Shown here piece after piece: positions 1 to 64,000 of a DNA stretch of 64,000 nucleotides. The stretch comes from an uncultured bacterium (lineage in GTDB: Bacteria; Bacillota; Clostridia; Lachnospirales; Lachnospiraceae). Under the pieces are notes generated by a model, which was not told the origin of the DNA, did no database searches, and saw only the letters and a list, made by a program, of their open reading frames with translations. The stretch lies in the NCBI GenBank assembly GCA_945949875.1, contig CAMFGH010000002.1, positions 36,968 to 100,967 of the forward strand, in the 5' to 3' direction. Position 1 is the stretch's first letter; every line of letters starts with the position of its first letter. A program made the position numbers and the translations under genes.

Positions 1-983
1 TTCTCCTGCTTTTCCACCTTGTCACTATAAATAAGCAGCAGATATAGAAATGCAATCACCCCTGCCAGCATGGTGATACCCAGACCAATAGGTGCTGCTT
101 CAGATATTCCCTGTGTCCCGAAATCATGAGAAGGGCCGGCCTGGTAGAAGCCCATAAAAAGCTGCGCCACCTGAAGTCCTTTCTCCTGGATTCTCTGTCC
201 GGCAAATGGGTTGAGCACAAACTGACCGGATTTTACATAATAGAAAGCGGTATATAAATATGCCACATTCCATACCATAAAAGAAACTGCCGTCTTCCCA
301 AGACTAGCCAGGAAAGCTTTTTCTTTCCATTTCTTCACAGCGATGAATAAAGCAATCACCAGGGTAATACATACCACCACAAAGGCAAACATTTGTGCAT
401 GTAATACTCCGGTAAGCCCCAGCGTCAGCAACACCCATCCGGGTATTTTTTCTTCTTCCATGCTGCCCAGGAGTAATTCATATACGCCCACGATAACCAA
501 AGGGATAAATAAAATTGCCAATACTTCTCCCAATTCTGTTTCCCCATATAACAAAGCACATCTATAAATCGCTGTACAATAAACTGCAGCTCCCAACAGT
601 CCTGTATATGTATCTTTCCAAATACGCTGAAAACTATAATATGCCACCAACACGGTGAACACGTTCACCAGTAAAAGCATTCCACGGAAAGCTGCCTGTA
701 CAGAAAAACCAAGCATCCGAAGTGCCACTGCTACGTAAAGGAAAGTATCTCCATATTGATGTGCAAAAGACAGTCCTGCCGGATCTATCCATTCCGGTTT
801 TGCCCACATGGTGATGCCAAACTGTCTGATTCCTTCCACCAAAGCTTCCACGCGGCTAAGCTGTTGATACAGTTTTGTTCCTACTACCAAAAAGTCAGTC
901 AGAAGTGGCAGTGATGTGACAATCATAAGTGCCACACAGCCTAACATAATATTGATTTTCTTTTGATCTCTTTTCATTTCCAT
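1..983 (-). CDS. PTPS-related/YfhO-like membrane protein, partial (C-terminus off the window)
   Basis: An open frame of 327 codons runs off the left edge without a stop. It starts at an ATG that overlaps the stop of the upstream gene as TAATG, so the two are translationally coupled. The protein opens with a short charged tail and a membrane segment, then shows a degenerate form of the motif of its full-size neighbours (LSRVEALVEGI, then HQYGDTFLY..ALRMLGF), followed by many hydrophobic segments. The segment GQRIQEKGL recurs in the protein encoded at 22559-23548. It is probably a short, diverged paralogue of the large membrane proteins of the island and may be a GT-C-type glycosyltransferase or an accessory subunit. 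Function is unproven; the family call rests on motif resemblance. Confidence 0.75.
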   Translation of the reverse strand, partial: MEMKRDQKKINIMLGCVALMIVTSLPLLTDFLVVGTKLYQQLSRVEALVEGIRQFGITMWAKPEWIDPAGLSFAHQYGDTFLYVAVALRMLGFSVQAAFRGMLLLVNVFTVLVAYYSFQRIWKDTYTGLLGAAVYCTAIYRCALLYGETELGEVLAILFIPLVIVGVYELLLGSMEEEKIPGWVLLTLGLTGVLHAQMFAFVVVCITLVIALFIAVKKWKEKAFLASLGKTAVSFMVWNVAYLYTAFYYVKSGQFVLNPFAGQRIQEKGLQVAQLFMGFYQAGPSHDFGTQGISEAAPIGLGITMLAGVIAFLYLLLIYSDKVEKQE

Positions 984-3370
984 TACACGCTTTCTGCCTT
1001 TCTTTGAAGCTCTATATTCTCACTACGTACCAAATCATTCTTCTGAAACTCTGCTTTGCTTATCCCGGAACGTTTCCAAATCCATAATCCTGCCAGACAC
1101 AACAGGCTAAGCAAAGATATCACTTCTGACACTCGGTAATACCAGGGACTTACAAATCCCACTTTGATATGCCCCTTATACTCACCCGGAATCCTTACAG
1201 ATACCACATGGTTTTCTCCCGGAGCCACCTGTAATAGCGTACCGGAATCCACATCCTCCGCTTGATACCCTCGGTAATACAGCATTGGAAGCTGTACAGT
1301 CTGGTCATCCACACCAGCATTCTCCACCATCATGTCCACCTGCAGTGCTTTCTTCTGATAGGATTCCACCGTCACCGATTCCGGATAACCCACCTGTCCC
1401 TCTTTCAGGAGACTTTCATCTGTATCCACAGGCAAATACTCCCTTCCGGATAAATAGGAATTGCCCATACCATGATTGTCATAAAGATAATAGAAAGATG
1501 CTGAATTCAACAAATCACTAAAGAAAATTCCGGTAGGCAAAAGTACCAGCAGAAGTGTTATTCCAACATAAGCCTTCCACTCCCTATTTCCCAGATTCTT
1601 TTTTATCCAATCCCAGGTGATGCATCCAATCACTGTAAGAAAAAGAGCTGCCATTTCCAATAATCTGGTTGGATACTGTAGTGCTGATATCAGTCTTTGC
1701 ATTACGCCGCCCAGACTGTGTAACAAATCCCAAGGGAAGTATACAGACGACATCCACAAACACAGAATCCCTAATACAGCGCAGCTTAATGCCCATTTTC
1801 TATCCACTGCCACGCCGGAAACACCTTCCATATGCTTTCCACAGGCATCCGGTTCCATGATAGCTTTCTCATGTTGGCCGCTTCGCGGTCTGCCACAGTA
1901 CCATACATACCAGAAACACACCAGCACAAAGATCAGTCCTATTCCCAAAGAAAAAGGAATCTCTCCTGCCATGCCGCCTGAAACATCGCTATCCCTGGAA
2001 CCTGCAAAGTGGAACAAGCCCAAAAGCTGTGGCACCAAGCTGCCATATCCTTGTATGGTTCGGGTATATACATTATCGCTGGTTATGATCAGCTTTTCAT
2101 GCATCATATAGTCCAGGAACGGCACCAGAAACCAGGCATTTATCAGGATTGTCACTCCAACCGCCTTTATGCCCGCCAGCAGCGTTTCTTTTCGGCATAC
2201 ATTCCGGATATAAATCAAACACAATAGGAGACCAAACAGTGCTGCCAATTCACAGGTAAGCACATGACACTGTATGATGCCGGTCATAGCTATTACCAAA
2301 ATGAGCCAAACATTTTTGTATTCTTTCTTTGCTGTATCCTCTGTCAATAATCTCCACAAACCATAAAACAGCAGTGGCAAAAAAATCATAGCTGTATACT
2401 GGCCCAGATGGTCCTTCAGGTACATACAGATAAACCGATACATATTGAGGGTATATAAAGCACTTCCGAAGACGCCGATATACCGGTTTTGAAACATTCT
2501 GGAAAAGCTAAAATAGGCCACCAGCACCGTAGCGCAGTTGACCAGAAATTTATAAAACAAATATGTTGCCCCCATAGGGAATCCCATGATTCGTAAAAGG
2601 GCAGGCAGATACAGAAACGTATCACAGTAAAAAATACCTGTTGCGTACCCATGCCCCTGCAGCCAGCCGGGCTGAATACGTACCGGAAACTGACCGGAAA
2701 GGAGGCCTTCTTTGATTCCTTCCACACGAAGTAGATGATATACGGTATCCGCTCCGGCAATCACATACCCTGAAAACAGCGGCACAGATGCAAGGACTAC
2801 CATTCCACCCAGGCATATAACCAGAGTTCTATCAGAGATATCATACTCCTTCCATTTTCTGCCTATGGAAAGATACAGCCCATCCAATGTACCGAACACC
2901 AGAAGCCAAAAGGTAAACCACATGATGTTTCCCAGCTTAGACTGAGCCACTTGTGCCCCCAGTACACTGACCGATCCACCCTCGGCCAGAGTCACTCTGA
3001 TTTGTGCCTCTTCGATACTTTCTTTTATCCAGACCATGGTTTCTGCTTCCTGCAACCCACTGTAGAGCATACAGGTATTGCCAAGCAGTCCTCTGTAAGA
3101 AACATTTTTCCCTGTGATGGTCCAGACATTCAGGCAATCCTGCTCTGTTTGATAATGCAGTACAGCTTTATAGATTCCGGGTTTCAGCGCAAAGGAAGAA
3201 CTCTCGAAAGAAACCTGTCCTTCCTCATTTTCAACCATTTGAAACTGCTCGTTTCCAATATCTATTTGCTGCTTGGGCGTTACCAATCCCACCAGACAAC
3301 ACAGCAGAACGATACACTGCACGAAAGGAATCCATATCCACTTTTTATGCAAGCTCAGTCCATTTCTCAT
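983..3370 (-). CDS. 6-pyruvoyl-tetrahydropterin synthase-related membrane protein (putative GT-C type)
   Basis: 795 aa polytopic membrane protein. An N-terminal membrane anchor is followed by an extracytoplasmic beta-rich stretch of about 120 residues, then the family signature around residues 205-265 (ADTVYHLLRVEGIKEGLLSG, QFPVRIQPGWLQGHGY, then a D-F-LY-PALLR stretch), many membrane segments, and an extracytoplasmic C-terminal domain ending in one last helix and a basic tail. The family is named for a weak similarity to PTP synthase, but the topology resembles YfhO and GT-C glycosyltransferases that act on lipid-linked sugars outside the membrane. The acidic D before YHLLR is the likely active-site candidate (inference). 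It is coupled to the downstream gene by TAATG. Close paralogues are encoded at 3419, 20120 and 29390. Confidence 0.85.
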   Translation of the reverse strand: MRNGLSLHKKWIWIPFVQCIVLLCCLVGLVTPKQQIDIGNEQFQMVENEEGQVSFESSSFALKPGIYKAVLHYQTEQDCLNVWTITGKNVSYRGLLGNTCMLYSGLQEAETMVWIKESIEEAQIRVTLAEGGSVSVLGAQVAQSKLGNIMWFTFWLLVFGTLDGLYLSIGRKWKEYDISDRTLVICLGGMVVLASVPLFSGYVIAGADTVYHLLRVEGIKEGLLSGQFPVRIQPGWLQGHGYATGIFYCDTFLYLPALLRIMGFPMGATYLFYKFLVNCATVLVAYFSFSRMFQNRYIGVFGSALYTLNMYRFICMYLKDHLGQYTAMIFLPLLFYGLWRLLTEDTAKKEYKNVWLILVIAMTGIIQCHVLTCELAALFGLLLCLIYIRNVCRKETLLAGIKAVGVTILINAWFLVPFLDYMMHEKLIITSDNVYTRTIQGYGSLVPQLLGLFHFAGSRDSDVSGGMAGEIPFSLGIGLIFVLVCFWYVWYCGRPRSGQHEKAIMEPDACGKHMEGVSGVAVDRKWALSCAVLGILCLWMSSVYFPWDLLHSLGGVMQRLISALQYPTRLLEMAALFLTVIGCITWDWIKKNLGNREWKAYVGITLLLVLLPTGIFFSDLLNSASFYYLYDNHGMGNSYLSGREYLPVDTDESLLKEGQVGYPESVTVESYQKKALQVDMMVENAGVDDQTVQLPMLYYRGYQAEDVDSGTLLQVAPGENHVVSVRIPGEYKGHIKVGFVSPWYYRVSEVISLLSLLCLAGLWIWKRSGISKAEFQKNDLVRSENIELQRKAESV

Positions 3371-3405
3371 ACTCTACTCACAGTCCATTTCTATACTCTG
3401 CTCAA
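3355..3405. repeat. Two-copy ~24-25 bp direct repeat at a gene junction
   Basis: The sequence cagtccatttct(c)atactctactca occurs twice in direct succession, spanning the start codon of the 983-3370 gene and its leader. The copies differ by a one-base gap and one substitution. It is one of several short duplications at gene junctions in this island. Confidence 0.7.
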
Positions 3406-3418
3406 AACGCTTTTCACC

Positions 3419-5782
3419 TTAGTCAGCTCTTTCAGCCTGACTGGCTCTTTTCATCTTGCCATCTCTTTGCATCCAGACAAGCCAAATGACAAATCCTATC
3501 AAAGTAATAACAGAAATCCAATCTGCCACATGCCAGTACCACTGACCGTCAAAATCGATCACCACTGTCCCCTGATAATGAGCCGGTAATTGCACCCGAA
3601 GAATTCCTTCATCGCCGATTACAATAGGAAGCTGCTCTCCGGTGGCACGATCTACTGCATGATATCCAATGTAGTACAACAGGTTTGCTTCCAGATAGCT
3701 TTCTTTATCTCCCTGATTTGCACAGGGAATTTCCATGTGGCTGTATTCTTTCTCATACTCACCAAAAGTTACATTTTCTCCGGCTATTAGCCTGTTATAA
3801 GGCAAATTTTTCAAATTTTCTATATCGGTATCCATGATCAGATATTCCATACCGCTGACCATTTCGCTACCCATAGCCTCCGGGTTGCGAAGTCCTGACC
3901 AGAATTTATGAATCAAATCATCATCCATAAAGAAGATTGCTGTAAAAAGTGTTAAAATCAGAATCGATCCTGACCAAATGGCAACCATCTTTTTATGGTT
4001 CTCTTCCATAAACAATTTCAGTAATACACATCCCACAATGGTAAAACTGATGCTTACGATTACCAGAAAACGGTAAGGGAATTGTATACTGGAAATCACT
4101 TTTTCAAACACAGTTGCGCTGGATGCTATGGCTTCCCAAGGGAAAATATGTAAGCAGAAGGCCGAAGCTAATGTTCCAAGGCATACTGCCATTTTCCCCA
4201 TTCCCCAATACTCACTCCTTTGATACTTTTCACGATACAGAATCCATACATAATAAAATGCAATGGCACTCAGGAGAAAGGCCATACCCATACCAAAAGG
4301 TCGTACATTTCTCATCCCTTCGTAAATCATGTAGGCTTCCGCGCCTGCCCACTGGAACAGCGATAACAGCTGTGCCACAAACAATCCTTTGTACTGGATA
4401 TGATTCACAAAGTTAAATACACGCATCTCCAGATGCATGCTGTAATCCAAAAATGGTACCAAAAACCAAAGGGATAACAGCACTGATATAACAGCTGCAA
4501 TGGCAAGAGTCCAGAATGTTTCTTTACGGAAGGTTCTCTTCCAAAGCACAACACATATGATGATGGTAAAAAGGCAGGCAAACTCTAAGCTCAACACGTG
4601 AGATAAGACCAGTCCGGAATACCCGATAATCAATATCACGATGTTCTTCTTTTCTTTTGCCCTTTCTTTATCTTCTCCAAAAATCTGCCACAGACCATAG
4701 CAGATTACCGGGAAGAAAGTCATGGCTGTATACTCACCCACTGCACCACGCATATAAATATTGTATAAGCGGTACAAAGATAACGTATAAATAGCAGTAC
4801 CAAAAAGTCCCACTGCTTTACTCTTAAACATATTTTTGAAACAGTAATAGCACACAAATACTGTTATAAAGTTGAGCAGCACAACACCCATCTTGTAACT
4901 TTGCATCAGGTCAAATCCCAATAAATGGAGCAGTGCTGTAGGCCAGAGGAACACATCCCCATACATAATGGAAACTGGATATCCCAGACCATTTAACCAG
5001 TTGGGATGCATTCTGGCAGGGAACTGTCCTGCTTTCCATGCCTGCACGATTCCTTCAATACGGGTGAAATGGAAGTACACATCGTCATCCAAATGAATGT
5101 AGTCGATAAACATGGGATAGGAAGCCAGCACTCCGATCACGATCAGCCAGAATCCCACCTTTTTCGTACTGATTTCTGCCTTTTGAAAGCTCTTATGAAT
5201 CCACATCCAGAGCAGCAGATCCACAACCCCTGCAAAAAGAAGGAAATAAACCAGATATATTCCATACTGAAGACCGGTCTGCTGTAAGGTGATTCCCCGA
5301 AGCCAGAGCGCGCCGGCACCGGTATAGTAAATCTTGATTCGTAAAGAGTCGGTATCGTTCTTTAACCGAAAGGTAACCCCTGTAGAATTGGTCTTGTCCC
5401 GGTCATGAAGAGAAAACGCATTTACCAGCAGCTCCCCATAGCCAAGACTATCATCCTCTATCTTACAAACCTGTTCCCCTGTGCCTTCAAATTGAAGTTC
5501 CACACGGTACAATCCCTTTTTCAGAGAAAGCGGACCTGTACTAAGGCAGATATCCCCTTCCATACCGCTCAGTTCATCGATATAGAAATCCCCATTCTCC
5601 TGAAATTCACCTGCATAAATCTCATAATCATTTTGAGAAAAACTGATTACTTCTTTCTGTTCAAAGCTCTTTACAAGCAAAAATACTAAAACAAGTGCTT
5701 CTAACAAAAAGAGAATGCCCCAAATCAGATTCCCTTTTATTCTATTTTCTTTTCTTACTTCACTCTTTATTTTACTTTCCAC
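3419..5782 (-). CDS. 6-pyruvoyl-tetrahydropterin synthase-related membrane protein (putative GT-C type)
   Basis: 787 aa, same architecture as its downstream neighbour: N-terminal anchor, extracytoplasmic domain of about 130 residues, the signature DDDVYFHFTRIEGI followed by GQFPARMHPNWLNGLGY, a VGEYTAM-F-P segment in a later loop, a multi-helix core, and a C-terminal extracytoplasmic domain with a final membrane helix and basic tail. The start is a GTG that overlaps the end of the preceding glycosyltransferase gene by 11 nt; no ATG lies upstream of the first membrane helix, so GTG is the best choice. It probably transfers a sugar from, or modifies, a lipid-linked glycan outside the cell. The substrate is unknown. 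Confidence 0.83.
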   Translation of the reverse strand: MESKIKSEVRKENRIKGNLIWGILFLLEALVLVFLLVKSFEQKEVISFSQNDYEIYAGEFQENGDFYIDELSGMEGDICLSTGPLSLKKGLYRVELQFEGTGEQVCKIEDDSLGYGELLVNAFSLHDRDKTNSTGVTFRLKNDTDSLRIKIYYTGAGALWLRGITLQQTGLQYGIYLVYFLLFAGVVDLLLWMWIHKSFQKAEISTKKVGFWLIVIGVLASYPMFIDYIHLDDDVYFHFTRIEGIVQAWKAGQFPARMHPNWLNGLGYPVSIMYGDVFLWPTALLHLLGFDLMQSYKMGVVLLNFITVFVCYYCFKNMFKSKAVGLFGTAIYTLSLYRLYNIYMRGAVGEYTAMTFFPVICYGLWQIFGEDKERAKEKKNIVILIIGYSGLVLSHVLSLEFACLFTIIICVVLWKRTFRKETFWTLAIAAVISVLLSLWFLVPFLDYSMHLEMRVFNFVNHIQYKGLFVAQLLSLFQWAGAEAYMIYEGMRNVRPFGMGMAFLLSAIAFYYVWILYREKYQRSEYWGMGKMAVCLGTLASAFCLHIFPWEAIASSATVFEKVISSIQFPYRFLVIVSISFTIVGCVLLKLFMEENHKKMVAIWSGSILILTLFTAIFFMDDDLIHKFWSGLRNPEAMGSEMVSGMEYLIMDTDIENLKNLPYNRLIAGENVTFGEYEKEYSHMEIPCANQGDKESYLEANLLYYIGYHAVDRATGEQLPIVIGDEGILRVQLPAHYQGTVVIDFDGQWYWHVADWISVITLIGFVIWLVWMQRDGKMKRASQAERAD

Positions 5783-6803
5783 GTAATTTCTTCTTCCACT
5801 TTCTGGCTGTATTTAAAGCCACATAATATAAATAAAAACCCAGATTGCTCTTCATATGAAGGGCTGCCAGTTTCTTTTCCTCAGCCCCGATTTTCTCCTG
5901 ATAGTACTCATTTTTCTGGAAATCAGGGAAATATTTCTTCATGCCATCCCGCAACTCTGCCAGGAAAGATAGCTTACGATGCTTTACCCCTGACATGTAG
6001 GAAAATAAAGTTGTGATATAATACAGTTCCGCAAAGCGAAATTCTATTTCAGCCCGATATTCTTTCAGAAAGTCTCTGGAGGCACACTCCATTACCAGCA
6101 GTTCGCAGGATTTCATCCGGTCTCTGCACTTTGCTTCGGAAATATAATGGACCGTGGAAACGTTGTGCTGATAATAGTAATACATTGGCTCATTAATCTT
6201 TTCAAAACGCTTACAGTAAAGCATCCAGACTGTACCTGCACAGTTATCTTCATAAAAGATTCCTTCCGGGAAATTCAGTCCATGCTCCTGTATCATGCTG
6301 TGCCGATATACCTTGATCACCATGCTTCCCGGCCGCATGGCCAGTTTTTTGTGCTGTTCCAGAGTGCATGGTCCCGTCTGCTCATCCGTATTATTCCGGA
6401 TAATAGTTCCCACTTCCATGGTGTGTTCCGAAACCAGATTGTAATCGCAGCCAACCACATCCGCACCGGTTTCTTCTGCTTTTCCAATCAGCTTCTCATA
6501 AAAATCCGGTGTGACCCAGTCGTCACTGTCGATAAAACCGATCCATTCTCCGGACGCTATCTTTAAGCCTTCATTCTTTGCACCGCCCTGTCGCTTATTC
6601 TGACTGTAATGGATCACCTTAAAACGTTCCGGATAATCAAACTCATAGCGACGTAATATCTCCAGGGAGTTATCCGTAGATGCATCATCCACAGCAATAA
6701 TCTCTAAATCCTTTAAAGTCTGATGAATCAGAGAGTTCAAACAATATTCTAATTTTCCATCTCCGGCCATGTTATAAACCGGTACGATTACGCTGCATTT
6801 CAT
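5772..6803 (-). CDS. Glycosyltransferase family 2
   Basis: 343 aa soluble glycosyltransferase with the GT-A fold. The N-terminus has SVIVPVYN, then the nucleotide-binding VDDASTDNS, GGAKNEGL and the metal-binding GFIDSDDWV (DxD-type) around residues 93-101, a typical GT2 order. The C-terminal half is basic and helical, and may lie on the inner membrane face. The start has a good ribosome site (AGGAGAGAATAG before ATG). It likely adds one sugar to a lipid-linked repeat unit that the neighbouring ABC transporter and membrane proteins then process. Donor and acceptor cannot be read from the sequence. It overlaps the following gene by 11 nt, which supports an operon. Confidence 0.93.
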   Translation of the reverse strand: MKCSVIVPVYNMAGDGKLEYCLNSLIHQTLKDLEIIAVDDASTDNSLEILRRYEFDYPERFKVIHYSQNKRQGGAKNEGLKIASGEWIGFIDSDDWVTPDFYEKLIGKAEETGADVVGCDYNLVSEHTMEVGTIIRNNTDEQTGPCTLEQHKKLAMRPGSMVIKVYRHSMIQEHGLNFPEGIFYEDNCAGTVWMLYCKRFEKINEPMYYYYQHNVSTVHYISEAKCRDRMKSCELLVMECASRDFLKEYRAEIEFRFAELYYITTLFSYMSGVKHRKLSFLAELRDGMKKYFPDFQKNEYYQEKIGAEEKKLAALHMKSNLGFYLYYVALNTARKWKKKLRGK

Positions 6804-6871
6804 CTATTCTCTCCTAACATCATCCTTCGCTTCACATTACAAAACACTCGTATTACGTTTCAATATAAGCT

Positions 6872-8617
6872 CTATTTCTGCTTTTCCAAAGTTGCCTTTC
6901 CACCTTCGATGCGATATATCATGTCACATTTTTCAATGGTCTGTAACCTATGGGCAATAATAACCAGTGTCTTACGCCCCTGCAGACTGTTAATGGCATC
7001 CATAATAGCCGCTTCTGTATCATTATCCAGTGCTGAAGTAGCCTCATCCAGGATCAGCACTTCCGGATCATAATAAAGCGCCCTGGCGATACCCAGTCTC
7101 TGTCTCTGTCCACCGGAAATACGGATTCCTCGTTCCCCGATACCGGTATTCAGTCCCTCCGGCAAGCTACGCACAAACTCATCCATCTGGGCTTCTTTCA
7201 GTACTTCCCAGATACGGTTCATATCGATTTCATCTTCCGGTACACCAAATGCCACATTTTTCAAAATGGTATCATCCAGCATAAAGATAAGCTGTGGAAT
7301 ATAACCCACATTTTTCAGCCAGCTTCTGTACTCGTCCTTAATATTTACATCATCTGCATAGACTCCACCGGTCTGTACTTCCAGAAGTCCCAGAAGAATA
7401 TCCACCACTGTAGTTTTTCCGGCACCGGAAGCCCCTACGATACCTACAGACGCCCCAATTGGAATCTCCATATCTGCATGGTCGAAAATGAGCACATCCG
7501 AGTTCGGATAATGGTAGGTCACATCACGCATGGATATACTTTTATGAATCGGAAGTTTTTTGTCTGTTTCTTTTGCAAAGCTCATATCCGTATTTTTGCC
7601 GGATATCTCGTCCTGCAGATTATCACTGACGCCCATAAAGAAAGGCTGATAAAATGCAATAGAGGTAAGCTGATTGTTAATACGGTTGGCACAAGGCATG
7701 AGACGTATAGCGGCCACGCTAAATGCGGATAAAATCGGCATCATCTGGGTAAAATCCCGTCCTGTTGCCACAAGCACCATCATGTAAGAAACCATACCGA
7801 TGATACAGATGGTCTCGATCAGCAGTCTTGGAATGCTGTTGTACAACGTATATTTCTGTACCGCATCTACATAGCCTTTACCGCATTTGATATATTCATC
7901 TGTAAAATACTGCTCTTTCCCGGCAATCTTTACTTCTTTGATTCCCTGTACTGTCTGGGAAATCCACTTAAATAATCCACTGTAATAATTCTGGTTGTCC
8001 TCACCTGCCTTATGCATGATGGGCTTGATCACGGATTTGATCACCCACAAGGTAGTGATCAAAAGTACTGCAATCATGGCTGTCATCATCCAGTCCGATA
8101 ACAGAAGCACTGCTAACAGGAAAACAAATACAATGGTCTCAGATACCAGCTGTAAAATAGACAGGATCAGCGCGTACATATTATTCACATCTGATGTAAT
8201 GTTTCTCTGAATCACTGCTGTATCCGCATTTAAGTAAAACTCATACCCTTTGCGCAGATAGTTTTTCATCATACGCTCCGAAGTACGAAACTGATTGGTA
8301 TATACAAAACGGTACATAAATTTCTGCTGCCAGTACAAGTAAATATTTTTCACCACAAAAGTCAGGATCAGTGCTCCCATGATCAGAAGCGCAAACTCTT
8401 TCAGACTCTGCATGTGGAGTCCATAATAAAGCTTGTTTACAATATCATACTTCTCCACCGCATTTTCATCGATGACCACTTCAATAACCGGAATGACAAG
8501 CGAAATACTGCACGCTTCCAAAATCGCCCCGATGATCATCATCACCACCATCAGGATCATGGTGCTTTTCTGCTTCCTATCTAATAAAACATTCAACTTC
8601 TTTAATATTTTTAACAT
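6872..8617 (-). CDS. ABC transporter, fused permease and ATPase (lipid-linked glycan flippase-like)
   Basis: 581 aa half-transporter that would act as a dimer. Residues ~1-310 form a six-helix exporter-type membrane domain; the rest is the nucleotide-binding domain with Walker A GASGAGKTT, signature ISGGQRQRLGIARAL and Walker B VLILDEATSALD. Its length and order match the MsbA/PglK group. Set between glycosyltransferases and large membrane transferases, it most likely flips a lipid-linked oligosaccharide as PglK does (inference from context). The ribosome site GAGGAAAGAA precedes ATG, and a candidate promoter lies at 8664-8692. The start of a glycan-assembly transcript here would fit. Confidence 0.9.
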   Translation of the reverse strand: MLKILKKLNVLLDRKQKSTMILMVVMMIIGAILEACSISLVIPVIEVVIDENAVEKYDIVNKLYYGLHMQSLKEFALLIMGALILTFVVKNIYLYWQQKFMYRFVYTNQFRTSERMMKNYLRKGYEFYLNADTAVIQRNITSDVNNMYALILSILQLVSETIVFVFLLAVLLLSDWMMTAMIAVLLITTLWVIKSVIKPIMHKAGEDNQNYYSGLFKWISQTVQGIKEVKIAGKEQYFTDEYIKCGKGYVDAVQKYTLYNSIPRLLIETICIIGMVSYMMVLVATGRDFTQMMPILSAFSVAAIRLMPCANRINNQLTSIAFYQPFFMGVSDNLQDEISGKNTDMSFAKETDKKLPIHKSISMRDVTYHYPNSDVLIFDHADMEIPIGASVGIVGASGAGKTTVVDILLGLLEVQTGGVYADDVNIKDEYRSWLKNVGYIPQLIFMLDDTILKNVAFGVPEDEIDMNRIWEVLKEAQMDEFVRSLPEGLNTGIGERGIRISGGQRQRLGIARALYYDPEVLILDEATSALDNDTEAAIMDAINSLQGRKTLVIIAHRLQTIEKCDMIYRIEGGKATLEKQK

Positions 8618-8663
8618 TTCTTTCCTCTTGTTTCGCTATATTTATGTATACCATTTCCAAACA

Positions 8664-8692
8664 CATATAGCGTATTTTATGTGGAATGACAA
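8664..8692 (-). promoter_or_regulatory. Candidate sigma-A promoter for the ABC transporter gene
   Basis: On the minus strand TTGTCA (8687-8692) is followed after 17 nt by TATATG (8664-8669), leaving a leader of about 40 nt to the ATG at 8617. The -35 is close to consensus and the -10 is moderate. Prediction by eye only. Confidence 0.45.
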
Positions 8693-8765
8693 CCACATTC
8701 CCTTTATCATCTTTTCCTTGAGTTTACAACTGTACTTTCTTCATCAGCTTTATTATACGTACATA

Positions 8766-8819
8766 TGAGTTGTGGCTCGTTTTTCTTCAGGTCTGAAGAA
8801 AAATGCAGCCATCAACTCA
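8766..8819. repeat. Long near-perfect inverted repeat between genes
   Basis: Arms of about 26 nt (8766-8790 and 8793-8819) pair almost perfectly around a 2-nt loop, with one bulge and two mismatches. It lies just past the end of the glycosyltransferase gene at 8865. There is no clear U-run on either strand, so it could be an RNA-stabilising hairpin, a terminator without a U-tract, or a remnant of a small mobile repeat. The rest of the 8618-8864 gap holds only the promoter candidate above. Confidence 0.6.
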
Positions 8820-8864
8820 CATAAATACCATCAAAAGAAATGCGGTTGTCAACTCTTCTCATCC

Positions 8865-9992
8865 CTACTGCTTGGAAATGGTTTCATCTTCCTTCTCTAA
8901 GATTCCAATCCGCTTATTTTGGTTGTGGATCATCGGATCTTCATACTTGTCCATAAACTCATCTCCCAATCGGACAAGCTTGTCGGCAAAGGTAATCCCT
9001 TTCAAGTCGGTAAACACCGTTACCACAATGTCAAAGCGAAGTCCTTCAAAGAAATTCAACATTTCCATAGGCATAGTACCATCAAACATGGGATATCCCG
9101 GAAATACTTTACTATAATCCAGTTCATCACGGGGATGAGGTTTGATGAAGATCTGTCCCTGTTTTTCGTAGGTATCCACAATATCACGGAAGATTTTCTC
9201 CCGTACATCCAGGGTACAAAGGGGATCTGTCAGAATCAATATTTTCGGTGTGGTTTTTCCATCTTCCGACACCTGATTGCACTGGTCTATCTTTTCCTTC
9301 AGTCCATCCATATCACGGACAAAGGCCTGCAGGATGATATCCTTATCCTCCTGTGTCAGCCGGTCCACCAGCTGCTTTCTGGGCAGCTCCCTATATTTTG
9401 GACAGGGCATCTGAATCGCCCCAATATCATTGACTTCCATATCCAGGCAGTACTTTCCATAACCATTCTGGACAAAAATCAGATTCAATTTATTGGACAA
9501 AAATGCCTTCAGGCCGAAATGTCCTCTGTTGTCATATCTGGCTGCATCAAAATGAACCAGACAGTTCAGACCATCCTCCAAAGCATGATATCTGATCTTA
9601 TTCTGGTTTAAATAATATCCGATGGGATCGGAATCACAGAAAACATATACCTCACCGTACTGTTTAAAATCTACCGGTACATAAGGTGCTTCCAGCTTTG
9701 CATACCGCCTGGTAAATTTGATACGCTGCCACATATTGAAAACGATATTCCCTTTATCTACCCGGTATTTGGCCAGCTCCGGAAAAAAATCTTCTCTTTT
9801 TTCATCAAAGGGAAGCACTTCCTCAAACAATCCCGTAGATAAAGCACGTTCTCCGAAATCTTCAAAATGGTTAGACATGCTGCTCAGAAGCAGGGTAGCC
9901 TGTCCACGTTTTTCCCGGGGTAGTGCCAGTTCCTTTAAAAATGCTATATAGGCATGATAATAGGTGTGACATACATAAATTCGATCTTTCAT
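8865..9992 (-). CDS. Glycosyltransferase with bacterial sialyltransferase motifs (GT52-like)
   Basis: 375 aa cytoplasmic protein. Two features match bacterial sialyltransferases of the GT38/GT52/GT80 group: an acidic-acidic-Gly motif (E139-D140-G141 in HALEDGLN) and an HP motif (H286-P287 in IFIKPHPRDE). Late in the protein TVFTDLKG occupies the place of the family's Ser/Thr motif. Those enzymes use CMP-nonulosonic acids, so a sialic- or pseudaminic-type donor is possible, which fits PseB- and PseC-like genes in the same island. Related families use other donors, so the specificity is uncertain. No strong ribosome site is visible at this ATG (AGAGGT lies about 13 nt upstream). Confidence 0.72.
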   Translation of the reverse strand: MKDRIYVCHTYYHAYIAFLKELALPREKRGQATLLLSSMSNHFEDFGERALSTGLFEEVLPFDEKREDFFPELAKYRVDKGNIVFNMWQRIKFTRRYAKLEAPYVPVDFKQYGEVYVFCDSDPIGYYLNQNKIRYHALEDGLNCLVHFDAARYDNRGHFGLKAFLSNKLNLIFVQNGYGKYCLDMEVNDIGAIQMPCPKYRELPRKQLVDRLTQEDKDIILQAFVRDMDGLKEKIDQCNQVSEDGKTTPKILILTDPLCTLDVREKIFRDIVDTYEKQGQIFIKPHPRDELDYSKVFPGYPMFDGTMPMEMLNFFEGLRFDIVVTVFTDLKGITFADKLVRLGDEFMDKYEDPMIHNQNKRIGILEKEDETISKQ

Positions 9993-10063
9993 TTCAAATG
10001 CATGACCTCTGCAATCTATTAATATTTCTTTTTGAACATAGTTGATTTGATTATATCATTTTT

Positions 10064-11788
10064 CTAGAACTGTGCAAAGTATCCATCTAAATAGTTCAGC
10101 CTTTCCCGCACATAATCCTCCAGCATAGTCAGATCTGTTTCGTTATCCACCTCCGGCCATTTTTGACTTTCTCTTTCAAAAGCTCCCGACTGTACCAGAA
10201 CATTCCTATTTTCCTGCATGATCCGGATGATATGCTCCTCAGAGAGTATGTCTTTCCGATAGCTTTGCCACTTCCTTTTCAGCAGTTCTGCACTTCCACC
10301 TACATTTTGTCTGAAATAATCCTCTAATACAGGCTCTACATAATTGACACTTGTGTCAGCATTAAATTGCAGATAATTATGTTCCGGATCATAGGCATAG
10401 CAATCCCCAAAGGTAAAATTCATATCCCAGGGAATGGTAACCATCTTATACCCGGAAACATTTCCGGCCGGTGTGGCAGCTACATAGGTATTTTTCAGAT
10501 AATTATCATATCCCGCCACTGCCTGTATATAAATCAGGTAATCAGCCAGATTATCCGGGTAAGTCATATCTGCATACAATCCCATATCCGGTGCCCAATA
10601 TTTTGCAGACAAATATATCTTCATGGGTTCCCATAAAGGTTCCACGGTTACAAAATCCTCCGGATACCGGATTCGAATGGGATAGCACACTTCGTAGTTC
10701 TGCTCAACCGATGCCTGGATATCCTCGGCCGAGGGCATTTCCCAATCCAGTATTTTATAGAGAACATCCTCGCCCCCCAGTCCCAGCGTATCTTCATTGA
10801 TGGGAAGCATCATTCCATACAGTCCCAGATACTCTCCGTCCAGGATCACCTCGCAGTACTCCATCTCTGCTCCGGATTCATCGAATTCATAATCCTGTCC
10901 GGCAATCTCCTTCCAAATTTCCAGTGAAGTTTTATCCCGTATCTTGGAAACATCACTATACATCGCATTCAGTTTCCATTTTTCACTGCTTTCCATACCA
11001 AACAGAGAGGTACTGACACCTTGCTCCTGTTCATCCAGCAATTTGAGGGCATAACTTTTCTTGGAAAAGACAGAGGATGTCTGTCCTCTCTCATGATAAC
11101 AAATTCCTCTTTTTAAGATTTGATAAGGCTTTGTGGCCTGAAAAATCGTCACATTCCCATAGTATCTGGTTTCCGAATTATACACATAATCATCGATCTC
11201 TTCGATGGGATATTCTCTTGGTTCTTCCCGGGATGTGGTGATTGCCACAACCGGCAGTCCGGTCAATACCAGTCCCGCCTGCTGATAAGCATCTCCTGTA
11301 TAAAAGATGACCCGGAATTCATGTCCTTCCCTTACTGCATCCTTCAGCTTTTCGATTCTATCCTTTTCCTCCTGGTCCGGCGCATTTACACTCTTTTGCT
11401 TTCCATTCGTCTCCCCGGTCAGATACTCATCTTCGCATATTGCAAATCCCTTCAACTGTCCATAAAAATCAAGGCTGTCGGGAAAATACCAGTCGTTAGA
11501 ATCATTCATACAAACAGACAAGTAAAATCGATTCTCTTCTTTTACATAGGGTAATTCATACCCGGAAATAAACAGCCCACCCTGACTATCCTGCAATAAA
11601 GTCTGCGAAGCCCTTCTCTGTTCTGCAATCTGTTCCCACTGCCCTTTTTCTACCGCATAGTCCCACAAATTCTTACTTTTTTCCCCGGAAAGAGCACAGA
11701 TATACACTGCAGCCAGAAGCATCAGGCTGAAAAGCAGTACGACACCATATTTATCTTTGCCTTTTTTAATCTGCTGTAAAGTAATCAT
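10064..11788 (-). CDS. CotH-family atypical kinase-like protein
   Basis: 574 aa with an N-terminal membrane anchor or signal sequence (hydrophobic residues ~14-32), so most of the protein should lie outside the membrane. The CotH kinase domain occupies roughly residues 190-520: KKSYALKL near its start, a GYDNYLKNTY segment that carries the catalytic-loop type D/N residues, and TIPWDMNFTFGD as the metal-binding D-x-[DN] segment. CotH of Bacillus phosphorylates spore coat proteins; relatives in Clostridia are often non-spore surface proteins. It overlaps the next CotH gene by 23 nt and is a clear paralogue of it. The substrate may be a surface protein or glycan (inference). Confidence 0.85.
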   Translation of the reverse strand: MITLQQIKKGKDKYGVVLLFSLMLLAAVYICALSGEKSKNLWDYAVEKGQWEQIAEQRRASQTLLQDSQGGLFISGYELPYVKEENRFYLSVCMNDSNDWYFPDSLDFYGQLKGFAICEDEYLTGETNGKQKSVNAPDQEEKDRIEKLKDAVREGHEFRVIFYTGDAYQQAGLVLTGLPVVAITTSREEPREYPIEEIDDYVYNSETRYYGNVTIFQATKPYQILKRGICYHERGQTSSVFSKKSYALKLLDEQEQGVSTSLFGMESSEKWKLNAMYSDVSKIRDKTSLEIWKEIAGQDYEFDESGAEMEYCEVILDGEYLGLYGMMLPINEDTLGLGGEDVLYKILDWEMPSAEDIQASVEQNYEVCYPIRIRYPEDFVTVEPLWEPMKIYLSAKYWAPDMGLYADMTYPDNLADYLIYIQAVAGYDNYLKNTYVAATPAGNVSGYKMVTIPWDMNFTFGDCYAYDPEHNYLQFNADTSVNYVEPVLEDYFRQNVGGSAELLKRKWQSYRKDILSEEHIIRIMQENRNVLVQSGAFERESQKWPEVDNETDLTMLEDYVRERLNYLDGYFAQF

Positions 11789-13544
11789 CCAGGAACGCCA
11801 TTCTCTCTTTCTGATATTCCATTATTTTTGTCAGATCACTGGTATGACCAAATTCAGGCCACTTTTCTTCATCTCGTGCAAATGCACCGGATGATACCAG
11901 GTAATCCATATTATCCTGCATGATGCCAAATATATGTTCATCACTCAGGATATTCTGTCTATAGTTTTCCCACTTTTCAATCAGTCTGTCTTTTTCGCCA
12001 TGTTCATTATTAATAAATAGCTGTCTGGTCACACCTTCTGTATAGATAACCGAGGTATCCGGATTAAATTTTGTTTTCCCGATATCCATATTGTTATCAA
12101 AAATATTCCCAAAAGTATTATCCAAATCCCAGGGCAGTGTGATCATCTTATAGCTACCATCTTCCTGCTGATCCGCCACCATATAGGTGTTTTTTCGAGC
12201 ATTATCAGAAGCGGTTACCGTCTCCAAAAAGATGGTAAAGTCAATCAAATTATCCAGTTCAACAGACTCATAATAATCCGGAAAACTGGTGTGCCACAGG
12301 GAAACATCCAGGTAATGCTTCATCGGCTCCCAGGCCTGTTCCACGGATATTTCATCCAAATCCGGATACCGCATTCGGATGGGATAGCAAACCGGATATT
12401 CCTGCTCAACAGAAGCCTCAATCTCATCTTTCGCAGGCATCTCTGCCTGAATGATCTTATACAGGATATCCTCATCCTCCAGGCCCAGCGATGTTTCATC
12501 AAAGGTCTTAATCAGAAGATACAGTCCCCTGTATTCTCCATCCATAATCAGTTCGCAATACTCGGCCGCCGATGTATATTCCCGGAAGCCTTCCGCTGTT
12601 TCTGCCATTTCTGCCCAAAGCTGCCAGGCTGTCTTTTCCCGAATCTTATACTGATCTGCCGGAATAGACAGCAGTTTCCATTTCGAGCTAAAGCCCAGCT
12701 GGAAAAGAGATTCTGTGACTTTCTTTTCGTCTTCGTCGATCAGTTTCAGTGCATATCCCTTTTTGTCAAAGCCTGCAGAAGTAGCTCCTCTGCCATGATA
12801 ACAGACCTGATGCTGCAGGATCCGGTAATTTTTCTCCGGTATCTTTTCCTGAATCTTCTCCTGTATCTTCGCCCCCAGTTTTCCCGATAGGGCAGCTGCC
12901 GTAGAATTTCTCATTTCCGGCGCAGTATAAGTACCTGAACTGCCATCTGCATTATATATAGTGATATTTCCATAATATCTGGTATCAGAGTTGAACACAA
13001 AATTATCGATATCATCTTCGGTATAATCCGGCTCTCTGGAGTACTTTGTATCAATGGAAACAATGGGCATTCCTGTTGCCACCAGATTGGTCAAAGCATA
13101 TTCCTCACCCTTTTTCAAAAGGGCCCGGAAAACATGCCCCTCTTCTATAGCGCTTTTCTTATCCCCTAAATATTCATCTTCCAGGAGATAAAGCTTTACT
13201 TTATCGGAATTGGTGGTAAGAATACCTTCCCAGCCATCCACATCTATATTTTGTGATACATAATACCGATTTCTGGACACGTCATGGGGCAGCATCACAC
13301 CATTTAACATCAAATCCACCTGGTGGGTATTGATCATGGAAGAATTTCCCGTACATTCCTTCATGATCTCCTGTTCTTCCTCTTCTGAAATAATATTCAC
13401 TTCCCATGCGATTGCCAGCTCCTGCGCATGAAAATTCACTCTGATCACAAGAAACAGCAAAAATGTCACCGCAATGACTCTTCCATATTTCAGGTGCAGA
13501 TACCATCTTCGCATCTTTATCTGCCTAAACTTTTCCTTGTCCAT
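11766..13544 (-). CDS. CotH-family atypical kinase-like protein
   Basis: 592 aa paralogue of the downstream CotH gene, with the same order: basic N-terminus and membrane helix (residues ~19-35), an extracytoplasmic region with an insert rich in Gln/Lys (about residues 225-245), then the CotH kinase domain with KKGYALKL, a TASDNARKNTY segment and TLPWDLDNTFGN as the metal-binding D-x-D. The ATG at 13544 has GGGG only 3 nt upstream, so an internal start at 13514 (MRRWYLHLK) is possible. It is divergent from the third CotH gene with only about 75 nt between starts, so a shared control region is likely. Confidence 0.85.
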   Translation of the reverse strand: MDKEKFRQIKMRRWYLHLKYGRVIAVTFLLFLVIRVNFHAQELAIAWEVNIISEEEEQEIMKECTGNSSMINTHQVDLMLNGVMLPHDVSRNRYYVSQNIDVDGWEGILTTNSDKVKLYLLEDEYLGDKKSAIEEGHVFRALLKKGEEYALTNLVATGMPIVSIDTKYSREPDYTEDDIDNFVFNSDTRYYGNITIYNADGSSGTYTAPEMRNSTAAALSGKLGAKIQEKIQEKIPEKNYRILQHQVCYHGRGATSAGFDKKGYALKLIDEDEKKVTESLFQLGFSSKWKLLSIPADQYKIREKTAWQLWAEMAETAEGFREYTSAAEYCELIMDGEYRGLYLLIKTFDETSLGLEDEDILYKIIQAEMPAKDEIEASVEQEYPVCYPIRMRYPDLDEISVEQAWEPMKHYLDVSLWHTSFPDYYESVELDNLIDFTIFLETVTASDNARKNTYMVADQQEDGSYKMITLPWDLDNTFGNIFDNNMDIGKTKFNPDTSVIYTEGVTRQLFINNEHGEKDRLIEKWENYRQNILSDEHIFGIMQDNMDYLVSSGAFARDEEKWPEFGHTSDLTKIMEYQKERMAFLDDYFTAD

Positions 13545-13607
13545 TTACCCCAAAATTCCTCACCAAATGTTTTTTCATTTTTCATACAAAATATGTTCCA
13601 TATGGAT

Positions 13608-13613
13608 TATAAT
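13608..13613 (+). promoter_or_regulatory. Perfect -10 box TATAAT, possible leaderless start
   Basis: TATAAT lies 7 nt before the ATG at 13621, so transcription would start at or next to that A. No ribosome site precedes the ATG. The -35 region is weak (TACAAA at 13585-13590, 17-nt spacer). This suggests a leaderless mRNA, but could be chance in AT-rich sequence. Confidence 0.4.
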
Positions 13614-13620
13614 GTACAGT

Positions 13621-16107
13621 ATGAGTAAAAAAGCAATTTCACCAAAATGGAAATCCTTAATTTTATACTGCATATGTTTTGTGTTCTCCGCAGGACTTCT
13701 ACTTTACGCCGGTCTCACGTTTTTGTCTTCCGGTAATCTGTCTTTCGGGAATTCTGCCGCGGACACTTCAGAATATGGTTATACCATCAGCCATGATAGC
13801 GGTTTTTACAAGCGTACCATTCATGTAAAAATCCGTTCTCTTGCAGAAGGTGACATATATTATACCACAGATGGCTCCGAACCTTCCAGTAGCTCTTCTT
13901 CATCTGTAAAATATGAAAAGCCCATCACCTTTTCCTCTTCCGGTACGGAATCCTGCCATGTATTAAAGTTCCGCTTATATCCGGCAGCGGGACAGCCTTC
14001 TCAGGTCTTTGAGTATACTTATTTTGTGGGATATTTTGTAGACGATCGTTATTCTACCTATGTGGTCAGTATCTCCGGTGACCCGGATGGTCTGTTCGGC
14101 TATGAAAATGGTATTTTTGTTCCGGGGAAACTCCGGGATGACTATCTGGCCAGGCATCCTGAGATTACGGAAGCTTACAATCTGGACCCCGCCAACTACA
14201 ATCTGAGTGGTCCGGAATCGGAACGGGAAGTCCATATGAAAATGTTTGATCAAAATGGCAATCTTATGCTTTCCCAAAGCTGCGGACTTCGGATTTTCGG
14301 AAACTTTTCCAGAGGGAAGGAACAGAAATCCTTCCAGCTGTTTTCCAGAAACCGTTATGATCAGTATGGCAAGTTTGATTTAAGTCTGTTTCCTGCTCTG
14401 ACTAATGATGTGGATGGCACTATGCTGGGGAAAGATAACCGTCTGGTTTTCCGAAACAGCGGGAATGATTTTGGCCAGGCTTTCATACGGGATACTTTGA
14501 TTCAGGAACTGGCCGGGAAGCAGGGCTTTCCCATGTCTACGCCATATGTCCCTGCATCCGTTTATATCAATGGAGAATATTATGGTTTTTACTGGGTAAA
14601 AGAACCCTTCAATAATGGCCAGATGGAAGAATTATATGGGGATTACAACGGAACCTTTGAACGGGTCTCCATCAACGAATTCTACAAAACAGCAGAAGAT
14701 CCTTCTGAACTGCTGGCAGAGGAATATCAGGAATTTTATGACCGTTTTGCAGAAGCGGATATGACCGATGATGCTGTTTTTGAGCAGCTGCAAAACTACA
14801 TGGACCTGGATAATTATATTACCTATTATGCCATGGAACTGTATATTGCCAACAAAGACTGGCCTTACAACAATGTCCGTGCCTACCGCTATGTGGCGGA
14901 AGATGATGTTTATACACCGGGTACGGTTTTTGACGGTAAATACCGCTATTTATTCTTTGATACCGATTATGGTTTTGGACTCAGCGATGACGTGCCCGGA
15001 TTTTCGGTAGAGGAAGACAACATCAGCGTTTTATTAAACAATGTCCAGTCCCCTCTGTTCTGCAACCTGATGGCACGCCGGGACTGTCGCGAAAAATTTG
15101 TAACCGCCATGTGTGATCTGATGAATTACGGATTTTCTCCGGCCAGCGTGGAGGCTTCCCTTACCAATCTTGCCAAGCAGCGCGATACGGAATTGTCTTA
15201 CTATGTGGACCGCCTTCTGTCCGACCATCTGACTATGGAAGAGGTACAGGCTGCAACCGGTGAGATACTGGCCTTTTCCCAGAACAGACCCACCTATATG
15301 CATAGCTTTCTGCAAAATGACTATGCCATGTTTTATCCCTATACTTTGCAGGTCAATGCACCGGAGGATGTGCAGATCTCTGTAAATGGTATTGAGGATG
15401 TACAACAATCTGTTCAGAAAGATGAGAATGCACAGGCATCCACAAATGGAAGCACAGATGCCGGCTATGCGTTTCAGGGAAATTACTATGCAGATTGTTC
15501 CCTGACTTTAAAGGCTGTTGTCAATGAAGGCCACACCTTCTCCCATTGGCAGATTGGCGGCCGGATTTATGAGGAACCGGAAATCACCCTGTCCTCTGAA
15601 GAAATCAAAGAGCTCCTCTGCCAGGTGGCAGAAAATAACCTCTCCGAAATTCCCACAGGAGAAAACGGGGAGTCTGTGCTGACTTGTCTGGGCACCCTGC
15701 CGGTTACCATGGTAGAAACCGATAATACCGATTATCATGTACCTACCCTTGTTCAGCTTCATGTAAAAGGGGATCTGGATACCGTGGAACTATGCAACCT
15801 TTCTGACCATGAAATATCTCTGACGGGACTTTATCTCAGCGATCAGGGCGAGGAACTGAAAAGCACCGGCATGCCACGGAAAAAACTGGCTCCCGGTGAA
15901 ACCATTACCATGTACGGTTCCAACAATGTGCTGGGGCATTCCAGTGGTGCCAGGCTGAATTTCAGCCTGCGCAAAGAAGAAACCTTATATTTATCCGATG
16001 AAAATGGCACCATCCTGGAATCCATAAAGATCCCGGATATGACCAGAGAGGATACTTTTTATACCAAGAATCTTTATACAGGAAAATGGAAAGAAACTTT
16101 AGAATAA
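13621..16107 (+). CDS. CotH-family protein with chitobiase-like and lamin-tail-like domains
   Basis: 828 aa from the ATG at 13621. Longer in-frame starts run into the divergent gene and lack a signal-like N-terminus, whereas this one gives MSKKAISPKWK followed by a membrane helix. Next comes a short beta domain of the chitobiase C-terminal type (YYTTDGSEPSS, YEKPI), then the CotH kinase domain: ELYIANKDWPYNNVRAYRY carries the catalytic D and N, and FFDTDYGFG the metal-binding D-x-D-x-G-F-G. The C-terminal ~100 residues resemble a lamin-tail fold (LCNLSDHEISLTGLYLSD). It is a secreted, membrane-tethered phosphotransferase candidate. It is one of only four plus-strand genes I accept in the window. 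Confidence 0.87.
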   Translation: MSKKAISPKWKSLILYCICFVFSAGLLLYAGLTFLSSGNLSFGNSAADTSEYGYTISHDSGFYKRTIHVKIRSLAEGDIYYTTDGSEPSSSSSSSVKYEKPITFSSSGTESCHVLKFRLYPAAGQPSQVFEYTYFVGYFVDDRYSTYVVSISGDPDGLFGYENGIFVPGKLRDDYLARHPEITEAYNLDPANYNLSGPESEREVHMKMFDQNGNLMLSQSCGLRIFGNFSRGKEQKSFQLFSRNRYDQYGKFDLSLFPALTNDVDGTMLGKDNRLVFRNSGNDFGQAFIRDTLIQELAGKQGFPMSTPYVPASVYINGEYYGFYWVKEPFNNGQMEELYGDYNGTFERVSINEFYKTAEDPSELLAEEYQEFYDRFAEADMTDDAVFEQLQNYMDLDNYITYYAMELYIANKDWPYNNVRAYRYVAEDDVYTPGTVFDGKYRYLFFDTDYGFGLSDDVPGFSVEEDNISVLLNNVQSPLFCNLMARRDCREKFVTAMCDLMNYGFSPASVEASLTNLAKQRDTELSYYVDRLLSDHLTMEEVQAATGEILAFSQNRPTYMHSFLQNDYAMFYPYTLQVNAPEDVQISVNGIEDVQQSVQKDENAQASTNGSTDAGYAFQGNYYADCSLTLKAVVNEGHTFSHWQIGGRIYEEPEITLSSEEIKELLCQVAENNLSEIPTGENGESVLTCLGTLPVTMVETDNTDYHVPTLVQLHVKGDLDTVELCNLSDHEISLTGLYLSDQGEELKSTGMPRKKLAPGETITMYGSNNVLGHSSGARLNFSLRKEETLYLSDENGTILESIKIPDMTREDTFYTKNLYTGKWKETLE

Positions 16108-16110
16108 AAG

Positions 16111-16170
16111 AACGCATCATACAGCGAAAGAACATTTCATACCATCAATAAACGCATCATACTATTGAAG
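16111..16170 (+). repeat. Three 20-bp phased repeats upstream of the PseC-like gene
   Basis: AACGCATCATAC begins at 16111 and again at 16151, with a diverged copy AACATTTCATAC at 16131, so the unit recurs every 20 bp. Spacing near two helical turns, just upstream of a likely promoter and start, suggests an operator array, but it could be a decayed minisatellite like others in the island. Confidence 0.6.
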
Positions 16171-16205
16171 TTGTATCAAAAGATACTATGTAAGGAGGAT
16201 AAACA

Positions 16206-17399
16206 ATGAGTACATTAGCAATACATGGAGGCACTCCGGTTTCCCCGGAACCTATTTTTTACGGACATCAATACATTGATGATGCTGATATTCAGGCAGT
16301 CTCTGCGGTTTTAAAGAGTGATTATTTAACCTGTGGACCTGCCATCACTGCTCTGGAATCCAAACTTTGTGAGATTACAGGCGCAAAATACGCTGTGGCA
16401 GTATCCAACTGTACCGCAGCTCTTCACATTGCATGCATGGCAGCAGGCATTGGCCCTGGGGATGAAGTGATCACTTCCCCGATTACTTTTGCTGCTTCCG
16501 CCAACTGTGCATTATACTGTGGTGCCACGCCGGTCTTTGCCGATATCGATCCGGATACCTACAATATCGATCCCGACTCCATGGAAGCCCATATCACCGA
16601 AAAAACCAAAGCAGTCATCCCGGTTCACTATACCGGCCAGGCTGTCCGTCATGACGAGATCGCTGCGATCTGTAAAAAACATGGTCTTATTCTGATCGAA
16701 GATGCTGCTCATGCCATTGGCACCAAGTACAAGGGCATTCCAGTAGGTAGTCTGGCTGACATGACCTGTTTCTCCTTCCATCCGGTAAAAACAGTTACCA
16801 GTGGTGAAGGCGGTGCAGTCACCACCAACGATGAAGAACTGTATAGAAAACTCTGTCTGGCAAGAAGCCATGGTATCACCCGGGATGAATCCCTCATGGT
16901 ACATCCCACCGGCGAACCCTGGTACTATGAAATGGTAAATCTGGGTTACAATTACCGTATGACCGATATCCAGGCTGCCCTGCTTTCCAGCCAGCTGGAT
17001 AAGCTTACTCTTTTCTCAAACCGCAGAAAAGAGATTGTAAAGCGCTATAATGAAGCATTTTCCTCTGTGGATGGCATCATTGTTCAAAAAGAAATACCGG
17101 AATCAGATTCTACCAGACACCTGTATGTGATTCGAATCGATACGGATGTGCTAAGCTGCGACAGGCGTACCTTCTTCCAGGCACTTGCTGCAGAAAATAT
17201 ACGCTGCCAGGTTCACTACATTCCGGTTTACTGGCATCCTCATTATGAAAAAATGGGGTATCAGAAAGGCCTCTGCCCCAATGCAGAATATGTCTATGAG
17301 CGGATCATCAGTCTGCCGCTTTATTATGCATTATCGGATGAGCAGGTAGGATATGTGATTGAAGCAGTGAAGAAAATTGCAGAGTATTATAGAAAGTAA
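16206..17399 (+). CDS. pseC: UDP-4-amino-4,6-dideoxy-N-acetyl-beta-L-altrosamine transaminase (PseC-like)
   Basis: 397 aa PLP-dependent aminotransferase of the DegT/DnrJ/EryC1/StrS family. The opening (FYGHQYIDDADIQAV, KSDYLTCGP) is characteristic of PseC, which aminates the 4-keto sugar made by PseB. The PLP lysine is K195 in CFSFHPVKTVTSGEGGA, and the cofactor-binding IEDAAHAIG lies before it. A strong ribosome site (aaggagg) sits about 7 nt upstream. It is on the plus strand, 11 kb from its PseB-like partner on the other strand, which is unusual since pseB and pseC are often adjacent. The later pseudaminate enzymes (PseH, PseG, PseI, PseF) are not in the window. A two-copy hairpin element follows the stop. 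Confidence 0.9.
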   Translation: MSTLAIHGGTPVSPEPIFYGHQYIDDADIQAVSAVLKSDYLTCGPAITALESKLCEITGAKYAVAVSNCTAALHIACMAAGIGPGDEVITSPITFAASANCALYCGATPVFADIDPDTYNIDPDSMEAHITEKTKAVIPVHYTGQAVRHDEIAAICKKHGLILIEDAAHAIGTKYKGIPVGSLADMTCFSFHPVKTVTSGEGGAVTTNDEELYRKLCLARSHGITRDESLMVHPTGEPWYYEMVNLGYNYRMTDIQAALLSSQLDKLTLFSNRRKEIVKRYNEAFSSVDGIIVQKEIPESDSTRHLYVIRIDTDVLSCDRRTFFQALAAENIRCQVHYIPVYWHPHYEKMGYQKGLCPNAEYVYERIISLPLYYALSDEQVGYVIEAVKKIAEYYRK

Positions 17400-17400
17400 G

Positions 17401-17496
17401 AAAAAAGAGTCTTGGAAGTTGCAAGGCATATAAGGCGCCCCAAAAGTCAAACTTTTTGGTGCGCCTCAATATTGCCATTCCCATGACTCTTTTTAT
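17401..17496. terminator. ~95-nt stem-loop, copy 1 (likely bidirectional terminator)
   Basis: The outer arms AAAAAGAGTC and GACTCTTTTT give a U-run on both strands. The inner arms AGGCGC-CC-AAAA and TTTTT-GG-GCGCCT close an apical stem of about 14 bp, with internal loops between. It begins two bases after the PseC-like stop. An almost identical copy occurs at 17868-17963. The length and internal loops exceed those of a simple terminator, so a structured RNA or REP-like repeat is possible. Confidence 0.7.
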
Positions 17497-17645
17497 CTTA
17501 TCATGGGGATTCAATATAATTTGTCACTTCACATGACCTTTTTTCTTATCCCATCATGGGGATTTACTATAATTTGTCATTTCACATGACCTTTTTTCTT
17601 ATCCCATCATGGGGATTTACTATGACTTGTTATTTCACATCATAC
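17497..17645. repeat. 53-bp tandem repeat, about 2.8 copies
   Basis: The landmark TCATGGGGAT begins at 17501, 17554 and 17607, giving an exact 53-bp period. Each unit continues with (T/C)A(A/T)-AT-ACTTGT or TTTGTCA, TTCACATGACC and a T-run. No open frame spans it. It lies between the two stem-loop copies. The remainder of the 17646-17867 gap is AT-rich with short CACAT/ATGTG inverted repeats and no gene that I can support. Confidence 0.75.
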
Positions 17646-17867
17646 CTCATCATGTGAAAAATGAATAATTGCTATTACACACTACATTTTCTTTCACCTT
17701 TCTCATGGGAAACAAAAAAACTTACTATTTCACATCATAGTTAGTATTATCCATCATGTGTATATAATATAAGCAGCCATTTCCCATCACATCAGCCAAT
17801 TATCACCACGATATCAAGGAATAATCATGTCTACTCAGGGCTAAGCATGTCTAACCATGTATTAAGC

Positions 17868-17963
17868 AAAAAAGAGTCTTGGAAGTTACAAGGCATCTAA
17901 GGCGCCCCAAAAGTCAAACTTTTTGGTGCGCCTCAATATTGCCATTCCCATGACTCTTTTTAT
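17868..17963. terminator. ~95-nt stem-loop, copy 2 (likely bidirectional terminator)
   Basis: Same orientation as copy 1 and 467 bp from it; I see two substitutions (ttgcaagg to ttacaagg, gcatataagg to gcatctaagg), both outside the apical stem. It lies past the stop of the minus-strand aldo/keto reductase gene, so it could end transcription from that side. The near identity points to recent duplication or to selection on the structure. Confidence 0.7.
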
Positions 17964-18009
17964 ATGACACTTTTTATATAACTTTTTTATATGACTTTTT
18001 TATATGACT
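17957..18009. repeat. 13-bp tandem repeat, four copies
   Basis: The unit TTTTTATATGACT is repeated four times (the first copy is 14 bp), ending one base before the stop codon complement of the aldo/keto reductase gene at 18011. It overlaps the tail of stem-loop copy 2. Confidence 0.75.
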
Positions 18010-18010
18010 C

Positions 18011-19036
18011 TTATACCTGAACTTCTCCGCTCAGCACTTTTTTATAATCCTCATAGTTCTTTTCCAAAAGCGTCGGTGTATCCAGTCCATACGGACAGTG
18101 CTGCTTACACTTTCCACAGTGCAGACACTGCTCGATCCGTTTCATTTTCTCCTGCCATTCTTCTGTGAGCCATGCCTTAGATGGTGCACGACGAAGCATC
18201 AGGGACATACGGGCCGAGTTATTGATCTCGATTCCCACCGGACAGGGCATACAATATCCGCATCCGCGACAGAATTCCCCGCACAGTTCCTCACGGTCCC
18301 TGTCTATGGCAGCCTGTCTCTCCGGTGTCATTTCCGGCGGATTATCGATAAAGGAGATAAAATCATCCAATTCCTTTTCCCGTTGCACGCCCCAGATTGG
18401 CAGCACATTATCAAACTGAGACTGGAATGCATAAGCCAGACTGGCATCGGTAATCAGTCCTCCGGAAAGGGCTTTCATAGCGATAAAACCCATATCCTTT
18501 TCCCGGCACTGCTTCACCAGAGAAAGCTCCTGTTCTCCGGATATGTAGCAGAACGGGAACTGCAGTGTTTCATACAAACCGGAATCAATCGCTTCCTGGG
18601 CCACCCCCAACCTATGGTTTGTGATGCCGATATGCCGAATCTTTCCCTGTCTTTTTGCTTCCAGAGCAGCATCATATAATCCGTCTGCTCCGCCCGGTTT
18701 TGGGCAGAATGCAGGATTATGGAACTGATAGATATCGATATAGTCGGTTCTCAGATTGGTCAGAGAAGTCTCCAAATCCTTCCAGAATCCCTCTGCATCA
18801 GTTGCTCCGGTTTTGGTTGCAATATATACCTGATCACGGATTCCGTCCAGTGCCTCTCCCAATTTCACTTCGCTATCAGAGTACATTCTTGCTGTGTCGA
18901 AAAATGTGATTCCTGCATGAAAGGCTTTTCGCACCAGATAAACCGCATCCTCTGTAGAGATTCTTTGAATCGGCAGTGCACCAAAGCCATTCTTATTTAC
19001 TGTAATCTTTGTACTTCCAAGTGTTACTGTTGTCAT
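18011..19036 (-). CDS. Aldo/keto reductase with C-terminal 4Fe-4S domain
   Basis: 341 aa. Residues 1-~225 form the AKR TIM barrel: FFDTARMYSDSE carries the catalytic D and Y, ATKTG the lysine and QFHN the histidine. The C-terminal third has two ferredoxin-like clusters, CGYCMPCPVGIEI and CLHCGKCKQHCPYG, each with the CxxCxxC...CP pattern. Such fused AKR-ferredoxin proteins are common in Clostridia and are thought to couple carbonyl reduction to electron carriers; the physiological substrate is unknown. It is convergent with the PseC-like gene, with the repeat-rich 611-nt spacer between. It may have no part in glycan synthesis. Confidence 0.9.
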   Translation of the reverse strand: MTTVTLGSTKITVNKNGFGALPIQRISTEDAVYLVRKAFHAGITFFDTARMYSDSEVKLGEALDGIRDQVYIATKTGATDAEGFWKDLETSLTNLRTDYIDIYQFHNPAFCPKPGGADGLYDAALEAKRQGKIRHIGITNHRLGVAQEAIDSGLYETLQFPFCYISGEQELSLVKQCREKDMGFIAMKALSGGLITDASLAYAFQSQFDNVLPIWGVQREKELDDFISFIDNPPEMTPERQAAIDRDREELCGEFCRGCGYCMPCPVGIEINNSARMSLMLRRAPSKAWLTEEWQEKMKRIEQCLHCGKCKQHCPYGLDTPTLLEKNYEDYKKVLSGEVQV

Positions 19037-19121
19037 ACCACTTTTTCCTCCATTTATTCTACTCTATCATACACATATACTTCCGCAACATTTGCATACT
19101 CTGCTGCGGTATTTCCATGTT

Positions 19122-20168
19122 CTACTGTATCATCCCATCCTTCAAAAAGAGCGGCATATGGGTATAAGTCAAATCATTACACAAATACACAGCTGCTCCC
19201 ACCATGGCAATCAGGATAATAACCGGAATCGCCAAATGCAGGAATCCCCCATCCTTTTCATCAAATCCGGTCACTCCTAGTGTGCCCCACACACTAAGCG
19301 GTAGCATAGAGCATCCCAAAAAGACTGCCGGAATCTGCCATGCAAAAAATGCGGAAGATAAAATCATAAAGAAAGCTGCTGCCACTCCATATATCCAGAA
19401 CTTCTTTTCTATGTTCCGATTCCATGCGGTCCGCTGCCATCCCAGCAAAATAACTGCTGCTATAATGCCTATCCCCATGCCCGGATATCCCTCTTCATGT
19501 GAAAAAGTATGAAACATCTGTCCCAAGGTATATCCCGGAATACGCTGTGAAATATTGTCCTGGGCCATTCCTGCAAAATGTATTACCAGACAAACGGATA
19601 GAATCAGTGAAACCACATATATCCCATAACTCAAACTCTCTCTTCCACTTGTTTTTTCACCATTTGTCTTATTTTGCTTTACCTTTTCGAGACTTCTCTC
19701 TCCTCTATTTCTTCTGACTCTTCTTGACAGATCAGCCACCGTTCCACAGACAAGCGGAATGACAGCCCAGAGAATCAGTACATCCGGACGCATTTGCTCA
19801 TAAGAAAAAGAAAGATAGATCGGATTAAGCAGATACAATGCAGTCAGGAAAAAGACCTGTTTTTTTTCTTTAAAAATACGCGTTCCAAACCATATAACAG
19901 CCCCAAAGGAAAGCATATGAGCAAGAAGCATGCTGATACGATAGGATGCAGTAATCGTAAATCCGATACAACGCAATAGAACCGGAATCCAAAACCAGAT
20001 TTGTTCTCCACATAAGCCCGGATGTTGCACAATGTTTTCCACCCATTCCAGCTGGTTAAGGATAGACGGATTGTCCATAACATATTCTGCAAAAAGCGGA
20101 ATCGAAATGCATACCAGGATCAGCACATATCCGATTCGATATAAAGTTTTTTCCTGTTCTTTATCCAT
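19122..20168 (-). CDS. Short YfhO/PTPS-related-type membrane protein
   Basis: 348 aa from the ATG at 20168, chosen over 20192 because AAAGG(G) sits 8 nt upstream. It overlaps the upstream gene by 49 nt, so it is probably coupled to it. The protein is almost entirely hydrophobic helices with a basic loop in the middle (RRVRRNRGERSLEKVKQNK). Segments such as LLRCIGFTITASYRISMLL align with the LLRI-GF---AYK region of the large family members, but the acidic signature before it is replaced. It therefore looks like a degenerate half-length paralogue that may serve as a partner subunit of the 810-aa protein. Confidence 0.75.
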   Translation of the reverse strand: MDKEQEKTLYRIGYVLILVCISIPLFAEYVMDNPSILNQLEWVENIVQHPGLCGEQIWFWIPVLLRCIGFTITASYRISMLLAHMLSFGAVIWFGTRIFKEKKQVFFLTALYLLNPIYLSFSYEQMRPDVLILWAVIPLVCGTVADLSRRVRRNRGERSLEKVKQNKTNGEKTSGRESLSYGIYVVSLILSVCLVIHFAGMAQDNISQRIPGYTLGQMFHTFSHEEGYPGMGIGIIAAVILLGWQRTAWNRNIEKKFWIYGVAAAFFMILSSAFFAWQIPAVFLGCSMLPLSVWGTLGVTGFDEKDGGFLHLAIPVIILIAMVGAAVYLCNDLTYTHMPLFLKDGMIQ

Positions 20169-22552
20169 AGGAATCCCTTTCCAGCTATCCATGCAAGGAT
20201 AGTAATGAGCGACACCATGTCGGCCACTTTATATAATGTGTTTTCCGGATACGATATCCGTATTTTCCCTTTAAAACCGGCAGGAACAGAAAGAATCAGA
20301 TCTCCGTGCTCTCCTCTCCTCTGCAGGATTTCAGGAACCTTTTTTTCACCCTCTTTTCCATCAGAAGACGTTCCTTCCTCATAAGCCATGGTTTCCAGTA
20401 CTTCCACAGCATAGCCTTTGTAACCCAGCAGCGGAAGTTCCAGATTTCTGTCCCGGTCTGATTCGTTCTGCAGGGTCAGTTCCATTGTGGTGCCGGATTT
20501 TTCATAATTCCAATAGTACAATCCCTCTTCTGCCACCGGATCATGAAAACAGATTCCATCTTTGTCCATACCTTCCAAAAGGTATTCACCATTTACCACA
20601 CTGATCGAACCCATATTTTCAGCTGTATATAAATAGATCGGTGTTATGTGATATACAATATCATTTACATGATAGACAGCAGAACCAACCATCAAAAACA
20701 GCAATGTGCTAAAGCAGATCTCCTTAATATGATTACCCGGAATACTTTGCTTCTCTATACAACCTTGCTTCTCTATCCTATTCTGTTTTCCTATATAATT
20801 CCGCTTCCATACACTGCACTGCTCTTCAAACCAGAGATAGAAGAATGCTCCCAGCATTGCGGCAAACGCACTTACCGGCGACATCAGTCTGGTCGGGAAC
20901 TGTAATGCAGTTACAAAAATCCGTATTCCCGGCACTTTGGAAAGCGCATCCCACGGAAAATATCTTGTACTCATAAACCAGGCCAGAAGCACCAGACACA
21001 GCAGGGTAAGGATTACTTTGTCATATGGTGATTTTTGACAGAAGCACTTCTTAAGAGCTGTCTCTCCCTGTACTTTTCCTCTTTTCATCCATCTATGGAG
21101 GAAGCAGATACACAACATCACAACAATAATAAGAGCTGTGATTCCCATCTGAATCGGTTCGGCATTGTACATTCCTGTCTGATGTGCACCAATATTAGGA
21201 TAAAGCTGCAACACACCAACCAGCCAGGTACCCCATTCATGAAGATTACTTTCCGTCAGTCTGTGGAACCAGTAATCTTTGTTTCCCATCTGATAGACCA
21301 GCGGGAGCCAGAACCACATATTGATCAGCAGCGTCATCCCAGCTGCCTGCAGTAATTGCAGGAACGTTTCTTTTCGGAACGTCTTTCTATAATAGACCAG
21401 ACATACCAGCAGGATGAAAAAGGCGATCATTTCCGTAGACAATAAGTGGGACTGCAAAATACCAGTAAGCCCCAGTATGATCCAATATTTGTTTTTCTTA
21501 TAGGATATGGATTTCGGGTCATCCATATAAAAATGGTACATTCCGCACAAAACAAGGGGCAGAAAGACCATAGCCATATATTCTCCTACCGCACCACGGT
21601 TGTAAATGTTGTAAATCCTGTACGGAGCCAGCATATACATGAGACTGCCAAACAATGCGCTGTACCTATGTTTTGTACAGCTTCGGAAAGAAACATATGC
21701 AATGAGCGCTGTCGAAACATTCATTACCAGAACGAATATTTTATATGCTGTCATCAGCGGAAATCCAAGTATTCTGAGCATTGTCGGGATAAGCAGAAAG
21801 AGATCCCCATAAAACGTAGATACCGCATATCCATGATCGTATAACCAGTAGCTTTGTACACGTATGGGCAGACTGTCTGCATGCAAAAGCGAATCTTTCA
21901 GTCCTTCAATCCGAAGCATATGAAATGCTGAATCTGCCCCCAGATTATAGTAATCTGTCAGATACGGAAAAAATGAAATCAAAACCGCTCCTGTAAGTGC
22001 CCATACAACCACCTGATTTTCTTTTGAAACCATTCCCTTTCGGATAGCATGGTAAAACCAGACAAGCAGGTCTATCAAAACAAAGAACCAGAAAGCTACA
22101 AACAGCAACATTCGATTTCCGAGAGATGTCCGATAGAGACTTACGGAAGTCAATGCCTCTGCTCCTGCATTTTGATACATGCAGCTCACCATGGCATCCG
22201 GAACGGTATGTTTTACATATACTTCAAAGGAAACTTCCTTTTGTCCCGGAAAAACCACTACAGAATTTACCTGTAATGCTTTACGGTTTGCCACTGCAGA
22301 TTCCACATTCAGCACCATGCTCTGCGCTTCTCCCACACTGGTCCGCGCCTCCAACCGATACACCCCTGGAGACAGTTGCATGGGGAAAGACAGAAAATGT
22401 TCTCCATCCTCCTGCTGTGCAACAATCTGAAGATCCTGCCCACTGCCTTCAAAAACCAACTGCCGGCTCTTAAAACATCCGGGCACCATCAGGAAAAGAC
22501 ATATGCATTCTATGAAAATAATTATATTTCCTTTTTTTCTCCACCATTTCAT
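20120..22552 (-). CDS. 6-pyruvoyl-tetrahydropterin synthase-related membrane protein (putative GT-C type)
   Basis: 810 aa. N-terminal anchor, an extracytoplasmic domain to about residue 150, the signature GADSAFHMLRIEGLKDSLL near residues 205-225, then YWLYDHGYAVSTFYGDLF, the YNRGAVGEYMAM segment, many membrane helices, and a C-terminal extracytoplasmic domain. The loop near residues 565-590 contains a short imperfect repeat (IGKQNRIEKQGCIEKQS), encoded by repeated ATAGAGAAGCAA-like sequence. Same family as the genes at 983, 3419 and 29390. The gene ends inside the start of the 19122 gene and is 6 nt downstream of the 22559 gene, so all three likely form one translational unit. Confidence 0.84.
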   Translation of the reverse strand: MKWWRKKGNIIIFIECICLFLMVPGCFKSRQLVFEGSGQDLQIVAQQEDGEHFLSFPMQLSPGVYRLEARTSVGEAQSMVLNVESAVANRKALQVNSVVVFPGQKEVSFEVYVKHTVPDAMVSCMYQNAGAEALTSVSLYRTSLGNRMLLFVAFWFFVLIDLLVWFYHAIRKGMVSKENQVVVWALTGAVLISFFPYLTDYYNLGADSAFHMLRIEGLKDSLLHADSLPIRVQSYWLYDHGYAVSTFYGDLFLLIPTMLRILGFPLMTAYKIFVLVMNVSTALIAYVSFRSCTKHRYSALFGSLMYMLAPYRIYNIYNRGAVGEYMAMVFLPLVLCGMYHFYMDDPKSISYKKNKYWIILGLTGILQSHLLSTEMIAFFILLVCLVYYRKTFRKETFLQLLQAAGMTLLINMWFWLPLVYQMGNKDYWFHRLTESNLHEWGTWLVGVLQLYPNIGAHQTGMYNAEPIQMGITALIIVVMLCICFLHRWMKRGKVQGETALKKCFCQKSPYDKVILTLLCLVLLAWFMSTRYFPWDALSKVPGIRIFVTALQFPTRLMSPVSAFAAMLGAFFYLWFEEQCSVWKRNYIGKQNRIEKQGCIEKQSIPGNHIKEICFSTLLFLMVGSAVYHVNDIVYHITPIYLYTAENMGSISVVNGEYLLEGMDKDGICFHDPVAEEGLYYWNYEKSGTTMELTLQNESDRDRNLELPLLGYKGYAVEVLETMAYEEGTSSDGKEGEKKVPEILQRRGEHGDLILSVPAGFKGKIRISYPENTLYKVADMVSLITILAWIAGKGFLWIKNRKKLYIESDMC

Positions 22553-22558
22553 AATCTT

Positions 22559-23548
22559 TTATTCCTGCTCTGCCTCTACGCTATACTGCTTTTGATAAGT
22601 TCCAATATGATCCATGAGAAAAACACTGGATGTAACCATACCGGCTAGAAGAAGCAGTATTCCCAGATTGTAATAATATTTATTTTTCTTTTTCTTCAAA
22701 AGTGAAAGAATATTCCCCCAGACAACCACCAGGAAAAATGTTCCATATCTCAGAAAAACATGGGGCTGTTGGATACTTCCAATCAAATAGGCCAGTACAC
22801 TGTTTTTCTGCTGCAATATATCCCATGGAAAGCTGTTTAAAGAACATACAAGACATATCAGTGCTAACACTGCAGCCACCTTGGCAAACCGGGTTTCCTC
22901 TTTTTCCTCGGAGAACCATAAAATCAGGAAAAGAAGCAGTCCTAAAATCAATATTGCTCCAACGCCTATGGGATATGAGTACTGCATTCCCTCTCCCGGC
23001 TGATCCCCGGTAAATTTCCAGAAATGGAATGCAAGCTGTGGAAGCAGTAAACCTTTCTCCTGAATCCTCTGTCCGGAAATCATTTCCCTGGTTTCCATAT
23101 TCCAAAAGCCTGCCACGACATTCTTTTGTAAAATAATCCAGACAAATGTACACAGAAAGAAGGAAACCAGAATTTTTCTTTCTGTTTTCCTTCTTTCCAC
23201 ACATAAACTATAAATACCGGCTGCTATTCCCGGAAAGACCATCATCACAAGCATCCCCCGGATATCCAAAGCAATATTCATGATATAGATTCGATAAACC
23301 GACAGAACATAGATTGCAGTAGTCCAGAGCGCAATCATCTCATCCTTAAATATCGCCCGAAATGCAGCCCTTGCGATCACAATGGTCCCAATATTGCACA
23401 AAATCATGCATACGGAAAAGCTTATTTCCAGCCCCGAAAAATTCAGCGGTACAGGAAAATCCTTTCCATGCAAAAAAGGCATTGATGACAAAAGCACCAG
23501 TATCACACTATAAAATTGTACGGTTTTTTTCTGCCACTCTTTTGTCAT
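22559..23548 (-). CDS. Short YfhO/PTPS-related-type membrane protein
   Basis: 329 aa, mainly membrane helices. It lacks the acidic signature of the large family members but keeps IYVLSVYRIYIMNIALDIRGMLVM in the place of their YR-YN-Y--GAVGEY-AM segment, and GQRIQEKGLLLPQLAF, which recurs in the partial protein at the left edge (GQRIQEKGLQVAQLF). It lies 6 nt upstream of the 810-aa family member, again pairing a short and a long protein. It is probably a diverged paralogue or non-catalytic partner. No other function can be assigned. Confidence 0.75.
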   Translation of the reverse strand: MTKEWQKKTVQFYSVILVLLSSMPFLHGKDFPVPLNFSGLEISFSVCMILCNIGTIVIARAAFRAIFKDEMIALWTTAIYVLSVYRIYIMNIALDIRGMLVMMVFPGIAAGIYSLCVERRKTERKILVSFFLCTFVWIILQKNVVAGFWNMETREMISGQRIQEKGLLLPQLAFHFWKFTGDQPGEGMQYSYPIGVGAILILGLLLFLILWFSEEKEETRFAKVAAVLALICLVCSLNSFPWDILQQKNSVLAYLIGSIQQPHVFLRYGTFFLVVVWGNILSLLKKKKNKYYYNLGILLLLAGMVTSSVFLMDHIGTYQKQYSVEAEQE

Positions 23549-23563
23549 CTGTGCTACACCTGC

Positions 23564-25273
23564 TTAATCTAGATATTCCCCAAAAACATTGAGTTCATTA
23601 TAATCTGCAAATTTAAATCCATCTTTTATGGAATCACCTCTCATGGTGAACTGAATATCACCACCGGGCAGTGGATGATATCCGGATACCCTGTAATAAA
23701 ATGTAATTCCATTGATTTCGTGCTCTTTTACCCGTCCTTCCCCTTCATTGCTGTCATAATCTGTCTGTTTTATATAAGCCGGAGTTGACCTGGCTCCCCA
23801 AATAGCTTTGGTAAGTACAGCGCCCTTCCAGCAGAAGAAAAGTGCGATTACAACCGTCAATATTACCGGTTTCTTCCATGGCATCTTTCCCCACAGGTTG
23901 ATATATATTTCCCCAAACACCAGAAGAATCAACAGCAAAATGTAGGTATAACCATATCTGGTAAGGGGTGCACTAAGAAGCCAAAACAGGAAAGAAGCTA
24001 CAATCGTTCCCTGTACCAGTACCACATCCCAGTTCGGATTCTTTTTCTGTACCCACTGCTGATAAATTTTATACAAAAATGCGATTCCAAACAGCACCAG
24101 TGCAACAGCATCCCCTAACAGAAGCAGTTTCTCGGTAGAAGAAAGGACGGTGCTAAACCATCCCGGAATCCACTTATCCGGAGTAGAATGATATAGATCG
24201 TAGTCATGGATTCCTTTTCCCCAGCTTTTGATCTGAAAGGAATCCGCATCTACCTTCATCGTCGGTACTTTCCAATCCACATCAAATAAATCCAATGCGG
24301 AAAATGGATATAAAAGCCATCCGCAGATCAGCACATTCCGAATCAGATAAGGGGCAATGACCAGAATACCCATGCACAGATAAGTGACGATCTCTTTTCC
24401 CTTTTTCTGTCTGCAAAGCATGATAACCGGTTTAATCATCAATATCAGAATCAGTCCTGCTGTCAGCTTCAGCGTCACAGTATAAACACCGACCACACAA
24501 AGCAGGGAATAGGGAACCGTCGAAGCATTTTTTTCTTCCAGCAGATCCAGCCAGCTGATTACGATATAAAAAAGAATAATCATTACTGCAAAATCTGAGG
24601 ACGGAGACATCAGTTCTTTATGAAGCAAAGTCAGATAATATATTGCACCGATTCTTGCGAAATCAGACAGAACTACTTTCTTCCGCTTCCATAAAGCCCC
24701 CAGATCCATACAGAACACACCCAGAATCAGTGCCATAAATCCCTGCACCGCATGCATGGACTGCCCCAAAATATATTTCATACTATAAAGAGCTGAAAGG
24801 CAGAACATGGAGCTGTTATATGCTGCTCTGGACTGCAGATTGGCCAGTCCCTTTACGACGCCATACTCTTCGATCCATCGGATGCTCTGGGCATGATATA
24901 AATTGGTATCTACCAGATAGCTTCCTCTGGATGTAAAATAGGCAATCACCAGGATCAAAAGCCCAATCCCCACTTTTTTTGCCACGGAAGTTCCCTTCCA
25001 GGCAGACATCAGACGTTCCAGAATTGTTTTACGACACAGGATAAAAATCACCAGGGATATCAGCAAAAAGATACCATTTGCTTCCCAATTTACCCGGTAA
25101 AAGCAGGAAACCCACTGAGCATAGGTGGTGGCAACGATCAGGCCAGCCACAAGATAGCTGTGGATATGCTTTACACGGTAGCCGAATTTCTTTTCAACCA
25201 GGTAAAGTATGCCAAAACCAGTCAGAAAGGTTGTTATGAAGATGTATAGCCAGTTTAAAAGAATAAATAGCAT
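23564..25273 (-). CDS. Polytopic membrane protein, putative GT-C type (LIC_10190-like)
   Basis: 569 aa. The N-terminal ~120 residues are helices, then the marked segment DTNLYHAQSIRWIEEYGVVK-GLANL-SRAAYNSSMF, and about eight more helices ending in an extracytoplasmic tail of about 75 residues. From memory this segment is typical of a recurring membrane-protein family (LIC_10190 type) found in polysaccharide loci; its D and H are in a first-loop position like the acidic site of GT-C enzymes. The ribosome site AGAGGA lies before ATG. The upstream spacer is AT-rich. Role in glycan assembly is inferred from context. Confidence 0.75.
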   Translation of the reverse strand: MLFILLNWLYIFITTFLTGFGILYLVEKKFGYRVKHIHSYLVAGLIVATTYAQWVSCFYRVNWEANGIFLLISLVIFILCRKTILERLMSAWKGTSVAKKVGIGLLILVIAYFTSRGSYLVDTNLYHAQSIRWIEEYGVVKGLANLQSRAAYNSSMFCLSALYSMKYILGQSMHAVQGFMALILGVFCMDLGALWKRKKVVLSDFARIGAIYYLTLLHKELMSPSSDFAVMIILFYIVISWLDLLEEKNASTVPYSLLCVVGVYTVTLKLTAGLILILMIKPVIMLCRQKKGKEIVTYLCMGILVIAPYLIRNVLICGWLLYPFSALDLFDVDWKVPTMKVDADSFQIKSWGKGIHDYDLYHSTPDKWIPGWFSTVLSSTEKLLLLGDAVALVLFGIAFLYKIYQQWVQKKNPNWDVVLVQGTIVASFLFWLLSAPLTRYGYTYILLLILLVFGEIYINLWGKMPWKKPVILTVVIALFFCWKGAVLTKAIWGARSTPAYIKQTDYDSNEGEGRVKEHEINGITFYYRVSGYHPLPGGDIQFTMRGDSIKDGFKFADYNELNVFGEYLD

Positions 25274-25380
25274 GTTTGTCCTCTGAATTTTTAACTTATA
25301 ATATCATAATCTTATAATCTATATCTTCTCGAACCCACATATATCATGAAAGGACACTTTCGTTACGGTTATAACGTACT

Positions 25381-26649
25381 TTAGTCCCACATCCAGTAGG
25401 AGACGCCCTGGATGAGGTTCAAATAGAAATAAATTCCACAATACAAATGATATAGGAAGACGATTCCTGCTGCCACCACATAAGTGCGTCGCAGCAGATT
25501 TTTGCCGGTGGTAATGGCGTCCTGCCACCATTTCAGGATACTGACTACAAAGATAGCAAGTATTGCGAAGCTGTAGCCCCACATGAAATTTCCGTCGCTT
25601 GCTCTTCCGCCTGTCTCACAAAACAGGAACAGCTCCAGAAATCCAAAGCCTGCCATCAGCCATGCTCCCAGAAACCACCTGTCTTTTTTCAGGTCGCGGA
25701 TATGAAAAACCAGTACCATAAGCGGGAATAAAATGGATAACCCAGCGGCAATCAAAGGATATCCGCTATGCAGGCCAAGGGCGTATCCCGGCCTAAGTTC
25801 CCATCCGTTTCCGGTATCTGCGCCAAACAAAATCGCATTTTGAAACAGTATTACAAAGAGAGACGGAATCACTGTAAGGCCAAAACAGAATACTTTTTTA
25901 AAGGGAGTGCCCTGCAGCAGATCCGTCAATAAAAACAGTGCCATCATGGGTGCAAACACCAATAAAAAACTGGGTTTTATTCCGGTACAGATCATCAGAA
26001 GTACTGTGAAAATGCACCATCTCTTTCCGTTCAATTCGTCCCGGTATATCGGCTCCAGCTGCAGATAATATAATATACATGCCAGTGCTGCCGCTTTCAT
26101 TACAATATATGTAGAATTATGCCAGATGGAAGCAGATTCCATACCAATGTATCTGCCATCTGCCATCCCTTTTACATAACAACCCATGACCAGATTAAGT
26201 GCCCATGCTACCAGAAGGAACAGTGACCGGTAGACAATGATTCTGTCTGCTACCAGATGCTTTGTTACTTTACTGGTTCTTCTGCCAATCATTCCCAGTC
26301 CCAGTTTGCACATTCCATTCAGTTTTAAAAGAACAAGGTATGTCAGATAAACAGATATCACGCTGCATACCGATAGGAACAGGGAAATAGCCAGATCTCC
26401 AAAGGGCAGCTTATACAGTGCCTGATATACAAAGGCAGTTAGGCTGTAATACCAGCCATCCTCTACAATCATCTTGATATGGGCCGGCAGGTCAGACTCA
26501 TAGACAGAACCGTCCACCCACTGTGTCTGTTTATAAAACAGATAAACCATGGAAATTCCATACAGAAGAATACCCAGATTGATCCCTATATAACCGATTT
26601 TATCCCATTTTTCTTTCTGCTCCAAAGATTGTTCAACAGACTTGTCCAT
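25381..26649 (-). CDS. Polytopic membrane protein, unknown family (HN[SA]TY / KPSF type)
   Basis: About 422 aa from ATG 26649, which has TAGGA 8 nt upstream; in-frame starts at 26706 (ATG) and 26715 (TTG) are possible but lack a visible ribosome site. About ten membrane helices. Features shared with the neighbour at 26762 are an acidic first-loop segment (YESDLPAH), SIWHNSTYI, GIKPSFLLVF and NFMWGYSF, so the two are paralogues. The topology with an acidic first loop suggests a GT-C-like enzyme, but I do not recognise the family with certainty. It is likely co-transcribed with its paralogue and the 23564 gene. Confidence 0.72.
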   Translation of the reverse strand: MDKSVEQSLEQKEKWDKIGYIGINLGILLYGISMVYLFYKQTQWVDGSVYESDLPAHIKMIVEDGWYYSLTAFVYQALYKLPFGDLAISLFLSVCSVISVYLTYLVLLKLNGMCKLGLGMIGRRTSKVTKHLVADRIIVYRSLFLLVAWALNLVMGCYVKGMADGRYIGMESASIWHNSTYIVMKAAALACILYYLQLEPIYRDELNGKRWCIFTVLLMICTGIKPSFLLVFAPMMALFLLTDLLQGTPFKKVFCFGLTVIPSLFVILFQNAILFGADTGNGWELRPGYALGLHSGYPLIAAGLSILFPLMVLVFHIRDLKKDRWFLGAWLMAGFGFLELFLFCETGGRASDGNFMWGYSFAILAIFVVSILKWWQDAITTGKNLLRRTYVVAAGIVFLYHLYCGIYFYLNLIQGVSYWMWD

Positions 26650-26761
26650 CTTCCTTTTCCTACCATTCAAAATCTGCGTCATTTCATTCTTTTGCTCTTT
26701 TTCCATCACATTCAACTAGAATGACTTTGCTAAAATCACAGAAATCTTCTGCATTTTTTAT

Positions 26762-28114
26762 TTAGAAACAATAATAGAACTGCCCGCTCCAGATATACAG
26801 GAAATAAATGATCCCGCAATAAACATGCCAGCCATACGCCAGCCATTCCGCCACCAGAAGATACCATTTCTGCTCGCCGGACAGCGTATTTTGTATCAGT
26901 AAGATAAGACTGACCATAAAAACAAAGAAAATACCATGCATATATCCCCAGGAAAAGTTCATATGCACAAAACGGTCGCCTTTCTCATACAGAAGAAGCA
27001 TTTCCAAAAGACTCACGATCAGCTGAAACCAGGTGAACCGGTACAAGGTATTAGTCTTTAATTCCTTCAGATTAAGCAGAAGAAGAAGTCCCGGGAACGC
27101 CAGTGCCAGCACGATGGCCAGCGGAATGTTGTCCATATGTACTTTCCATACCGATGCAAATCCAAATCCGATACCTCCCTCTTCGCCAGCCAGAGAATTC
27201 TTTCCAAACACCCCTCCGAATTGATAAAGCAGGGCGCAAAAAGTAGGCAGAAAGAACAATCCCAGTCGCAATGATGGCAGGAAATTTCTCCAACTTTTAT
27301 CATACAGCACACCTTTTATGATCCGGAATGCCATCACAAGTCCTGCAGCAGATACGAATACAAGGGTAAAGCTTGGTTTTGTCATGGTGGTCAAAAAGAG
27401 AAACAACCCAAATAGTCCAAACTCTACGTAATTACTCTTTTCTTCATAATAATCCAGTATTCTGACAAATATAAAAAATGCTACCACCGAAAAAGGTCTG
27501 GTTGCCATGTAAGTGGCATTGTGATATGGATTGGGTGAAAATACACCCAGATACTTATGCTTCATTCCCGGCAGGTATACACCTTCCGGTGCGAACAGCA
27601 TGGAAATAAAAAAGAGGGAAAACGTGATCACAATGGTCAGGATTCCCATCCAATCCCCACAGCAAAGTTCATCATAATATTTCTGTAAGTATTTTTGCAT
27701 ATAGTAAAAGACCAGAACGACACAAAGGCTGTTCAAAACCGTGGTCGCCAGGGCTGCTGCCACTTCTACACCTGTAAAATGGAGGAAGAATTCTCCCAGC
27801 CAAAAGAAAATCGGGTACGGGAAATCAAACCCACTTTCCTGACCAAGCATGGTCTGCATGTATGCTTTCATGTCAGACATATAAATATCTTCAGCAAAAG
27901 CATGAGAGGACTGCAGATAAAAAAGCCGATACATGCAAAGCGAATAAAGCACAAGCGCTACCACAAACAAAATCCCGGTCACTACCTGTCCCTTTTTCCA
28001 GGAATCATATGGTTCTTTTTCTCCCCAAAAACGATATGCATTTTTCCCGTTCTGCTCTTCCTGCAGGTTTACTCCTTCACCACTTTTTGTGGTTGATTTC
28101 CACATTTTAGCCAT
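26762..28114 (-). CDS. Polytopic membrane protein, unknown family (HN[SA]TY / KPSF type)
   Basis: 450 aa. A hydrophilic N-terminus of about 40 residues is followed by around ten helices. It shares with the 25381 gene product an acidic first loop (DIYMSDMKAYMQTML), PNPYHNATYMATRPF, TMTKPSFTLVF and MNFSWGYMHG. The strong ribosome site AAAGGTAAAACAGT precedes ATG. Tandem paralogues with conserved polar residues in otherwise hydrophobic proteins suggest two related transferases with different substrates. No function is proven. Confidence 0.75.
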   Translation of the reverse strand: MAKMWKSTTKSGEGVNLQEEQNGKNAYRFWGEKEPYDSWKKGQVVTGILFVVALVLYSLCMYRLFYLQSSHAFAEDIYMSDMKAYMQTMLGQESGFDFPYPIFFWLGEFFLHFTGVEVAAALATTVLNSLCVVLVFYYMQKYLQKYYDELCCGDWMGILTIVITFSLFFISMLFAPEGVYLPGMKHKYLGVFSPNPYHNATYMATRPFSVVAFFIFVRILDYYEEKSNYVEFGLFGLFLFLTTMTKPSFTLVFVSAAGLVMAFRIIKGVLYDKSWRNFLPSLRLGLFFLPTFCALLYQFGGVFGKNSLAGEEGGIGFGFASVWKVHMDNIPLAIVLALAFPGLLLLLNLKELKTNTLYRFTWFQLIVSLLEMLLLYEKGDRFVHMNFSWGYMHGIFFVFMVSLILLIQNTLSGEQKWYLLVAEWLAYGWHVYCGIIYFLYIWSGQFYYCF

Positions 28115-28139
28115 ACTGTTTTACCTTTTCAGAAAGATA

Positions 28140-28163
28140 AAGGGTATGCAGTTACATACCCTT
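28140..28163 (-). terminator. Hairpin between the PseB-like gene and the 28114 gene
   Basis: AAGGGTATG and CATACCCTT pair perfectly over 9 bp around a 6-nt loop. On the minus strand the hairpin is followed by TTATCTTTCTG, a modest U-run. It probably ends or attenuates the transcript from the PseB-like gene. Confidence 0.55.
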
Positions 28164-28192
28164 GTCATTCTTTCTCTGTTGTAAACAACTCT

Positions 28193-28262
28193 GATCCATG
28201 TTCTGATTCCATCAAAGCACCAATTTCATCAACGCTCTGATTCCATCAAGATTCTGACTTCA
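28193..28262. repeat. Degenerate ~17-bp tandem repeat after the PseB-like gene
   Basis: The unit TCTGATTCCATCAAxxC recurs four to five times with substitutions and small gaps up to the stop codon of the PseB-like gene. It is another of the short repeats at junctions of this island. Confidence 0.55.
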
Positions 28263-29264
28263 TTAATGCTCAAGTTCCAGATTCTTAAGCAGTTCTTTGA
28301 TTTCCTCGACAGAAAGCCACTCCGCATTGTTGCCTGAGCTGTAAGAGAAGCCATCCGGTACTCTCTTACCTTTTCCATCCGGATTTGGTTTCTGTTTTTC
28401 ATTCCATGTCATCTGTGGGAAGATGATGAAATGCTTATCATATTCATAGGTATTTGGAGCATCCTCTACGGTCACCATGATTTCATGAAGTTTTTCTCCT
28501 TCACGGATTCCTACTTCCGGCATCTTACATCCCGGCAGCATAGCCTGTGCCAGGTCAGTGATCTTGAAGGAAGGAATCTTGGAAATAAAGGTTTCCCCAC
28601 CGTTTGCTTCCTGCAGCGCCTTGATCACCAGTTCAACGCCCTGGGTAATGCTAATCCAGAAACGGGTCATTCTATAGTCTGTAATCGGAAGTTCTGTCCC
28701 GCCATTATCCAGGATATTTTGAAAGAATGGAATAACAGAGCCACGGCTTCCGGCCACGTTACCATAACGGACAATGGAAAAACAGGTATCCTTATGTCCT
28801 GCATATGCGTTTGCTGCAATAAACAGTTTATCGGACACCAGCTTGGTACCACCATATAAGTTCACCGGGTTAACTGCTTTATCTGTGGACAATGCAACCA
28901 CTTTTTTCACCCCGGAATCCAACGCAGCATCAATGATATTCTGCGCTCCATTGATATTGGTCTTAATGGCTTCATTCGGGTTATACTCGCAGGCCGGCAC
29001 CTGTTTCATGGCAGCCGCATGAATCACATAATCCACACCCTCAAAAGCTCTCTGCAGACGTTCTTTATCTCTTACATCCCCGATAAAGAAACGAAGTTTG
29101 TCCGCATACTGCTTGTATTCATTTGCCATGATGAACTGTTTGAATTCATCACGGGAATAAATAATGATCTTCTTTGGTTCATAATGCTCCAGAACATAGG
29201 AGGTAAATGCCTTTCCAAAGGTTCCGGTACCACCTGTAATTAAAATTGTCTTGTTGTTTAACAT
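28263..29264 (-). CDS. pseB: UDP-N-acetylglucosamine 4,6-dehydratase (inverting), PseB-like
   Basis: 333 aa short-chain dehydrogenase/reductase of the FlaA1/PseB group. Nucleotide binding is TGGTGTFGK at the N-terminus; the active-site set typical of FlaA1 is present as D128, K129 and Y137 with K141 (STDKAVNPVNLYGGTK). It removes water from UDP-GlcNAc with inversion at C5 to give a 4-keto-6-deoxy-L-sugar, the substrate of the PseC-like transaminase encoded at 16206. The product could feed pseudaminic acid or be used directly as a dideoxy-amino sugar. Good ribosome site (AGAGGAAAAATAG). Length is normal for the family. Confidence 0.94.
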   Translation of the reverse strand: MLNNKTILITGGTGTFGKAFTSYVLEHYEPKKIIIYSRDEFKQFIMANEYKQYADKLRFFIGDVRDKERLQRAFEGVDYVIHAAAMKQVPACEYNPNEAIKTNINGAQNIIDAALDSGVKKVVALSTDKAVNPVNLYGGTKLVSDKLFIAANAYAGHKDTCFSIVRYGNVAGSRGSVIPFFQNILDNGGTELPITDYRMTRFWISITQGVELVIKALQEANGGETFISKIPSFKITDLAQAMLPGCKMPEVGIREGEKLHEIMVTVEDAPNTYEYDKHFIIFPQMTWNEKQKPNPDGKGKRVPDGFSYSSGNNAEWLSVEEIKELLKNLELEH

Positions 29265-29389
29265 CTATTTTTCCTCTTTCTATCGCTTTTGGCGCTCTTT
29301 CTTGACATTCTATTCTATAGATTCTGCCAAAGTCCTAATGGTTTTATTTACAATTTTTTCTATGGCAAATTTTATAATGTCGTATCAGC

Positions 29390-31711
29390 TTATTTCTGTA
29401 ACAGTATACCACGACGAGATTTTCTTGCCAATGCCAATATCACCAACAATGTTGCCAAAGATAGTGCTTCTGACACTCTCCAGTACCAGAATCCATCAAA
29501 ATCTACATCGATGCTTCCTTGATATCCTGTCGGCAAAAGTACACGGATCACATTATTGTCTCCACATACCAGCTCCAGATGCTGCCCGGCTTCTCCAATG
29601 GCGCGATACCCTTTGTAATACAGAAGCGGCAGTTCCACATAGGTTTCGGCATTCTGCAGGATGGTCTTTTCCATCGTTGTTTCTGAGTTCTCAAAATTCA
29701 ATTCCCCAGAATTTGTTTTCTCATGCTCCGGCACATCATAGCCGGTTCCCGGCTGTGCCGCAACATCCATCACCACATGACATCCATCTTTGGAATAAGA
29801 ATTCACCTGCGCACCCTCTCCACACACAGGCATTTTGTATGTCAATTTATTCACATCGGTATCCAAAAGCACATATTCTCCGCCGGAAATATAGCTGTTT
29901 CCCATGCAGGTTTCATCGTAAATCCGGAACAGACCACTGCTCTCAAACAGAATCGTGTTATTGAAAAACACTGCAGTCAGTAAAGTGCCGCAGACCATGC
30001 CAAGTATCGCTATCGTAGAGAGTACTGTTTGCTCTTTCATATCCTGTAAACTGAACAGTACTGCCATGATCAAAAAGACAATACCCACCACCAACATACG
30101 GTTCGGGAACTGCAGCGTAGCGATCAGCTGTTTTGCTGCACTGCAGGTCTTTGCCAGTTTGTCCCACGGAAAATACAGTGTGGACATCACCATGGAAAGC
30201 AGACCGAATCCCAGACAGATTTTACATCCCTTGTTTAATTTTCTTCCCCATATGCAGACGCAACACAGTATAAAAATCAGGCCAATATCCAGACCAAGCC
30301 CTATTCCATAAGAGGTTTCTCCTACGATTCCGCCGGGACCGTTATGGGCACCATACTGTCCTCCGAAAGGAAATGGCTCAAACAACTGTGGAATATACAT
30401 TCCCCAGGTCTGTATCTGTTTTGCAATAGCCGCACCTTTGGTTACTGCAAAATCCATACTGACTGTATAGTCCAGGAACGGAACCAGATACCAGGCATTT
30501 AATAAAATACAGGCAAAAACCGTCTTACATAATTCTAAGAATATTTTCGGTTTAAATACTTTTTTTATACAGACAATACACAAAAGGAACGCAAAAAAAG
30601 CGGTTATCACGCAGCTCAACACGTGACTTAAAATGATACCGGAAAGTCCAATTGAGAGCGGTATAAAACTGTATTTGTATTCTGCGTCCTCCGGGTCCAT
30701 GGTAAAAATCCGATAGAATCCATATGCCACCAGCGGGAAGAATATCATGGCAGTAAACTGCCCCACACCATCTACACCATAAATGTAAATAAGGCGAATT
30801 ACCTGAAAGGTATACAGAAAACTCCCCAGCATAGCCAGCCGGTCATCCTTCAGCATCTTTTTAAAGCTGCCATAAGCTACCAGACAGGTTGCAATGTTAA
30901 CCAACAGCTTGTAGCTTTTATATGCACCCTGAACGGTAAACCCGAATATTCGCAGGAGGGCCGGAATATATAAGAAAAAGTCGCAATAGAAAATCCCTGC
31001 AGCATATCCATGCCCCTGCAGCCAGTTAGGATGCGTTCTGACCGGGAACTGGCCCGACAGAAGAGCATCTTTGATTCCTTCAATACGAAGCAGATGAAAG
31101 GTCATATCTGCCCCCGTCAGCATATAATCGGTAAACAGTGGCAATGATGAACCAACAATGATCAGAACCAGCATCAGTATCGTTTTACGCACGGATTTCT
31201 CTTTCTTTTGGAAAAAGAATAAAATGCCATTTAAAATGCAGGCAAAAACAAACCATAACATGAGGTGCTGGCGTTCCAGAAGATTAGTCTTTACGATCAG
31301 GCCATCCTGTACCTGCAGCATACCCTGTCCGCCATATGTGACCTGCACTTTCAAATCAGATACCGGCCTGTTCACCCAGAATACATAGTCTGTATGATTC
31401 TGTCCTGCATACAAAACTGTAGTATTGGTATAAATGCTCTGATATGGTGCAGAATCCCAAACAATATCCACCACATTGGTCATATCAGAGTCTGCATGGT
31501 AGTTGAGCAGAAGCTGATATACACCGGGGGTAAGAGAAACTTCTGTGCTGACATAATAGCTGCCATCTTCTGACACTTCTGTCATAGAAAAAGCATACTG
31601 TTGTCCACTGTTTCCAAGCCTGGTAAGCAGGAAAAGAAAAACCAAAAATTCCAGTACAAGGAGAATCACACATTTTTTATGTAGTTTTATCTGTTGCCAA
31701 AGTTTATTCAA
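29390..31711 (-). CDS. 6-pyruvoyl-tetrahydropterin synthase-related membrane protein (putative GT-C type)
   Basis: 773 aa. It is closest in motif to the 983-3370 protein: GADMTFHLLRIEGIKDALLS, GQFPVRTHPNWLQGHGYAAG, FYCDFFLYIPALLRIFGF and VGQFTAMIFFPL. The flanking N- and C-terminal extracytoplasmic domains are also kept, with a C-terminal helix and a basic end. The only start upstream of the first membrane helix is a TTG, with AAGGA about 12 nt before it. It has the architecture expected of an enzyme that works on a lipid-linked or wall-linked substrate outside the membrane. It is probably transcribed with the upstream DUF6056-like gene. Confidence 0.84.
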   Translation of the reverse strand: MNKLWQQIKLHKKCVILLVLEFLVFLFLLTRLGNSGQQYAFSMTEVSEDGSYYVSTEVSLTPGVYQLLLNYHADSDMTNVVDIVWDSAPYQSIYTNTTVLYAGQNHTDYVFWVNRPVSDLKVQVTYGGQGMLQVQDGLIVKTNLLERQHLMLWFVFACILNGILFFFQKKEKSVRKTILMLVLIIVGSSLPLFTDYMLTGADMTFHLLRIEGIKDALLSGQFPVRTHPNWLQGHGYAAGIFYCDFFLYIPALLRIFGFTVQGAYKSYKLLVNIATCLVAYGSFKKMLKDDRLAMLGSFLYTFQVIRLIYIYGVDGVGQFTAMIFFPLVAYGFYRIFTMDPEDAEYKYSFIPLSIGLSGIILSHVLSCVITAFFAFLLCIVCIKKVFKPKIFLELCKTVFACILLNAWYLVPFLDYTVSMDFAVTKGAAIAKQIQTWGMYIPQLFEPFPFGGQYGAHNGPGGIVGETSYGIGLGLDIGLIFILCCVCIWGRKLNKGCKICLGFGLLSMVMSTLYFPWDKLAKTCSAAKQLIATLQFPNRMLVVGIVFLIMAVLFSLQDMKEQTVLSTIAILGMVCGTLLTAVFFNNTILFESSGLFRIYDETCMGNSYISGGEYVLLDTDVNKLTYKMPVCGEGAQVNSYSKDGCHVVMDVAAQPGTGYDVPEHEKTNSGELNFENSETTMEKTILQNAETYVELPLLYYKGYRAIGEAGQHLELVCGDNNVIRVLLPTGYQGSIDVDFDGFWYWRVSEALSLATLLVILALARKSRRGILLQK

Positions 31712-31804
31712 GGTATTGATTTATCCTTCCATATATATAATAAAGATTACTTTTTCAGCAATTTGCATATTCCAATCAGAATTCGTTCTCGCTTAGTAAA
31801 ATTG

Positions 31805-33364
31805 CTATGGTCGTACGACCAGACTATTCTTTCCGTAAAAGTCTGCCCACTCCCGGTTGTTCACAAATTCCGGATCCTCCAGGGCATCTGCGATGAATAC
31901 CAGATCAGGTTCTACGGTATAAGGCGCAAAGACCACATCAGAAATGGTTTCATCTTCCAGTTGTGCCAGGCGTTCCTTGTATTCCAGATCGTACTGTTTT
32001 GCTTCGCCTTTGATCCAGACCTTACATGCTGTAATAGTAGTTACATCCAGAAAACTGCCGGAAACTACCAGAATAAGAATCAACACCCCGATCATCATGG
32101 CGCACGCCTTTTGCAGTGCTTCTCCCAGTTGCTGTCTTAATGTAGTGCTTGCATCAGCCATCTTCCCTACGGATGTCTTTTCTTCAGATATTTTCTCCTC
32201 AAATATCACTTCCCACTTCCGATAAATCCAGCCTGTCAGATAGAACAACTGAATATAAGTCACCAAAAGGAACGCATCATATATGATATTGATAATTCTT
32301 CCCGGTCCTGTAGTCCCCAATGCATAAAAGGTAGGGCAGGACATGGCAGAGAAAATTCCATACAGGAAAAGAATCACGATTCCCGGATAAGCAAAAGAAA
32401 AAGTGGTTTTCCGAATAAGCTGTACCATCATAGGAAGCAGGCAAAGTGCCACCAAAAGCCACCACTTATCTGTCCAGGCTTCATAATATTTCACACCCTG
32501 AATCAGAGAATGGATAATCGAAGATACCGGGCCATAACCCCAGGTGCTCTCTGCACGCACAGCATTTCCCGGTGCCAGAGCACTGACTGCAAAACATGCC
32601 AGAAATTCCAGCCAGAGAATGGTAAGGGCAACTGCTCTTCTTTGATAAATTTTTCCTTTTTCGGCACTACATTTTTGATAAAGAAACGCTCCTGCAATGG
32701 CCATCCCTTGTAAAATAGCAAGGGTAAGAGCTGAAATATAATTTCCGCCTCCAAGGATAATCCCGAAAAGTGCCATATACACCACATATCTTTTTTTACC
32801 CAGGAACAAATATCGCAAAATCCATGCCAGATAGCACAACAGAAAACTGTGGAACGCATTATAATACACGGAGCTGTTATACCAGAAAAACTGTTCGGAA
32901 GCTACCGGCGAAAACTGTATGCAAAGCATTAAAACCAGCATGGAAATACTGATATAATGCAGGCTTTCTGTCTTCAATACTACTTTACAAAGAGTACGAA
33001 CAAAATAAAGTGTGCCAAGTGTTAAAAGTCCGATCATCAAATAGGGCACCACGGCATAGCATGCCTCTCCAAATACCGTAGGCTCCAGACGCATGAAGAA
33101 AAGCGCGGCGTAGCTACCCTGCCATCTGTAATAATCATCTTTCACCCCATCGATTGCAGCCTGTACAGCCTGTATAGGAGATCCTGTGCCGACCAGCATA
33201 TCATGAGCTGCCTTTCCATACAAAAAATCATCCGATGTTGGGTGATTAAACTGACCTAAATACAGGATTGGTATGATTTGCAGCACAAACAGTATTACAA
33301 GTACTGCTGCCAATTTTTTTTCATCTTTAATAAAATTCAATAAGTTTGTTTTTAGTTTCTTCAT
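31805..33364 (-). CDS. DUF6056-like polytopic membrane protein
   Basis: 519 aa from ATG 33364 (an in-frame TTG 9 nt upstream is less likely). A first-loop segment HPTSDDFLYGK followed by YRWQGSY, then GGGNYISAL, ALAPGNAVRAES and TGPGRIINIIYDA, all shared with the paralogue at 45683. About eleven membrane helices and a cytoplasmic or outer C-terminal tail of about 80 residues (IKGEAKQYDLEYKERL). The double-Asp first loop is typical of GT-C glycosyltransferases. I assign DUF6056 from memory of these motifs; substrate unknown. Confidence 0.78.
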   Translation of the reverse strand: MKKLKTNLLNFIKDEKKLAAVLVILFVLQIIPILYLGQFNHPTSDDFLYGKAAHDMLVGTGSPIQAVQAAIDGVKDDYYRWQGSYAALFFMRLEPTVFGEACYAVVPYLMIGLLTLGTLYFVRTLCKVVLKTESLHYISISMLVLMLCIQFSPVASEQFFWYNSSVYYNAFHSFLLCYLAWILRYLFLGKKRYVVYMALFGIILGGGNYISALTLAILQGMAIAGAFLYQKCSAEKGKIYQRRAVALTILWLEFLACFAVSALAPGNAVRAESTWGYGPVSSIIHSLIQGVKYYEAWTDKWWLLVALCLLPMMVQLIRKTTFSFAYPGIVILFLYGIFSAMSCPTFYALGTTGPGRIINIIYDAFLLVTYIQLFYLTGWIYRKWEVIFEEKISEEKTSVGKMADASTTLRQQLGEALQKACAMMIGVLILILVVSGSFLDVTTITACKVWIKGEAKQYDLEYKERLAQLEDETISDVVFAPYTVEPDLVFIADALEDPEFVNNREWADFYGKNSLVVRP

Positions 33365-33506
33365 ATTTACCAATTCTTTTATGTTTGCTGATTTCTTTAT
33401 ATTTGCTGATTTCTTTTATGAGAGCCAAATTCGTTATATTCGTCATTCTCTTTTTGGGTTGTCGTCTTGTTGTTTCTCCATTCTATAGTAGTTGACTCGT
33501 ATAAAA

Positions 33507-33525
33507 AAAACAAGAATCTTGTTTT
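33507..33525 (-). terminator. Terminator after the Avs-like gene
   Basis: AAAACAAGA and TCTTGTTTT pair around a minimal loop. On the minus strand the stem is followed by eight U residues. The stem is AT-rich, so of moderate strength. Confidence 0.55.
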
Positions 33526-33595
33526 CTATTTCTATCAAATCAGATGCCAAATTTTTAGATTACATAAAGTAGGCCATTGGCCAATCATGCTTTAC

Positions 33596-36500
33596 CTATT
33601 CAAAATCATCAATCATATCCGACAATGGTTTTATATCATGCAGATTACTTCTAAATAACTTGTCCCAAATGTCCAAGCATATCTCACGAACAAAAGGATC
33701 TTCTTTACCTTTATCGAACATGCAAACAATACATTTTACCAAGTCATTCACGATAAATCGATAGCCTCCTTCTGGTGGCATTTGGGAAATACTATTGCCA
33801 ATTGCATTTATGACACGAGCGAAACTACAGATATCTTTGTCACTTTCATAAAGATAGTCCAAAAAAGAATGAATGAGTTGTGCACCTTGATGCGATTCCA
33901 TTAGGTGGATCAGAAATTCTTCATCTCTCTCAATTGCAATGCGCTGATCAAAAAAAAGACGTTTGAACTCATACATTTCTTCTGATGAATGATCAATTAA
34001 ATACATCAGAACTATCTTACTCTTTTCATGATGCTCGTCTGAATCAAAAGAGGAAACAGCTTGTAAACAAATCTTTCCTTGCTGTTTATCGCTGAATTGA
34101 TGGGTCATAATAAAGTTTAATGCATCTTGGTCGTCATGATAAATTGCAACTGCGCACAGTAATCCAGCTGCATGTTCAGCCAAGTCGCTAATCTCTGACA
34201 AACACGCTTCTATCAATACCTCTCTATAATAGGTGCTATTGCTATCATATTCCCGAGACAAAATATCCCAAAACCCATGGGCTGATATAATACGTAAATC
34301 TGTTCTAATGAGCGAATTAAACACTTCTACTGCGAAATCTTTTTCAATATTGTAGTATGGTAAAGCGCAGCTCATAACCGCAAAGCGAACAGCATCATTG
34401 GGGTCATTACTCGCTGACAAGATTGTACTTTTGAACCTATCTCCCAAATTACAATGTTCCCAAAGTAAGGCCGCAATTGCATGGAGAGCACACCCACGTG
34501 CACAATTTATTGAGTTTTCCAGGAGCGAATGGGCAGATTTGTGTTTTGAATCTGAATTGCTTGTAATACTGTATTCGTCTTTAGATGGATGTGGGTGATT
34601 TAGTGCAATTTCCTCAATAATATTGATAATATCGTCCGTCCACACTTCATTTGCATGTTTTTTAATTATGCGTGAGACAGCAATTGCAATATCAGAATTG
34701 TTACTGTGTCCATAACGCCTAATAACTTTACTTACAAGTCCGACATCGAACTCATCTTTTTCGGTGTTATCATCAAAAGCATACAGAACACGAGAAACAT
34801 ACCCCTCATAACAATTTTCTGGAAATGACAGAGCTAATTTCGTAAACCTTAGTGGCTCGCGCTTGGCCTGTTTTCCGAGTGCGGATGCAAATGCCACATG
34901 ATTAGCTTCGACATGGTAGGCACCTTTATCAGAGCCACTCCATCTATCGCTCATTTTATCCTGTGGTGTAGAAATGATTTGAAGCCATGTCTTATCGCTC
35001 AAGCGCTCAGTATAATTCTCCACAGGAGAAACAACGAATTTAGCATCTCCAATAGTAAAGCCACTATAAAAGTATGGAAGTTGAATCCATGGGTTACGAT
35101 TTACAACATCCAGCAGCTGTTTTGAATATACTGATAACCGAGAAATATCCATGCTTTGCAAAAGTGCTTTTTGGAAATGCCCCCAATAAGCATAATATAC
35201 CGATGTGTGAATTGTTTCTCTTACTTCGCGACGCTCTCGAAAGATGTATAACATATGCTCAACCGGCTCTTTCCAAGCGCAGATGTATTGTTCTAACATT
35301 CGAAAAAGATTCAAATCACACAAGGAGGTGAATTTTTGCAAAAATTGTTTTGTATAAGACAAAAAATCATCTTCTCTTACAGAAAATACAAATATTTTGT
35401 TGTCGATATCGGTCAAAAGCCATTCTATTGCTTCGTCTGCATAGCTAATAGGTAGATTTAGAATGGCATGCATAATACATTCATGTCCCACTGCAGATAT
35501 TGGGTAATTTAGCCTCTTTACAAAAGTAATTAACTTATCAGGAGTTGTTTGTGCACATTCTGCAAAAGAATCTTTTACGATTTCGGTGATTGATCGAACA
35601 GCCGACTCGTGATAGCCATTTGATGTCCAATCCTGGTAGTCATTATTCCACCATGAATGTGGCCATCGTGGAAGATAATTAGCTGTTATTGCACAAATTT
35701 GAGGAAACAATTTAGTTACTATTTGCCATGCATATTGTTTAGCATAGCGAGTCATATTATCGGCATCACTGATGTAAATATTTGAAATCTTATTGCTTGG
35801 CCAGCTTTCTATAAGTACCTCGAATAAATCTATGGCTCTTGCGGATAGCCGCTTAATTAGCTCGTGGAATCCTAAAAAATTGTGAAACAGTGTCGGGTTT
35901 TTTTGTAAAAGCCGAACCCGAAGTTTAAACATATTATCAGAATCATCATTTGCATCATGACATAATGTCCAAAATATTTTGCGATCTTGTTCAGGATTCT
36001 TCAATGAAAAAGGTAGTAATCTGTCAGTTACAAAGTCAGATTGTTTATAGTTGATAGATTTTAACAGTAACAGGATTGAATCAGAAGGAAAATTTCCACC
36101 TGAAAGAGATTTCAATCTCATGATAAAGGATGGATGACCATAAAACACAACCTGCGTGATGTAATCTGACCACTCTGGTTTTTGAATATATTCGTCGATG
36201 ATTTGATAAATTTCGGATGCAGGAGTCTCACATTGACTAATTATCTCAAAAACTGCACATTTGAAATAAAAACGAACAGAAGACGACTCTAATAGTTCAC
36301 TGCTCTGCTTGGCAAATAGAACAGAGTCACTTTCCAGTAGATTTTGGAGAACCGTCAACAAACGATATCTAATAAGCGGTGTTTGATCACTTCTATCTCC
36401 AATTAAATCTTTGAGTTCATAGCCTGAATAGATTTTCTTTAAAATGTCTGCTGTTATGAAATAGTCTAAAAAACTCTGATGCGTAAAAGAAATACTTTTC

Positions 36501-38152
36501 GTATCTGAATTGTAATTCAATAGGCCCAACGAAACCAAAAGATCAATTTCGTTTGCTTGGTCTATGAAAATAGCTTGTGGGAGTGAAAAAATCGCCCTAC
36601 TTTCCATTGACATAACTATTTTATTTTTACAGGAAACGACATCTTTGGATTGTAAACCAGCCGAAATACACTTTTGCTGAATCTGCTGCCACCATGTATC
36701 CATTAGTTCAAAGACTGATGAAATGCTGTTTTTCTGTGTGTCTTCTTCGAGTTTGGACCAGACAAATAATGAAGATGGAGTTAGCAGTAATTTTTGGAGA
36801 CGAGATGTGAGGCAGTCATATTTTTGACCTATAATTTGAATAACCTCATCCTTGGTAAAATGATCCATATTCACCTTGACCCACCTCAAAACAGATGGGG
36901 ATTTCGAGGGTGCAAACAGTTCTTTTAATCCTTTATCATTCTCCAAATCAAAAGTGCGAGATGCGAATATAATCGATATTTTCCCTTTCGAATATTTGTT
37001 GATTGCTTCTGCCTGTAGAATGAGTTCTTTACAAACATCCAAGGCATCTCTGGAATGATTGCTTGTCCAACGCAAAGCGTCAAGCTGATCCATAATCAAA
37101 ACACACGGTTTGCCTGCTGATAGGGTAGCCAAACAATAAACTGGAGATTCTGGGAGTCCAAGCTCTTCGCCATAAGCATCTGCAGATTTATGGGGCAGGT
37201 GTTTGTCAAGTTTTACTGAAAGGTAAAGAATTCCTTTTTTCTTTAAGTATAAAATAATTTCTTCCAGGCACCCACTTTTCCCGGTTCCAGCTTTTCCGTG
37301 AAGAACAACCGAACGTTCCTCTTTGATGCACTCAACAATACTATCCGTTGACGTGCGATGTATAAGCGTTTCATGGATAGCATGATAAGAATCCCAATGG
37401 GTGTTATTGAGAACGGAAATTCTATTTAAGACTGTTCTATCGCTGTGATAATTTCGAACATGGATATCTTTGGCTTCTAAGTAATCTATGACGTCTTTTG
37501 CAGTTATTTTTACTCCATAACAGGCGGTATCATTGGCATACTGTTCAAGCAGAACTCGAACAATAGATGCCTTACCCGTGAATACCATGCCGATGTATTC
37601 ATTTAATTCCTGGTCAGCTTCCGTTCCTGTAATATATTGCTCAAAATAACAATGTGATAATATATAAACAGCTTGTTCAACATCTAAAGGAGTGCTTATA
37701 TCAAGCCCAAATTCTGCTACACAGTCATTAAACATACTCCTTATGTTAGTATTGGTTAACTGATAAGTCACAAAATCCGCAGGCGATGAATTAGTTCGAG
37801 CACGCTTGCATAATTCATCCAATTCGTTATACTGCAGGGGTGAAATAAAGTAATATAAGTTTTTGATATCAGCAGCAATGATCTCTTTGGCCCGTTGAAA
37901 GACTTTGTATTTTCTTAGGTCCGAAATGCTCCATGAAGAATGAGTGGTATTACTAGCCTTGCACTGATAGTGCTTAACAGTCCCATCTTTTTGTTCAGAA
38001 ATAAATTCCACAGAGTTACTATTTTCGCCTAATGGCTCAACTGTAACCGAAGTGAGTTCCTCTTTGACAAGCCTTAGAAGAAGTTTTGCAAGGTAACTAT
38101 TCTCGTAATTGTTTCCGTATTTATCAGATCTTCCACCAGGTTCAAGACTCAT
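33596..38152 (-). CDS. Avs-like STAND NTPase with N-terminal nuclease-like domain (putative antiphage protein)
   Basis: 1518 aa from ATG 38152, chosen because GGAGG lies 8 nt upstream; the ATG at 38167 overlaps that site. Residues ~5-150 resemble a PD-(D/E)xK nuclease of the Cap4/Mrr sort: GGRSDKYGNNYENSYLAKLL, then VEFIS-EQKDG-VKHYQCK with the E and QxK. Walker A is LHGKAGTGKSG (near residue 290), Walker B CVLIMDQLDAL (near 355), followed by IIFASRTFDL as a sensor. The remaining ~1000 residues are alpha-helical repeats, the usual target-sensing part of STAND proteins. Avs proteins detect phage proteins, oligomerise and cut DNA. No partner gene is evident. The gene is visibly AT-richer than its neighbours, suggesting transfer. 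Confidence 0.75.
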   Translation of the reverse strand: MSLEPGGRSDKYGNNYENSYLAKLLLRLVKEELTSVTVEPLGENSNSVEFISEQKDGTVKHYQCKASNTTHSSWSISDLRKYKVFQRAKEIIAADIKNLYYFISPLQYNELDELCKRARTNSSPADFVTYQLTNTNIRSMFNDCVAEFGLDISTPLDVEQAVYILSHCYFEQYITGTEADQELNEYIGMVFTGKASIVRVLLEQYANDTACYGVKITAKDVIDYLEAKDIHVRNYHSDRTVLNRISVLNNTHWDSYHAIHETLIHRTSTDSIVECIKEERSVVLHGKAGTGKSGCLEEIILYLKKKGILYLSVKLDKHLPHKSADAYGEELGLPESPVYCLATLSAGKPCVLIMDQLDALRWTSNHSRDALDVCKELILQAEAINKYSKGKISIIFASRTFDLENDKGLKELFAPSKSPSVLRWVKVNMDHFTKDEVIQIIGQKYDCLTSRLQKLLLTPSSLFVWSKLEEDTQKNSISSVFELMDTWWQQIQQKCISAGLQSKDVVSCKNKIVMSMESRAIFSLPQAIFIDQANEIDLLVSLGLLNYNSDTKSISFTHQSFLDYFITADILKKIYSGYELKDLIGDRSDQTPLIRYRLLTVLQNLLESDSVLFAKQSSELLESSSVRFYFKCAVFEIISQCETPASEIYQIIDEYIQKPEWSDYITQVVFYGHPSFIMRLKSLSGGNFPSDSILLLLKSINYKQSDFVTDRLLPFSLKNPEQDRKIFWTLCHDANDDSDNMFKLRVRLLQKNPTLFHNFLGFHELIKRLSARAIDLFEVLIESWPSNKISNIYISDADNMTRYAKQYAWQIVTKLFPQICAITANYLPRWPHSWWNNDYQDWTSNGYHESAVRSITEIVKDSFAECAQTTPDKLITFVKRLNYPISAVGHECIMHAILNLPISYADEAIEWLLTDIDNKIFVFSVREDDFLSYTKQFLQKFTSLCDLNLFRMLEQYICAWKEPVEHMLYIFRERREVRETIHTSVYYAYWGHFQKALLQSMDISRLSVYSKQLLDVVNRNPWIQLPYFYSGFTIGDAKFVVSPVENYTERLSDKTWLQIISTPQDKMSDRWSGSDKGAYHVEANHVAFASALGKQAKREPLRFTKLALSFPENCYEGYVSRVLYAFDDNTEKDEFDVGLVSKVIRRYGHSNNSDIAIAVSRIIKKHANEVWTDDIINIIEEIALNHPHPSKDEYSITSNSDSKHKSAHSLLENSINCARGCALHAIAALLWEHCNLGDRFKSTILSASNDPNDAVRFAVMSCALPYYNIEKDFAVEVFNSLIRTDLRIISAHGFWDILSREYDSNSTYYREVLIEACLSEISDLAEHAAGLLCAVAIYHDDQDALNFIMTHQFSDKQQGKICLQAVSSFDSDEHHEKSKIVLMYLIDHSSEEMYEFKRLFFDQRIAIERDEEFLIHLMESHQGAQLIHSFLDYLYESDKDICSFARVINAIGNSISQMPPEGGYRFIVNDLVKCIVCMFDKGKEDPFVREICLDIWDKLFRSNLHDIKPLSDMIDDFE

Positions 38153-38199
38153 GGCATAGTCCTCCATTATCTGTAGCTTTGATGTTCATGCAGACAGTT

Positions 38200-38290
38200 T
38201 TCATATATATTTCTTGCGGCATATCAAAATAGCATCTGATTGTTTCCAGATATATATGTCTATTATACTGCGACTTTAGTTTCTTTGCAT
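38200..38290 (-). promoter_or_regulatory. Candidate promoters for the Avs-like gene
   Basis: Two options on the minus strand: a perfect TATAAT (38262-38267) with ATGCAA 17 nt before it (38285-38290), and TTGATA (38222-38227) with TATGAA (38200-38205) 16 nt later. The rest of the 38168-38425 spacer is AT-rich, with no gene that I can support. Confidence 0.4.
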
Positions 38291-38425
38291 ACCATATGAT
38301 TGTTGCCATCGTCGTAAGCTTCTCTTTTCTATTCCAAAAGATATAGAAAAAAATCCGGCAATATCATATACTAACCATATGGCAAAGATATAAAAGCAAT
38401 ATACAGGAAAGTAAGAACAATCACT

Positions 38426-40252
38426 ATGACAGCAAATAACAAAAAAACAACTTTATATATGATTTCAGGCCTTCTAATAGCCTCTCTGGCTATGATTCCG
38501 TACTTGATTCTGGGCACCGGCAGTATCGTCACCTATCATGATCAGCTGGATGGAGAGCTTTTCAGCTATCTGCTGACTGCCAAATATCTCTTTACCGATG
38601 TCAAAATCTATCCGGAATTGCTAAATGGGCTTCCTGCTAATGGTGCTGTTCCACCTGCACCTTTGTTTGTGCTATTCTACAAATTCTTTGCACCCTTTAC
38701 TGCATTTATGTTGTCCCAGTGGTTTATCAATCTCATTGGTTTTCTTGGAATGTTTCTTCTGCTTCATAAACTGGTGGGAACAAATCTGATTTCCTTTGGC
38801 ATTTCTGTTATTTTTATGCTCATGCCCTTTTATCCGGTATATGGTCTTTGTATTCCGGGGCAGCCACTTCTGGTTTATGCAGTTCTTCAATTATATGAAT
38901 TGGAACGCAGACATTTTTCAGGTACCCGCTTACAGAAAGCCGGCTTTATCCTCCTGATCATCCTATACGGTTTATCCTCCTCACTGGTACTGGTGGGCTT
39001 TGCCTGGCTTATGGTTCTGGGCATTTTTGCGCTTTATCTGACCATACGGAATAAACGCACAGGGCAAAAGATTCCTTCTACGCCATGGATTTCTTTCTTA
39101 GTTCTGCTTGCCACCTATTTACTGACCAACCTTTCTCTGATAAAACAGGTTTTATTTCCTTCCACAGGCTATGTCAGCCATAAAACAGAGATGCTTATTT
39201 CTCCGCAGGATATATTCAGCAGCATAAAGGATTGTTTTCTGCATGGCATATCCTATGCCATGTCTTATCACGATATCATTCTTTTGCTGGGCATTTTTCT
39301 GCTTGTCCTTTTAGTGATACGAAAAGAGTTGAAAAGACACCAAATTATACTCAAACTTTTTTCCGCGATTCTTCTCATTTGTCTGTTTTACGGGCTCTAT
39401 CTCGGTCCACAGATGACTACGCTTAGAAATAGCGTCGGCGGCGTACTCAAAGAATTTAATCTGGGAAGAATCGCATGGCTTCTTCCGCTTTTTTGGTGCG
39501 TGCTGGGTGCTTATCTGATTAAATATCTATTTGAGGCTATTTCTGCACCAACCAAAACCTCCGACAGTTTTTCCGGTTCTTCAAACATGTTAACCAATGA
39601 CATTTCTTCCAAAATGCAGGAAAAGCGCTGCACTCCTATCAGAATGTTATTCGCCACCCTGCTCGTATATGCGATATTAGGAATCTGGGGAATCTCTGTG
39701 CTTCTTCACTCTTCCCTGCGTCCGAATCTATCCAAGTTAGTAAAGGGTGACACCTATTACGCACTGGACTGGGATCGTTTTTTTGCAGAAGATATTTTCG
39801 AGCAGATTGATCAGGCCATCGGAAAACCCAAAGATACCTATCATGTGGTCAGTGTGGGGATTTATCCGGCTGCAGCCGCTTATCATGGCTTCTATTGTCT
39901 GGATGGATACTCCAACAATTACCCGCTGGAATACAAACACACCTTCCGTGAAGTCATGGCAGGTGAACTGGAAAAAAGTGATTATGTTCGTGATTTTTAT
40001 GATAACTGGGGGAACCGATGCTATATCACCACAGCAGAACAGGCAAATTATTATACCTTTGAAAAGAAATGGAACAGCGTCATCTACGATCTGGACCTGA
40101 ATATTGAAAAGCTGAAAGAACTGGACTGCCGGTATATCTTTTCCGCTGCTTATATTATGAATGCAGAAGAAATGGGGCTCTCCCTGCTACAGGATGCCCC
40201 CTTTGAAACCGAAAACAGCTGGTATCATATTTATGTATATGTTGTACCATAG
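38426..40252 (+). CDS. DUF6044-like polytopic membrane protein
   Basis: 608 aa on the plus strand. After a first helix the loop reads VTYHDQLDGELFSYLL, then NGLPANGAVPPAPLF, and about ten further helices with a C-terminal extracytoplasmic domain of about 150 residues that is rich in aromatic residues (YHGFYCLDGYSNNYP). The acidic first loop again suggests a GT-C-like active site. I recall this opening from DUF6044 membrane proteins of surface-polysaccharide loci; that name is from memory. It is divergent from the Avs-like gene and convergent with the acyltransferase at 40371. Ribosome site weak. Confidence 0.77.
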   Translation: MTANNKKTTLYMISGLLIASLAMIPYLILGTGSIVTYHDQLDGELFSYLLTAKYLFTDVKIYPELLNGLPANGAVPPAPLFVLFYKFFAPFTAFMLSQWFINLIGFLGMFLLLHKLVGTNLISFGISVIFMLMPFYPVYGLCIPGQPLLVYAVLQLYELERRHFSGTRLQKAGFILLIILYGLSSSLVLVGFAWLMVLGIFALYLTIRNKRTGQKIPSTPWISFLVLLATYLLTNLSLIKQVLFPSTGYVSHKTEMLISPQDIFSSIKDCFLHGISYAMSYHDIILLLGIFLLVLLVIRKELKRHQIILKLFSAILLICLFYGLYLGPQMTTLRNSVGGVLKEFNLGRIAWLLPLFWCVLGAYLIKYLFEAISAPTKTSDSFSGSSNMLTNDISSKMQEKRCTPIRMLFATLLVYAILGIWGISVLLHSSLRPNLSKLVKGDTYYALDWDRFFAEDIFEQIDQAIGKPKDTYHVVSVGIYPAAAAYHGFYCLDGYSNNYPLEYKHTFREVMAGELEKSDYVRDFYDNWGNRCYITTAEQANYYTFEKKWNSVIYDLDLNIEKLKELDCRYIFSAAYIMNAEEMGLSLLQDAPFETENSWYHIYVYVVP

Positions 40253-40271
40253 AAAAAGCTTGAAGGTGTCG

Positions 40272-40307
40272 TTCCCCGGCCTAAAGCATTAGGCGATATC
40301 CGGGGAA
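40272..40307. terminator. Hairpin between convergent genes
   Basis: TTCCCCGG (40272-40279) pairs with CCGGGGAA (40300-40307), and an inner CCTAA/TTAGG stem extends it with an asymmetric bulge. It lies 20 nt past the plus-strand stop and about 60 nt past the minus-strand stop. No long U-run follows, so terminator function is likely but not certain. Confidence 0.5.
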
Positions 40308-40370
40308 TATCCTATATTTACCCAATCTTTTATAAATTTGGTCTGATACAGGTACCGGACAGCGCCAGAC

Positions 40371-41495
40371 TTAAGATAAATGGACATGCAGGAGAATAAC
40401 CCTTTTTATCCAGTTATACAAATACGCCACCCCCATAGCTACCACAAAATAAATCACCACACAGATTACAGCATTAATAAAAGGATTGGTTCCAACGATA
40501 CCTGATATAACCTCTTCCATTCCCATGCTCCGGAGCTTGATCAGAATCATAAGATGCACCAGATAAGCCACAAATGTATTTTTCCCCATGGAAAGAATCA
40601 CCTTCTGAACTTTCTGATTCCCTATCCGTACAGAAAGCCCCCATAGAAAAATCCCTACAGAGCTTACAAATGGTCCAAAAGAGCTGAACTCAATAAATGC
40701 CTCTCCATACATACCATTACCGGCCAGATCTACAAAGTAACTCAGCCCAAACGTAATGAGACTTCCTGCAACGAAAAGTCCCAAACCCAGCATTTGATAC
40801 AGGAAAGTCTTTTCCGCTTTCTGCAACTTTGTTTCATAGAAAAGTTTAAATTCATATCCCAAAAGGATATAAACTACCGGCCAATAAGCAAACACCGCCG
40901 GAAAGAAAAACACCTGATGGCCCACTATCGTATCAAAGGTCTCTTTGCATACAAAATATCCAATGCTGATCAGAAGTACATATCTTCTGGTACAGGTCAT
41001 AGCAGGATTTTCGGTGCACAAAAGTTTCAGCACAGGATACAAAATATAGATATAGGCCAGTGCAAACAAAAACCATATATGATACGCATTGATTGCCCCG
41101 TTATGCCACATCAGGATACTGTATGATAAATTCTGCAGATCCAGCCTGGGCGATGTCAGACATTGTAAAAGTGTGGCCTGACCATTTAAAAAACGATCCA
41201 GGAAATTACCCAGAAAAATGATAACCCACGCCGGTACCATTATCTTAAGGACCACATACCGAATGGTTTCTCTCACTTTCTTTTCCCTGTCAAACAGGAA
41301 AAATCCGGTAATCAGGAAAAAGATAGGTGTACAACTTCTGACAAAGGACTCCATAAAAATCACAGGTATCTGATAGGATACGCCATCCTCTGCCAGCCGA
41401 TGATTCATAAAATAGTGAGCAGCCACCACCAGCATGCACCCTATTATACGGAGCAGTTCAATATTCACATTCTTCTTTTTATCGTTCGTCGCCAT
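40371..41495 (-). CDS. Membrane O-acyltransferase, acyltransferase family 3
   Basis: 374 aa with about ten membrane helices. The first segment NIELLRIIGCMLVVAAHYFMNH has the R and the H typical of acyltransferase-3 proteins (OafA/WecH group), followed by CTPIFFLITGFFLF. These enzymes usually move acetyl groups from acetyl-CoA onto sugars. It likely acetylates a residue of the surface glycan. The ribosome site AAGGACTGATTT is good. Its leader contains a 14-bp x 7 tandem array. Confidence 0.9.
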   Translation of the reverse strand: MATNDKKKNVNIELLRIIGCMLVVAAHYFMNHRLAEDGVSYQIPVIFMESFVRSCTPIFFLITGFFLFDREKKVRETIRYVVLKIMVPAWVIIFLGNFLDRFLNGQATLLQCLTSPRLDLQNLSYSILMWHNGAINAYHIWFLFALAYIYILYPVLKLLCTENPAMTCTRRYVLLISIGYFVCKETFDTIVGHQVFFFPAVFAYWPVVYILLGYEFKLFYETKLQKAEKTFLYQMLGLGLFVAGSLITFGLSYFVDLAGNGMYGEAFIEFSSFGPFVSSVGIFLWGLSVRIGNQKVQKVILSMGKNTFVAYLVHLMILIKLRSMGMEEVISGIVGTNPFINAVICVVIYFVVAMGVAYLYNWIKRVILLHVHLS

Positions 41496-41506
41496 AAATC
41501 AGTCCT

Positions 41507-41604
41507 TATTTATCTCTACCTATTTATCTCTATTTATTCATCTCTGCTTATTTATCTCTGCACATTCATCTCGACTTATTTATCTCTGCTTATTCATCCC
41601 TGCT
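41507..41604. repeat. 14-bp tandem repeat, seven copies
   Basis: Seven head-to-tail units of the form TATT(T/C)ATCTCTGCT fill nearly all of the 117-nt spacer between the 41613 gene and the acyltransferase start. The period is exact at 14 bp, with a few substitutions per unit. Copy number could vary by slippage and change the leader length of the acyltransferase mRNA. Confidence 0.85.
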
Positions 41605-41612
41605 TCAACGTT

Positions 41613-43478
41613 TCAACTTCTCTTTATATAATATCTTAAGTACTTTCCATCTATGATCTGCTCTGCCTGATATTCCTCATCGATCCAATTCATCAGCCAT
41701 CCATCCGTTTCCCACTTCAGTTCTCCGAACCAGCAGCGTACAGCGATCACATCCGGATATTTATCCGGGTTCCTTTCCCAGTAATCCAGCAGATTTTCGT
41801 CAAAAGTAGGTGTACAGATGGTGATGCTGGATGCCACATTCACATCCTGATATAAATAGCACAAAGTGTGGGAATCTATCACCAGCAGATTATCGCCCGG
41901 CTGTACATACTGTTGCATTTCTTCATAAATACTTTCCTGCATATACCCCTGCATATACTCTGTAAAAATGCCTTTTCCTGGTCCCTCAGAAATCACATTG
42001 CCCACGCAGGTAATATTTTTCATCAATCCATCATCATCTGTGTATGCCCAGCCTTTTACAAAAGCCGCCACGAAACACCACAGAAGCAGGAGATTACGTG
42101 CGTACTTTCCATACGCAGCAGGAGCCTTCTGTTTTACATAAGCCAGAATGGTTATCATGCCCATGATGACACCGGGCATCAAATATTTTACCGAAGTAAA
42201 AATGGTCAGATTGGTCAGCAGAAGAATCGCCACATACATGGTGATATTTCCACCCATCCATAAAACCAGAATTTTATTATCAATGTTCCTGCCATCTCCA
42301 CAAACTTCTTTTTTGCAATCTCCTGTTTCAAAGGGTTCCGATTCGCCCTTTGATCCACTCACGCTTAGCCGCTTCATGATATAAAAGGTATATCCGAAAA
42401 TAAAGAAATACACTGCAAAGGGATAGGAGGACTCATATTTCCAAAGCATCAGAATCCAGTGTAAAAACTGCAGTACAAAAGCCACCATGATCAGAAGCAA
42501 CATTTTCGTTGCCCTGGCCTCTTCGCTCTTTTCTTTTGGATCTTTTCCGGCTTTTTTGCAGATTCTGGCATATACCACCTTGGTAAGAAGTGTATATACC
42601 GTGCCAAACAGGATTGCCACACAGATTCCGGCTCCATATAGTGCCAGCTTGTAAAGAGCCCCATCAGAATGGGAGCCACAGGAAGCCACCAGACTCTTTA
42701 TATTGGCAATCAGCTCTGAAACCGTCATATAAGAAAGCAGATATCCCACATACGCACCACCGCATACGCCACAAACTGCGGTGATGATTCCGGCTGTTTT
42801 CCCTTTATGCCGGCAAAACCGAAGTACATACCATATCGCAAAAGGGAACATCAGCACACAGGACGGGTAGGAAAGCACCATAAAGCAGATCCAGAACCCG
42901 ATTTCGATAGCCGAAAATGTCATTCGATAATTCCATTTCCCCTGCTGCAGACAAATCAACCTGGTCATCGCAATGAGAAGCATCGTAAGTCCCCACACCA
43001 TCATGTTGGAGAATTCCGGCATGACGTAGGTTTTGGGAAGGAGATTGAAATAAATAAGTGCCAGATAAAAGCTGTGCTCTTTGCAGGTTATGGTTTTCAG
43101 GAAACGATAAAGATAATACGCTACCGCTCCATGCATCAGTACACCGGCAAAACGAATCCAGATCACCACATAAGTGGTGGTTCCGGTTACTTTCTGAAAA
43201 ATCCAGATCAGGAACTGTATGATAAACGCAGAGGTCTGATGAGGATCCCATATCTGGGCAAACATTTTATCCCCCAAAAGCAGACGATAGGGCAGACTGA
43301 TTGCGTATTCTTCATCCATCTGAAGACTGACAAAAATACATTTCAGAGTTGCCAGAATGGTCCCGATGACCAGAATCCAGAATATGAAATTCTTTTTTAT
43401 TCTGTCATCTCCACTATTTTCTCTTCTATTATTCTCTTTTATTGTCTTCTCTCTTACCTTCGCGACCTTTAGTTCCAT
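41613..43478 (-). CDS. Polytopic membrane protein, putative GT-C glycosyltransferase
   Basis: 621 aa. A charged N-terminus of about 30 residues, then helix 1 and the loop QMDEEYAISLPYRLLLGD, followed by IWDPHQTSAF, typical of the acidic first loop in GT39/PMT-type enzymes that use polyprenyl-phosphate sugars. About ten more helices, a basic cytoplasmic loop (KKAGKDPKEKSEEARATK), and a soluble C-terminal domain of about 100 residues. The start overlaps the VanZ-like gene by 50 nt, so coupling is likely. The sugar donor is not known. Confidence 0.78.
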   Translation of the reverse strand: MELKVAKVREKTIKENNRRENSGDDRIKKNFIFWILVIGTILATLKCIFVSLQMDEEYAISLPYRLLLGDKMFAQIWDPHQTSAFIIQFLIWIFQKVTGTTTYVVIWIRFAGVLMHGAVAYYLYRFLKTITCKEHSFYLALIYFNLLPKTYVMPEFSNMMVWGLTMLLIAMTRLICLQQGKWNYRMTFSAIEIGFWICFMVLSYPSCVLMFPFAIWYVLRFCRHKGKTAGIITAVCGVCGGAYVGYLLSYMTVSELIANIKSLVASCGSHSDGALYKLALYGAGICVAILFGTVYTLLTKVVYARICKKAGKDPKEKSEEARATKMLLLIMVAFVLQFLHWILMLWKYESSYPFAVYFFIFGYTFYIMKRLSVSGSKGESEPFETGDCKKEVCGDGRNIDNKILVLWMGGNITMYVAILLLTNLTIFTSVKYLMPGVIMGMITILAYVKQKAPAAYGKYARNLLLLWCFVAAFVKGWAYTDDDGLMKNITCVGNVISEGPGKGIFTEYMQGYMQESIYEEMQQYVQPGDNLLVIDSHTLCYLYQDVNVASSITICTPTFDENLLDYWERNPDKYPDVIAVRCWFGELKWETDGWLMNWIDEEYQAEQIIDGKYLRYYIKRS

Positions 43479-44091
43479 TTTTACAAAACCTTCTACTCAC
43501 CAGAATACACACTGTGATTCCCGTCAGTGCCCCCAGTGAGTCTAATATTACATCTCTTACCATGCCATAACGTCCCGGCACGAAAAGCTGGTGAAACTCA
43601 TCCGTTGCAGCATAGCAGATACACCATGCCCACGCACGAAGCTCTATCTTACTATATATCCCAAAACATCTGCTTCCACTTTCTGCCTTACTGCGTGTTT
43701 CAGGGCATCTACTGCCACTTTCTGCTTCACTGCATGTCTCAGCTTCACTGCATGTCTCATAGCTTCTACCTCGCTTCTCCCTGAAAACCACACACACCCA
43801 GCGAAAGCTTCCCCAGGTAAGCATTCCAAGCACCGCATATTCACAGAAATGTGCTGATTTTCTGACAAAGTGGTCGATCAGCTCGGCATACTGATATTGT
43901 GTCACTTCCGACAGTGCATCATATCCACCTACCAGGATGCTGCAGATCAGCTTGCCGATCCGCATGGACTGTTCTGAGGATACCGTATCCGGCTGATCTG
44001 AAAACCAGTAGATCAAGACCATCAGGGCGACCCACAAAATCACCATTACCATGCCGGTTAAAAATTGTACTGTCTTAACTTTCTTCTGCAT
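43429..44091 (-). CDS. VanZ-like membrane protein with repetitive loop
   Basis: 220 aa. The VanZ pattern is present: FSDQPDTVSS in the first outer loop, HFVRKSAHFCEYAVLG in the centre and ATDEFHQLFVPGRYGMVRDVILDSLG near the end. Between the second and third parts lies an inserted low-complexity stretch (around residues 108-145) with repeats of CSEAE and KAESGSRC, encoded by a repeated ~30-nt motif. VanZ-like proteins often accompany polysaccharide or teicoplanin-resistance genes, but their role is unclear. It overlaps both neighbours (17 and 50 nt). Confidence 0.88.
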   Translation of the reverse strand: MQKKVKTVQFLTGMVMVILWVALMVLIYWFSDQPDTVSSEQSMRIGKLICSILVGGYDALSEVTQYQYAELIDHFVRKSAHFCEYAVLGMLTWGSFRWVCVVFREKRGRSYETCSEAETCSEAESGSRCPETRSKAESGSRCFGIYSKIELRAWAWCICYAATDEFHQLFVPGRYGMVRDVILDSLGALTGITVCILVSRRFCKNGTKGREGKREDNKRE

Positions 44092-45661
44092 TTGTCTCCA
44101 GTCCTTTAACCGCAGTCTTATCCATATGCTTTTTTAACCAGCCATAACAAAATTCTTTTAAATAGTCATAACAAAGTGTCGTACCAACTGCCATATATAA
44201 AATACCAACTACCGCAAAGGGATAAACGTACCTGCTCTTTGCCTCATATAATGCACTGAAGACGATGCCGCCAATCAGGATCAGTCCTATCAGATATTCT
44301 GTTTCTTTTCGGTTATTTTTTATCAGAAGGACCACAAAAAACAGGAACGTCATGAAATAAGCCAAGGCCTGATACTGATTTAAAAAGCCATACATGAGCT
44401 CATTTGTCTGTCCATAATACATGCTGTTTATCCACTCATCCGGCTCCTCCATAAAACGTGTCATGGAGAAAGCTCCGTATCCCGGCTCATTCCACTGATT
44501 GAGTAATTTGGTTTTAAAGAACAGGACAAATTCTTTTGGATTGGATTTCCAAAAGTCCAGCCGCTCCCTGATATTGTTTCTCGCATCCACCGATGACGCT
44601 TCCTGATCCAGATCATAGTCCCGGAAGGTATTCCAGTTATATCCATTGTAAGCCCCGGGTTTATCCCCTTCTTCTATGTTCCCCTGCAATCCCATAGCCA
44701 GATTCAAAACAATAGGCATTCCATTGTCCAGCGAAAGTCCGCTCTCCTTTTCGATGGAATGTATCAGCAGATTCTGTCCGCCGACCATACTGATCAGGAT
44801 TCCCACGGTGAGTATCACCGGCACAAGCTTTTTATTTCTTAGAAAAATCAGTAACTGAATGATCATCATGGCGATCCAGACCACGATCAGTGCACTTCTT
44901 GCAATGTAGGCAATAGCTACCGCAAGCATTGCCGGAATGCCCCAGAGCAGCATTTTCTTTGGCTTATCGGACTCATTCATCTTCAGGAAAAACCATACGC
45001 CCCAAAGCGTTCCGCAGACCCCAAGCGTCTCACCATACAGAAACATACTGTATAAATGCAAGGGGAAAAACGCTATCATGCAAAGCACATACAAAAGCTC
45101 AATCCGTATCTGATGCCAGAGCCGCCTTATAATCAAAAATCCTGCATAAATGGAAAGCCCAACACACACCGCCTGTACATATCGGATGGTGTCTGGAATC
45201 TGGTCTCCTGACAGGGTATAAATCCATGAAAACAGCTTTACCAGACCTAACTGATATGGAACGATGCTAAAATATTCTCCCGGGTTCATTTCGATAAAGT
45301 TTCCTTTGGACAATTCCATGGCAGTTCCATTGATATGCTGCTGGTCTACTACTGCGTATGCATTTGCCTCGCTGATCAAAAAGATCAGAAAAGCAGTAAC
45401 GCATACACATACTCCGATCACAACATAATGCATGGCCTTCTCAGACAGCTTTTCCGCTGCTTTCGAAAGAAGTACCAGAAGAATCATGACCAGGACAAAG
45501 GCAAGCACGTGTTTCCATAAGGGATCTGCCAGTACTACAATATCTTCATTATCCGTATACATCCTGTGTGTAAATCTCCATGTATACCAGGTTAAAAATC
45601 CAAAAATCAGCATTCCGATCACAGCTATGATTTTGAAACATCCCTGTTGTATCTTTTGCAT
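44075..45661 (-). CDS. Polytopic membrane protein, putative GT-C glycosyltransferase
   Basis: 528 aa. Helices 1-3 are followed by an outer loop DQQHINGTAMEL-KGNFIEMNPGEYFSIVPYQLGLV, where PxxYFSxxPYQxGL resembles the loop of GT39-like mannosyltransferases. Then come about eight helices, a soluble loop with KSNPKEFVLFFKTKLLNQWNEPGYG (a segment I associate with this family), and a basic C-terminus. It probably transfers a sugar from a lipid phosphate carrier outside the membrane. It overlaps the VanZ-like gene by 17 nt. Confidence 0.8.
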   Translation of the reverse strand: MQKIQQGCFKIIAVIGMLIFGFLTWYTWRFTHRMYTDNEDIVVLADPLWKHVLAFVLVMILLVLLSKAAEKLSEKAMHYVVIGVCVCVTAFLIFLISEANAYAVVDQQHINGTAMELSKGNFIEMNPGEYFSIVPYQLGLVKLFSWIYTLSGDQIPDTIRYVQAVCVGLSIYAGFLIIRRLWHQIRIELLYVLCMIAFFPLHLYSMFLYGETLGVCGTLWGVWFFLKMNESDKPKKMLLWGIPAMLAVAIAYIARSALIVVWIAMMIIQLLIFLRNKKLVPVILTVGILISMVGGQNLLIHSIEKESGLSLDNGMPIVLNLAMGLQGNIEEGDKPGAYNGYNWNTFRDYDLDQEASSVDARNNIRERLDFWKSNPKEFVLFFKTKLLNQWNEPGYGAFSMTRFMEEPDEWINSMYYGQTNELMYGFLNQYQALAYFMTFLFFVVLLIKNNRKETEYLIGLILIGGIVFSALYEAKSRYVYPFAVVGILYMAVGTTLCYDYLKEFCYGWLKKHMDKTAVKGLETNAEES

Positions 45662-45682
45662 GTATCTGTTATGTCCTTTCTG

Positions 45683-47203
45683 TTATTCTTCCACTCGTAA
45701 TTTCAAATATTCTTTATGGAAAAATCCTTTTACCGTCGTATTTCTCCAATCATCCGGATCCTCTGTAATATCATCATGGTAAAGCACATAGGGCTTAACC
45801 GTAAAATCATCCACTTCCAATTCTTTCAGATTCTCATCGTCTAACAGTTTCCATCTTTCCTCATTCTCCAGACGGTACCGGGCTGCCTCTCCCTTTACAA
45901 TGGATAGCAGGGCACTGGTACTGTTGGAAGACTGTAATCCGTATATCTTCATACAGCCAAGCAAACCGACTCCAAGAAGGATTACCAAAATCAGAGTGAC
46001 CATGGAAGCCCGCTTTTTCCAAACCGATTCCGTTGTTCCATTATGATCCCCATACTTGCGCATGGCCCATCCGACCCAGTAATAGAGATTGGAAGCCAAA
46101 AAGAAATAATAACTATAATATACCAGATTAATCAACCTGCCCGGTCCCCAGGTGGCACCTGCATAAAAGGGTGGTGTCATAAGGGATGCCATCAACCCGA
46201 AGGTAACAAGGGTAAAGACTCCGGGAAGCTTCCACTGGTAATCGCTCTTTCGTAACTGAGACATTCCCAACACACATAAAAATACAAGCAGTAAAAGAAC
46301 CGGTATGTGAAACCATTCTTTGCAAAATACGGCAGCCTGTTTTAAAGATGCCAGAATACTTCCTACCACCCCATAGCTTTCTACGTTGTTCATACGGCTG
46401 GTATTTCCCGGTGACAGGGCGTTAAAAGCAAAGCAGATCAAATATTCTGCCAGTATCAGTCCCGCAAACAGCTTCTGCTTTCCGCCTGCCCTTTTTGTGA
46501 AAGTAAGTATCAAAAACAGAACCAGAATCTCTGCTGTAAGCAGTGCTCCGGCATAATTACTTCCGGCGATCATGATCACCAGAATGACCGTGGCTAAAAT
46601 GTAGCCTGCCTTTTTCTTTTTGGAATCCGTATGTAATGCTTCATAATAGGCACATACCATGAGAAGCATAAGGGCATAGGTCATGGTATATCCGGTGGCT
46701 CCCACATACCAGTAAAAGCCTTCCACCGCGTATGGCACATACAAAAACTGGAATGCAGTAAACCAGATGGCTGCAATCCAAGCGATATGGTTGTCCCATT
46801 TTAAAATCTTATACAGTGTTTTATGTACCAGCGCCAGATTTCCCCAAAGAAACAGAAGCAGAACCAGGAAAGTTCCCACAAAATAATATTTCGGTATCGC
46901 GATTCCAAAGCCGAATGCCGACACCAGATCATCAAAATATCGGCCCTGCCAGGACTGATAATAAGTCACTGCGGTCTGATATGCATCACGAAAAATGGTC
47001 CAGATCCCTGCACCATTTTTTACATTCCAATAGATAGAACCTGCATAAGCAAAATCATCACTGGAAGGATAATTATAAAACGCAATCCAGGCAAGCGGCA
47101 TTACTACTGCTGCCAGAAATAGAATGCTCAGCAGCAATGCCCACCCGGATGCTGTTATTTTTTCACTTGACGCTTCTTTCCTGTCTCTTCTCATCCGTTT
47201 CAT
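45683..47203 (-). CDS. DUF6056-like polytopic membrane protein
   Basis: 506 aa paralogue of the 31805 gene product: first-loop NYPSSDDFAYAG and QSWQGRYFDDL, then AGSNYAGAL, ALSPGNTSRMNN, TWGPGRLINLVYYS and a tail starting VKGEAARYRLENEERW. About eleven membrane helices. The ATG at 47203 has AAAGG 3-4 nt upstream; a second ATG lies three codons later. Two members of one unusual family 13 kb apart suggest duplication within the island, with different sugar or acceptor specificities (inference). Confidence 0.79.
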   Translation of the reverse strand: MKRMRRDRKEASSEKITASGWALLLSILFLAAVVMPLAWIAFYNYPSSDDFAYAGSIYWNVKNGAGIWTIFRDAYQTAVTYYQSWQGRYFDDLVSAFGFGIAIPKYYFVGTFLVLLLFLWGNLALVHKTLYKILKWDNHIAWIAAIWFTAFQFLYVPYAVEGFYWYVGATGYTMTYALMLLMVCAYYEALHTDSKKKKAGYILATVILVIMIAGSNYAGALLTAEILVLFLILTFTKRAGGKQKLFAGLILAEYLICFAFNALSPGNTSRMNNVESYGVVGSILASLKQAAVFCKEWFHIPVLLLLVFLCVLGMSQLRKSDYQWKLPGVFTLVTFGLMASLMTPPFYAGATWGPGRLINLVYYSYYFFLASNLYYWVGWAMRKYGDHNGTTESVWKKRASMVTLILVILLGVGLLGCMKIYGLQSSNSTSALLSIVKGEAARYRLENEERWKLLDDENLKELEVDDFTVKPYVLYHDDITEDPDDWRNTTVKGFFHKEYLKLRVEE

Positions 47204-47213
47204 AAACCTTTAT

Positions 47214-47426
47214 TTATTCACTGTCCGGACCACCGCAATACCCATAGAACGTAATAAGGTAAAGACCACATATACCCACAAGCGCATAAATGATTCTGGA
47301 AAGGATACTTAATGGTCCAAAGAGAAATGCAACCAGATCAAATTTGAAAAATCCTACCAGCCCCCAGTTTATTGCGCCTATAATAACTAATGTCAATGCA
47401 GTACAGTCTAATGCTTTATTATTCAT
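47214..47426 (-). CDS. DUF378 small membrane protein
   Basis: 70 aa with two membrane helices. The sequence LVIIGAINWGLVGFFKFDLV followed by ...RIIYALVGICGLY matches the DUF378 family (YuzA-like), whose function is unknown. The ribosome site AAAGGAG lies 10 nt before ATG. The C-terminus ends in an acidic CGGPDSE tail. Confidence 0.88.
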   Translation of the reverse strand: MNNKALDCTALTLVIIGAINWGLVGFFKFDLVAFLFGPLSILSRIIYALVGICGLYLITFYGYCGGPDSE

Positions 47427-47513
47427 CTACATAAATCTCCTTTCAGAAAATTTATGCATAGTATATGTGATGTGGCGTAAAATATTCTTTTCCTGATACC
47501 CAAATTTTTCCAT

Positions 47514-48377
47514 TTATTGCAGCTGCTTTTTTAATCTGTCCAGATACTCCTCCGGAATCTGCTCTGCTTCGATCTCAAATGCCGGTTCATCTTCTTCCAG
47601 AAGATACTGCTTTAACTGTCCCGGATAGGTGATCGTATTCATTCTTCCTAAATACCGTACCCATCTGGAAAACGTAGAGCCCGATGCCACAAACAGTCTG
47701 GCTTTTGACATCGCCAGTATATCTCCGATTGCTGTCCCAAAGGTCACCTGCTGCACACCCGGAAGCGCCAGAATGTCCTGCAGTTCTTCTCTGGAACCAT
47801 CCGAAAAAATATATACCGGCAGAGTTTCCGATACTGCATCTCTTATCTGTTGAATCACATCTATATACCATTCTATAGGAATGCTGGTATTTGGATTTCC
47901 AGCCTTTAAGTCTGCTTCCGTACCACGTGTAAAATCACCCAAACGAATATGCATGCATATCCCGTTTCCCGGTTCGAACTCCATTGCTTTTCTGTTGCGT
48001 TCCTGCAAGATAGTCTGAAAATGCCTGTAAAGATACTCACTGTTTTCTTTTCCGGCTATGGGTTCAAATTCACCTTCCATCCCTTCCATGACAACAATGT
48101 CTTTTTTTCTCGTCCACAAAAGCCTGAGTTTCTGAAAGCCTGACACAGCACCGATACGATTTTGAAATAAATCATGATAAAAACGTTTGTTGCTTTCCCG
48201 TCTCAGGATTTGTCCCACCGGAATAGATACCCAGGTCGGCCAGATCAGTCGGGCACCATGGTCTCTTGCATAGAGAACTGCCTTTGCATAGGTAAAAAGC
48301 ATGTTCCCAAGACCCAGCCCGCCGATTCGAATGATATAAAAATCTTTGTCTGAAAGTTTCGGATAAACGTATTTCAT
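47514..48377 (-). CDS. Alpha-1,2-fucosyltransferase-like glycosyltransferase (GT11)
   Basis: 287 aa from ATG 48377, which has AGGAAATAT just upstream; the in-frame GTG six codons earlier is less likely. The family opening G-L-GNMLFTYAKAVLYA is present, the GDP-binding motif HIRLGDFTRG lies in the middle, and the late SGSTFSRWVRYLG matches the conserved FxxSxSTFS-W region. GT11 enzymes add fucose (or a related 6-deoxy sugar) in alpha-1,2 linkage. The donor could be GDP-fucose from elsewhere in the genome; no GDP-fucose genes are in the window. Confidence 0.82.
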   Translation of the reverse strand: MKYVYPKLSDKDFYIIRIGGLGLGNMLFTYAKAVLYARDHGARLIWPTWVSIPVGQILRRESNKRFYHDLFQNRIGAVSGFQKLRLLWTRKKDIVVMEGMEGEFEPIAGKENSEYLYRHFQTILQERNRKAMEFEPGNGICMHIRLGDFTRGTEADLKAGNPNTSIPIEWYIDVIQQIRDAVSETLPVYIFSDGSREELQDILALPGVQQVTFGTAIGDILAMSKARLFVASGSTFSRWVRYLGRMNTITYPGQLKQYLLEEDEPAFEIEAEQIPEEYLDRLKKQLQ

Positions 48378-48494
48378 ATATTTCCTGCTTCGCACTGCAT
48401 GTTTTGCTGCTTTCCTGTTTGTTACTTTCCTGTTTTGTTACTTTTCAATTTACCTTCGCCTGTTTTTGCCTGCGCTTATTACAGTATAACATAA

Positions 48495-48537
48495 AAAAGC
48501 AATAAGTTATTCGTTTTTCGAATATCTTATTGCTTTT
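48495..48537 (-). terminator. Strong intrinsic terminator after the XRE gene
   Basis: Arms of 19 nt (48495-48513 and 48519-48537) pair with a single mismatch around a TTTTT loop. The stem ends in A/T runs on both sides, so it may work in both directions. It separates the regulatory block from the glycan island. Confidence 0.8.
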
Positions 48538-48555
48538 ATTGTTTTTCTTAAATCA

Positions 48556-49167
48556 TTATGAAGGATTTACATCCGAATAGGATGCACTATATCCTTTTTC
48601 ATTTTTGTTTGCTGCTATTTTTCCTCTTTCTACAGCATCCCTCAGCACATCCAGATCAGGCATGATATGATCTTCCGCTACCAGTTCACCACGCTGTTCA
48701 CACATCTCGAAATTCTCCAGAATGCTCCGTGCTACTGTTACCCGTGATTTCATATCACAGTGCAGATGTGCCACTATCATCTGAAGTACTGCAGTGGGTG
48801 AACTTCCATGATCTGCATGGAAAAGGAAAAGCAGAGCTCTCATTTGCTCCTCTGAAAGACTTTCCAGCAAAACTTTCAGTGCTTCTGCTATTCTTTCACC
48901 AGAATCAGAGGCCTGTAAATCAGAAAACTCTTTTGGGAAAACATATTCCAGATAGTATGGGATAGGATTGATTTTAAGCACACGAAACCATTCCGTAGTC
49001 TGGAAAAAATCGGGACATGATTTTCCCATTTCCCAATTCTGTATCGTTCTTCTTGACACATCCAGCTCAGCAGCCATCTTCTCCTGTGAAACCGTGGTCT
49101 TCTGTCTTGATTTTGTAAAGATACGTGTGAATCTTTCTAACCGTTCTTTTCTCGATTCCTTATCCAT
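48556..49167 (-). CDS. XRE-family transcriptional regulator
   Basis: 203 aa from ATG 49167. The longer start at 49221 would lie upstream of the predicted -10 at 49204-49209, so the shorter form is preferred. A helix-turn-helix of XRE type is in the first 60 residues: TVSQEKMAAELDVSRRTIQNWEMGKSCPDF. The C-terminal two thirds are helical (PIPYYLEYVFPKEFSD...) with no recognised domain and may sense a ligand or dimerise. It is divergent from the small ORF at 49369, so it may control it and itself. Confidence 0.88.
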   Translation of the reverse strand: MDKESRKERLERFTRIFTKSRQKTTVSQEKMAAELDVSRRTIQNWEMGKSCPDFFQTTEWFRVLKINPIPYYLEYVFPKEFSDLQASDSGERIAEALKVLLESLSEEQMRALLFLFHADHGSSPTAVLQMIVAHLHCDMKSRVTVARSILENFEMCEQRGELVAEDHIMPDLDVLRDAVERGKIAANKNEKGYSASYSDVNPS

Positions 49168-49203
49168 ATTTTTTACCCCAATTCCAAATATTCCCGAAAT
49201 AAA

Positions 49204-49232
49204 TTTTACCATATTGCACAAATATATTCAAT
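49204..49232 (-). promoter_or_regulatory. Promoter of the XRE gene
   Basis: Minus-strand TTGAAT (49227-49232), 17-nt spacer, TAAAAT (49204-49209). The predicted leader is about 30 nt to the ATG at 49167. Confidence 0.6.
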
Positions 49233-49314
49233 GTAAAACTTGTTTTCACATCTGAATGCGCAAAATAATACGCATAAAATACTGAAAATTTGTATCACTT
49301 CGTATGCAGACGAA

Positions 49315-49343
49315 TTGTGTTTTTTCGAATATACTGACAATAT
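49315..49343 (+). promoter_or_regulatory. Promoter of the 35-codon ORF
   Basis: TTGTGT (49315-49320), 17-nt spacer, CAATAT (49338-49343). Just upstream are short inverted motifs (tcgtatgcagacga) that could be an XRE operator. The predicted leader is about 20 nt and contains the strong ribosome site. Confidence 0.5.
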
Positions 49344-49368
49344 CAAAAGAAAGAGGAGGGACAACACT

Positions 49369-49476
49369 ATGATTAGATTTTTAGCTCAATTATATAAAAA
49401 ATATTCTAGTAAAAGGCACTCCTACAAAATGTACTGTAAGTATTTTGAAAATGGTTTTGATGATGCCAGACGTTAG
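49369..49476 (+). CDS. Small basic peptide of 35 aa
   Basis: The ATG at 49369 is preceded at 8 nt by GAGGAGGG, one of the strongest ribosome sites in the window. The peptide is basic and Tyr-rich (MIRFLAQLYKKYSSKRHSYK at the start, ending in DDARR), with no signal peptide and no match I recognise. It has its own promoter candidate, a divergent XRE regulator and a terminator downstream, so it looks like a real small gene rather than noise. Options are a toxin-like or regulatory peptide, or a leader peptide for the structured RNA after it. Confidence 0.6.
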   Translation: MIRFLAQLYKKYSSKRHSYKMYCKYFENGFDDARR

Positions 49477-49500
49477 TTTTGGCATTCCAATAACACATCC

Positions 49501-49562
49501 GGATAAATCCTGCACAGTGTAAAAGGGGATTGTGTCAAGGGGGAGAATATAAGGATTTATCC
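49501..49562 (+). other. Possible structured RNA region
   Basis: GGATAAATCC (49501-49510) and GGATTTATCC (49553-49562) can pair over 10 bp, enclosing TGCACA/TGTGTCA and purine-rich AAAAGGGGA and AAGGGGGAGA stretches. It lies between the small ORF and its terminator. It may be part of an untranslated RNA or a regulator target. Confidence 0.4.
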
Positions 49563-49567
49563 AAAAC

Positions 49568-49612
49568 AAGAAGCTTTTATCCTTCCTATGTGGGGTTAAA
49601 GCTTCTTTTTCT
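49568..49612 (+). terminator. Terminator after the 35-codon ORF
   Basis: AAGAAGCTTT (49568-49577) pairs with AAAGCTTCTT (49598-49607), followed by TTTCTTTTC. Confidence 0.75.
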
Positions 49613-49741
49613 TTTCTATCCATCCCCTTTATATTACTATGATATTTTATTTCTAATTAATAACACTCCTAAAATAAAAGCAATCATTCCAAGCCATTGA
49701 TATTATCTAAATAGTTTGAAATGTATAATTCAGATATGTGT

Positions 49742-50314
49742 TCACATTTTCTTTCTATCTTCTAAGATTTTTATCTTTCCGAGAACCACTAAAAAGCCTG
49801 TATCATATATAGCTACAGCAATAGGAACAAGTATTTTTTTTGTCCATATTGAACTAAAAATAGCAAAAAAACATAAGGTAATTAAAATTCTAATCACCTT
49901 ATTGTGGTAATCCCTTTTTTCATCTAGCGACAATGGTTTATTCTTTGCTTCTACAGGTGCCATAATTCCTATCGCAATAGCAAACAAAACCATAATCCAT
50001 GTATAATCAAGTATAATATTTTCAAATCTTCTAATACCTGTCAGAGAGGCAATAGTAATAATAGCAGAACTTATTTCACACCGAAATTTTGTTTTCGAGT
50101 GATATCCTCCTCCATATGTTCTTAGTAATATAAAAGAAAACTGAAACACCATGCTCTCTACAACAATCCCCAAGAGACTACCAATTATAAACGTAAATAT
50201 TACATCCAATAATGTGGCAACTATTCTTTTTATACCATAGTTTAATATTACAGTATCTGTTTCAGACAAACTGTTGTTTTGAGCAATGGCATTTAAGATT
50301 TTCCCTTTATTCAT
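49742..50314 (-). CDS. agrB: AgrB-like accessory gene regulator protease/exporter
   Basis: 190 aa integral membrane cysteine protease that removes the C-terminal tail of AgrD and forms the thiolactone of the autoinducing peptide. The catalytic pair is H72 and C79 in LLRTYGGGYHSKTKFRC, with the seven-residue spacing of staphylococcal AgrB (H77/C84). Several membrane helices follow. Length is typical. Its ATG overlaps the last 8 nt of the AgrD gene, giving tight coupling of protease and substrate. It is the last gene of the agr group in transcription order. Confidence 0.93.
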   Translation of the reverse strand: MNKGKILNAIAQNNSLSETDTVILNYGIKRIVATLLDVIFTFIIGSLLGIVVESMVFQFSFILLRTYGGGYHSKTKFRCEISSAIITIASLTGIRRFENIILDYTWIMVLFAIAIGIMAPVEAKNKPLSLDEKRDYHNKVIRILITLCFFAIFSSIWTKKILVPIAVAIYDTGFLVVLGKIKILEDRKKM

Positions 50315-50453
50315 ATTTCTTTAAGGCAGAAAGTTCATCTGGAAGTTCTTCCTGATAAAGCTTATAAAAGCAAGCAGAGTTCACTGCAGTTGTAGCCACC
50401 AGCATGGACAAACAGAAAATGCCTTTATAAAGTATTTTCATCATTTTCTTCAT
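50307..50453 (-). CDS. agrD: AgrD-like cyclic autoinducer pro-peptide, 48 aa
   Basis: The reading frame starts at ATG 50453 with AAGGAGGG 8 nt upstream. The N-terminus is an amphipathic leader (MKKMMKILYKGIFCLSMLVA); then TTAVNSACFYKL, and the acidic tail YQEELPDELSALKKYE. Aligned with staphylococcal AgrD (core CDFIM, tail DEVEVPKEL), the core is CFYKL and the tail YQEELPDEL with the conserved P-x-E-L. The predicted signal is a five-residue thiolactone ring from Cys28 to Leu32, with a short N-terminal extension (for example NSA). The exact N-terminus cannot be read from the sequence. Confidence 0.9.
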   Translation of the reverse strand: MKKMMKILYKGIFCLSMLVATTAVNSACFYKLYQEELPDELSALKKYE

Positions 50454-50482
50454 ATACAACCCTCCTTTTTTCAAATTTTAAC

Positions 50483-50514
50483 ATTTTATGTGTGGAACGG
50501 TACCTATTTGTAAA
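50483..50514 (-). promoter_or_regulatory. Candidate agrDB promoter
   Basis: Minus-strand TTTACA (50509-50514) and TAAAAT (50483-50488) are 20 nt apart, longer than ideal, as is usual for promoters that need AgrA-type activation. An 11-bp palindrome ACCATTATGGT lies just upstream (50522-50532). Confidence 0.4.
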
Positions 50515-50550
50515 AAAAAGCACCATTATGGTAATTTTTGGTTATAATAC

Positions 50551-50576
50551 AAAAAGCAGTGACTTTTCACTGCTTT
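50551..50576 (-). terminator. Terminator between agrC-like and agrD-like genes
   Basis: AAAGCAGTGA and TCACTGCTTT pair perfectly over 10 bp with a 4-nt loop; on the minus strand a U-run follows. It implies that agrDB has its own promoter, with some read-through possible. Confidence 0.75.
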
Positions 50577-50599
50577 CATTTTCTCCAAACATGTTTTCT

Positions 50600-51853
50600 C
50601 TAAATATTCAAATATATAAATAAATTCACCTCAAATACGTCTTCTGTATAATCAATAAGCATTTTTCCTCCATACTTCTCAACCGTTCTTTTCACGCTGA
50701 GTAACCCTACTCCATGCTCAAATTGTTTTTCTTTTGTTGTTAACAAAACATTATCATTCTCTCGTAAAATACCATCATAATCATTTACTATTTTAACTTT
50801 CATTATGCCCCGATCATATTGCAAAGTCAGTTCAATTCTTTTCCTTTCACTTTTTTGAATGGCTTCGTATGCATTTAGCAAAAGATTACTGAGTATTATG
50901 TTTATATCATAATCATTCACAGGCAAAGATTGAGGAATTCTTATATCTGTAATTAAGTTTCCTCCTATTTTTCCAACAGCATCCATCATATAATTAAGTA
51001 TACTATCTATGCATTCATTTCCAGTATCTACATATAGTTTCCCAGCAACAGAATAACTGTTTATCTTACCTATGTATTCTAATGCCTTTTCTTTTTCATC
51101 TTTTTCAATATAAGTAGACAGTAACATAATATGATGTTTCATATCATGTCTCAATGTTTTATATGTATCATTTGCATTTTGCAGTATCTTAAGCTGATTA
51201 CGATACATTGTCAGTTGTAATCCATACATTTCTTTCTCTTTCTCTTTAACATAATCATTCATCAATTTATCGTATAAATAAAATATGATTATATTGATAA
51301 AAAGCAAAACACATAAAGCACCAACCAATAATATATTGTTATTATAGGTTCCTTCAATCATTACATTCGCAATAAACATGCTTCCTGCCGAAATCAGAAC
51401 AAGCATTAGATCTTTTTTAAACGAAAGCTCTATTCCCCGACGAAACATAACAGTTTTCTCAATTAGCATTTCTAGAATAAAAAAGATAAAGACTGAAAAG
51501 AAAAATCCTATTTCTGCCATCTGAACATCCTTATCTTTTACAAAAATGACCCATGCAACATTCTCTGTCAATAGAGCAAGTCCACAAACAGCAATTAAAG
51601 ATAGCACTTTTCTTTGAAAACTCCCTTTATATCCTGTAAAAATAACAAGAAATAAACCACCTATACTAATCAGAATATTTATAATATCAGAATTGTGACA
51701 CAAATATTCTACGCTGTTTATCAGGAAGTATACGACATATTCAAATAAAACATACTTATTTTTTTGGTATTCTTCAAAGAAAAGACTGACAAAACGATAC
51801 AAAAGATAGGTTCTGAGAGCATTTAATATCAGATAGGAACTTATTTCCAGCAT
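50600..51853 (-). CDS. agrC: AgrC-like sensor histidine kinase (GHKL type)
   Basis: 417 aa. The N-terminal ~200 residues hold six or so membrane helices, the sensor for the peptide signal. The dimerisation helix carries the phospho-acceptor H236 in LRHDMKHHIMLL, and the GHKL ATPase has the N-box ILSNLLLNAYEAIQ and the G-box HGVGLLSVKRTVEKYGG. This is the AgrC/ComD type of quorum-sensing kinase, and it lies directly downstream of its LytTR regulator (1-nt gap), in the reverse of the staphylococcal order. Confidence 0.92.
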   Translation of the reverse strand: MLEISSYLILNALRTYLLYRFVSLFFEEYQKNKYVLFEYVVYFLINSVEYLCHNSDIINILISIGGLFLVIFTGYKGSFQRKVLSLIAVCGLALLTENVAWVIFVKDKDVQMAEIGFFFSVFIFFILEMLIEKTVMFRRGIELSFKKDLMLVLISAGSMFIANVMIEGTYNNNILLVGALCVLLFINIIIFYLYDKLMNDYVKEKEKEMYGLQLTMYRNQLKILQNANDTYKTLRHDMKHHIMLLSTYIEKDEKEKALEYIGKINSYSVAGKLYVDTGNECIDSILNYMMDAVGKIGGNLITDIRIPQSLPVNDYDINIILSNLLLNAYEAIQKSERKRIELTLQYDRGIMKVKIVNDYDGILRENDNVLLTTKEKQFEHGVGLLSVKRTVEKYGGKMLIDYTEDVFEVNLFIYLNI

Positions 51854-51854
51854 A

Positions 51855-52574
51855 CTATACTTCTCCCTGTGCTGCTATTTTTCTCTTGATTTCCTTTTTA
51901 TATGTGTTACTTATATGGATCACCTGATCATTGCACATGACTATTTCATTCTCTTTATATGCTTTTACATACTGTGTATTAATAATAAACGAATTATGTA
52001 CTGTCCAAAAGTGTTTAGAATGAATAGCTTTACGAATATCTTTTATATTACCATAAAAATATATTCTTTCTTTTGGAGTCACAATACATTTCTTTCTTCC
52101 CAGACATTCAAAATACATAATTTCTGATGAAAGAATCTTTTCCGTACTTTTTCCGATTTTATATTCGAAATATTCCTGCTGCCTTACAAATAATCGTATA
52201 TACTTTTCAAAGATTTTTATAACAGCATTTTCATTAACTGGCTTTAACAGAAAGTCAAAAGGTCTAATCTGAAATAACTGCATTGCATATTGCTCATAAG
52301 CAGAAATAAATACAATCTGAACTTTTTCGTTCTCCAGTTTTTCCCTCAGCAGTTTTCCCACCTTAACGCCAGTCATTCCTGGAAGCTTAATATCCAAAAA
52401 AATCAAGTCAACATTTTTCTGACTATTATTTTCCATATATTGTATCAGACTTTCTCCCGAATAAAACTGCTCTATATGAATATCTTCTTCTCTTTTCTCT
52501 GCGTATCTCTTAAATGCCTGCTCAATTTGATTACAAACATCTAGCTCGTCATCGCATATTAAAATACGAAACAT
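51855..52574 (-). CDS. agrA: AgrA-like LytTR response regulator
   Basis: 239 aa from ATG 52574, where GGGTGAT (matching the extended anti-16S sequence) lies upstream and the receiver begins at once (MFRILICDDE). Starts at 52586 and 52595 are also in frame. The receiver has acidic D9-D10, the phospho-acceptor D61 in LIFLDIKLPG and a conserved lysine (LLKPVN). The C-terminal LytTR domain (about 135-235) ends with FWTVHNSFIINTQYV. It should bind the direct repeats upstream of agr promoters and other target genes. Confidence 0.93.
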   Translation of the reverse strand: MFRILICDDELDVCNQIEQAFKRYAEKREEDIHIEQFYSGESLIQYMENNSQKNVDLIFLDIKLPGMTGVKVGKLLREKLENEKVQIVFISAYEQYAMQLFQIRPFDFLLKPVNENAVIKIFEKYIRLFVRQQEYFEYKIGKSTEKILSSEIMYFECLGRKKCIVTPKERIYFYGNIKDIRKAIHSKHFWTVHNSFIINTQYVKAYKENEIVMCNDQVIHISNTYKKEIKRKIAAQGEV

Positions 52575-52597
52575 TCTATCACCCATTAACACCATAT

Positions 52598-53275
52598 TTA
52601 TTCAAGAATGCTGAAGCAATCTTGTATTAGACCATACACTTCTTTTCTTGTACTTTTCTCCAAAAGTTCTATCATATAACACAGTTCACTTATTAAGAGG
52701 TTTTTCTCTTTCAAAATCACAAAAAATGGAATACTGAACGTAGTATGCATTTTCAAGATTATCTCACTATCAGGTAACGTTATACCCTTTTCCATATCTC
52801 TTAATTTTTTTACATCTACTTCCAAAATCTCTGACATCTTCTTTTGATTATAATTCTTCATGCGACGTACCGAATATAATATATTATTTTGTCTATCTCT
52901 GGTTAATGCATATTGTTCCATACCCATTTTATCTGTCAGAACATCTTCGTAATAATATGCATCTTTCTTCCTGTGATACTCATTTGCATAACAGACAATT
53001 CTCATCAAAAATGTCAATTCATCATATGATTTTTCCTCTAATACTTTTTTGTATTTCCCCTCATATTCCGTTCCTGTAAGAATATAAAAAATATCAACCT
53101 CCGTATCACATAAACACTGCATCTCAAAATACGTAAATCTTCTCGTTCCCAGTTCGGCCTTACTATAATGACTTTGACTCATTTTCAGTTTTCGTCCCAT
53201 CTGCATCTGCGACAAGTTCTTGTTTATTCGCTCTTTTTTAAGCCTCTCTAAAAATTCCTGATATGCCATGTTCAT
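52598..53275 (-). CDS. XRE-family regulator, first gene of the agr operon
   Basis: 225 aa from ATG 53275 (longer start at 53314 and shorter at 53269 possible). It seems to contain two helix-turn-helix regions: KNLSQMQMGRKLKMSQSHYSKAE near the N-terminus and YNQKKMSEILEVDVKKLRDMEKG in the second half. Between and after them are helical regions. A regulator of this kind upstream of agr genes suggests control of quorum-sensing onset, or a second output. The stop is 23 nt from the LytTR start. The promoter is likely just downstream of the 53416 hairpin. Confidence 0.87.
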   Translation of the reverse strand: MNMAYQEFLERLKKERINKNLSQMQMGRKLKMSQSHYSKAELGTRRFTYFEMQCLCDTEVDIFYILTGTEYEGKYKKVLEEKSYDELTFLMRIVCYANEYHRKKDAYYYEDVLTDKMGMEQYALTRDRQNNILYSVRRMKNYNQKKMSEILEVDVKKLRDMEKGITLPDSEIILKMHTTFSIPFFVILKEKNLLISELCYMIELLEKSTRKEVYGLIQDCFSILE

Positions 53276-53406
53276 GGATAGTATACCCCATAATATGATT
53301 CCTATTTTACCCATTTTATGACATCAAATTTCCCCATTTCGCACCTTTTTAGTACTTTTAGAGAAAGTTTTGCACATCTTATAAAAGAAAACGAAAAAAT
53401 TTATGT

Positions 53407-53412
53407 ATTATA
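53407..53412 (-). promoter_or_regulatory. -10 box of the XRE-agr operon
   Basis: TATAAT on the minus strand, about 130 nt before the XRE start. The -35 position overlaps the upstream terminator hairpin and is weak (CTCAAA, 17-nt spacer), so an activator may be needed. Confidence 0.4.
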
Positions 53413-53415
53413 AAA

Positions 53416-53439
53416 GGAACTCAAAAGGATTTGAGTTCC
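53416..53439 (-). terminator. Terminator after the Cys-rich kinase gene
   Basis: GGAACTCAAA and TTTGAGTTCC pair perfectly over 10 bp around AGGA; TTTTATAAT follows on the minus strand. Confidence 0.7.
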
Positions 53440-53491
53440 TAAAGAATTTGAGTTTCTTTCCATTTGAAACTGCATAATAAATTTGTGCCTA

Positions 53492-54577
53492 CTATTCATA
53501 GTGCCAAGCTGTTGGGAAAAATAATTCCACCTCGAATGGTCCATAGTCTATGCCTCGTATTCTCTTTGTTTTTCGGCTACTTATTCTCATTGTAATATTA
53601 TGAATATCCGCCAGATGTCGGCTTAAATATAGGCCTAAACCACTTCCTCTTGTAGTCTCCTTCTTCGCACTCTCTGTCCGATACCCTTTCTGTTCCAGAT
53701 GTCGCATTTCCTCTTCATTACAGTACGGACCCATAGAAGAAATCGTTACTCGTACTCCCTCTTCTGTATTCTCAAAAATCACTTTAACAGTTTCATTTTT
53801 AGGGGAATACTTTACTGCATTTTCAAACAACAGGAATGTCAAAACATCAAACGTGGGATATACCTCATAGGTAGAATGAGTATCTCCAATAAATTCAAAC
53901 GTAACATGTTTATTCATATAATCATTCATAATACATCTGCATTTATGAAATTTATTAAAGATATCTGCTTTATATGTTTTTCCCATTTGCAATATCATTG
54001 GATTAACAGAAACATCATATGCTAAAAATCTGGCTGTCATCATATGGGCCATAGCTTCAATATCTTTTACGAGGCGCATGTTATGCTCTAAATCAAAAGA
54101 GAGGTCATTTTCAGAACGTCTACTATAGTTATTGTTCACTTCTTCCGCACGACTTTGTAACTGAGTACTGAGGTTTCTTATCTCATGTAGCAGATCTTTA
54201 TTCAATTCATCTTGTTTTAAAATCTCATCCTCTTTTTGGCATACTTCCACATAAATATCAACTATATTTTCAAATGTCATTTTATCAAGAAGGGGATTGT
54301 ATACTATTTCATTTTCCTTTTTTTGTCTAAACACTCCTTTAGACGATATATCCTTTATTTTGAAACATGTAAATATAAACTTATGCCCATCAACACTCTT
54401 TACATATGAGGTCATTCCATAAGGACAATTATAATACCCATTTTCTGCACTCGCTAATTTTCGATAAAATTCTGCGCATCTTCCACAAGAAGCATTTTTT
54501 AGGCAATATTGATATGGCTGAATCAAAAATCCTTTCTTGAAATTGGAGCCTTCAATCATACTGATAAAGCGTTTCAT
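53492..54577 (-). CDS. Soluble histidine kinase with Cys-rich N-terminus
   Basis: 361 aa with no membrane helix. The N-terminal ~100 residues carry a cysteine set C25-x5-C31-x2-C34-x16-C51 (CLKNASCGRCAEFYR, YYNCPYGMTSY) and C71, which could bind a metal or Fe-S cluster, or form a PocR-like sensor (inference). H131 in LLHEIRNLSTQLQ is the likely phospho-acceptor; the ATPase has LLFENAVKYSP (N-box) and GSGLGLYLSRHLAD (G-box). It starts within TAATG at the end of the receiver gene, so the two are a cognate pair. It may sense redox state or a small ligand in the cytoplasm. Confidence 0.85.
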   Translation of the reverse strand: MKRFISMIEGSNFKKGFLIQPYQYCLKNASCGRCAEFYRKLASAENGYYNCPYGMTSYVKSVDGHKFIFTCFKIKDISSKGVFRQKKENEIVYNPLLDKMTFENIVDIYVEVCQKEDEILKQDELNKDLLHEIRNLSTQLQSRAEEVNNNYSRRSENDLSFDLEHNMRLVKDIEAMAHMMTARFLAYDVSVNPMILQMGKTYKADIFNKFHKCRCIMNDYMNKHVTFEFIGDTHSTYEVYPTFDVLTFLLFENAVKYSPKNETVKVIFENTEEGVRVTISSMGPYCNEEEMRHLEQKGYRTESAKKETTRGSGLGLYLSRHLADIHNITMRISSRKTKRIRGIDYGPFEVELFFPTAWHYE

Positions 54578-55260
54578 TACAGTGCTCCTCCCAGAAAAAA
54601 TTTCACTGCTGCTGACCCTAATACCTGTGCCATCACGCTTTTCACAACATCGGCTCCTTGCTTTGCCATTTTTTCCAGCGGTTTTCTATCTTTCTCTTTA
54701 AAACTGCGAACATACTCACTTTCAAGACGCGCTGTTTCAATTGTACTCACGTCGTTCTTGAGGAGTTTTTCCCTAACCAGTTTCCATTGGTGAACCGGAT
54801 TAACTATTTTATCAATCTCATCATCCAAAATTGCTATCCAGTCTTCTAATGAAGTTCCTTTTGGAATCACATTATCTGCCTCTGCTAAATATGTATTATA
54901 GGAAGCATCATATTGGCTTGCCGTGTATGCAATAACATGCTTGTTTGGATAATTTTTCTTTATTTCTTTGATGATAAATGCACCTTCGAAAGCTTCGCTA
55001 AATCGCTTTCCCACTCCACGAATATCGCATAAGATAATTTCATATGGCTCCACATCTTTAATATTATCGATATCCTGTTTGTGGTACATACTAAAATTAC
55101 TATCTTTTAATCCCTGGCTGACATTAAGTTCTTCATCATCAATAATCAGTATATCCATATTTTTTCGTAAATACATGCGCTGATCTTGATTAATCATGCA
55201 ATCACTTGCTAATTCTCCAATTGTATATTTTATATCATAGAATCTCCCTAATAGTTTCAT
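54577..55260 (-). CDS. Receiver-domain protein without DNA-binding output
   Basis: 227 aa from ATG 55260, which has AGGAG 6 nt upstream (the ATG at 55266 touches that site). After a 35-residue extension of unknown role comes a receiver: D41-D42 in DILIIDDEE, the phospho-acceptor D79 in EIILCDIRG, T114 in AYTAS and K134 in VIPKGTSLEDW. The remaining ~75 residues are helical with a charged middle and end in a hydrophobic glycine-rich tail (VLGSAAVKFFLGGAL). No DNA-binding domain is present, so the output may be protein-protein, perhaps at the membrane. Confidence 0.82.
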   Translation of the reverse strand: MKLLGRFYDIKYTIGELASDCMINQDQRMYLRKNMDILIIDDEELNVSQGLKDSNFSMYHKQDIDNIKDVEPYEIILCDIRGVGKRFSEAFEGAFIIKEIKKNYPNKHVIAYTASQYDASYNTYLAEADNVIPKGTSLEDWIAILDDEIDKIVNPVHQWKLVREKLLKNDVSTIETARLESEYVRSFKEKDRKPLEKMAKQGADVVKSVMAQVLGSAAVKFFLGGAL

Positions 55261-55373
55261 TTGCATCTCCTGAAGTATTTTTTATCATACCATTTTGTTT
55301 CATTTGTCTTTTAAATATTGCATGCTAAAATCATGACAATATTATACATCTTATAGCGTAACAGTTATATAAA

Positions 55374-55463
55374 TTATTCAGAAATTTCCTTTTCTTTTCC
55401 TTCAATTAAGATATCAATTATTTCCTTGTAATCTTTATAAAAGTTTACTTTTCTCCTTGTCAT
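55374..55463 (-). CDS. Small ORF of 29 aa coupled to the SGNH gene
   Basis: The ATG overlaps the stop of the SGNH gene as ATGA, a hallmark of translational coupling. The peptide is highly charged (MTRRKVNFYKDYKEIIDILI, then Glu/Lys-rich). No match is recognised. It may be a real small gene, the start of a decayed longer gene, or chance. Confidence 0.4.
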   Translation of the reverse strand: MTRRKVNFYKDYKEIIDILIEGKEKEISE

Positions 55464-57001
55464 GGTTCAATCATCCTAAAATCAACAACCATTTTCTCAT
55501 CTTCACCACATGTGATTGCAGCGATACCAACCGCCTTACGATAGTTGTTGTCAAAAACAACAATATGAATCCCGCTCTGATCTATTGCTACTTCTTCCCC
55601 ATTTACCTGAATACAGGGAATCCCATTTTCAACCGACAAGTGATAAGGTGTATCACCCCATTCACCCAAAACTCCATCTGCAGTCAATGCACCATCCGAT
55701 GAATTGGAATATTTTACCTGTTCATTTATGATGACACGGATTGCCTTTTCTCCATCCGGCTTCATTCCCCACCCGGCAAGAACATTTTGATCCGCTATAT
55801 TTTGCGGCCATTCGTAATCTCCTGAGGTTGCCAACAACAAAGAATACCGATCCCCAGATGCCAGTTCTGCCCATTCTGTAAGGGATTGTGTATTTCCCAT
55901 CTGACTTATGACTTCTGCACCACGCTGTACATCTTCTATTTGACTTTTTACAATTTCCGCATGAATCTCTTCTTCCTGTTTATATCTCTGATAATCAGTC
56001 TCCCAGGATACATATGCAGATTCTCCTCGATGATCCGGCAGATTATAGTTCTGAACAATATACTTTTCCAAGAATTCGGTATATTTAGCCGCTCCAAATA
56101 GATTAACGTGATTCTTATTATAGAAATCAGATGTAAAGTCAATTCTCATCTCTTTATAATATTCATTAGCATTCAGATAATCAAATCCATAACTTTCTAC
56201 GATGTCTTCAATCGTGTTATATTTTGCCTGATCCTCTTTTGCCAAATAGTAAGGACATACAACAAACAACGCATTCAGTTGCTCATCTCTACAATAGTTA
56301 AGCAGTTCATACAATATTTCAGACGCATTCTTCGAGAGTTCTGCACGTTCTTCTGTTTGGAAATCCGTTGGTTCTTCTAAATATGCATATTCATCTATCC
56401 ATTCCCATCCTTTATTTGGACTGACTCCAGCGTTATTCTTATACTTCCATGCGTCACTTTTTCCCAAATTTTCGATATTTGTATGATATTTCGCTATATC
56501 AAACAAATACGAAACGACATTTGTATCCTCTGGAATATTTCTGTATTTCAAATAATCCCCAATCAACTTATATCGTGCAATCGACGTCATGTCCATTCCA
56601 TCTGTTCCATTACGTAACCCTACTTCAGCTGGTTGATCTGAATAGTATTGAAAAGCACGTACATCTATCACAAACAGGTCTGGATTTTGAAATCTCCTTG
56701 TTTCTTCTATATATGCTTTGATATTCTCAGCCTGAATATCATTCGTAGCATAACTGTAAGAGGTAATTCCATAGTCGTTCCACGCTTTTAAGGGTTCCCA
56801 ATAAACAAATGCTGCACTGCCACCCACATACACCATATCCACATTTTCCTGTTTGATTCCCATCATGTGCACACGATCACATTCGGTAGTACGAAACAAA
56901 TATGTTACAGTGCAAAACACTTTAGCTAAAATAATGATAAATATTACAAAACCTACAAAGCTTACTATTTTTTTTCGATTCTTTTCTAACCATCTTTTCA
57001 T
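55460..57001 (-). CDS. SGNH-type membrane-anchored protein (DltD/AlgX-like)
   Basis: 513 aa. One N-terminal membrane helix (residues ~12-32), the rest extracytoplasmic. The SGNH fold is indicated by VDMVYVGGSAAFVYWEP with the nucleophile candidate S62, VIDVRAFQ as a second block, and NKNHVNLFGAAKY around residues 300-310 in the place of the DxxH block (Asp replaced by Asn or lying nearby). A C-terminal ~150-residue beta domain follows. In Dlt and alginate systems such proteins accept or transfer the acyl group delivered by an MBOAT protein. The upstream MBOAT and ACP genes make that role likely here. Confidence 0.85.
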   Translation of the reverse strand: MKRWLEKNRKKIVSFVGFVIFIIILAKVFCTVTYLFRTTECDRVHMMGIKQENVDMVYVGGSAAFVYWEPLKAWNDYGITSYSYATNDIQAENIKAYIEETRRFQNPDLFVIDVRAFQYYSDQPAEVGLRNGTDGMDMTSIARYKLIGDYLKYRNIPEDTNVVSYLFDIAKYHTNIENLGKSDAWKYKNNAGVSPNKGWEWIDEYAYLEEPTDFQTEERAELSKNASEILYELLNYCRDEQLNALFVVCPYYLAKEDQAKYNTIEDIVESYGFDYLNANEYYKEMRIDFTSDFYNKNHVNLFGAAKYTEFLEKYIVQNYNLPDHRGESAYVSWETDYQRYKQEEEIHAEIVKSQIEDVQRGAEVISQMGNTQSLTEWAELASGDRYSLLLATSGDYEWPQNIADQNVLAGWGMKPDGEKAIRVIINEQVKYSNSSDGALTADGVLGEWGDTPYHLSVENGIPCIQVNGEEVAIDQSGIHIVVFDNNYRKAVGIAAITCGEDEKMVVDFRMIEP

Positions 57002-57010
57002 ATGCTTTTA

Positions 57011-58570
57011 CTAAAATCCCTGATATATAAATTCTGCTGCACTATATCCAGGACCATACATCCCCCAGATCAACACTGCTAAGAACAAGCCAATCCAGAT
57101 AATCCACCTAAAAATAAAGCATTGTTTCTGCATCCAGATTCTGGCATATCCATATTTTTCCCTCAGCACGCCTGCAATAATAAGTACCAAAATTGACAAA
57201 AGGATTAGATTCACATCCCCATATGTAATCTCCAGGTCAAGGAAATTCCCATTAAAGAAAATCCATGGATTTGCATAATTCTTAACAAACACTACCTTTC
57301 CAGCATCTTTGATTAGTGTAATACCTCCCGATATTCCAACGCCAAAAAACACTGCCCCAATTGCGTATATGACATAAGTTCTAATGGATTGAAATAAATG
57401 CCATGCAAAACTTTCTGTTTTCATCCCCATACTCGTTGTGACTTTGGTAAAAAAGGGAGTAAGCAGTTCTCCTAGCATGAGGATAATCCAATACCATAAA
57501 CTCACTCCTACGATATACTGCACTCCTCCATGCCATATTCCCATGACCATCCATAAAAAGAACATGCCAACAGCATTCACCAGAAACTTTCCTGTCTTTT
57601 TCCCAAACCGCTTTTTTGTCACCTTTCCTAACTTTATCATTGGTTTGGATTTCAGCAGGGGATACAGCACATAATCCTTTGCCCATGCGCCAAGAGTAAT
57701 GTGCCACCGCTGCCAGAATTCCTGAGATGTCCTAGAGAAAAAAGGATTTCTAAAGTTTTCTGCCAGCCTAATATCAAACAGTTCTGCTGTTCCTAAAACA
57801 ATATCCATACAACCGGAAAAATCTGCATACATCTGCAGTGGATACATTAAAATAGCTATCCATGAATAAAACCCGGTAAACTCTCCCGGATTCCCGGCAA
57901 TCTTGGACACAATTTCGCCAACTCTCTCAGCCAGAACAATTTTCTTAAAAAATCCAAAAAGAATTCTCTGGGCACCAAAGGCAATATTCTGGTATTTAAA
58001 TTGATGTTTCTCAAATAGGCATTCTAACTGGGAATATCTGCTGATTGGTCCAGTTGTCAATTGTGGGAAAAAGGCTGTAAATAGAAACAGTTTTAAAGGA
58101 TTCTTCTGCGGCTCGATATTTTCCCAATAACAATCAATGATATATCCCAGAATCTGAAGGGTATAATACCCCATTCCCAAAGCTGCTACCAACTGCATAT
58201 TTAGTAATGAATCTACACCAGGAATATATATACGTAAAATAAGGCTTTGAGCGCAGAATGCCCATAAGCCTTTTCCTTTTAAAATGAACCAAATTAATAT
58301 ATTTATAAAAATAGCAATTATGGTTACTATAAAGGGTACTTTTAACCCATGATTTTCCTTTTCTCTATACTTCTTCATCCACATCGTAGACAGATAAGCT
58401 ATCAATGTTGAGAAAATCAAATACACTATGGTATAAGGTGTTGCTGCCATATAATAGAAAACCAAACTAAGAACCAATAGCTCTAGCCACTGAATTCTCT
58501 TCGGAACTATATAATAAATTCCTACGCCCACTGTAATAAGAACCAAATAGCTAAAAGATGTGATTGTCAT
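57011..58570 (-). CDS. MBOAT-family acyltransferase (DltB/AlgI-like)
   Basis: 519 aa polytopic protein. Signature regions are FFPQLTTGPISRYSQLE, EFWQRWHITLGAWAKDYVLYPLL and MVMGIWHGGVQYIVG with the conserved catalytic His. These proteins move an acyl group from a cytoplasmic carrier through the membrane to an outer acceptor. Here the ACP stop is 1 nt upstream and the SGNH gene 9 nt downstream, the same set as DltC-DltB-DltD. The acyl group is unlikely to be D-alanine, since no DltA-like adenylation gene is present. Confidence 0.93.
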   Translation of the reverse strand: MTITSFSYLVLITVGVGIYYIVPKRIQWLELLVLSLVFYYMAATPYTIVYLIFSTLIAYLSTMWMKKYREKENHGLKVPFIVTIIAIFINILIWFILKGKGLWAFCAQSLILRIYIPGVDSLLNMQLVAALGMGYYTLQILGYIIDCYWENIEPQKNPLKLFLFTAFFPQLTTGPISRYSQLECLFEKHQFKYQNIAFGAQRILFGFFKKIVLAERVGEIVSKIAGNPGEFTGFYSWIAILMYPLQMYADFSGCMDIVLGTAELFDIRLAENFRNPFFSRTSQEFWQRWHITLGAWAKDYVLYPLLKSKPMIKLGKVTKKRFGKKTGKFLVNAVGMFFLWMVMGIWHGGVQYIVGVSLWYWIILMLGELLTPFFTKVTTSMGMKTESFAWHLFQSIRTYVIYAIGAVFFGVGISGGITLIKDAGKVVFVKNYANPWIFFNGNFLDLEITYGDVNLILLSILVLIIAGVLREKYGYARIWMQKQCFIFRWIIWIGLFLAVLIWGMYGPGYSAAEFIYQGF

Positions 58571-58571
58571 A

Positions 58572-58814
58572 TTACTTTCCCATCTCCATTATGATATCAA
58601 CCATTTCCCCTACATTCTTCATGGTTACGACTTTTCCCATGGGAATTTTAAAACCAAATTCTTCTTCTACCCCTACAATCAGATTAATGTGTTCAAAAGA
58701 ATCCCATCCGTCCACATCATCTGCTACCGTTTCATCATGAAGTTCGATAGATTCATCATCCAACACCTCTCTGAATACGTTGTTTAATCTTTCATACACT
58801 TCTTCTCTTGTCAT
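58572..58814 (-). CDS. Acyl carrier protein
   Basis: 80 aa with four-helix ACP pattern. The phosphopantetheine site is S39 in VDGWDSFEHINLIV. It is acidic, as usual. The ribosome site AGGAGAAAG is good. It is separated from MBOAT by 1 nt and from the MaoC-like gene by 117 nt, where a small hairpin (GATTCGT/ACGAATC) lies. It probably carries the short acyl group made by the upstream enzymes and hands it to the MBOAT protein. Confidence 0.93.
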   Translation of the reverse strand: MTREEVYERLNNVFREVLDDESIELHDETVADDVDGWDSFEHINLIVGVEEEFGFKIPMGKVVTMKNVGEMVDIIMEMGK

Positions 58815-58931
58815 TTTTCTTTCTCCTAATATACTATTTCTATTATTACTTTTTGTTATACTGATATATCTTTTCTAACGATTCGTCCCCAGTTTAACGA
58901 ATCTATCTTATCACGAAACGCATCTCAATAT

Positions 58932-59360
58932 CTACCTCATAACCATCACTTTCATTTTTGCTCTGGACACCGTTTTCTGGTTCTGGTTTTTTATCACAAC
59001 CTTCAACCGAATAAGCCCCAGCGCCTCATTTTTATCGATTACTTCCCCTTCCACAGTCAGTTCATCTCCGGCAAAAACCGGTTTCAAAAAAGACAGTTCA
59101 TCAAAACTATGTATCAGACTATACTTCCCCGGCAGATACATTCCTGCCATGGTAGAGTATAAAGAAGCAGTAAGCATACCAAAGGAAACATGGCCTGGGA
59201 ATTTGCCTTCCCCAATTTCCTGTGCAAATACATCATCCTGATGCAGCGGATTTTCATCCCCTGAAATGGTCCGAAATGCATCCTCCATTTCTTTCGTTAT
59301 GGTTCGTTTAAAGGAGGCTTTTAACCCAGGCTCTATTTCAGAAAGCACAAACTCATTCAT
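58932..59360 (-). CDS. MaoC-like hotdog hydratase/dehydratase
   Basis: 142 aa single hotdog domain. The hydratase-2 motif is intact: SGDENPLHQDDVFA with D35 and H40 as the catalytic pair, and the later GDELTVEGEV is also typical. Members hydrate enoyl-thioesters or remove water from 3-hydroxyacyl-thioesters. It directly abuts the C-terminal transketolase gene (start codon next to its stop). A role on an ACP-bound intermediate is likely from context. Confidence 0.9.
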   Translation of the reverse strand: MNEFVLSEIEPGLKASFKRTITKEMEDAFRTISGDENPLHQDDVFAQEIGEGKFPGHVSFGMLTASLYSTMAGMYLPGKYSLIHSFDELSFLKPVFAGDELTVEGEVIDKNEALGLIRLKVVIKNQNQKTVSRAKMKVMVMR

Positions 59361-60275
59361 TTATAGCGCCTCCTTGATCTTTTTATAAATGCTCTCCGCA
59401 TCCAGACCATTGGCTTTTCTTACCATCTTCAGGGTTCCATAGCCGGATGCAAATACGTCTTGTATTCCAATCGGATACACCCTCGCGGATACACCATGAT
59501 AAGCCAGGGTTTCTGCCACCAGGCTTCCAAGTCCACCGTGAATGTTATGTTCTTCCACAGTAAATATCTTTTTTATATTCTTTGCTGTTTCCAGAACGTC
59601 TTTTTCTCCAAAAGGTTTCATTGTCACTACATTCTTTAATTGTACGGATATGCCATCTCTTTCCAGCATCTCTGCTGCTTTATCAGCTTCTTCCAGGATG
59701 CTTCCTGTTACATAAATAGCAATGTCCTTTCCGGCTCTGATCAGATCATTGCTGCAAAGATCCAGTTTATAATCTTCCTCGAAAAATTCCTCTTCATTGT
59801 TCATTCCGATTTTGATATACACCGGTCCCTTATGCTCGTATGCAATTCTTACACACTCAGCAACCTGCATGGGAGTACCCGGTGACAAAATCATCAAATT
59901 CGGGATTGCCCTCAGTACCGCAATATCCTCTGTGGTATGATGGGTAGGTCCTAAAGAACTCCAGGAAAGTCCGCTTCCCATTCCCACGATTTTCACATTC
60001 AGATTTTGAAAGCAGACATCATCCCGGATAAATTCCATGGAACGATAGGCCAGGAAAGCCCCTGCAGTAAACACAAAGGGGATTTTTCCTACCGATGCCA
60101 TTCCGGCAGCTGCTGCAACCATATTCTCTTCCCCGATACCAAAATTATAGATTTGATCCGGAAAATTTCTACGAAACATTTCATCATAGCCGGTTCCACT
60201 GTCTGCCAGCAAATGAAGCACGTTGGAATCCAGCTCGGCCAGCTCCATCAATTTACTTATATAAGAACGATTCAT
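59361..60275 (-). CDS. Transketolase, C-terminal subunit
   Basis: 304 aa: the pyrimidine-binding domain (with the conserved Glu in FGIGEENMVAAAAG that activates thiamine diphosphate) and the C-terminal domain (VTMKPFGEKDVLE...TVEEHNIHGGLGSLVAE). GLGPTHHTTEDIAVLRA-type residues (SLGPTHHTTEDIAVLR) are present. It lies 3 nt downstream of the N-terminal half, so the two form one enzyme. Split transketolases occur in archaea, in some bacteria and in natural-product pathways, where they move two-carbon ketol units. Confidence 0.93.
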   Translation of the reverse strand: MNRSYISKLMELAELDSNVLHLLADSGTGYDEMFRRNFPDQIYNFGIGEENMVAAAAGMASVGKIPFVFTAGAFLAYRSMEFIRDDVCFQNLNVKIVGMGSGLSWSSLGPTHHTTEDIAVLRAIPNLMILSPGTPMQVAECVRIAYEHKGPVYIKIGMNNEEEFFEEDYKLDLCSNDLIRAGKDIAIYVTGSILEEADKAAEMLERDGISVQLKNVVTMKPFGEKDVLETAKNIKKIFTVEEHNIHGGLGSLVAETLAYHGVSARVYPIGIQDVFASGYGTLKMVRKANGLDAESIYKKIKEAL

Positions 60276-60278
60276 GCT

Positions 60279-61112
60279 TTACTCCAATTCTGAATCACTG
60301 ATGCCCAGTTCTTCTTTAAATACCTTTAATTCTTTCCGTCCCGGAAGTCTGAAATGCCAGTTAGGATTGTTCTCCATGATGGAGACACCTTTCCCCTTAA
60401 TGGTATGGGCTATTACCAGTCTGGGTTTTCCTTTGACCAGATCCTGCTTCATCACATCACAAAAAGCTTCCACATCATGCCCATCCACCTCTTTTACATC
60501 CCAGCCGAAGGATTCCCATTTTTCCTTCCAACGGGTTTCTCCTATTGTCTTATCCACAAAATCCATTTTCTGGATCCGGTTACTATCCAGTATAGCCACC
60601 AGATTGTCTACGCCAAACCCGGGAGCTGTCATGACAGCTTCCCAGACTGTTCCCTCCTGGCATTCTCCATCTCCCAGCATAACGTATACCTTTGCCGGAC
60701 TATGGTTCATTTTCAGTGCCATAGCTATCCCCAGTCCCATGGACAAGCCATGCCCCAGCGAACCTGTAGTGGCCTCCACCCAGGCACAGTCCCTCATACA
60801 GGGTTCTCCACCGATTTCCGCATTTTCCTGCAAATAGGACGCATATGCCGATTCTTTTATCAGCCCTGCCCTGCACAGCACCGCATAAAGAGCAAGGCCG
60901 GCATGTCCCTTGCTTAAAACGAACCGGTCTCTATCATTCCATTTGGGATTTTGAGGATCATATCTAAGTATCCCCTTTTGATATAAGGCATATATCATTT
61001 CCAGACTGGAATAACAGGATGCCAGATGAGCCATCCCACCTTTATACCCGGTTATGAAGATCTGTTTTCTTAATTCCAATAAATCTTTTTCTACTTCTAC
61101 TGTATTAGCCAA
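60279..61112 (-). CDS. Transketolase, N-terminal subunit
   Basis: 277 aa with the diphosphate-binding domain: SKGHAGLALYAVL, TGSLGHGLSMGLGIA and the thiamine diphosphate motif GDGECQEGTVWEA...ILDSN. The start is a TTG that has GAGG about 9 nt upstream and overlaps the upstream stop by 8 nt; the first ATG is 26 codons further in, inside the conserved helix. Together with the C-terminal half it should act on a ketose phosphate. A link to the ACP and FkbH-like proteins is suggested by the operon. Confidence 0.92.
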   Translation of the reverse strand: MANTVEVEKDLLELRKQIFITGYKGGMAHLASCYSSLEMIYALYQKGILRYDPQNPKWNDRDRFVLSKGHAGLALYAVLCRAGLIKESAYASYLQENAEIGGEPCMRDCAWVEATTGSLGHGLSMGLGIAMALKMNHSPAKVYVMLGDGECQEGTVWEAVMTAPGFGVDNLVAILDSNRIQKMDFVDKTIGETRWKEKWESFGWDVKEVDGHDVEAFCDVMKQDLVKGKPRLVIAHTIKGKGVSIMENNPNWHFRLPGRKELKVFKEELGISDSELE

Positions 61113-61962
61113 ATTCCGTTACCTCATCTGAATCGATTCCAATCCCACCGCAATAGGGGATAGCATCTATAAATCTCATTTCCTCATCTGTCAGTTCAAA
61201 ATCAAACACATCTATATTCTGATAAAGTCTCTCTCTATTGGAAGTCTTAGGGATGACCATGAGCCCCTGTTGAATCTCCCACCGTAAACAGATCTGTGCA
61301 GGGGTTTTCCCTTTCTGCTCAGCCATCTCCAGTAATTCTTTTCTTTGTAAAATCTGTCCGTTCCCAAGAGGGCTGCTTGCTTCCATCTGAATCCCTTTCT
61401 GCAGACAGTATTTCATGATTTCCTCCTGCCTCATTCCGGGATGAAGCTCCATCTGATTCAAAAAGGGTATGATTTCTGCTGTTTTGCTTAAGGCTTCCAG
61501 ATGATGTTCTTTGAAATTACAGACTCCTATTGTCTTTACATAGCCGTCTCTGTATAGTGCTTCCATCCCACGCCAGGTCTCTGCATTGATTTCCGCCCAG
61601 TTCTCATACAATTTCATGGATGCCGGCCAATGGATCAGATAGATATCCAGATAATCTGTTTTCAGTTTTTTTAAAGACCTTTTACATGCTTCCTGTACTG
61701 CATCGTAGCCTCTGCTTGTATTCCAGACCTTATCCGACAGAATAAGCTCTGATCTGGGGATTCCTGCCTCTGCTATAGCCTTTGCCACAGCGATTTCATT
61801 GCTGTAAGCCGCCGCGGTATCAATCAGACGATATCCTGCATCATAGGCATTTTTTATCAGAGATTTCATAATCTCACGGTCTGTTATCTGCCAGGTTCCC
61901 ATACCAATCTGTGGCAAAGATGTACCATCTCTAAGGGTAATTTCTCTCACTTTATCTGTCAT
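61105..61962 (-). CDS. Aldo/keto reductase
   Basis: 285 aa TIM-barrel reductase. The tetrad is present: D and Y in RLIDTAAAYSNE, K in LSDKVWN and H in YLIHWPAS. The NADPH-binding IPKTSNRERLYQNI is near the C-terminus. It belongs to the 2,5-diketo-gluconate reductase-like group, which reduces small ketones or aldehydes. Here it may reduce a keto group on the acyl unit or its precursor. The ribosome site AAGGGAATAT is good. It is a different type from the Fe-S aldo/keto reductase at 18011. Confidence 0.92.
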   Translation of the reverse strand: MTDKVREITLRDGTSLPQIGMGTWQITDREIMKSLIKNAYDAGYRLIDTAAAYSNEIAVAKAIAEAGIPRSELILSDKVWNTSRGYDAVQEACKRSLKKLKTDYLDIYLIHWPASMKLYENWAEINAETWRGMEALYRDGYVKTIGVCNFKEHHLEALSKTAEIIPFLNQMELHPGMRQEEIMKYCLQKGIQMEASSPLGNGQILQRKELLEMAEQKGKTPAQICLRWEIQQGLMVIPKTSNRERLYQNIDVFDFELTDEEMRFIDAIPYCGGIGIDSDEVTEFG

Positions 61963-62017
61963 ATATTCCCTTTTCTCTTCTGTCTTTTCTGTTCTATCAT
62001 CATCGGTCCCACATGTT

Positions 62018-63826
62018 CTAGCCCTGCTTTTCCGGTTCGTTTACAGAAATCACATGTTGTTTCTTCTCGTATTCTTCCGGAATCACATACTCCCAGACTG
62101 TATTTCCTTCTTCATCTTCCGAGACTTTCGAAAATCCCTGTAATCCGTAGAAATCCTTCACCATAGCATTTTTCGCTGTGGGATAATAATAGCCTATGAT
62201 CTTCTTGATTCCTATTGTTTTGGCTTTCTCCACCAGTTCATCCATCATGGCAAATTCCATATCGCGTTTCAGCACTCTGCAGCTCATAAGCCACAATTCC
62301 ATATGGAGTTCATCCCGGTTTTCTCCCTGGATTTTTCCGATGACTGTACTTACTACTCCGCTGTCTCCAAACTTGTCCCCCAGCTTTCCGTATAAAGTGA
62401 TATGATCCTTATCCCGGGCAACCTCTTCGATTTCGGACTGGCTGTAGCGCTTTGTGGTTAAATTAAACTGATTGCTCTTATTGGTAAGCTGAGCAATACG
62501 GGACATATACATAGGATTGAAGCTATCGATTTCTCCCTTCATCTCCAGAGATTTCAGATAATCCTCATAACTGGAAAATGTCGCCTGAAGTTTACTTCTT
62601 TTTGCATTTTCCTGATACATTTCTGTTCTCTTCAAATCATCCTGAGACAAAACCGTCACTTCAAAGAATCCCGACTTATCAATGGTCTGGATATAATGCT
62701 CTACGCCCTCGATTTCCGGAACTGCCACTCCCGGAATCTGAGCCTCAATGATCGCCCTTTCTGCCGGATTATCATCCACAAATACAAAGCTTTCAGGAAG
62801 CAATGTCATTTCGGAAGCTGTCTCGGCAAGATTGGCGCTCTTTGGATTCCAGTTTGCTTTTATATTTACAAAATCCTCCTCATGAAGCACACTATCCGGT
62901 CTTGCAAGACCTGACAGCGCATTTTCCTTCTCATTTTTGGAGTTAATAGTCAAAAGGACTCCCAGTTGTTTATGTAATTTCAGATAATCCTGAAACTCAC
63001 TATAGGTCTGTGCCAAAGAAGTTTCCTGCCCAATCTCAATATTCTCTGCACCATCATCTCCGACGATTCCGCCCCAGAGTGTGTTATCCAGATCCAGATT
63101 AAAGGCTTTCTTATTCTTTCCATAAATGGATTTTATGATATTTGCCACATTAAAAGATAAGTACGGTATGGCAGGTACTGCAACTGCATACTTGTACATA
63201 TGCCAATAAAATGGATCTGCCCATTTATCCAGCCCGTAGGAAGCTGAAATATAATTGATATCACAAATATAAAAGTTATCATGGTTCTGTGCATAATCAT
63301 AAAAAGCACAGTTTAACATGGTCACAAAATTTACTCTGCCATGATAGTCACTGGCATCTTTGTTGCCCATCAGCCTGAAAAATGGAAGTTCAAAATTGTT
63401 CTGAATCACCGGGCAATGATAGGTCTGTTCCAGATGCTCCCACAATCCATAAAATTTTTGTACTACCTGATCTCTTTTTTGCTCTACCACTTCTTTACTG
63501 TCCGAAAGAAGTGGAAATTCTCCAATATTTCTGATACAGGTGCAAACATAAATCAAATCCGGTTCAAATGCCTCCAATTGCGGATTAGTAAACATTCCAT
63601 CCTCATAATACTGATTGTATTCTGATTCATAGAAAGATGGCTTTATTCCGTAATGAAGCAGAAAAAGTTCCAGCACCAGCTTAATATTCTGGGTTGTCTG
63701 TCCACCCAGAATAGCAATCTTTTTTTCCATAAAATTTACATCCGGATTTTCCAGCATTCTCCGCTTCAGGGATTTTTTCTGTTTCAGTATTTTTTCTGCA
63801 TCAAAAGGGTATTGTAGTTCTTTCAT
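62018..63826 (-). CDS. FkbH-like HAD-IIIC protein (glyceryl-ACP synthase type)
   Basis: 602 aa from ATG 63826 (the TTG 12 nt upstream is less likely). The N-terminal ~200 residues resemble the SGNH-like part of FkbH proteins (IAILGGQTTQNIK). The HAD catalytic motif is FNLDLDNTLWGGIVGDDG with D245 and D247; a C-terminal GNAT-like domain (residues ~440-590, LWLMSCRVLKRDMEFAMMDE) ends the protein. Known FkbH proteins take 1,3-bisphosphoglycerate, dephosphorylate it and load glyceryl onto an ACP. With an ACP in the same operon, the same reaction is likely, though not shown. Confidence 0.9.
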   Translation of the reverse strand: MKELQYPFDAEKILKQKKSLKRRMLENPDVNFMEKKIAILGGQTTQNIKLVLELFLLHYGIKPSFYESEYNQYYEDGMFTNPQLEAFEPDLIYVCTCIRNIGEFPLLSDSKEVVEQKRDQVVQKFYGLWEHLEQTYHCPVIQNNFELPFFRLMGNKDASDYHGRVNFVTMLNCAFYDYAQNHDNFYICDINYISASYGLDKWADPFYWHMYKYAVAVPAIPYLSFNVANIIKSIYGKNKKAFNLDLDNTLWGGIVGDDGAENIEIGQETSLAQTYSEFQDYLKLHKQLGVLLTINSKNEKENALSGLARPDSVLHEEDFVNIKANWNPKSANLAETASEMTLLPESFVFVDDNPAERAIIEAQIPGVAVPEIEGVEHYIQTIDKSGFFEVTVLSQDDLKRTEMYQENAKRSKLQATFSSYEDYLKSLEMKGEIDSFNPMYMSRIAQLTNKSNQFNLTTKRYSQSEIEEVARDKDHITLYGKLGDKFGDSGVVSTVIGKIQGENRDELHMELWLMSCRVLKRDMEFAMMDELVEKAKTIGIKKIIGYYYPTAKNAMVKDFYGLQGFSKVSEDEEGNTVWEYVIPEEYEKKQHVISVNEPEKQG

Positions 63827-63899
63827 ATTCACTCTCAATTATTTATATATAAATTTATTTACTTTAGCTGATATTTAGTTTTTTATGTAAAAATGCCAA

Positions 63900-64000
63900 T
63901 TAAAACATTTCCTTTTTTAAATCATGAAAATCCCCCAGTGCCTTCCATCCAATCTTAATAATCTTAGGGATATTGACTGAATTCACACCTGCTGTTCGTG
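63900..64000 (-). CDS. 3' end of a gene entering from the right edge
   Basis: An open frame covers the last 32 codons before TAA at 63900-63902, ending in ...WKALGDFHDLKKEMF. It runs off the window at 64000. It lies 73 nt upstream of the FkbH-like start on the same strand, which fits an operon. Too short to name. The spacer 63827-63899 is very AT-rich. Confidence 0.5.
   Translation of the reverse strand, partial: RTAGVNSVNIPKIIKIGWKALGDFHDLKKEMF

Follow-up and report, generated by a model that had tools for sequence, protein, structure and literature searches.

The closest characterised architectures to the protein described here are those of Avs3 and Avs4 (AVAST types 3 and 4), in which an N-terminal PD-(D/E)xK nuclease, a central STAND NTPase and a long C-terminal helical-repeat sensor are encoded in one gene. 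The sensor of the Avs proteins is TPR-like, and effector swapping is typical of STAND immune proteins. Other described systems share single parts of this layout. Cap4, the effector nuclease of CBASS, has a similar nuclease fold fused to a SAVED cyclic-nucleotide sensor, instead of the STAND NTPase and solenoid considered here. Avs5 carries a STAND domain next to a SIR2 effector and a shorter sensor. Finally, the animal receptors NLRP3, NLRP9 and NLRC4, together with the bacterial bNACHT proteins, have the NACHT fold with its winged helix, but our protein bears a HEAT/ARM-like sensor instead of an LRR one, and a predicted nuclease where a CARD or PYD would stand. Avs1-4 respond to terminase, portal or a further phage protein, whereupon their nuclease effectors cleave phage and host genomes (PMC12931631).

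Here we analyse a gene found in a stretch of 64,000 nucleotides (hereafter, the window) from an uncultured bacterium of the Lachnospiraceae. We consider it likely that this gene on its own encodes an Avs/NLR-type immune receptor with a STAND domain, a putative phage sensor with a DNA-cutting effector.

Domain layout and expression signals

Counted from its first ATG, the open reading frame runs over 1523 codons (33596..38167, minus strand). We set the start at the ATG at 38152 because the N-termini of the homologues align there, and the likely protein has 1518 aa, the same length proposed by a first-pass annotation made from the DNA letters. The features of the gene are the following:

33596..38152, minus strand: whole gene, predicted nuclease-STAND-HEAT protein of 1518 aa, ATG at 38152, with a further in-frame ATG at 38167
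37703..38152, minus strand: predicted N-terminal PD-(D/E)xK nuclease domain, residues 1-150 (conservation, model topology, Cap4 matches); key residues by conservation E17, E39, E49 (D in most relatives) and Q63-C64-K65
37373..37702, minus strand: helical linker, residues 151-260 (model; lowest conservation within the N-terminal half)
36353..37372, minus strand: STAND/NACHT NTPase and winged-helix region, residues 261-600 (profile matches, conservation, model, fold matches)
37274..37297, minus strand: Walker A GKAGTGKS, residues 286-293 (alignment)
37079..37102, minus strand: Walker B VLIMDQLD, residues 351-358 (alignment)
33599..36352, minus strand: residues 601-1518, a HEAT/ARM-like solenoid at the C-terminus that presumably acts as the sensor (structure model matches)
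33503..33528, minus strand: terminator-like hairpin and U-run, 3' of the gene (fold MFE -24.3, z -2.8 for a stretch of 106 nt)

The STAND nature of the protein, already proposed in the first-pass annotation, is borne out by the two Walker motifs and by a further one, FTHQSFLDYF at residues 556-565, all of them near-invariant in the alignment of relatives. Its nuclease-like N-terminus was likewise recognised correctly; it carries the motifs GGR.DK.GN.YE, E39, E49 and QCK at 63-65. The same annotation gave the gene its own promoter and terminator. The perfect stem of the hairpin and its U-run speak for the terminator, despite a consensus terminator scan that returned zero matches and missed it, whereas the promoter found no such support: a promoter scan gave none above chance, and only a TATAAT-like hexamer occurs near 38264-38269 on the minus strand.

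Fold and relation to described families

Searched as a single sequence, the protein drew weak Pfam matches confined to the P-loop (AAA_16, AAA, nSTAND3), and no Pfam NACHT model passed its cut-off (for PF05729, 12.5 bits against 26.7, E 0.14). The Cap4 nuclease model was absent from the profile matches of the protein, NCBIfam gave nothing useful and PHROGs no match. An ATP-cone match in Pfam, a UvrB match in NCBIfam and PDB matches to BPTF and myoglobin were set aside as chance.

The AlphaFold2 model of residues 1-680, built on 57 sequences (pLDDT 89, pTM 0.82), was compared with the PDB by Foldseek, which placed Avs3 first (8dgc, E 7.7e-14) and Avs4 second (8dgf, 2.9e-12), followed by NLRC4, EfAvs5 and Cap4. 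The TM-scores to Avs3/4 across the whole model are low (0.27) because the domains are positioned differently. Structural realignment gave a Z of 16.7 to Avs4 over residues 4-665 (rmsd 21.5, domains shifted) and of 14.8 to Avs3. For residues 235-680, Z values of 20-22 were obtained to NLRP9, NLRP3, NOD2 and NLRC4 (21-22 for the first two). Together with the Walker A and B motifs, a sensor residue, the winged-helix region and the invariant motifs, this NLR fold match places the central domain in the STAND/NACHT NTPase superfamily. Residues 1-150 adopt in the model an alpha-beta-beta-beta-alpha-beta topology and carry an E...(D/E)...QxK site, as in the Cap4-like PD-(D/E)xK enzymes, so that they form a predicted nuclease; the realignment gave a Z of 14.3 to Cap4 (7yib), and the K74A structure of Cap4 (7yia) is also among the matches.

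The C-terminal part, modelled over residues 571-1518 (pLDDT 88.7), matches HEAT/ARM solenoids such as CAND2, importins, SF3b and the A subunit of PP2A (Z about 17), scores that for helical repeats indicate a kind of arrangement and not kinship. The sensor of about 1000 residues that was first proposed is indeed helical, but it is better described as a HEAT/ARM-like solenoid of about 920 residues. HEAT/ARM proteins stand at the top of the match list and Avs chains are absent among the matches listed, an absence that does not exclude an Avs3/Avs4 fold.

The protein thus has the nuclease-STAND-helical sensor architecture of Avs1-Avs4, but it differs from Avs3 and Avs4 in the HEAT/ARM matches of its solenoid and in having no sequence match to Avs models. 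The profile search suggested earlier against the Avs family gave no match in PADLOC, whose library we assume to contain Avs models, either for the window protein (E<=1) or for seven members of its family (E<=0.1), and the 8dgc and 8dgf chains gave no sequence match at E<=1. The first description of the gene as Avs-like therefore stands for architecture and fold, with Avs3 and Avs4 as top structural matches, and does not extend to membership of Avs1-Avs5 by sequence. A sequence match to Avs5 (9jap, E 9.4e-6) covers residues 251-310 only.

Two other entries lie nearer. The sole substantial PADLOC match is to PDC-M54A, a candidate that is still uncharacterised; it scores 62.7 bits and spans residues 263-596, numbered on the 1518-aa form. 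Each of the 7 members of our alignment A1 matches one of the PDC-M54A models. This label presumably denotes a multi-gene candidate, whereas the window gene stands alone; with the match confined to the NTPase and no constant neighbour among the relatives, we do not count the protein as a PDC-M54A member. The closest solved relative by sequence profile is a 1523-aa protein labelled “AAA family ATPase” (PDB 9n00/9n01/9yix), which matches over nuclease and STAND domains with an E of 8.5e-28. It is similar in length, has the QCK and HQ..LD motifs in common and shows a weak sensor match (E 0.053), but it is distant, and its own plasmid relatives are chiefly cyanobacterial. A literature search found no paper describing these structures. 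Structural work on a distant relative thus exists already, which makes the protein less novel. Judged by sequence, and assuming the presence of Avs models in the library, the protein is a separate family outside Avs1-Avs5, with PDC-M54A and PDB 9n00 as its nearest entries.

Insertion site and distribution of the family

The gene sits between membrane-protein genes of a glycan island, as noted from the start. Three features define the site:

31805..33373, minus strand: left flanking membrane-protein gene, which adjoins the right flanking gene in congeners
38426..40252, plus strand: DUF6044 gene on the right flank; in congeners it and the left flanking gene are divergent
38211..38324, minus strand: fossil, lying upstream of the STAND gene, of a gene that occurs on RepA/ParA/ParB mobile elements (DNA and amino acid similarity)

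In four congeners (G003, G004, G005 and G006) the two flanking genes are divergent and directly adjacent, with 133-179 bp separating them; in the window the STAND gene lies in between, and the distance is about 5 kb. These empty sites show an insertion, just as the first reading of the locus had supposed, and horizontal transfer is supported. In a fifth congener, G001, the same gap (locus L137, G001:C59:30900-35400) is filled by an unrelated insert of 3.5 kb with three genes, read from their translations as CotH-like, VTC-like and DUF4956-like, which indicates that the site takes varied cargo. The higher AT content reported for the gene was confirmed (the gene has 37.3% GC and its flanks 42.4-42.5%; for GC3 the values are 32% and 42-44%), and so was the lack of a partner gene at the locus.

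Clean ends, on the other hand, were only half right. Terminal repeats and a duplicated target were looked for at the ends of the gene and none were found, so its borders are fixed only to within two short intergenic stretches, but one end does carry the mobile-element fossil. Its identity to MT838552.1, a contig bearing ParA-like, ParB and RepA_N genes, is 84.5% for DNA (97 bp) and 61% for protein (38 aa); to a further contig (G000:C115) of the genome to which the window belongs, it is 80%. The matched segments of both fall within intact open reading frames. The fossil is the best clue to the vehicle of transfer: the STAND gene was probably brought in as cargo, by a plasmid or integrative element of the RepA/ParAB type.

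Elsewhere in the window, the region 49000-59000 is also AT-rich (29-39% GC against 42% in the surrounding glycan genes) and holds genes for a GHKL histidine kinase, a LytTR response regulator and an MBOAT acyltransferase. At 13474-16107 on the plus strand, among glycan genes of the minus strand, lies the gene for a CotH kinase protein that has a chitobiase C-terminal domain and a lamin-tail domain. No other defence gene was found among the checked genes of the glycan island.

The family is sparse and patchy. In whole-genome searches, homologues turned up in 11 of the 397 genomes sampled from the host's family and in 8 of the 398 from its phylum, its own genome counted, or about 2-3% of sampled genomes. 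A scan of GTDB contigs gave nothing with the single protein as query; an alignment query then confirmed 109 places, 80 of which were retained as loci. Members are mostly Bacillota, but also occur in Planctomycetota, Myxococcota, Thermodesulfobacteriota, Bdellovibrionota and one Pseudomonadota bin. In the tree, the Lachnospiraceae members spread over several clades, most of them apart from the window protein, which groups with members from Oscillospiraceae and Anaerovoracaceae (SH-aLRT 96 and 99). Phage records gave no protein match, and for the one match on a viral contig (L102), the same protein sequence is encoded at an isolate locus (L065).

Across 57 representative sequences, E17, Q63, C64, K65, the Walker A glycines with K292, D355, D358, R399 and H558-Q559 are invariant, and E39 almost so. 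Mean pairwise identity is 42% in the nuclease, 41% in the NTPase and 28-32% in the C-terminal part, the lower conservation expected of a sensor. Three relatives from Bacilli (L062, L093 and L101; Sporosarcina and Planococcus) keep the STAND domain and the sensor, and have the nuclease replaced by another N-terminal domain of about 190 residues that begins MSFLAYIAGTLIAPN; that of L093 was searched and has no Pfam or PHROG match. This exchange counts in favour of a STAND immune protein.

Among the 1115 neighbouring open reading frames of the relatives there is no constant partner gene. At E<=1e-15, 241 PADLOC models are matched by neighbours lying within 2.5 kb and 25 by those beyond 6.5 kb (141 proteins per set), a contrast that is not a formal test and is only suggestive, since models and not genes were counted and one methylase can match many. 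The near matches include type IV restriction enzymes, type II methylases, AbiD and RhuM-type candidates. The surroundings include serine recombinases at 11 loci and putative integrases at 7.

Frameshifts, stops or a deletion have disrupted several homologues (L079, L086, L091, L097 and G017:C25), in isolates and bins alike, which possibly reflects a cost of the gene, or sequencing error. In the record of Lactobacillus rogosae ATCC 27753, the homologue (L145, G016:C37:5500-24500, and L005/L072) is split between residues about 139/140 by an element of 17 kb, whose translations point to an apparent serine recombinase, relaxase-like and CHC2-type primase-like proteins, a two-component system and ABC transporter genes.

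Proposed function and alternatives

The fold matches, the invariant residues, the swapping of the N-terminal domain, the patchy distribution and scattered tree, the empty sites, the fossil, the low GC and the defence-like neighbours together favour an Avs/NLR-type receptor. By analogy with Avs and NLR biology, such a protein would be kept inactive by its C-terminal HEAT/ARM solenoid (residues about 600-1518) until the latter binds a conserved protein of a phage or mobile element. The NACHT-like NTPase would then bind ATP and oligomerise, clustering the N-terminal Cap4-type PD-(D/E)xK domains, which would cut phage and host DNA and so stop the infection. The gene itself arrived horizontally and occupies the intergenic space between two divergent glycan genes. 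A more specific proposal, which we regard as possible but doubtful, is that these proteins make up a separate nuclease-STAND clade extending over several phyla, with a HEAT/ARM sensor that is triggered by a component of phages or mobile elements different from terminase and portal.

The alternative that survives best keeps the STAND nuclease and changes its target: as cargo of integrative elements, it would be aimed at incoming plasmids or conjugative elements and not at phage, in a competition between elements. The mobile-element fossil upstream of the gene, the recombinases and integrases often found near its relatives and the lack of any copy in the phage collection are all in line with such a role. 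Antiphage genes, however, are commonly mobile too, and Avs3 and Avs4 sense phage proteins, so we hold this target to be rather unlikely. Far less probably, the protein is a STAND ATPase with a regulatory role, in which a degenerate nuclease-like domain binds DNA without cutting it. This idea draws on the E49 of the window protein, where most relatives have D, and on QxK in place of ExK, but QxK is an active-site form in Cap4 and Mrr-type nucleases, E17, Q63 and K65 are invariant in the 57 sequences across phyla, and the E at position 49 is common to the whole clade of the window protein and is thus conserved rather than decayed. It is equally improbable that the gene is decayed cargo of a mobile element, nonfunctional in this strain, as the adjacent fossil and the broken state of several relatives (G016 by the 17-kb element, G017, L079, L091 and L097) might suggest, given that its frame of 1518 codons is uninterrupted, every motif is retained and a terminator-like hairpin follows the gene.

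Read as Avs/NLR-type receptors, these proteins, with more than 100 homologues now defined, add a coherent, mobile and uncatalogued branch to the bacterial NLR-like receptors. The empty and occupied alleles within one genus mark where such a receptor was acquired, the members with a swapped N-terminus offer natural material to test effector against sensor function, and the phage molecule read by the HEAT/ARM sensor becomes a directly testable question.
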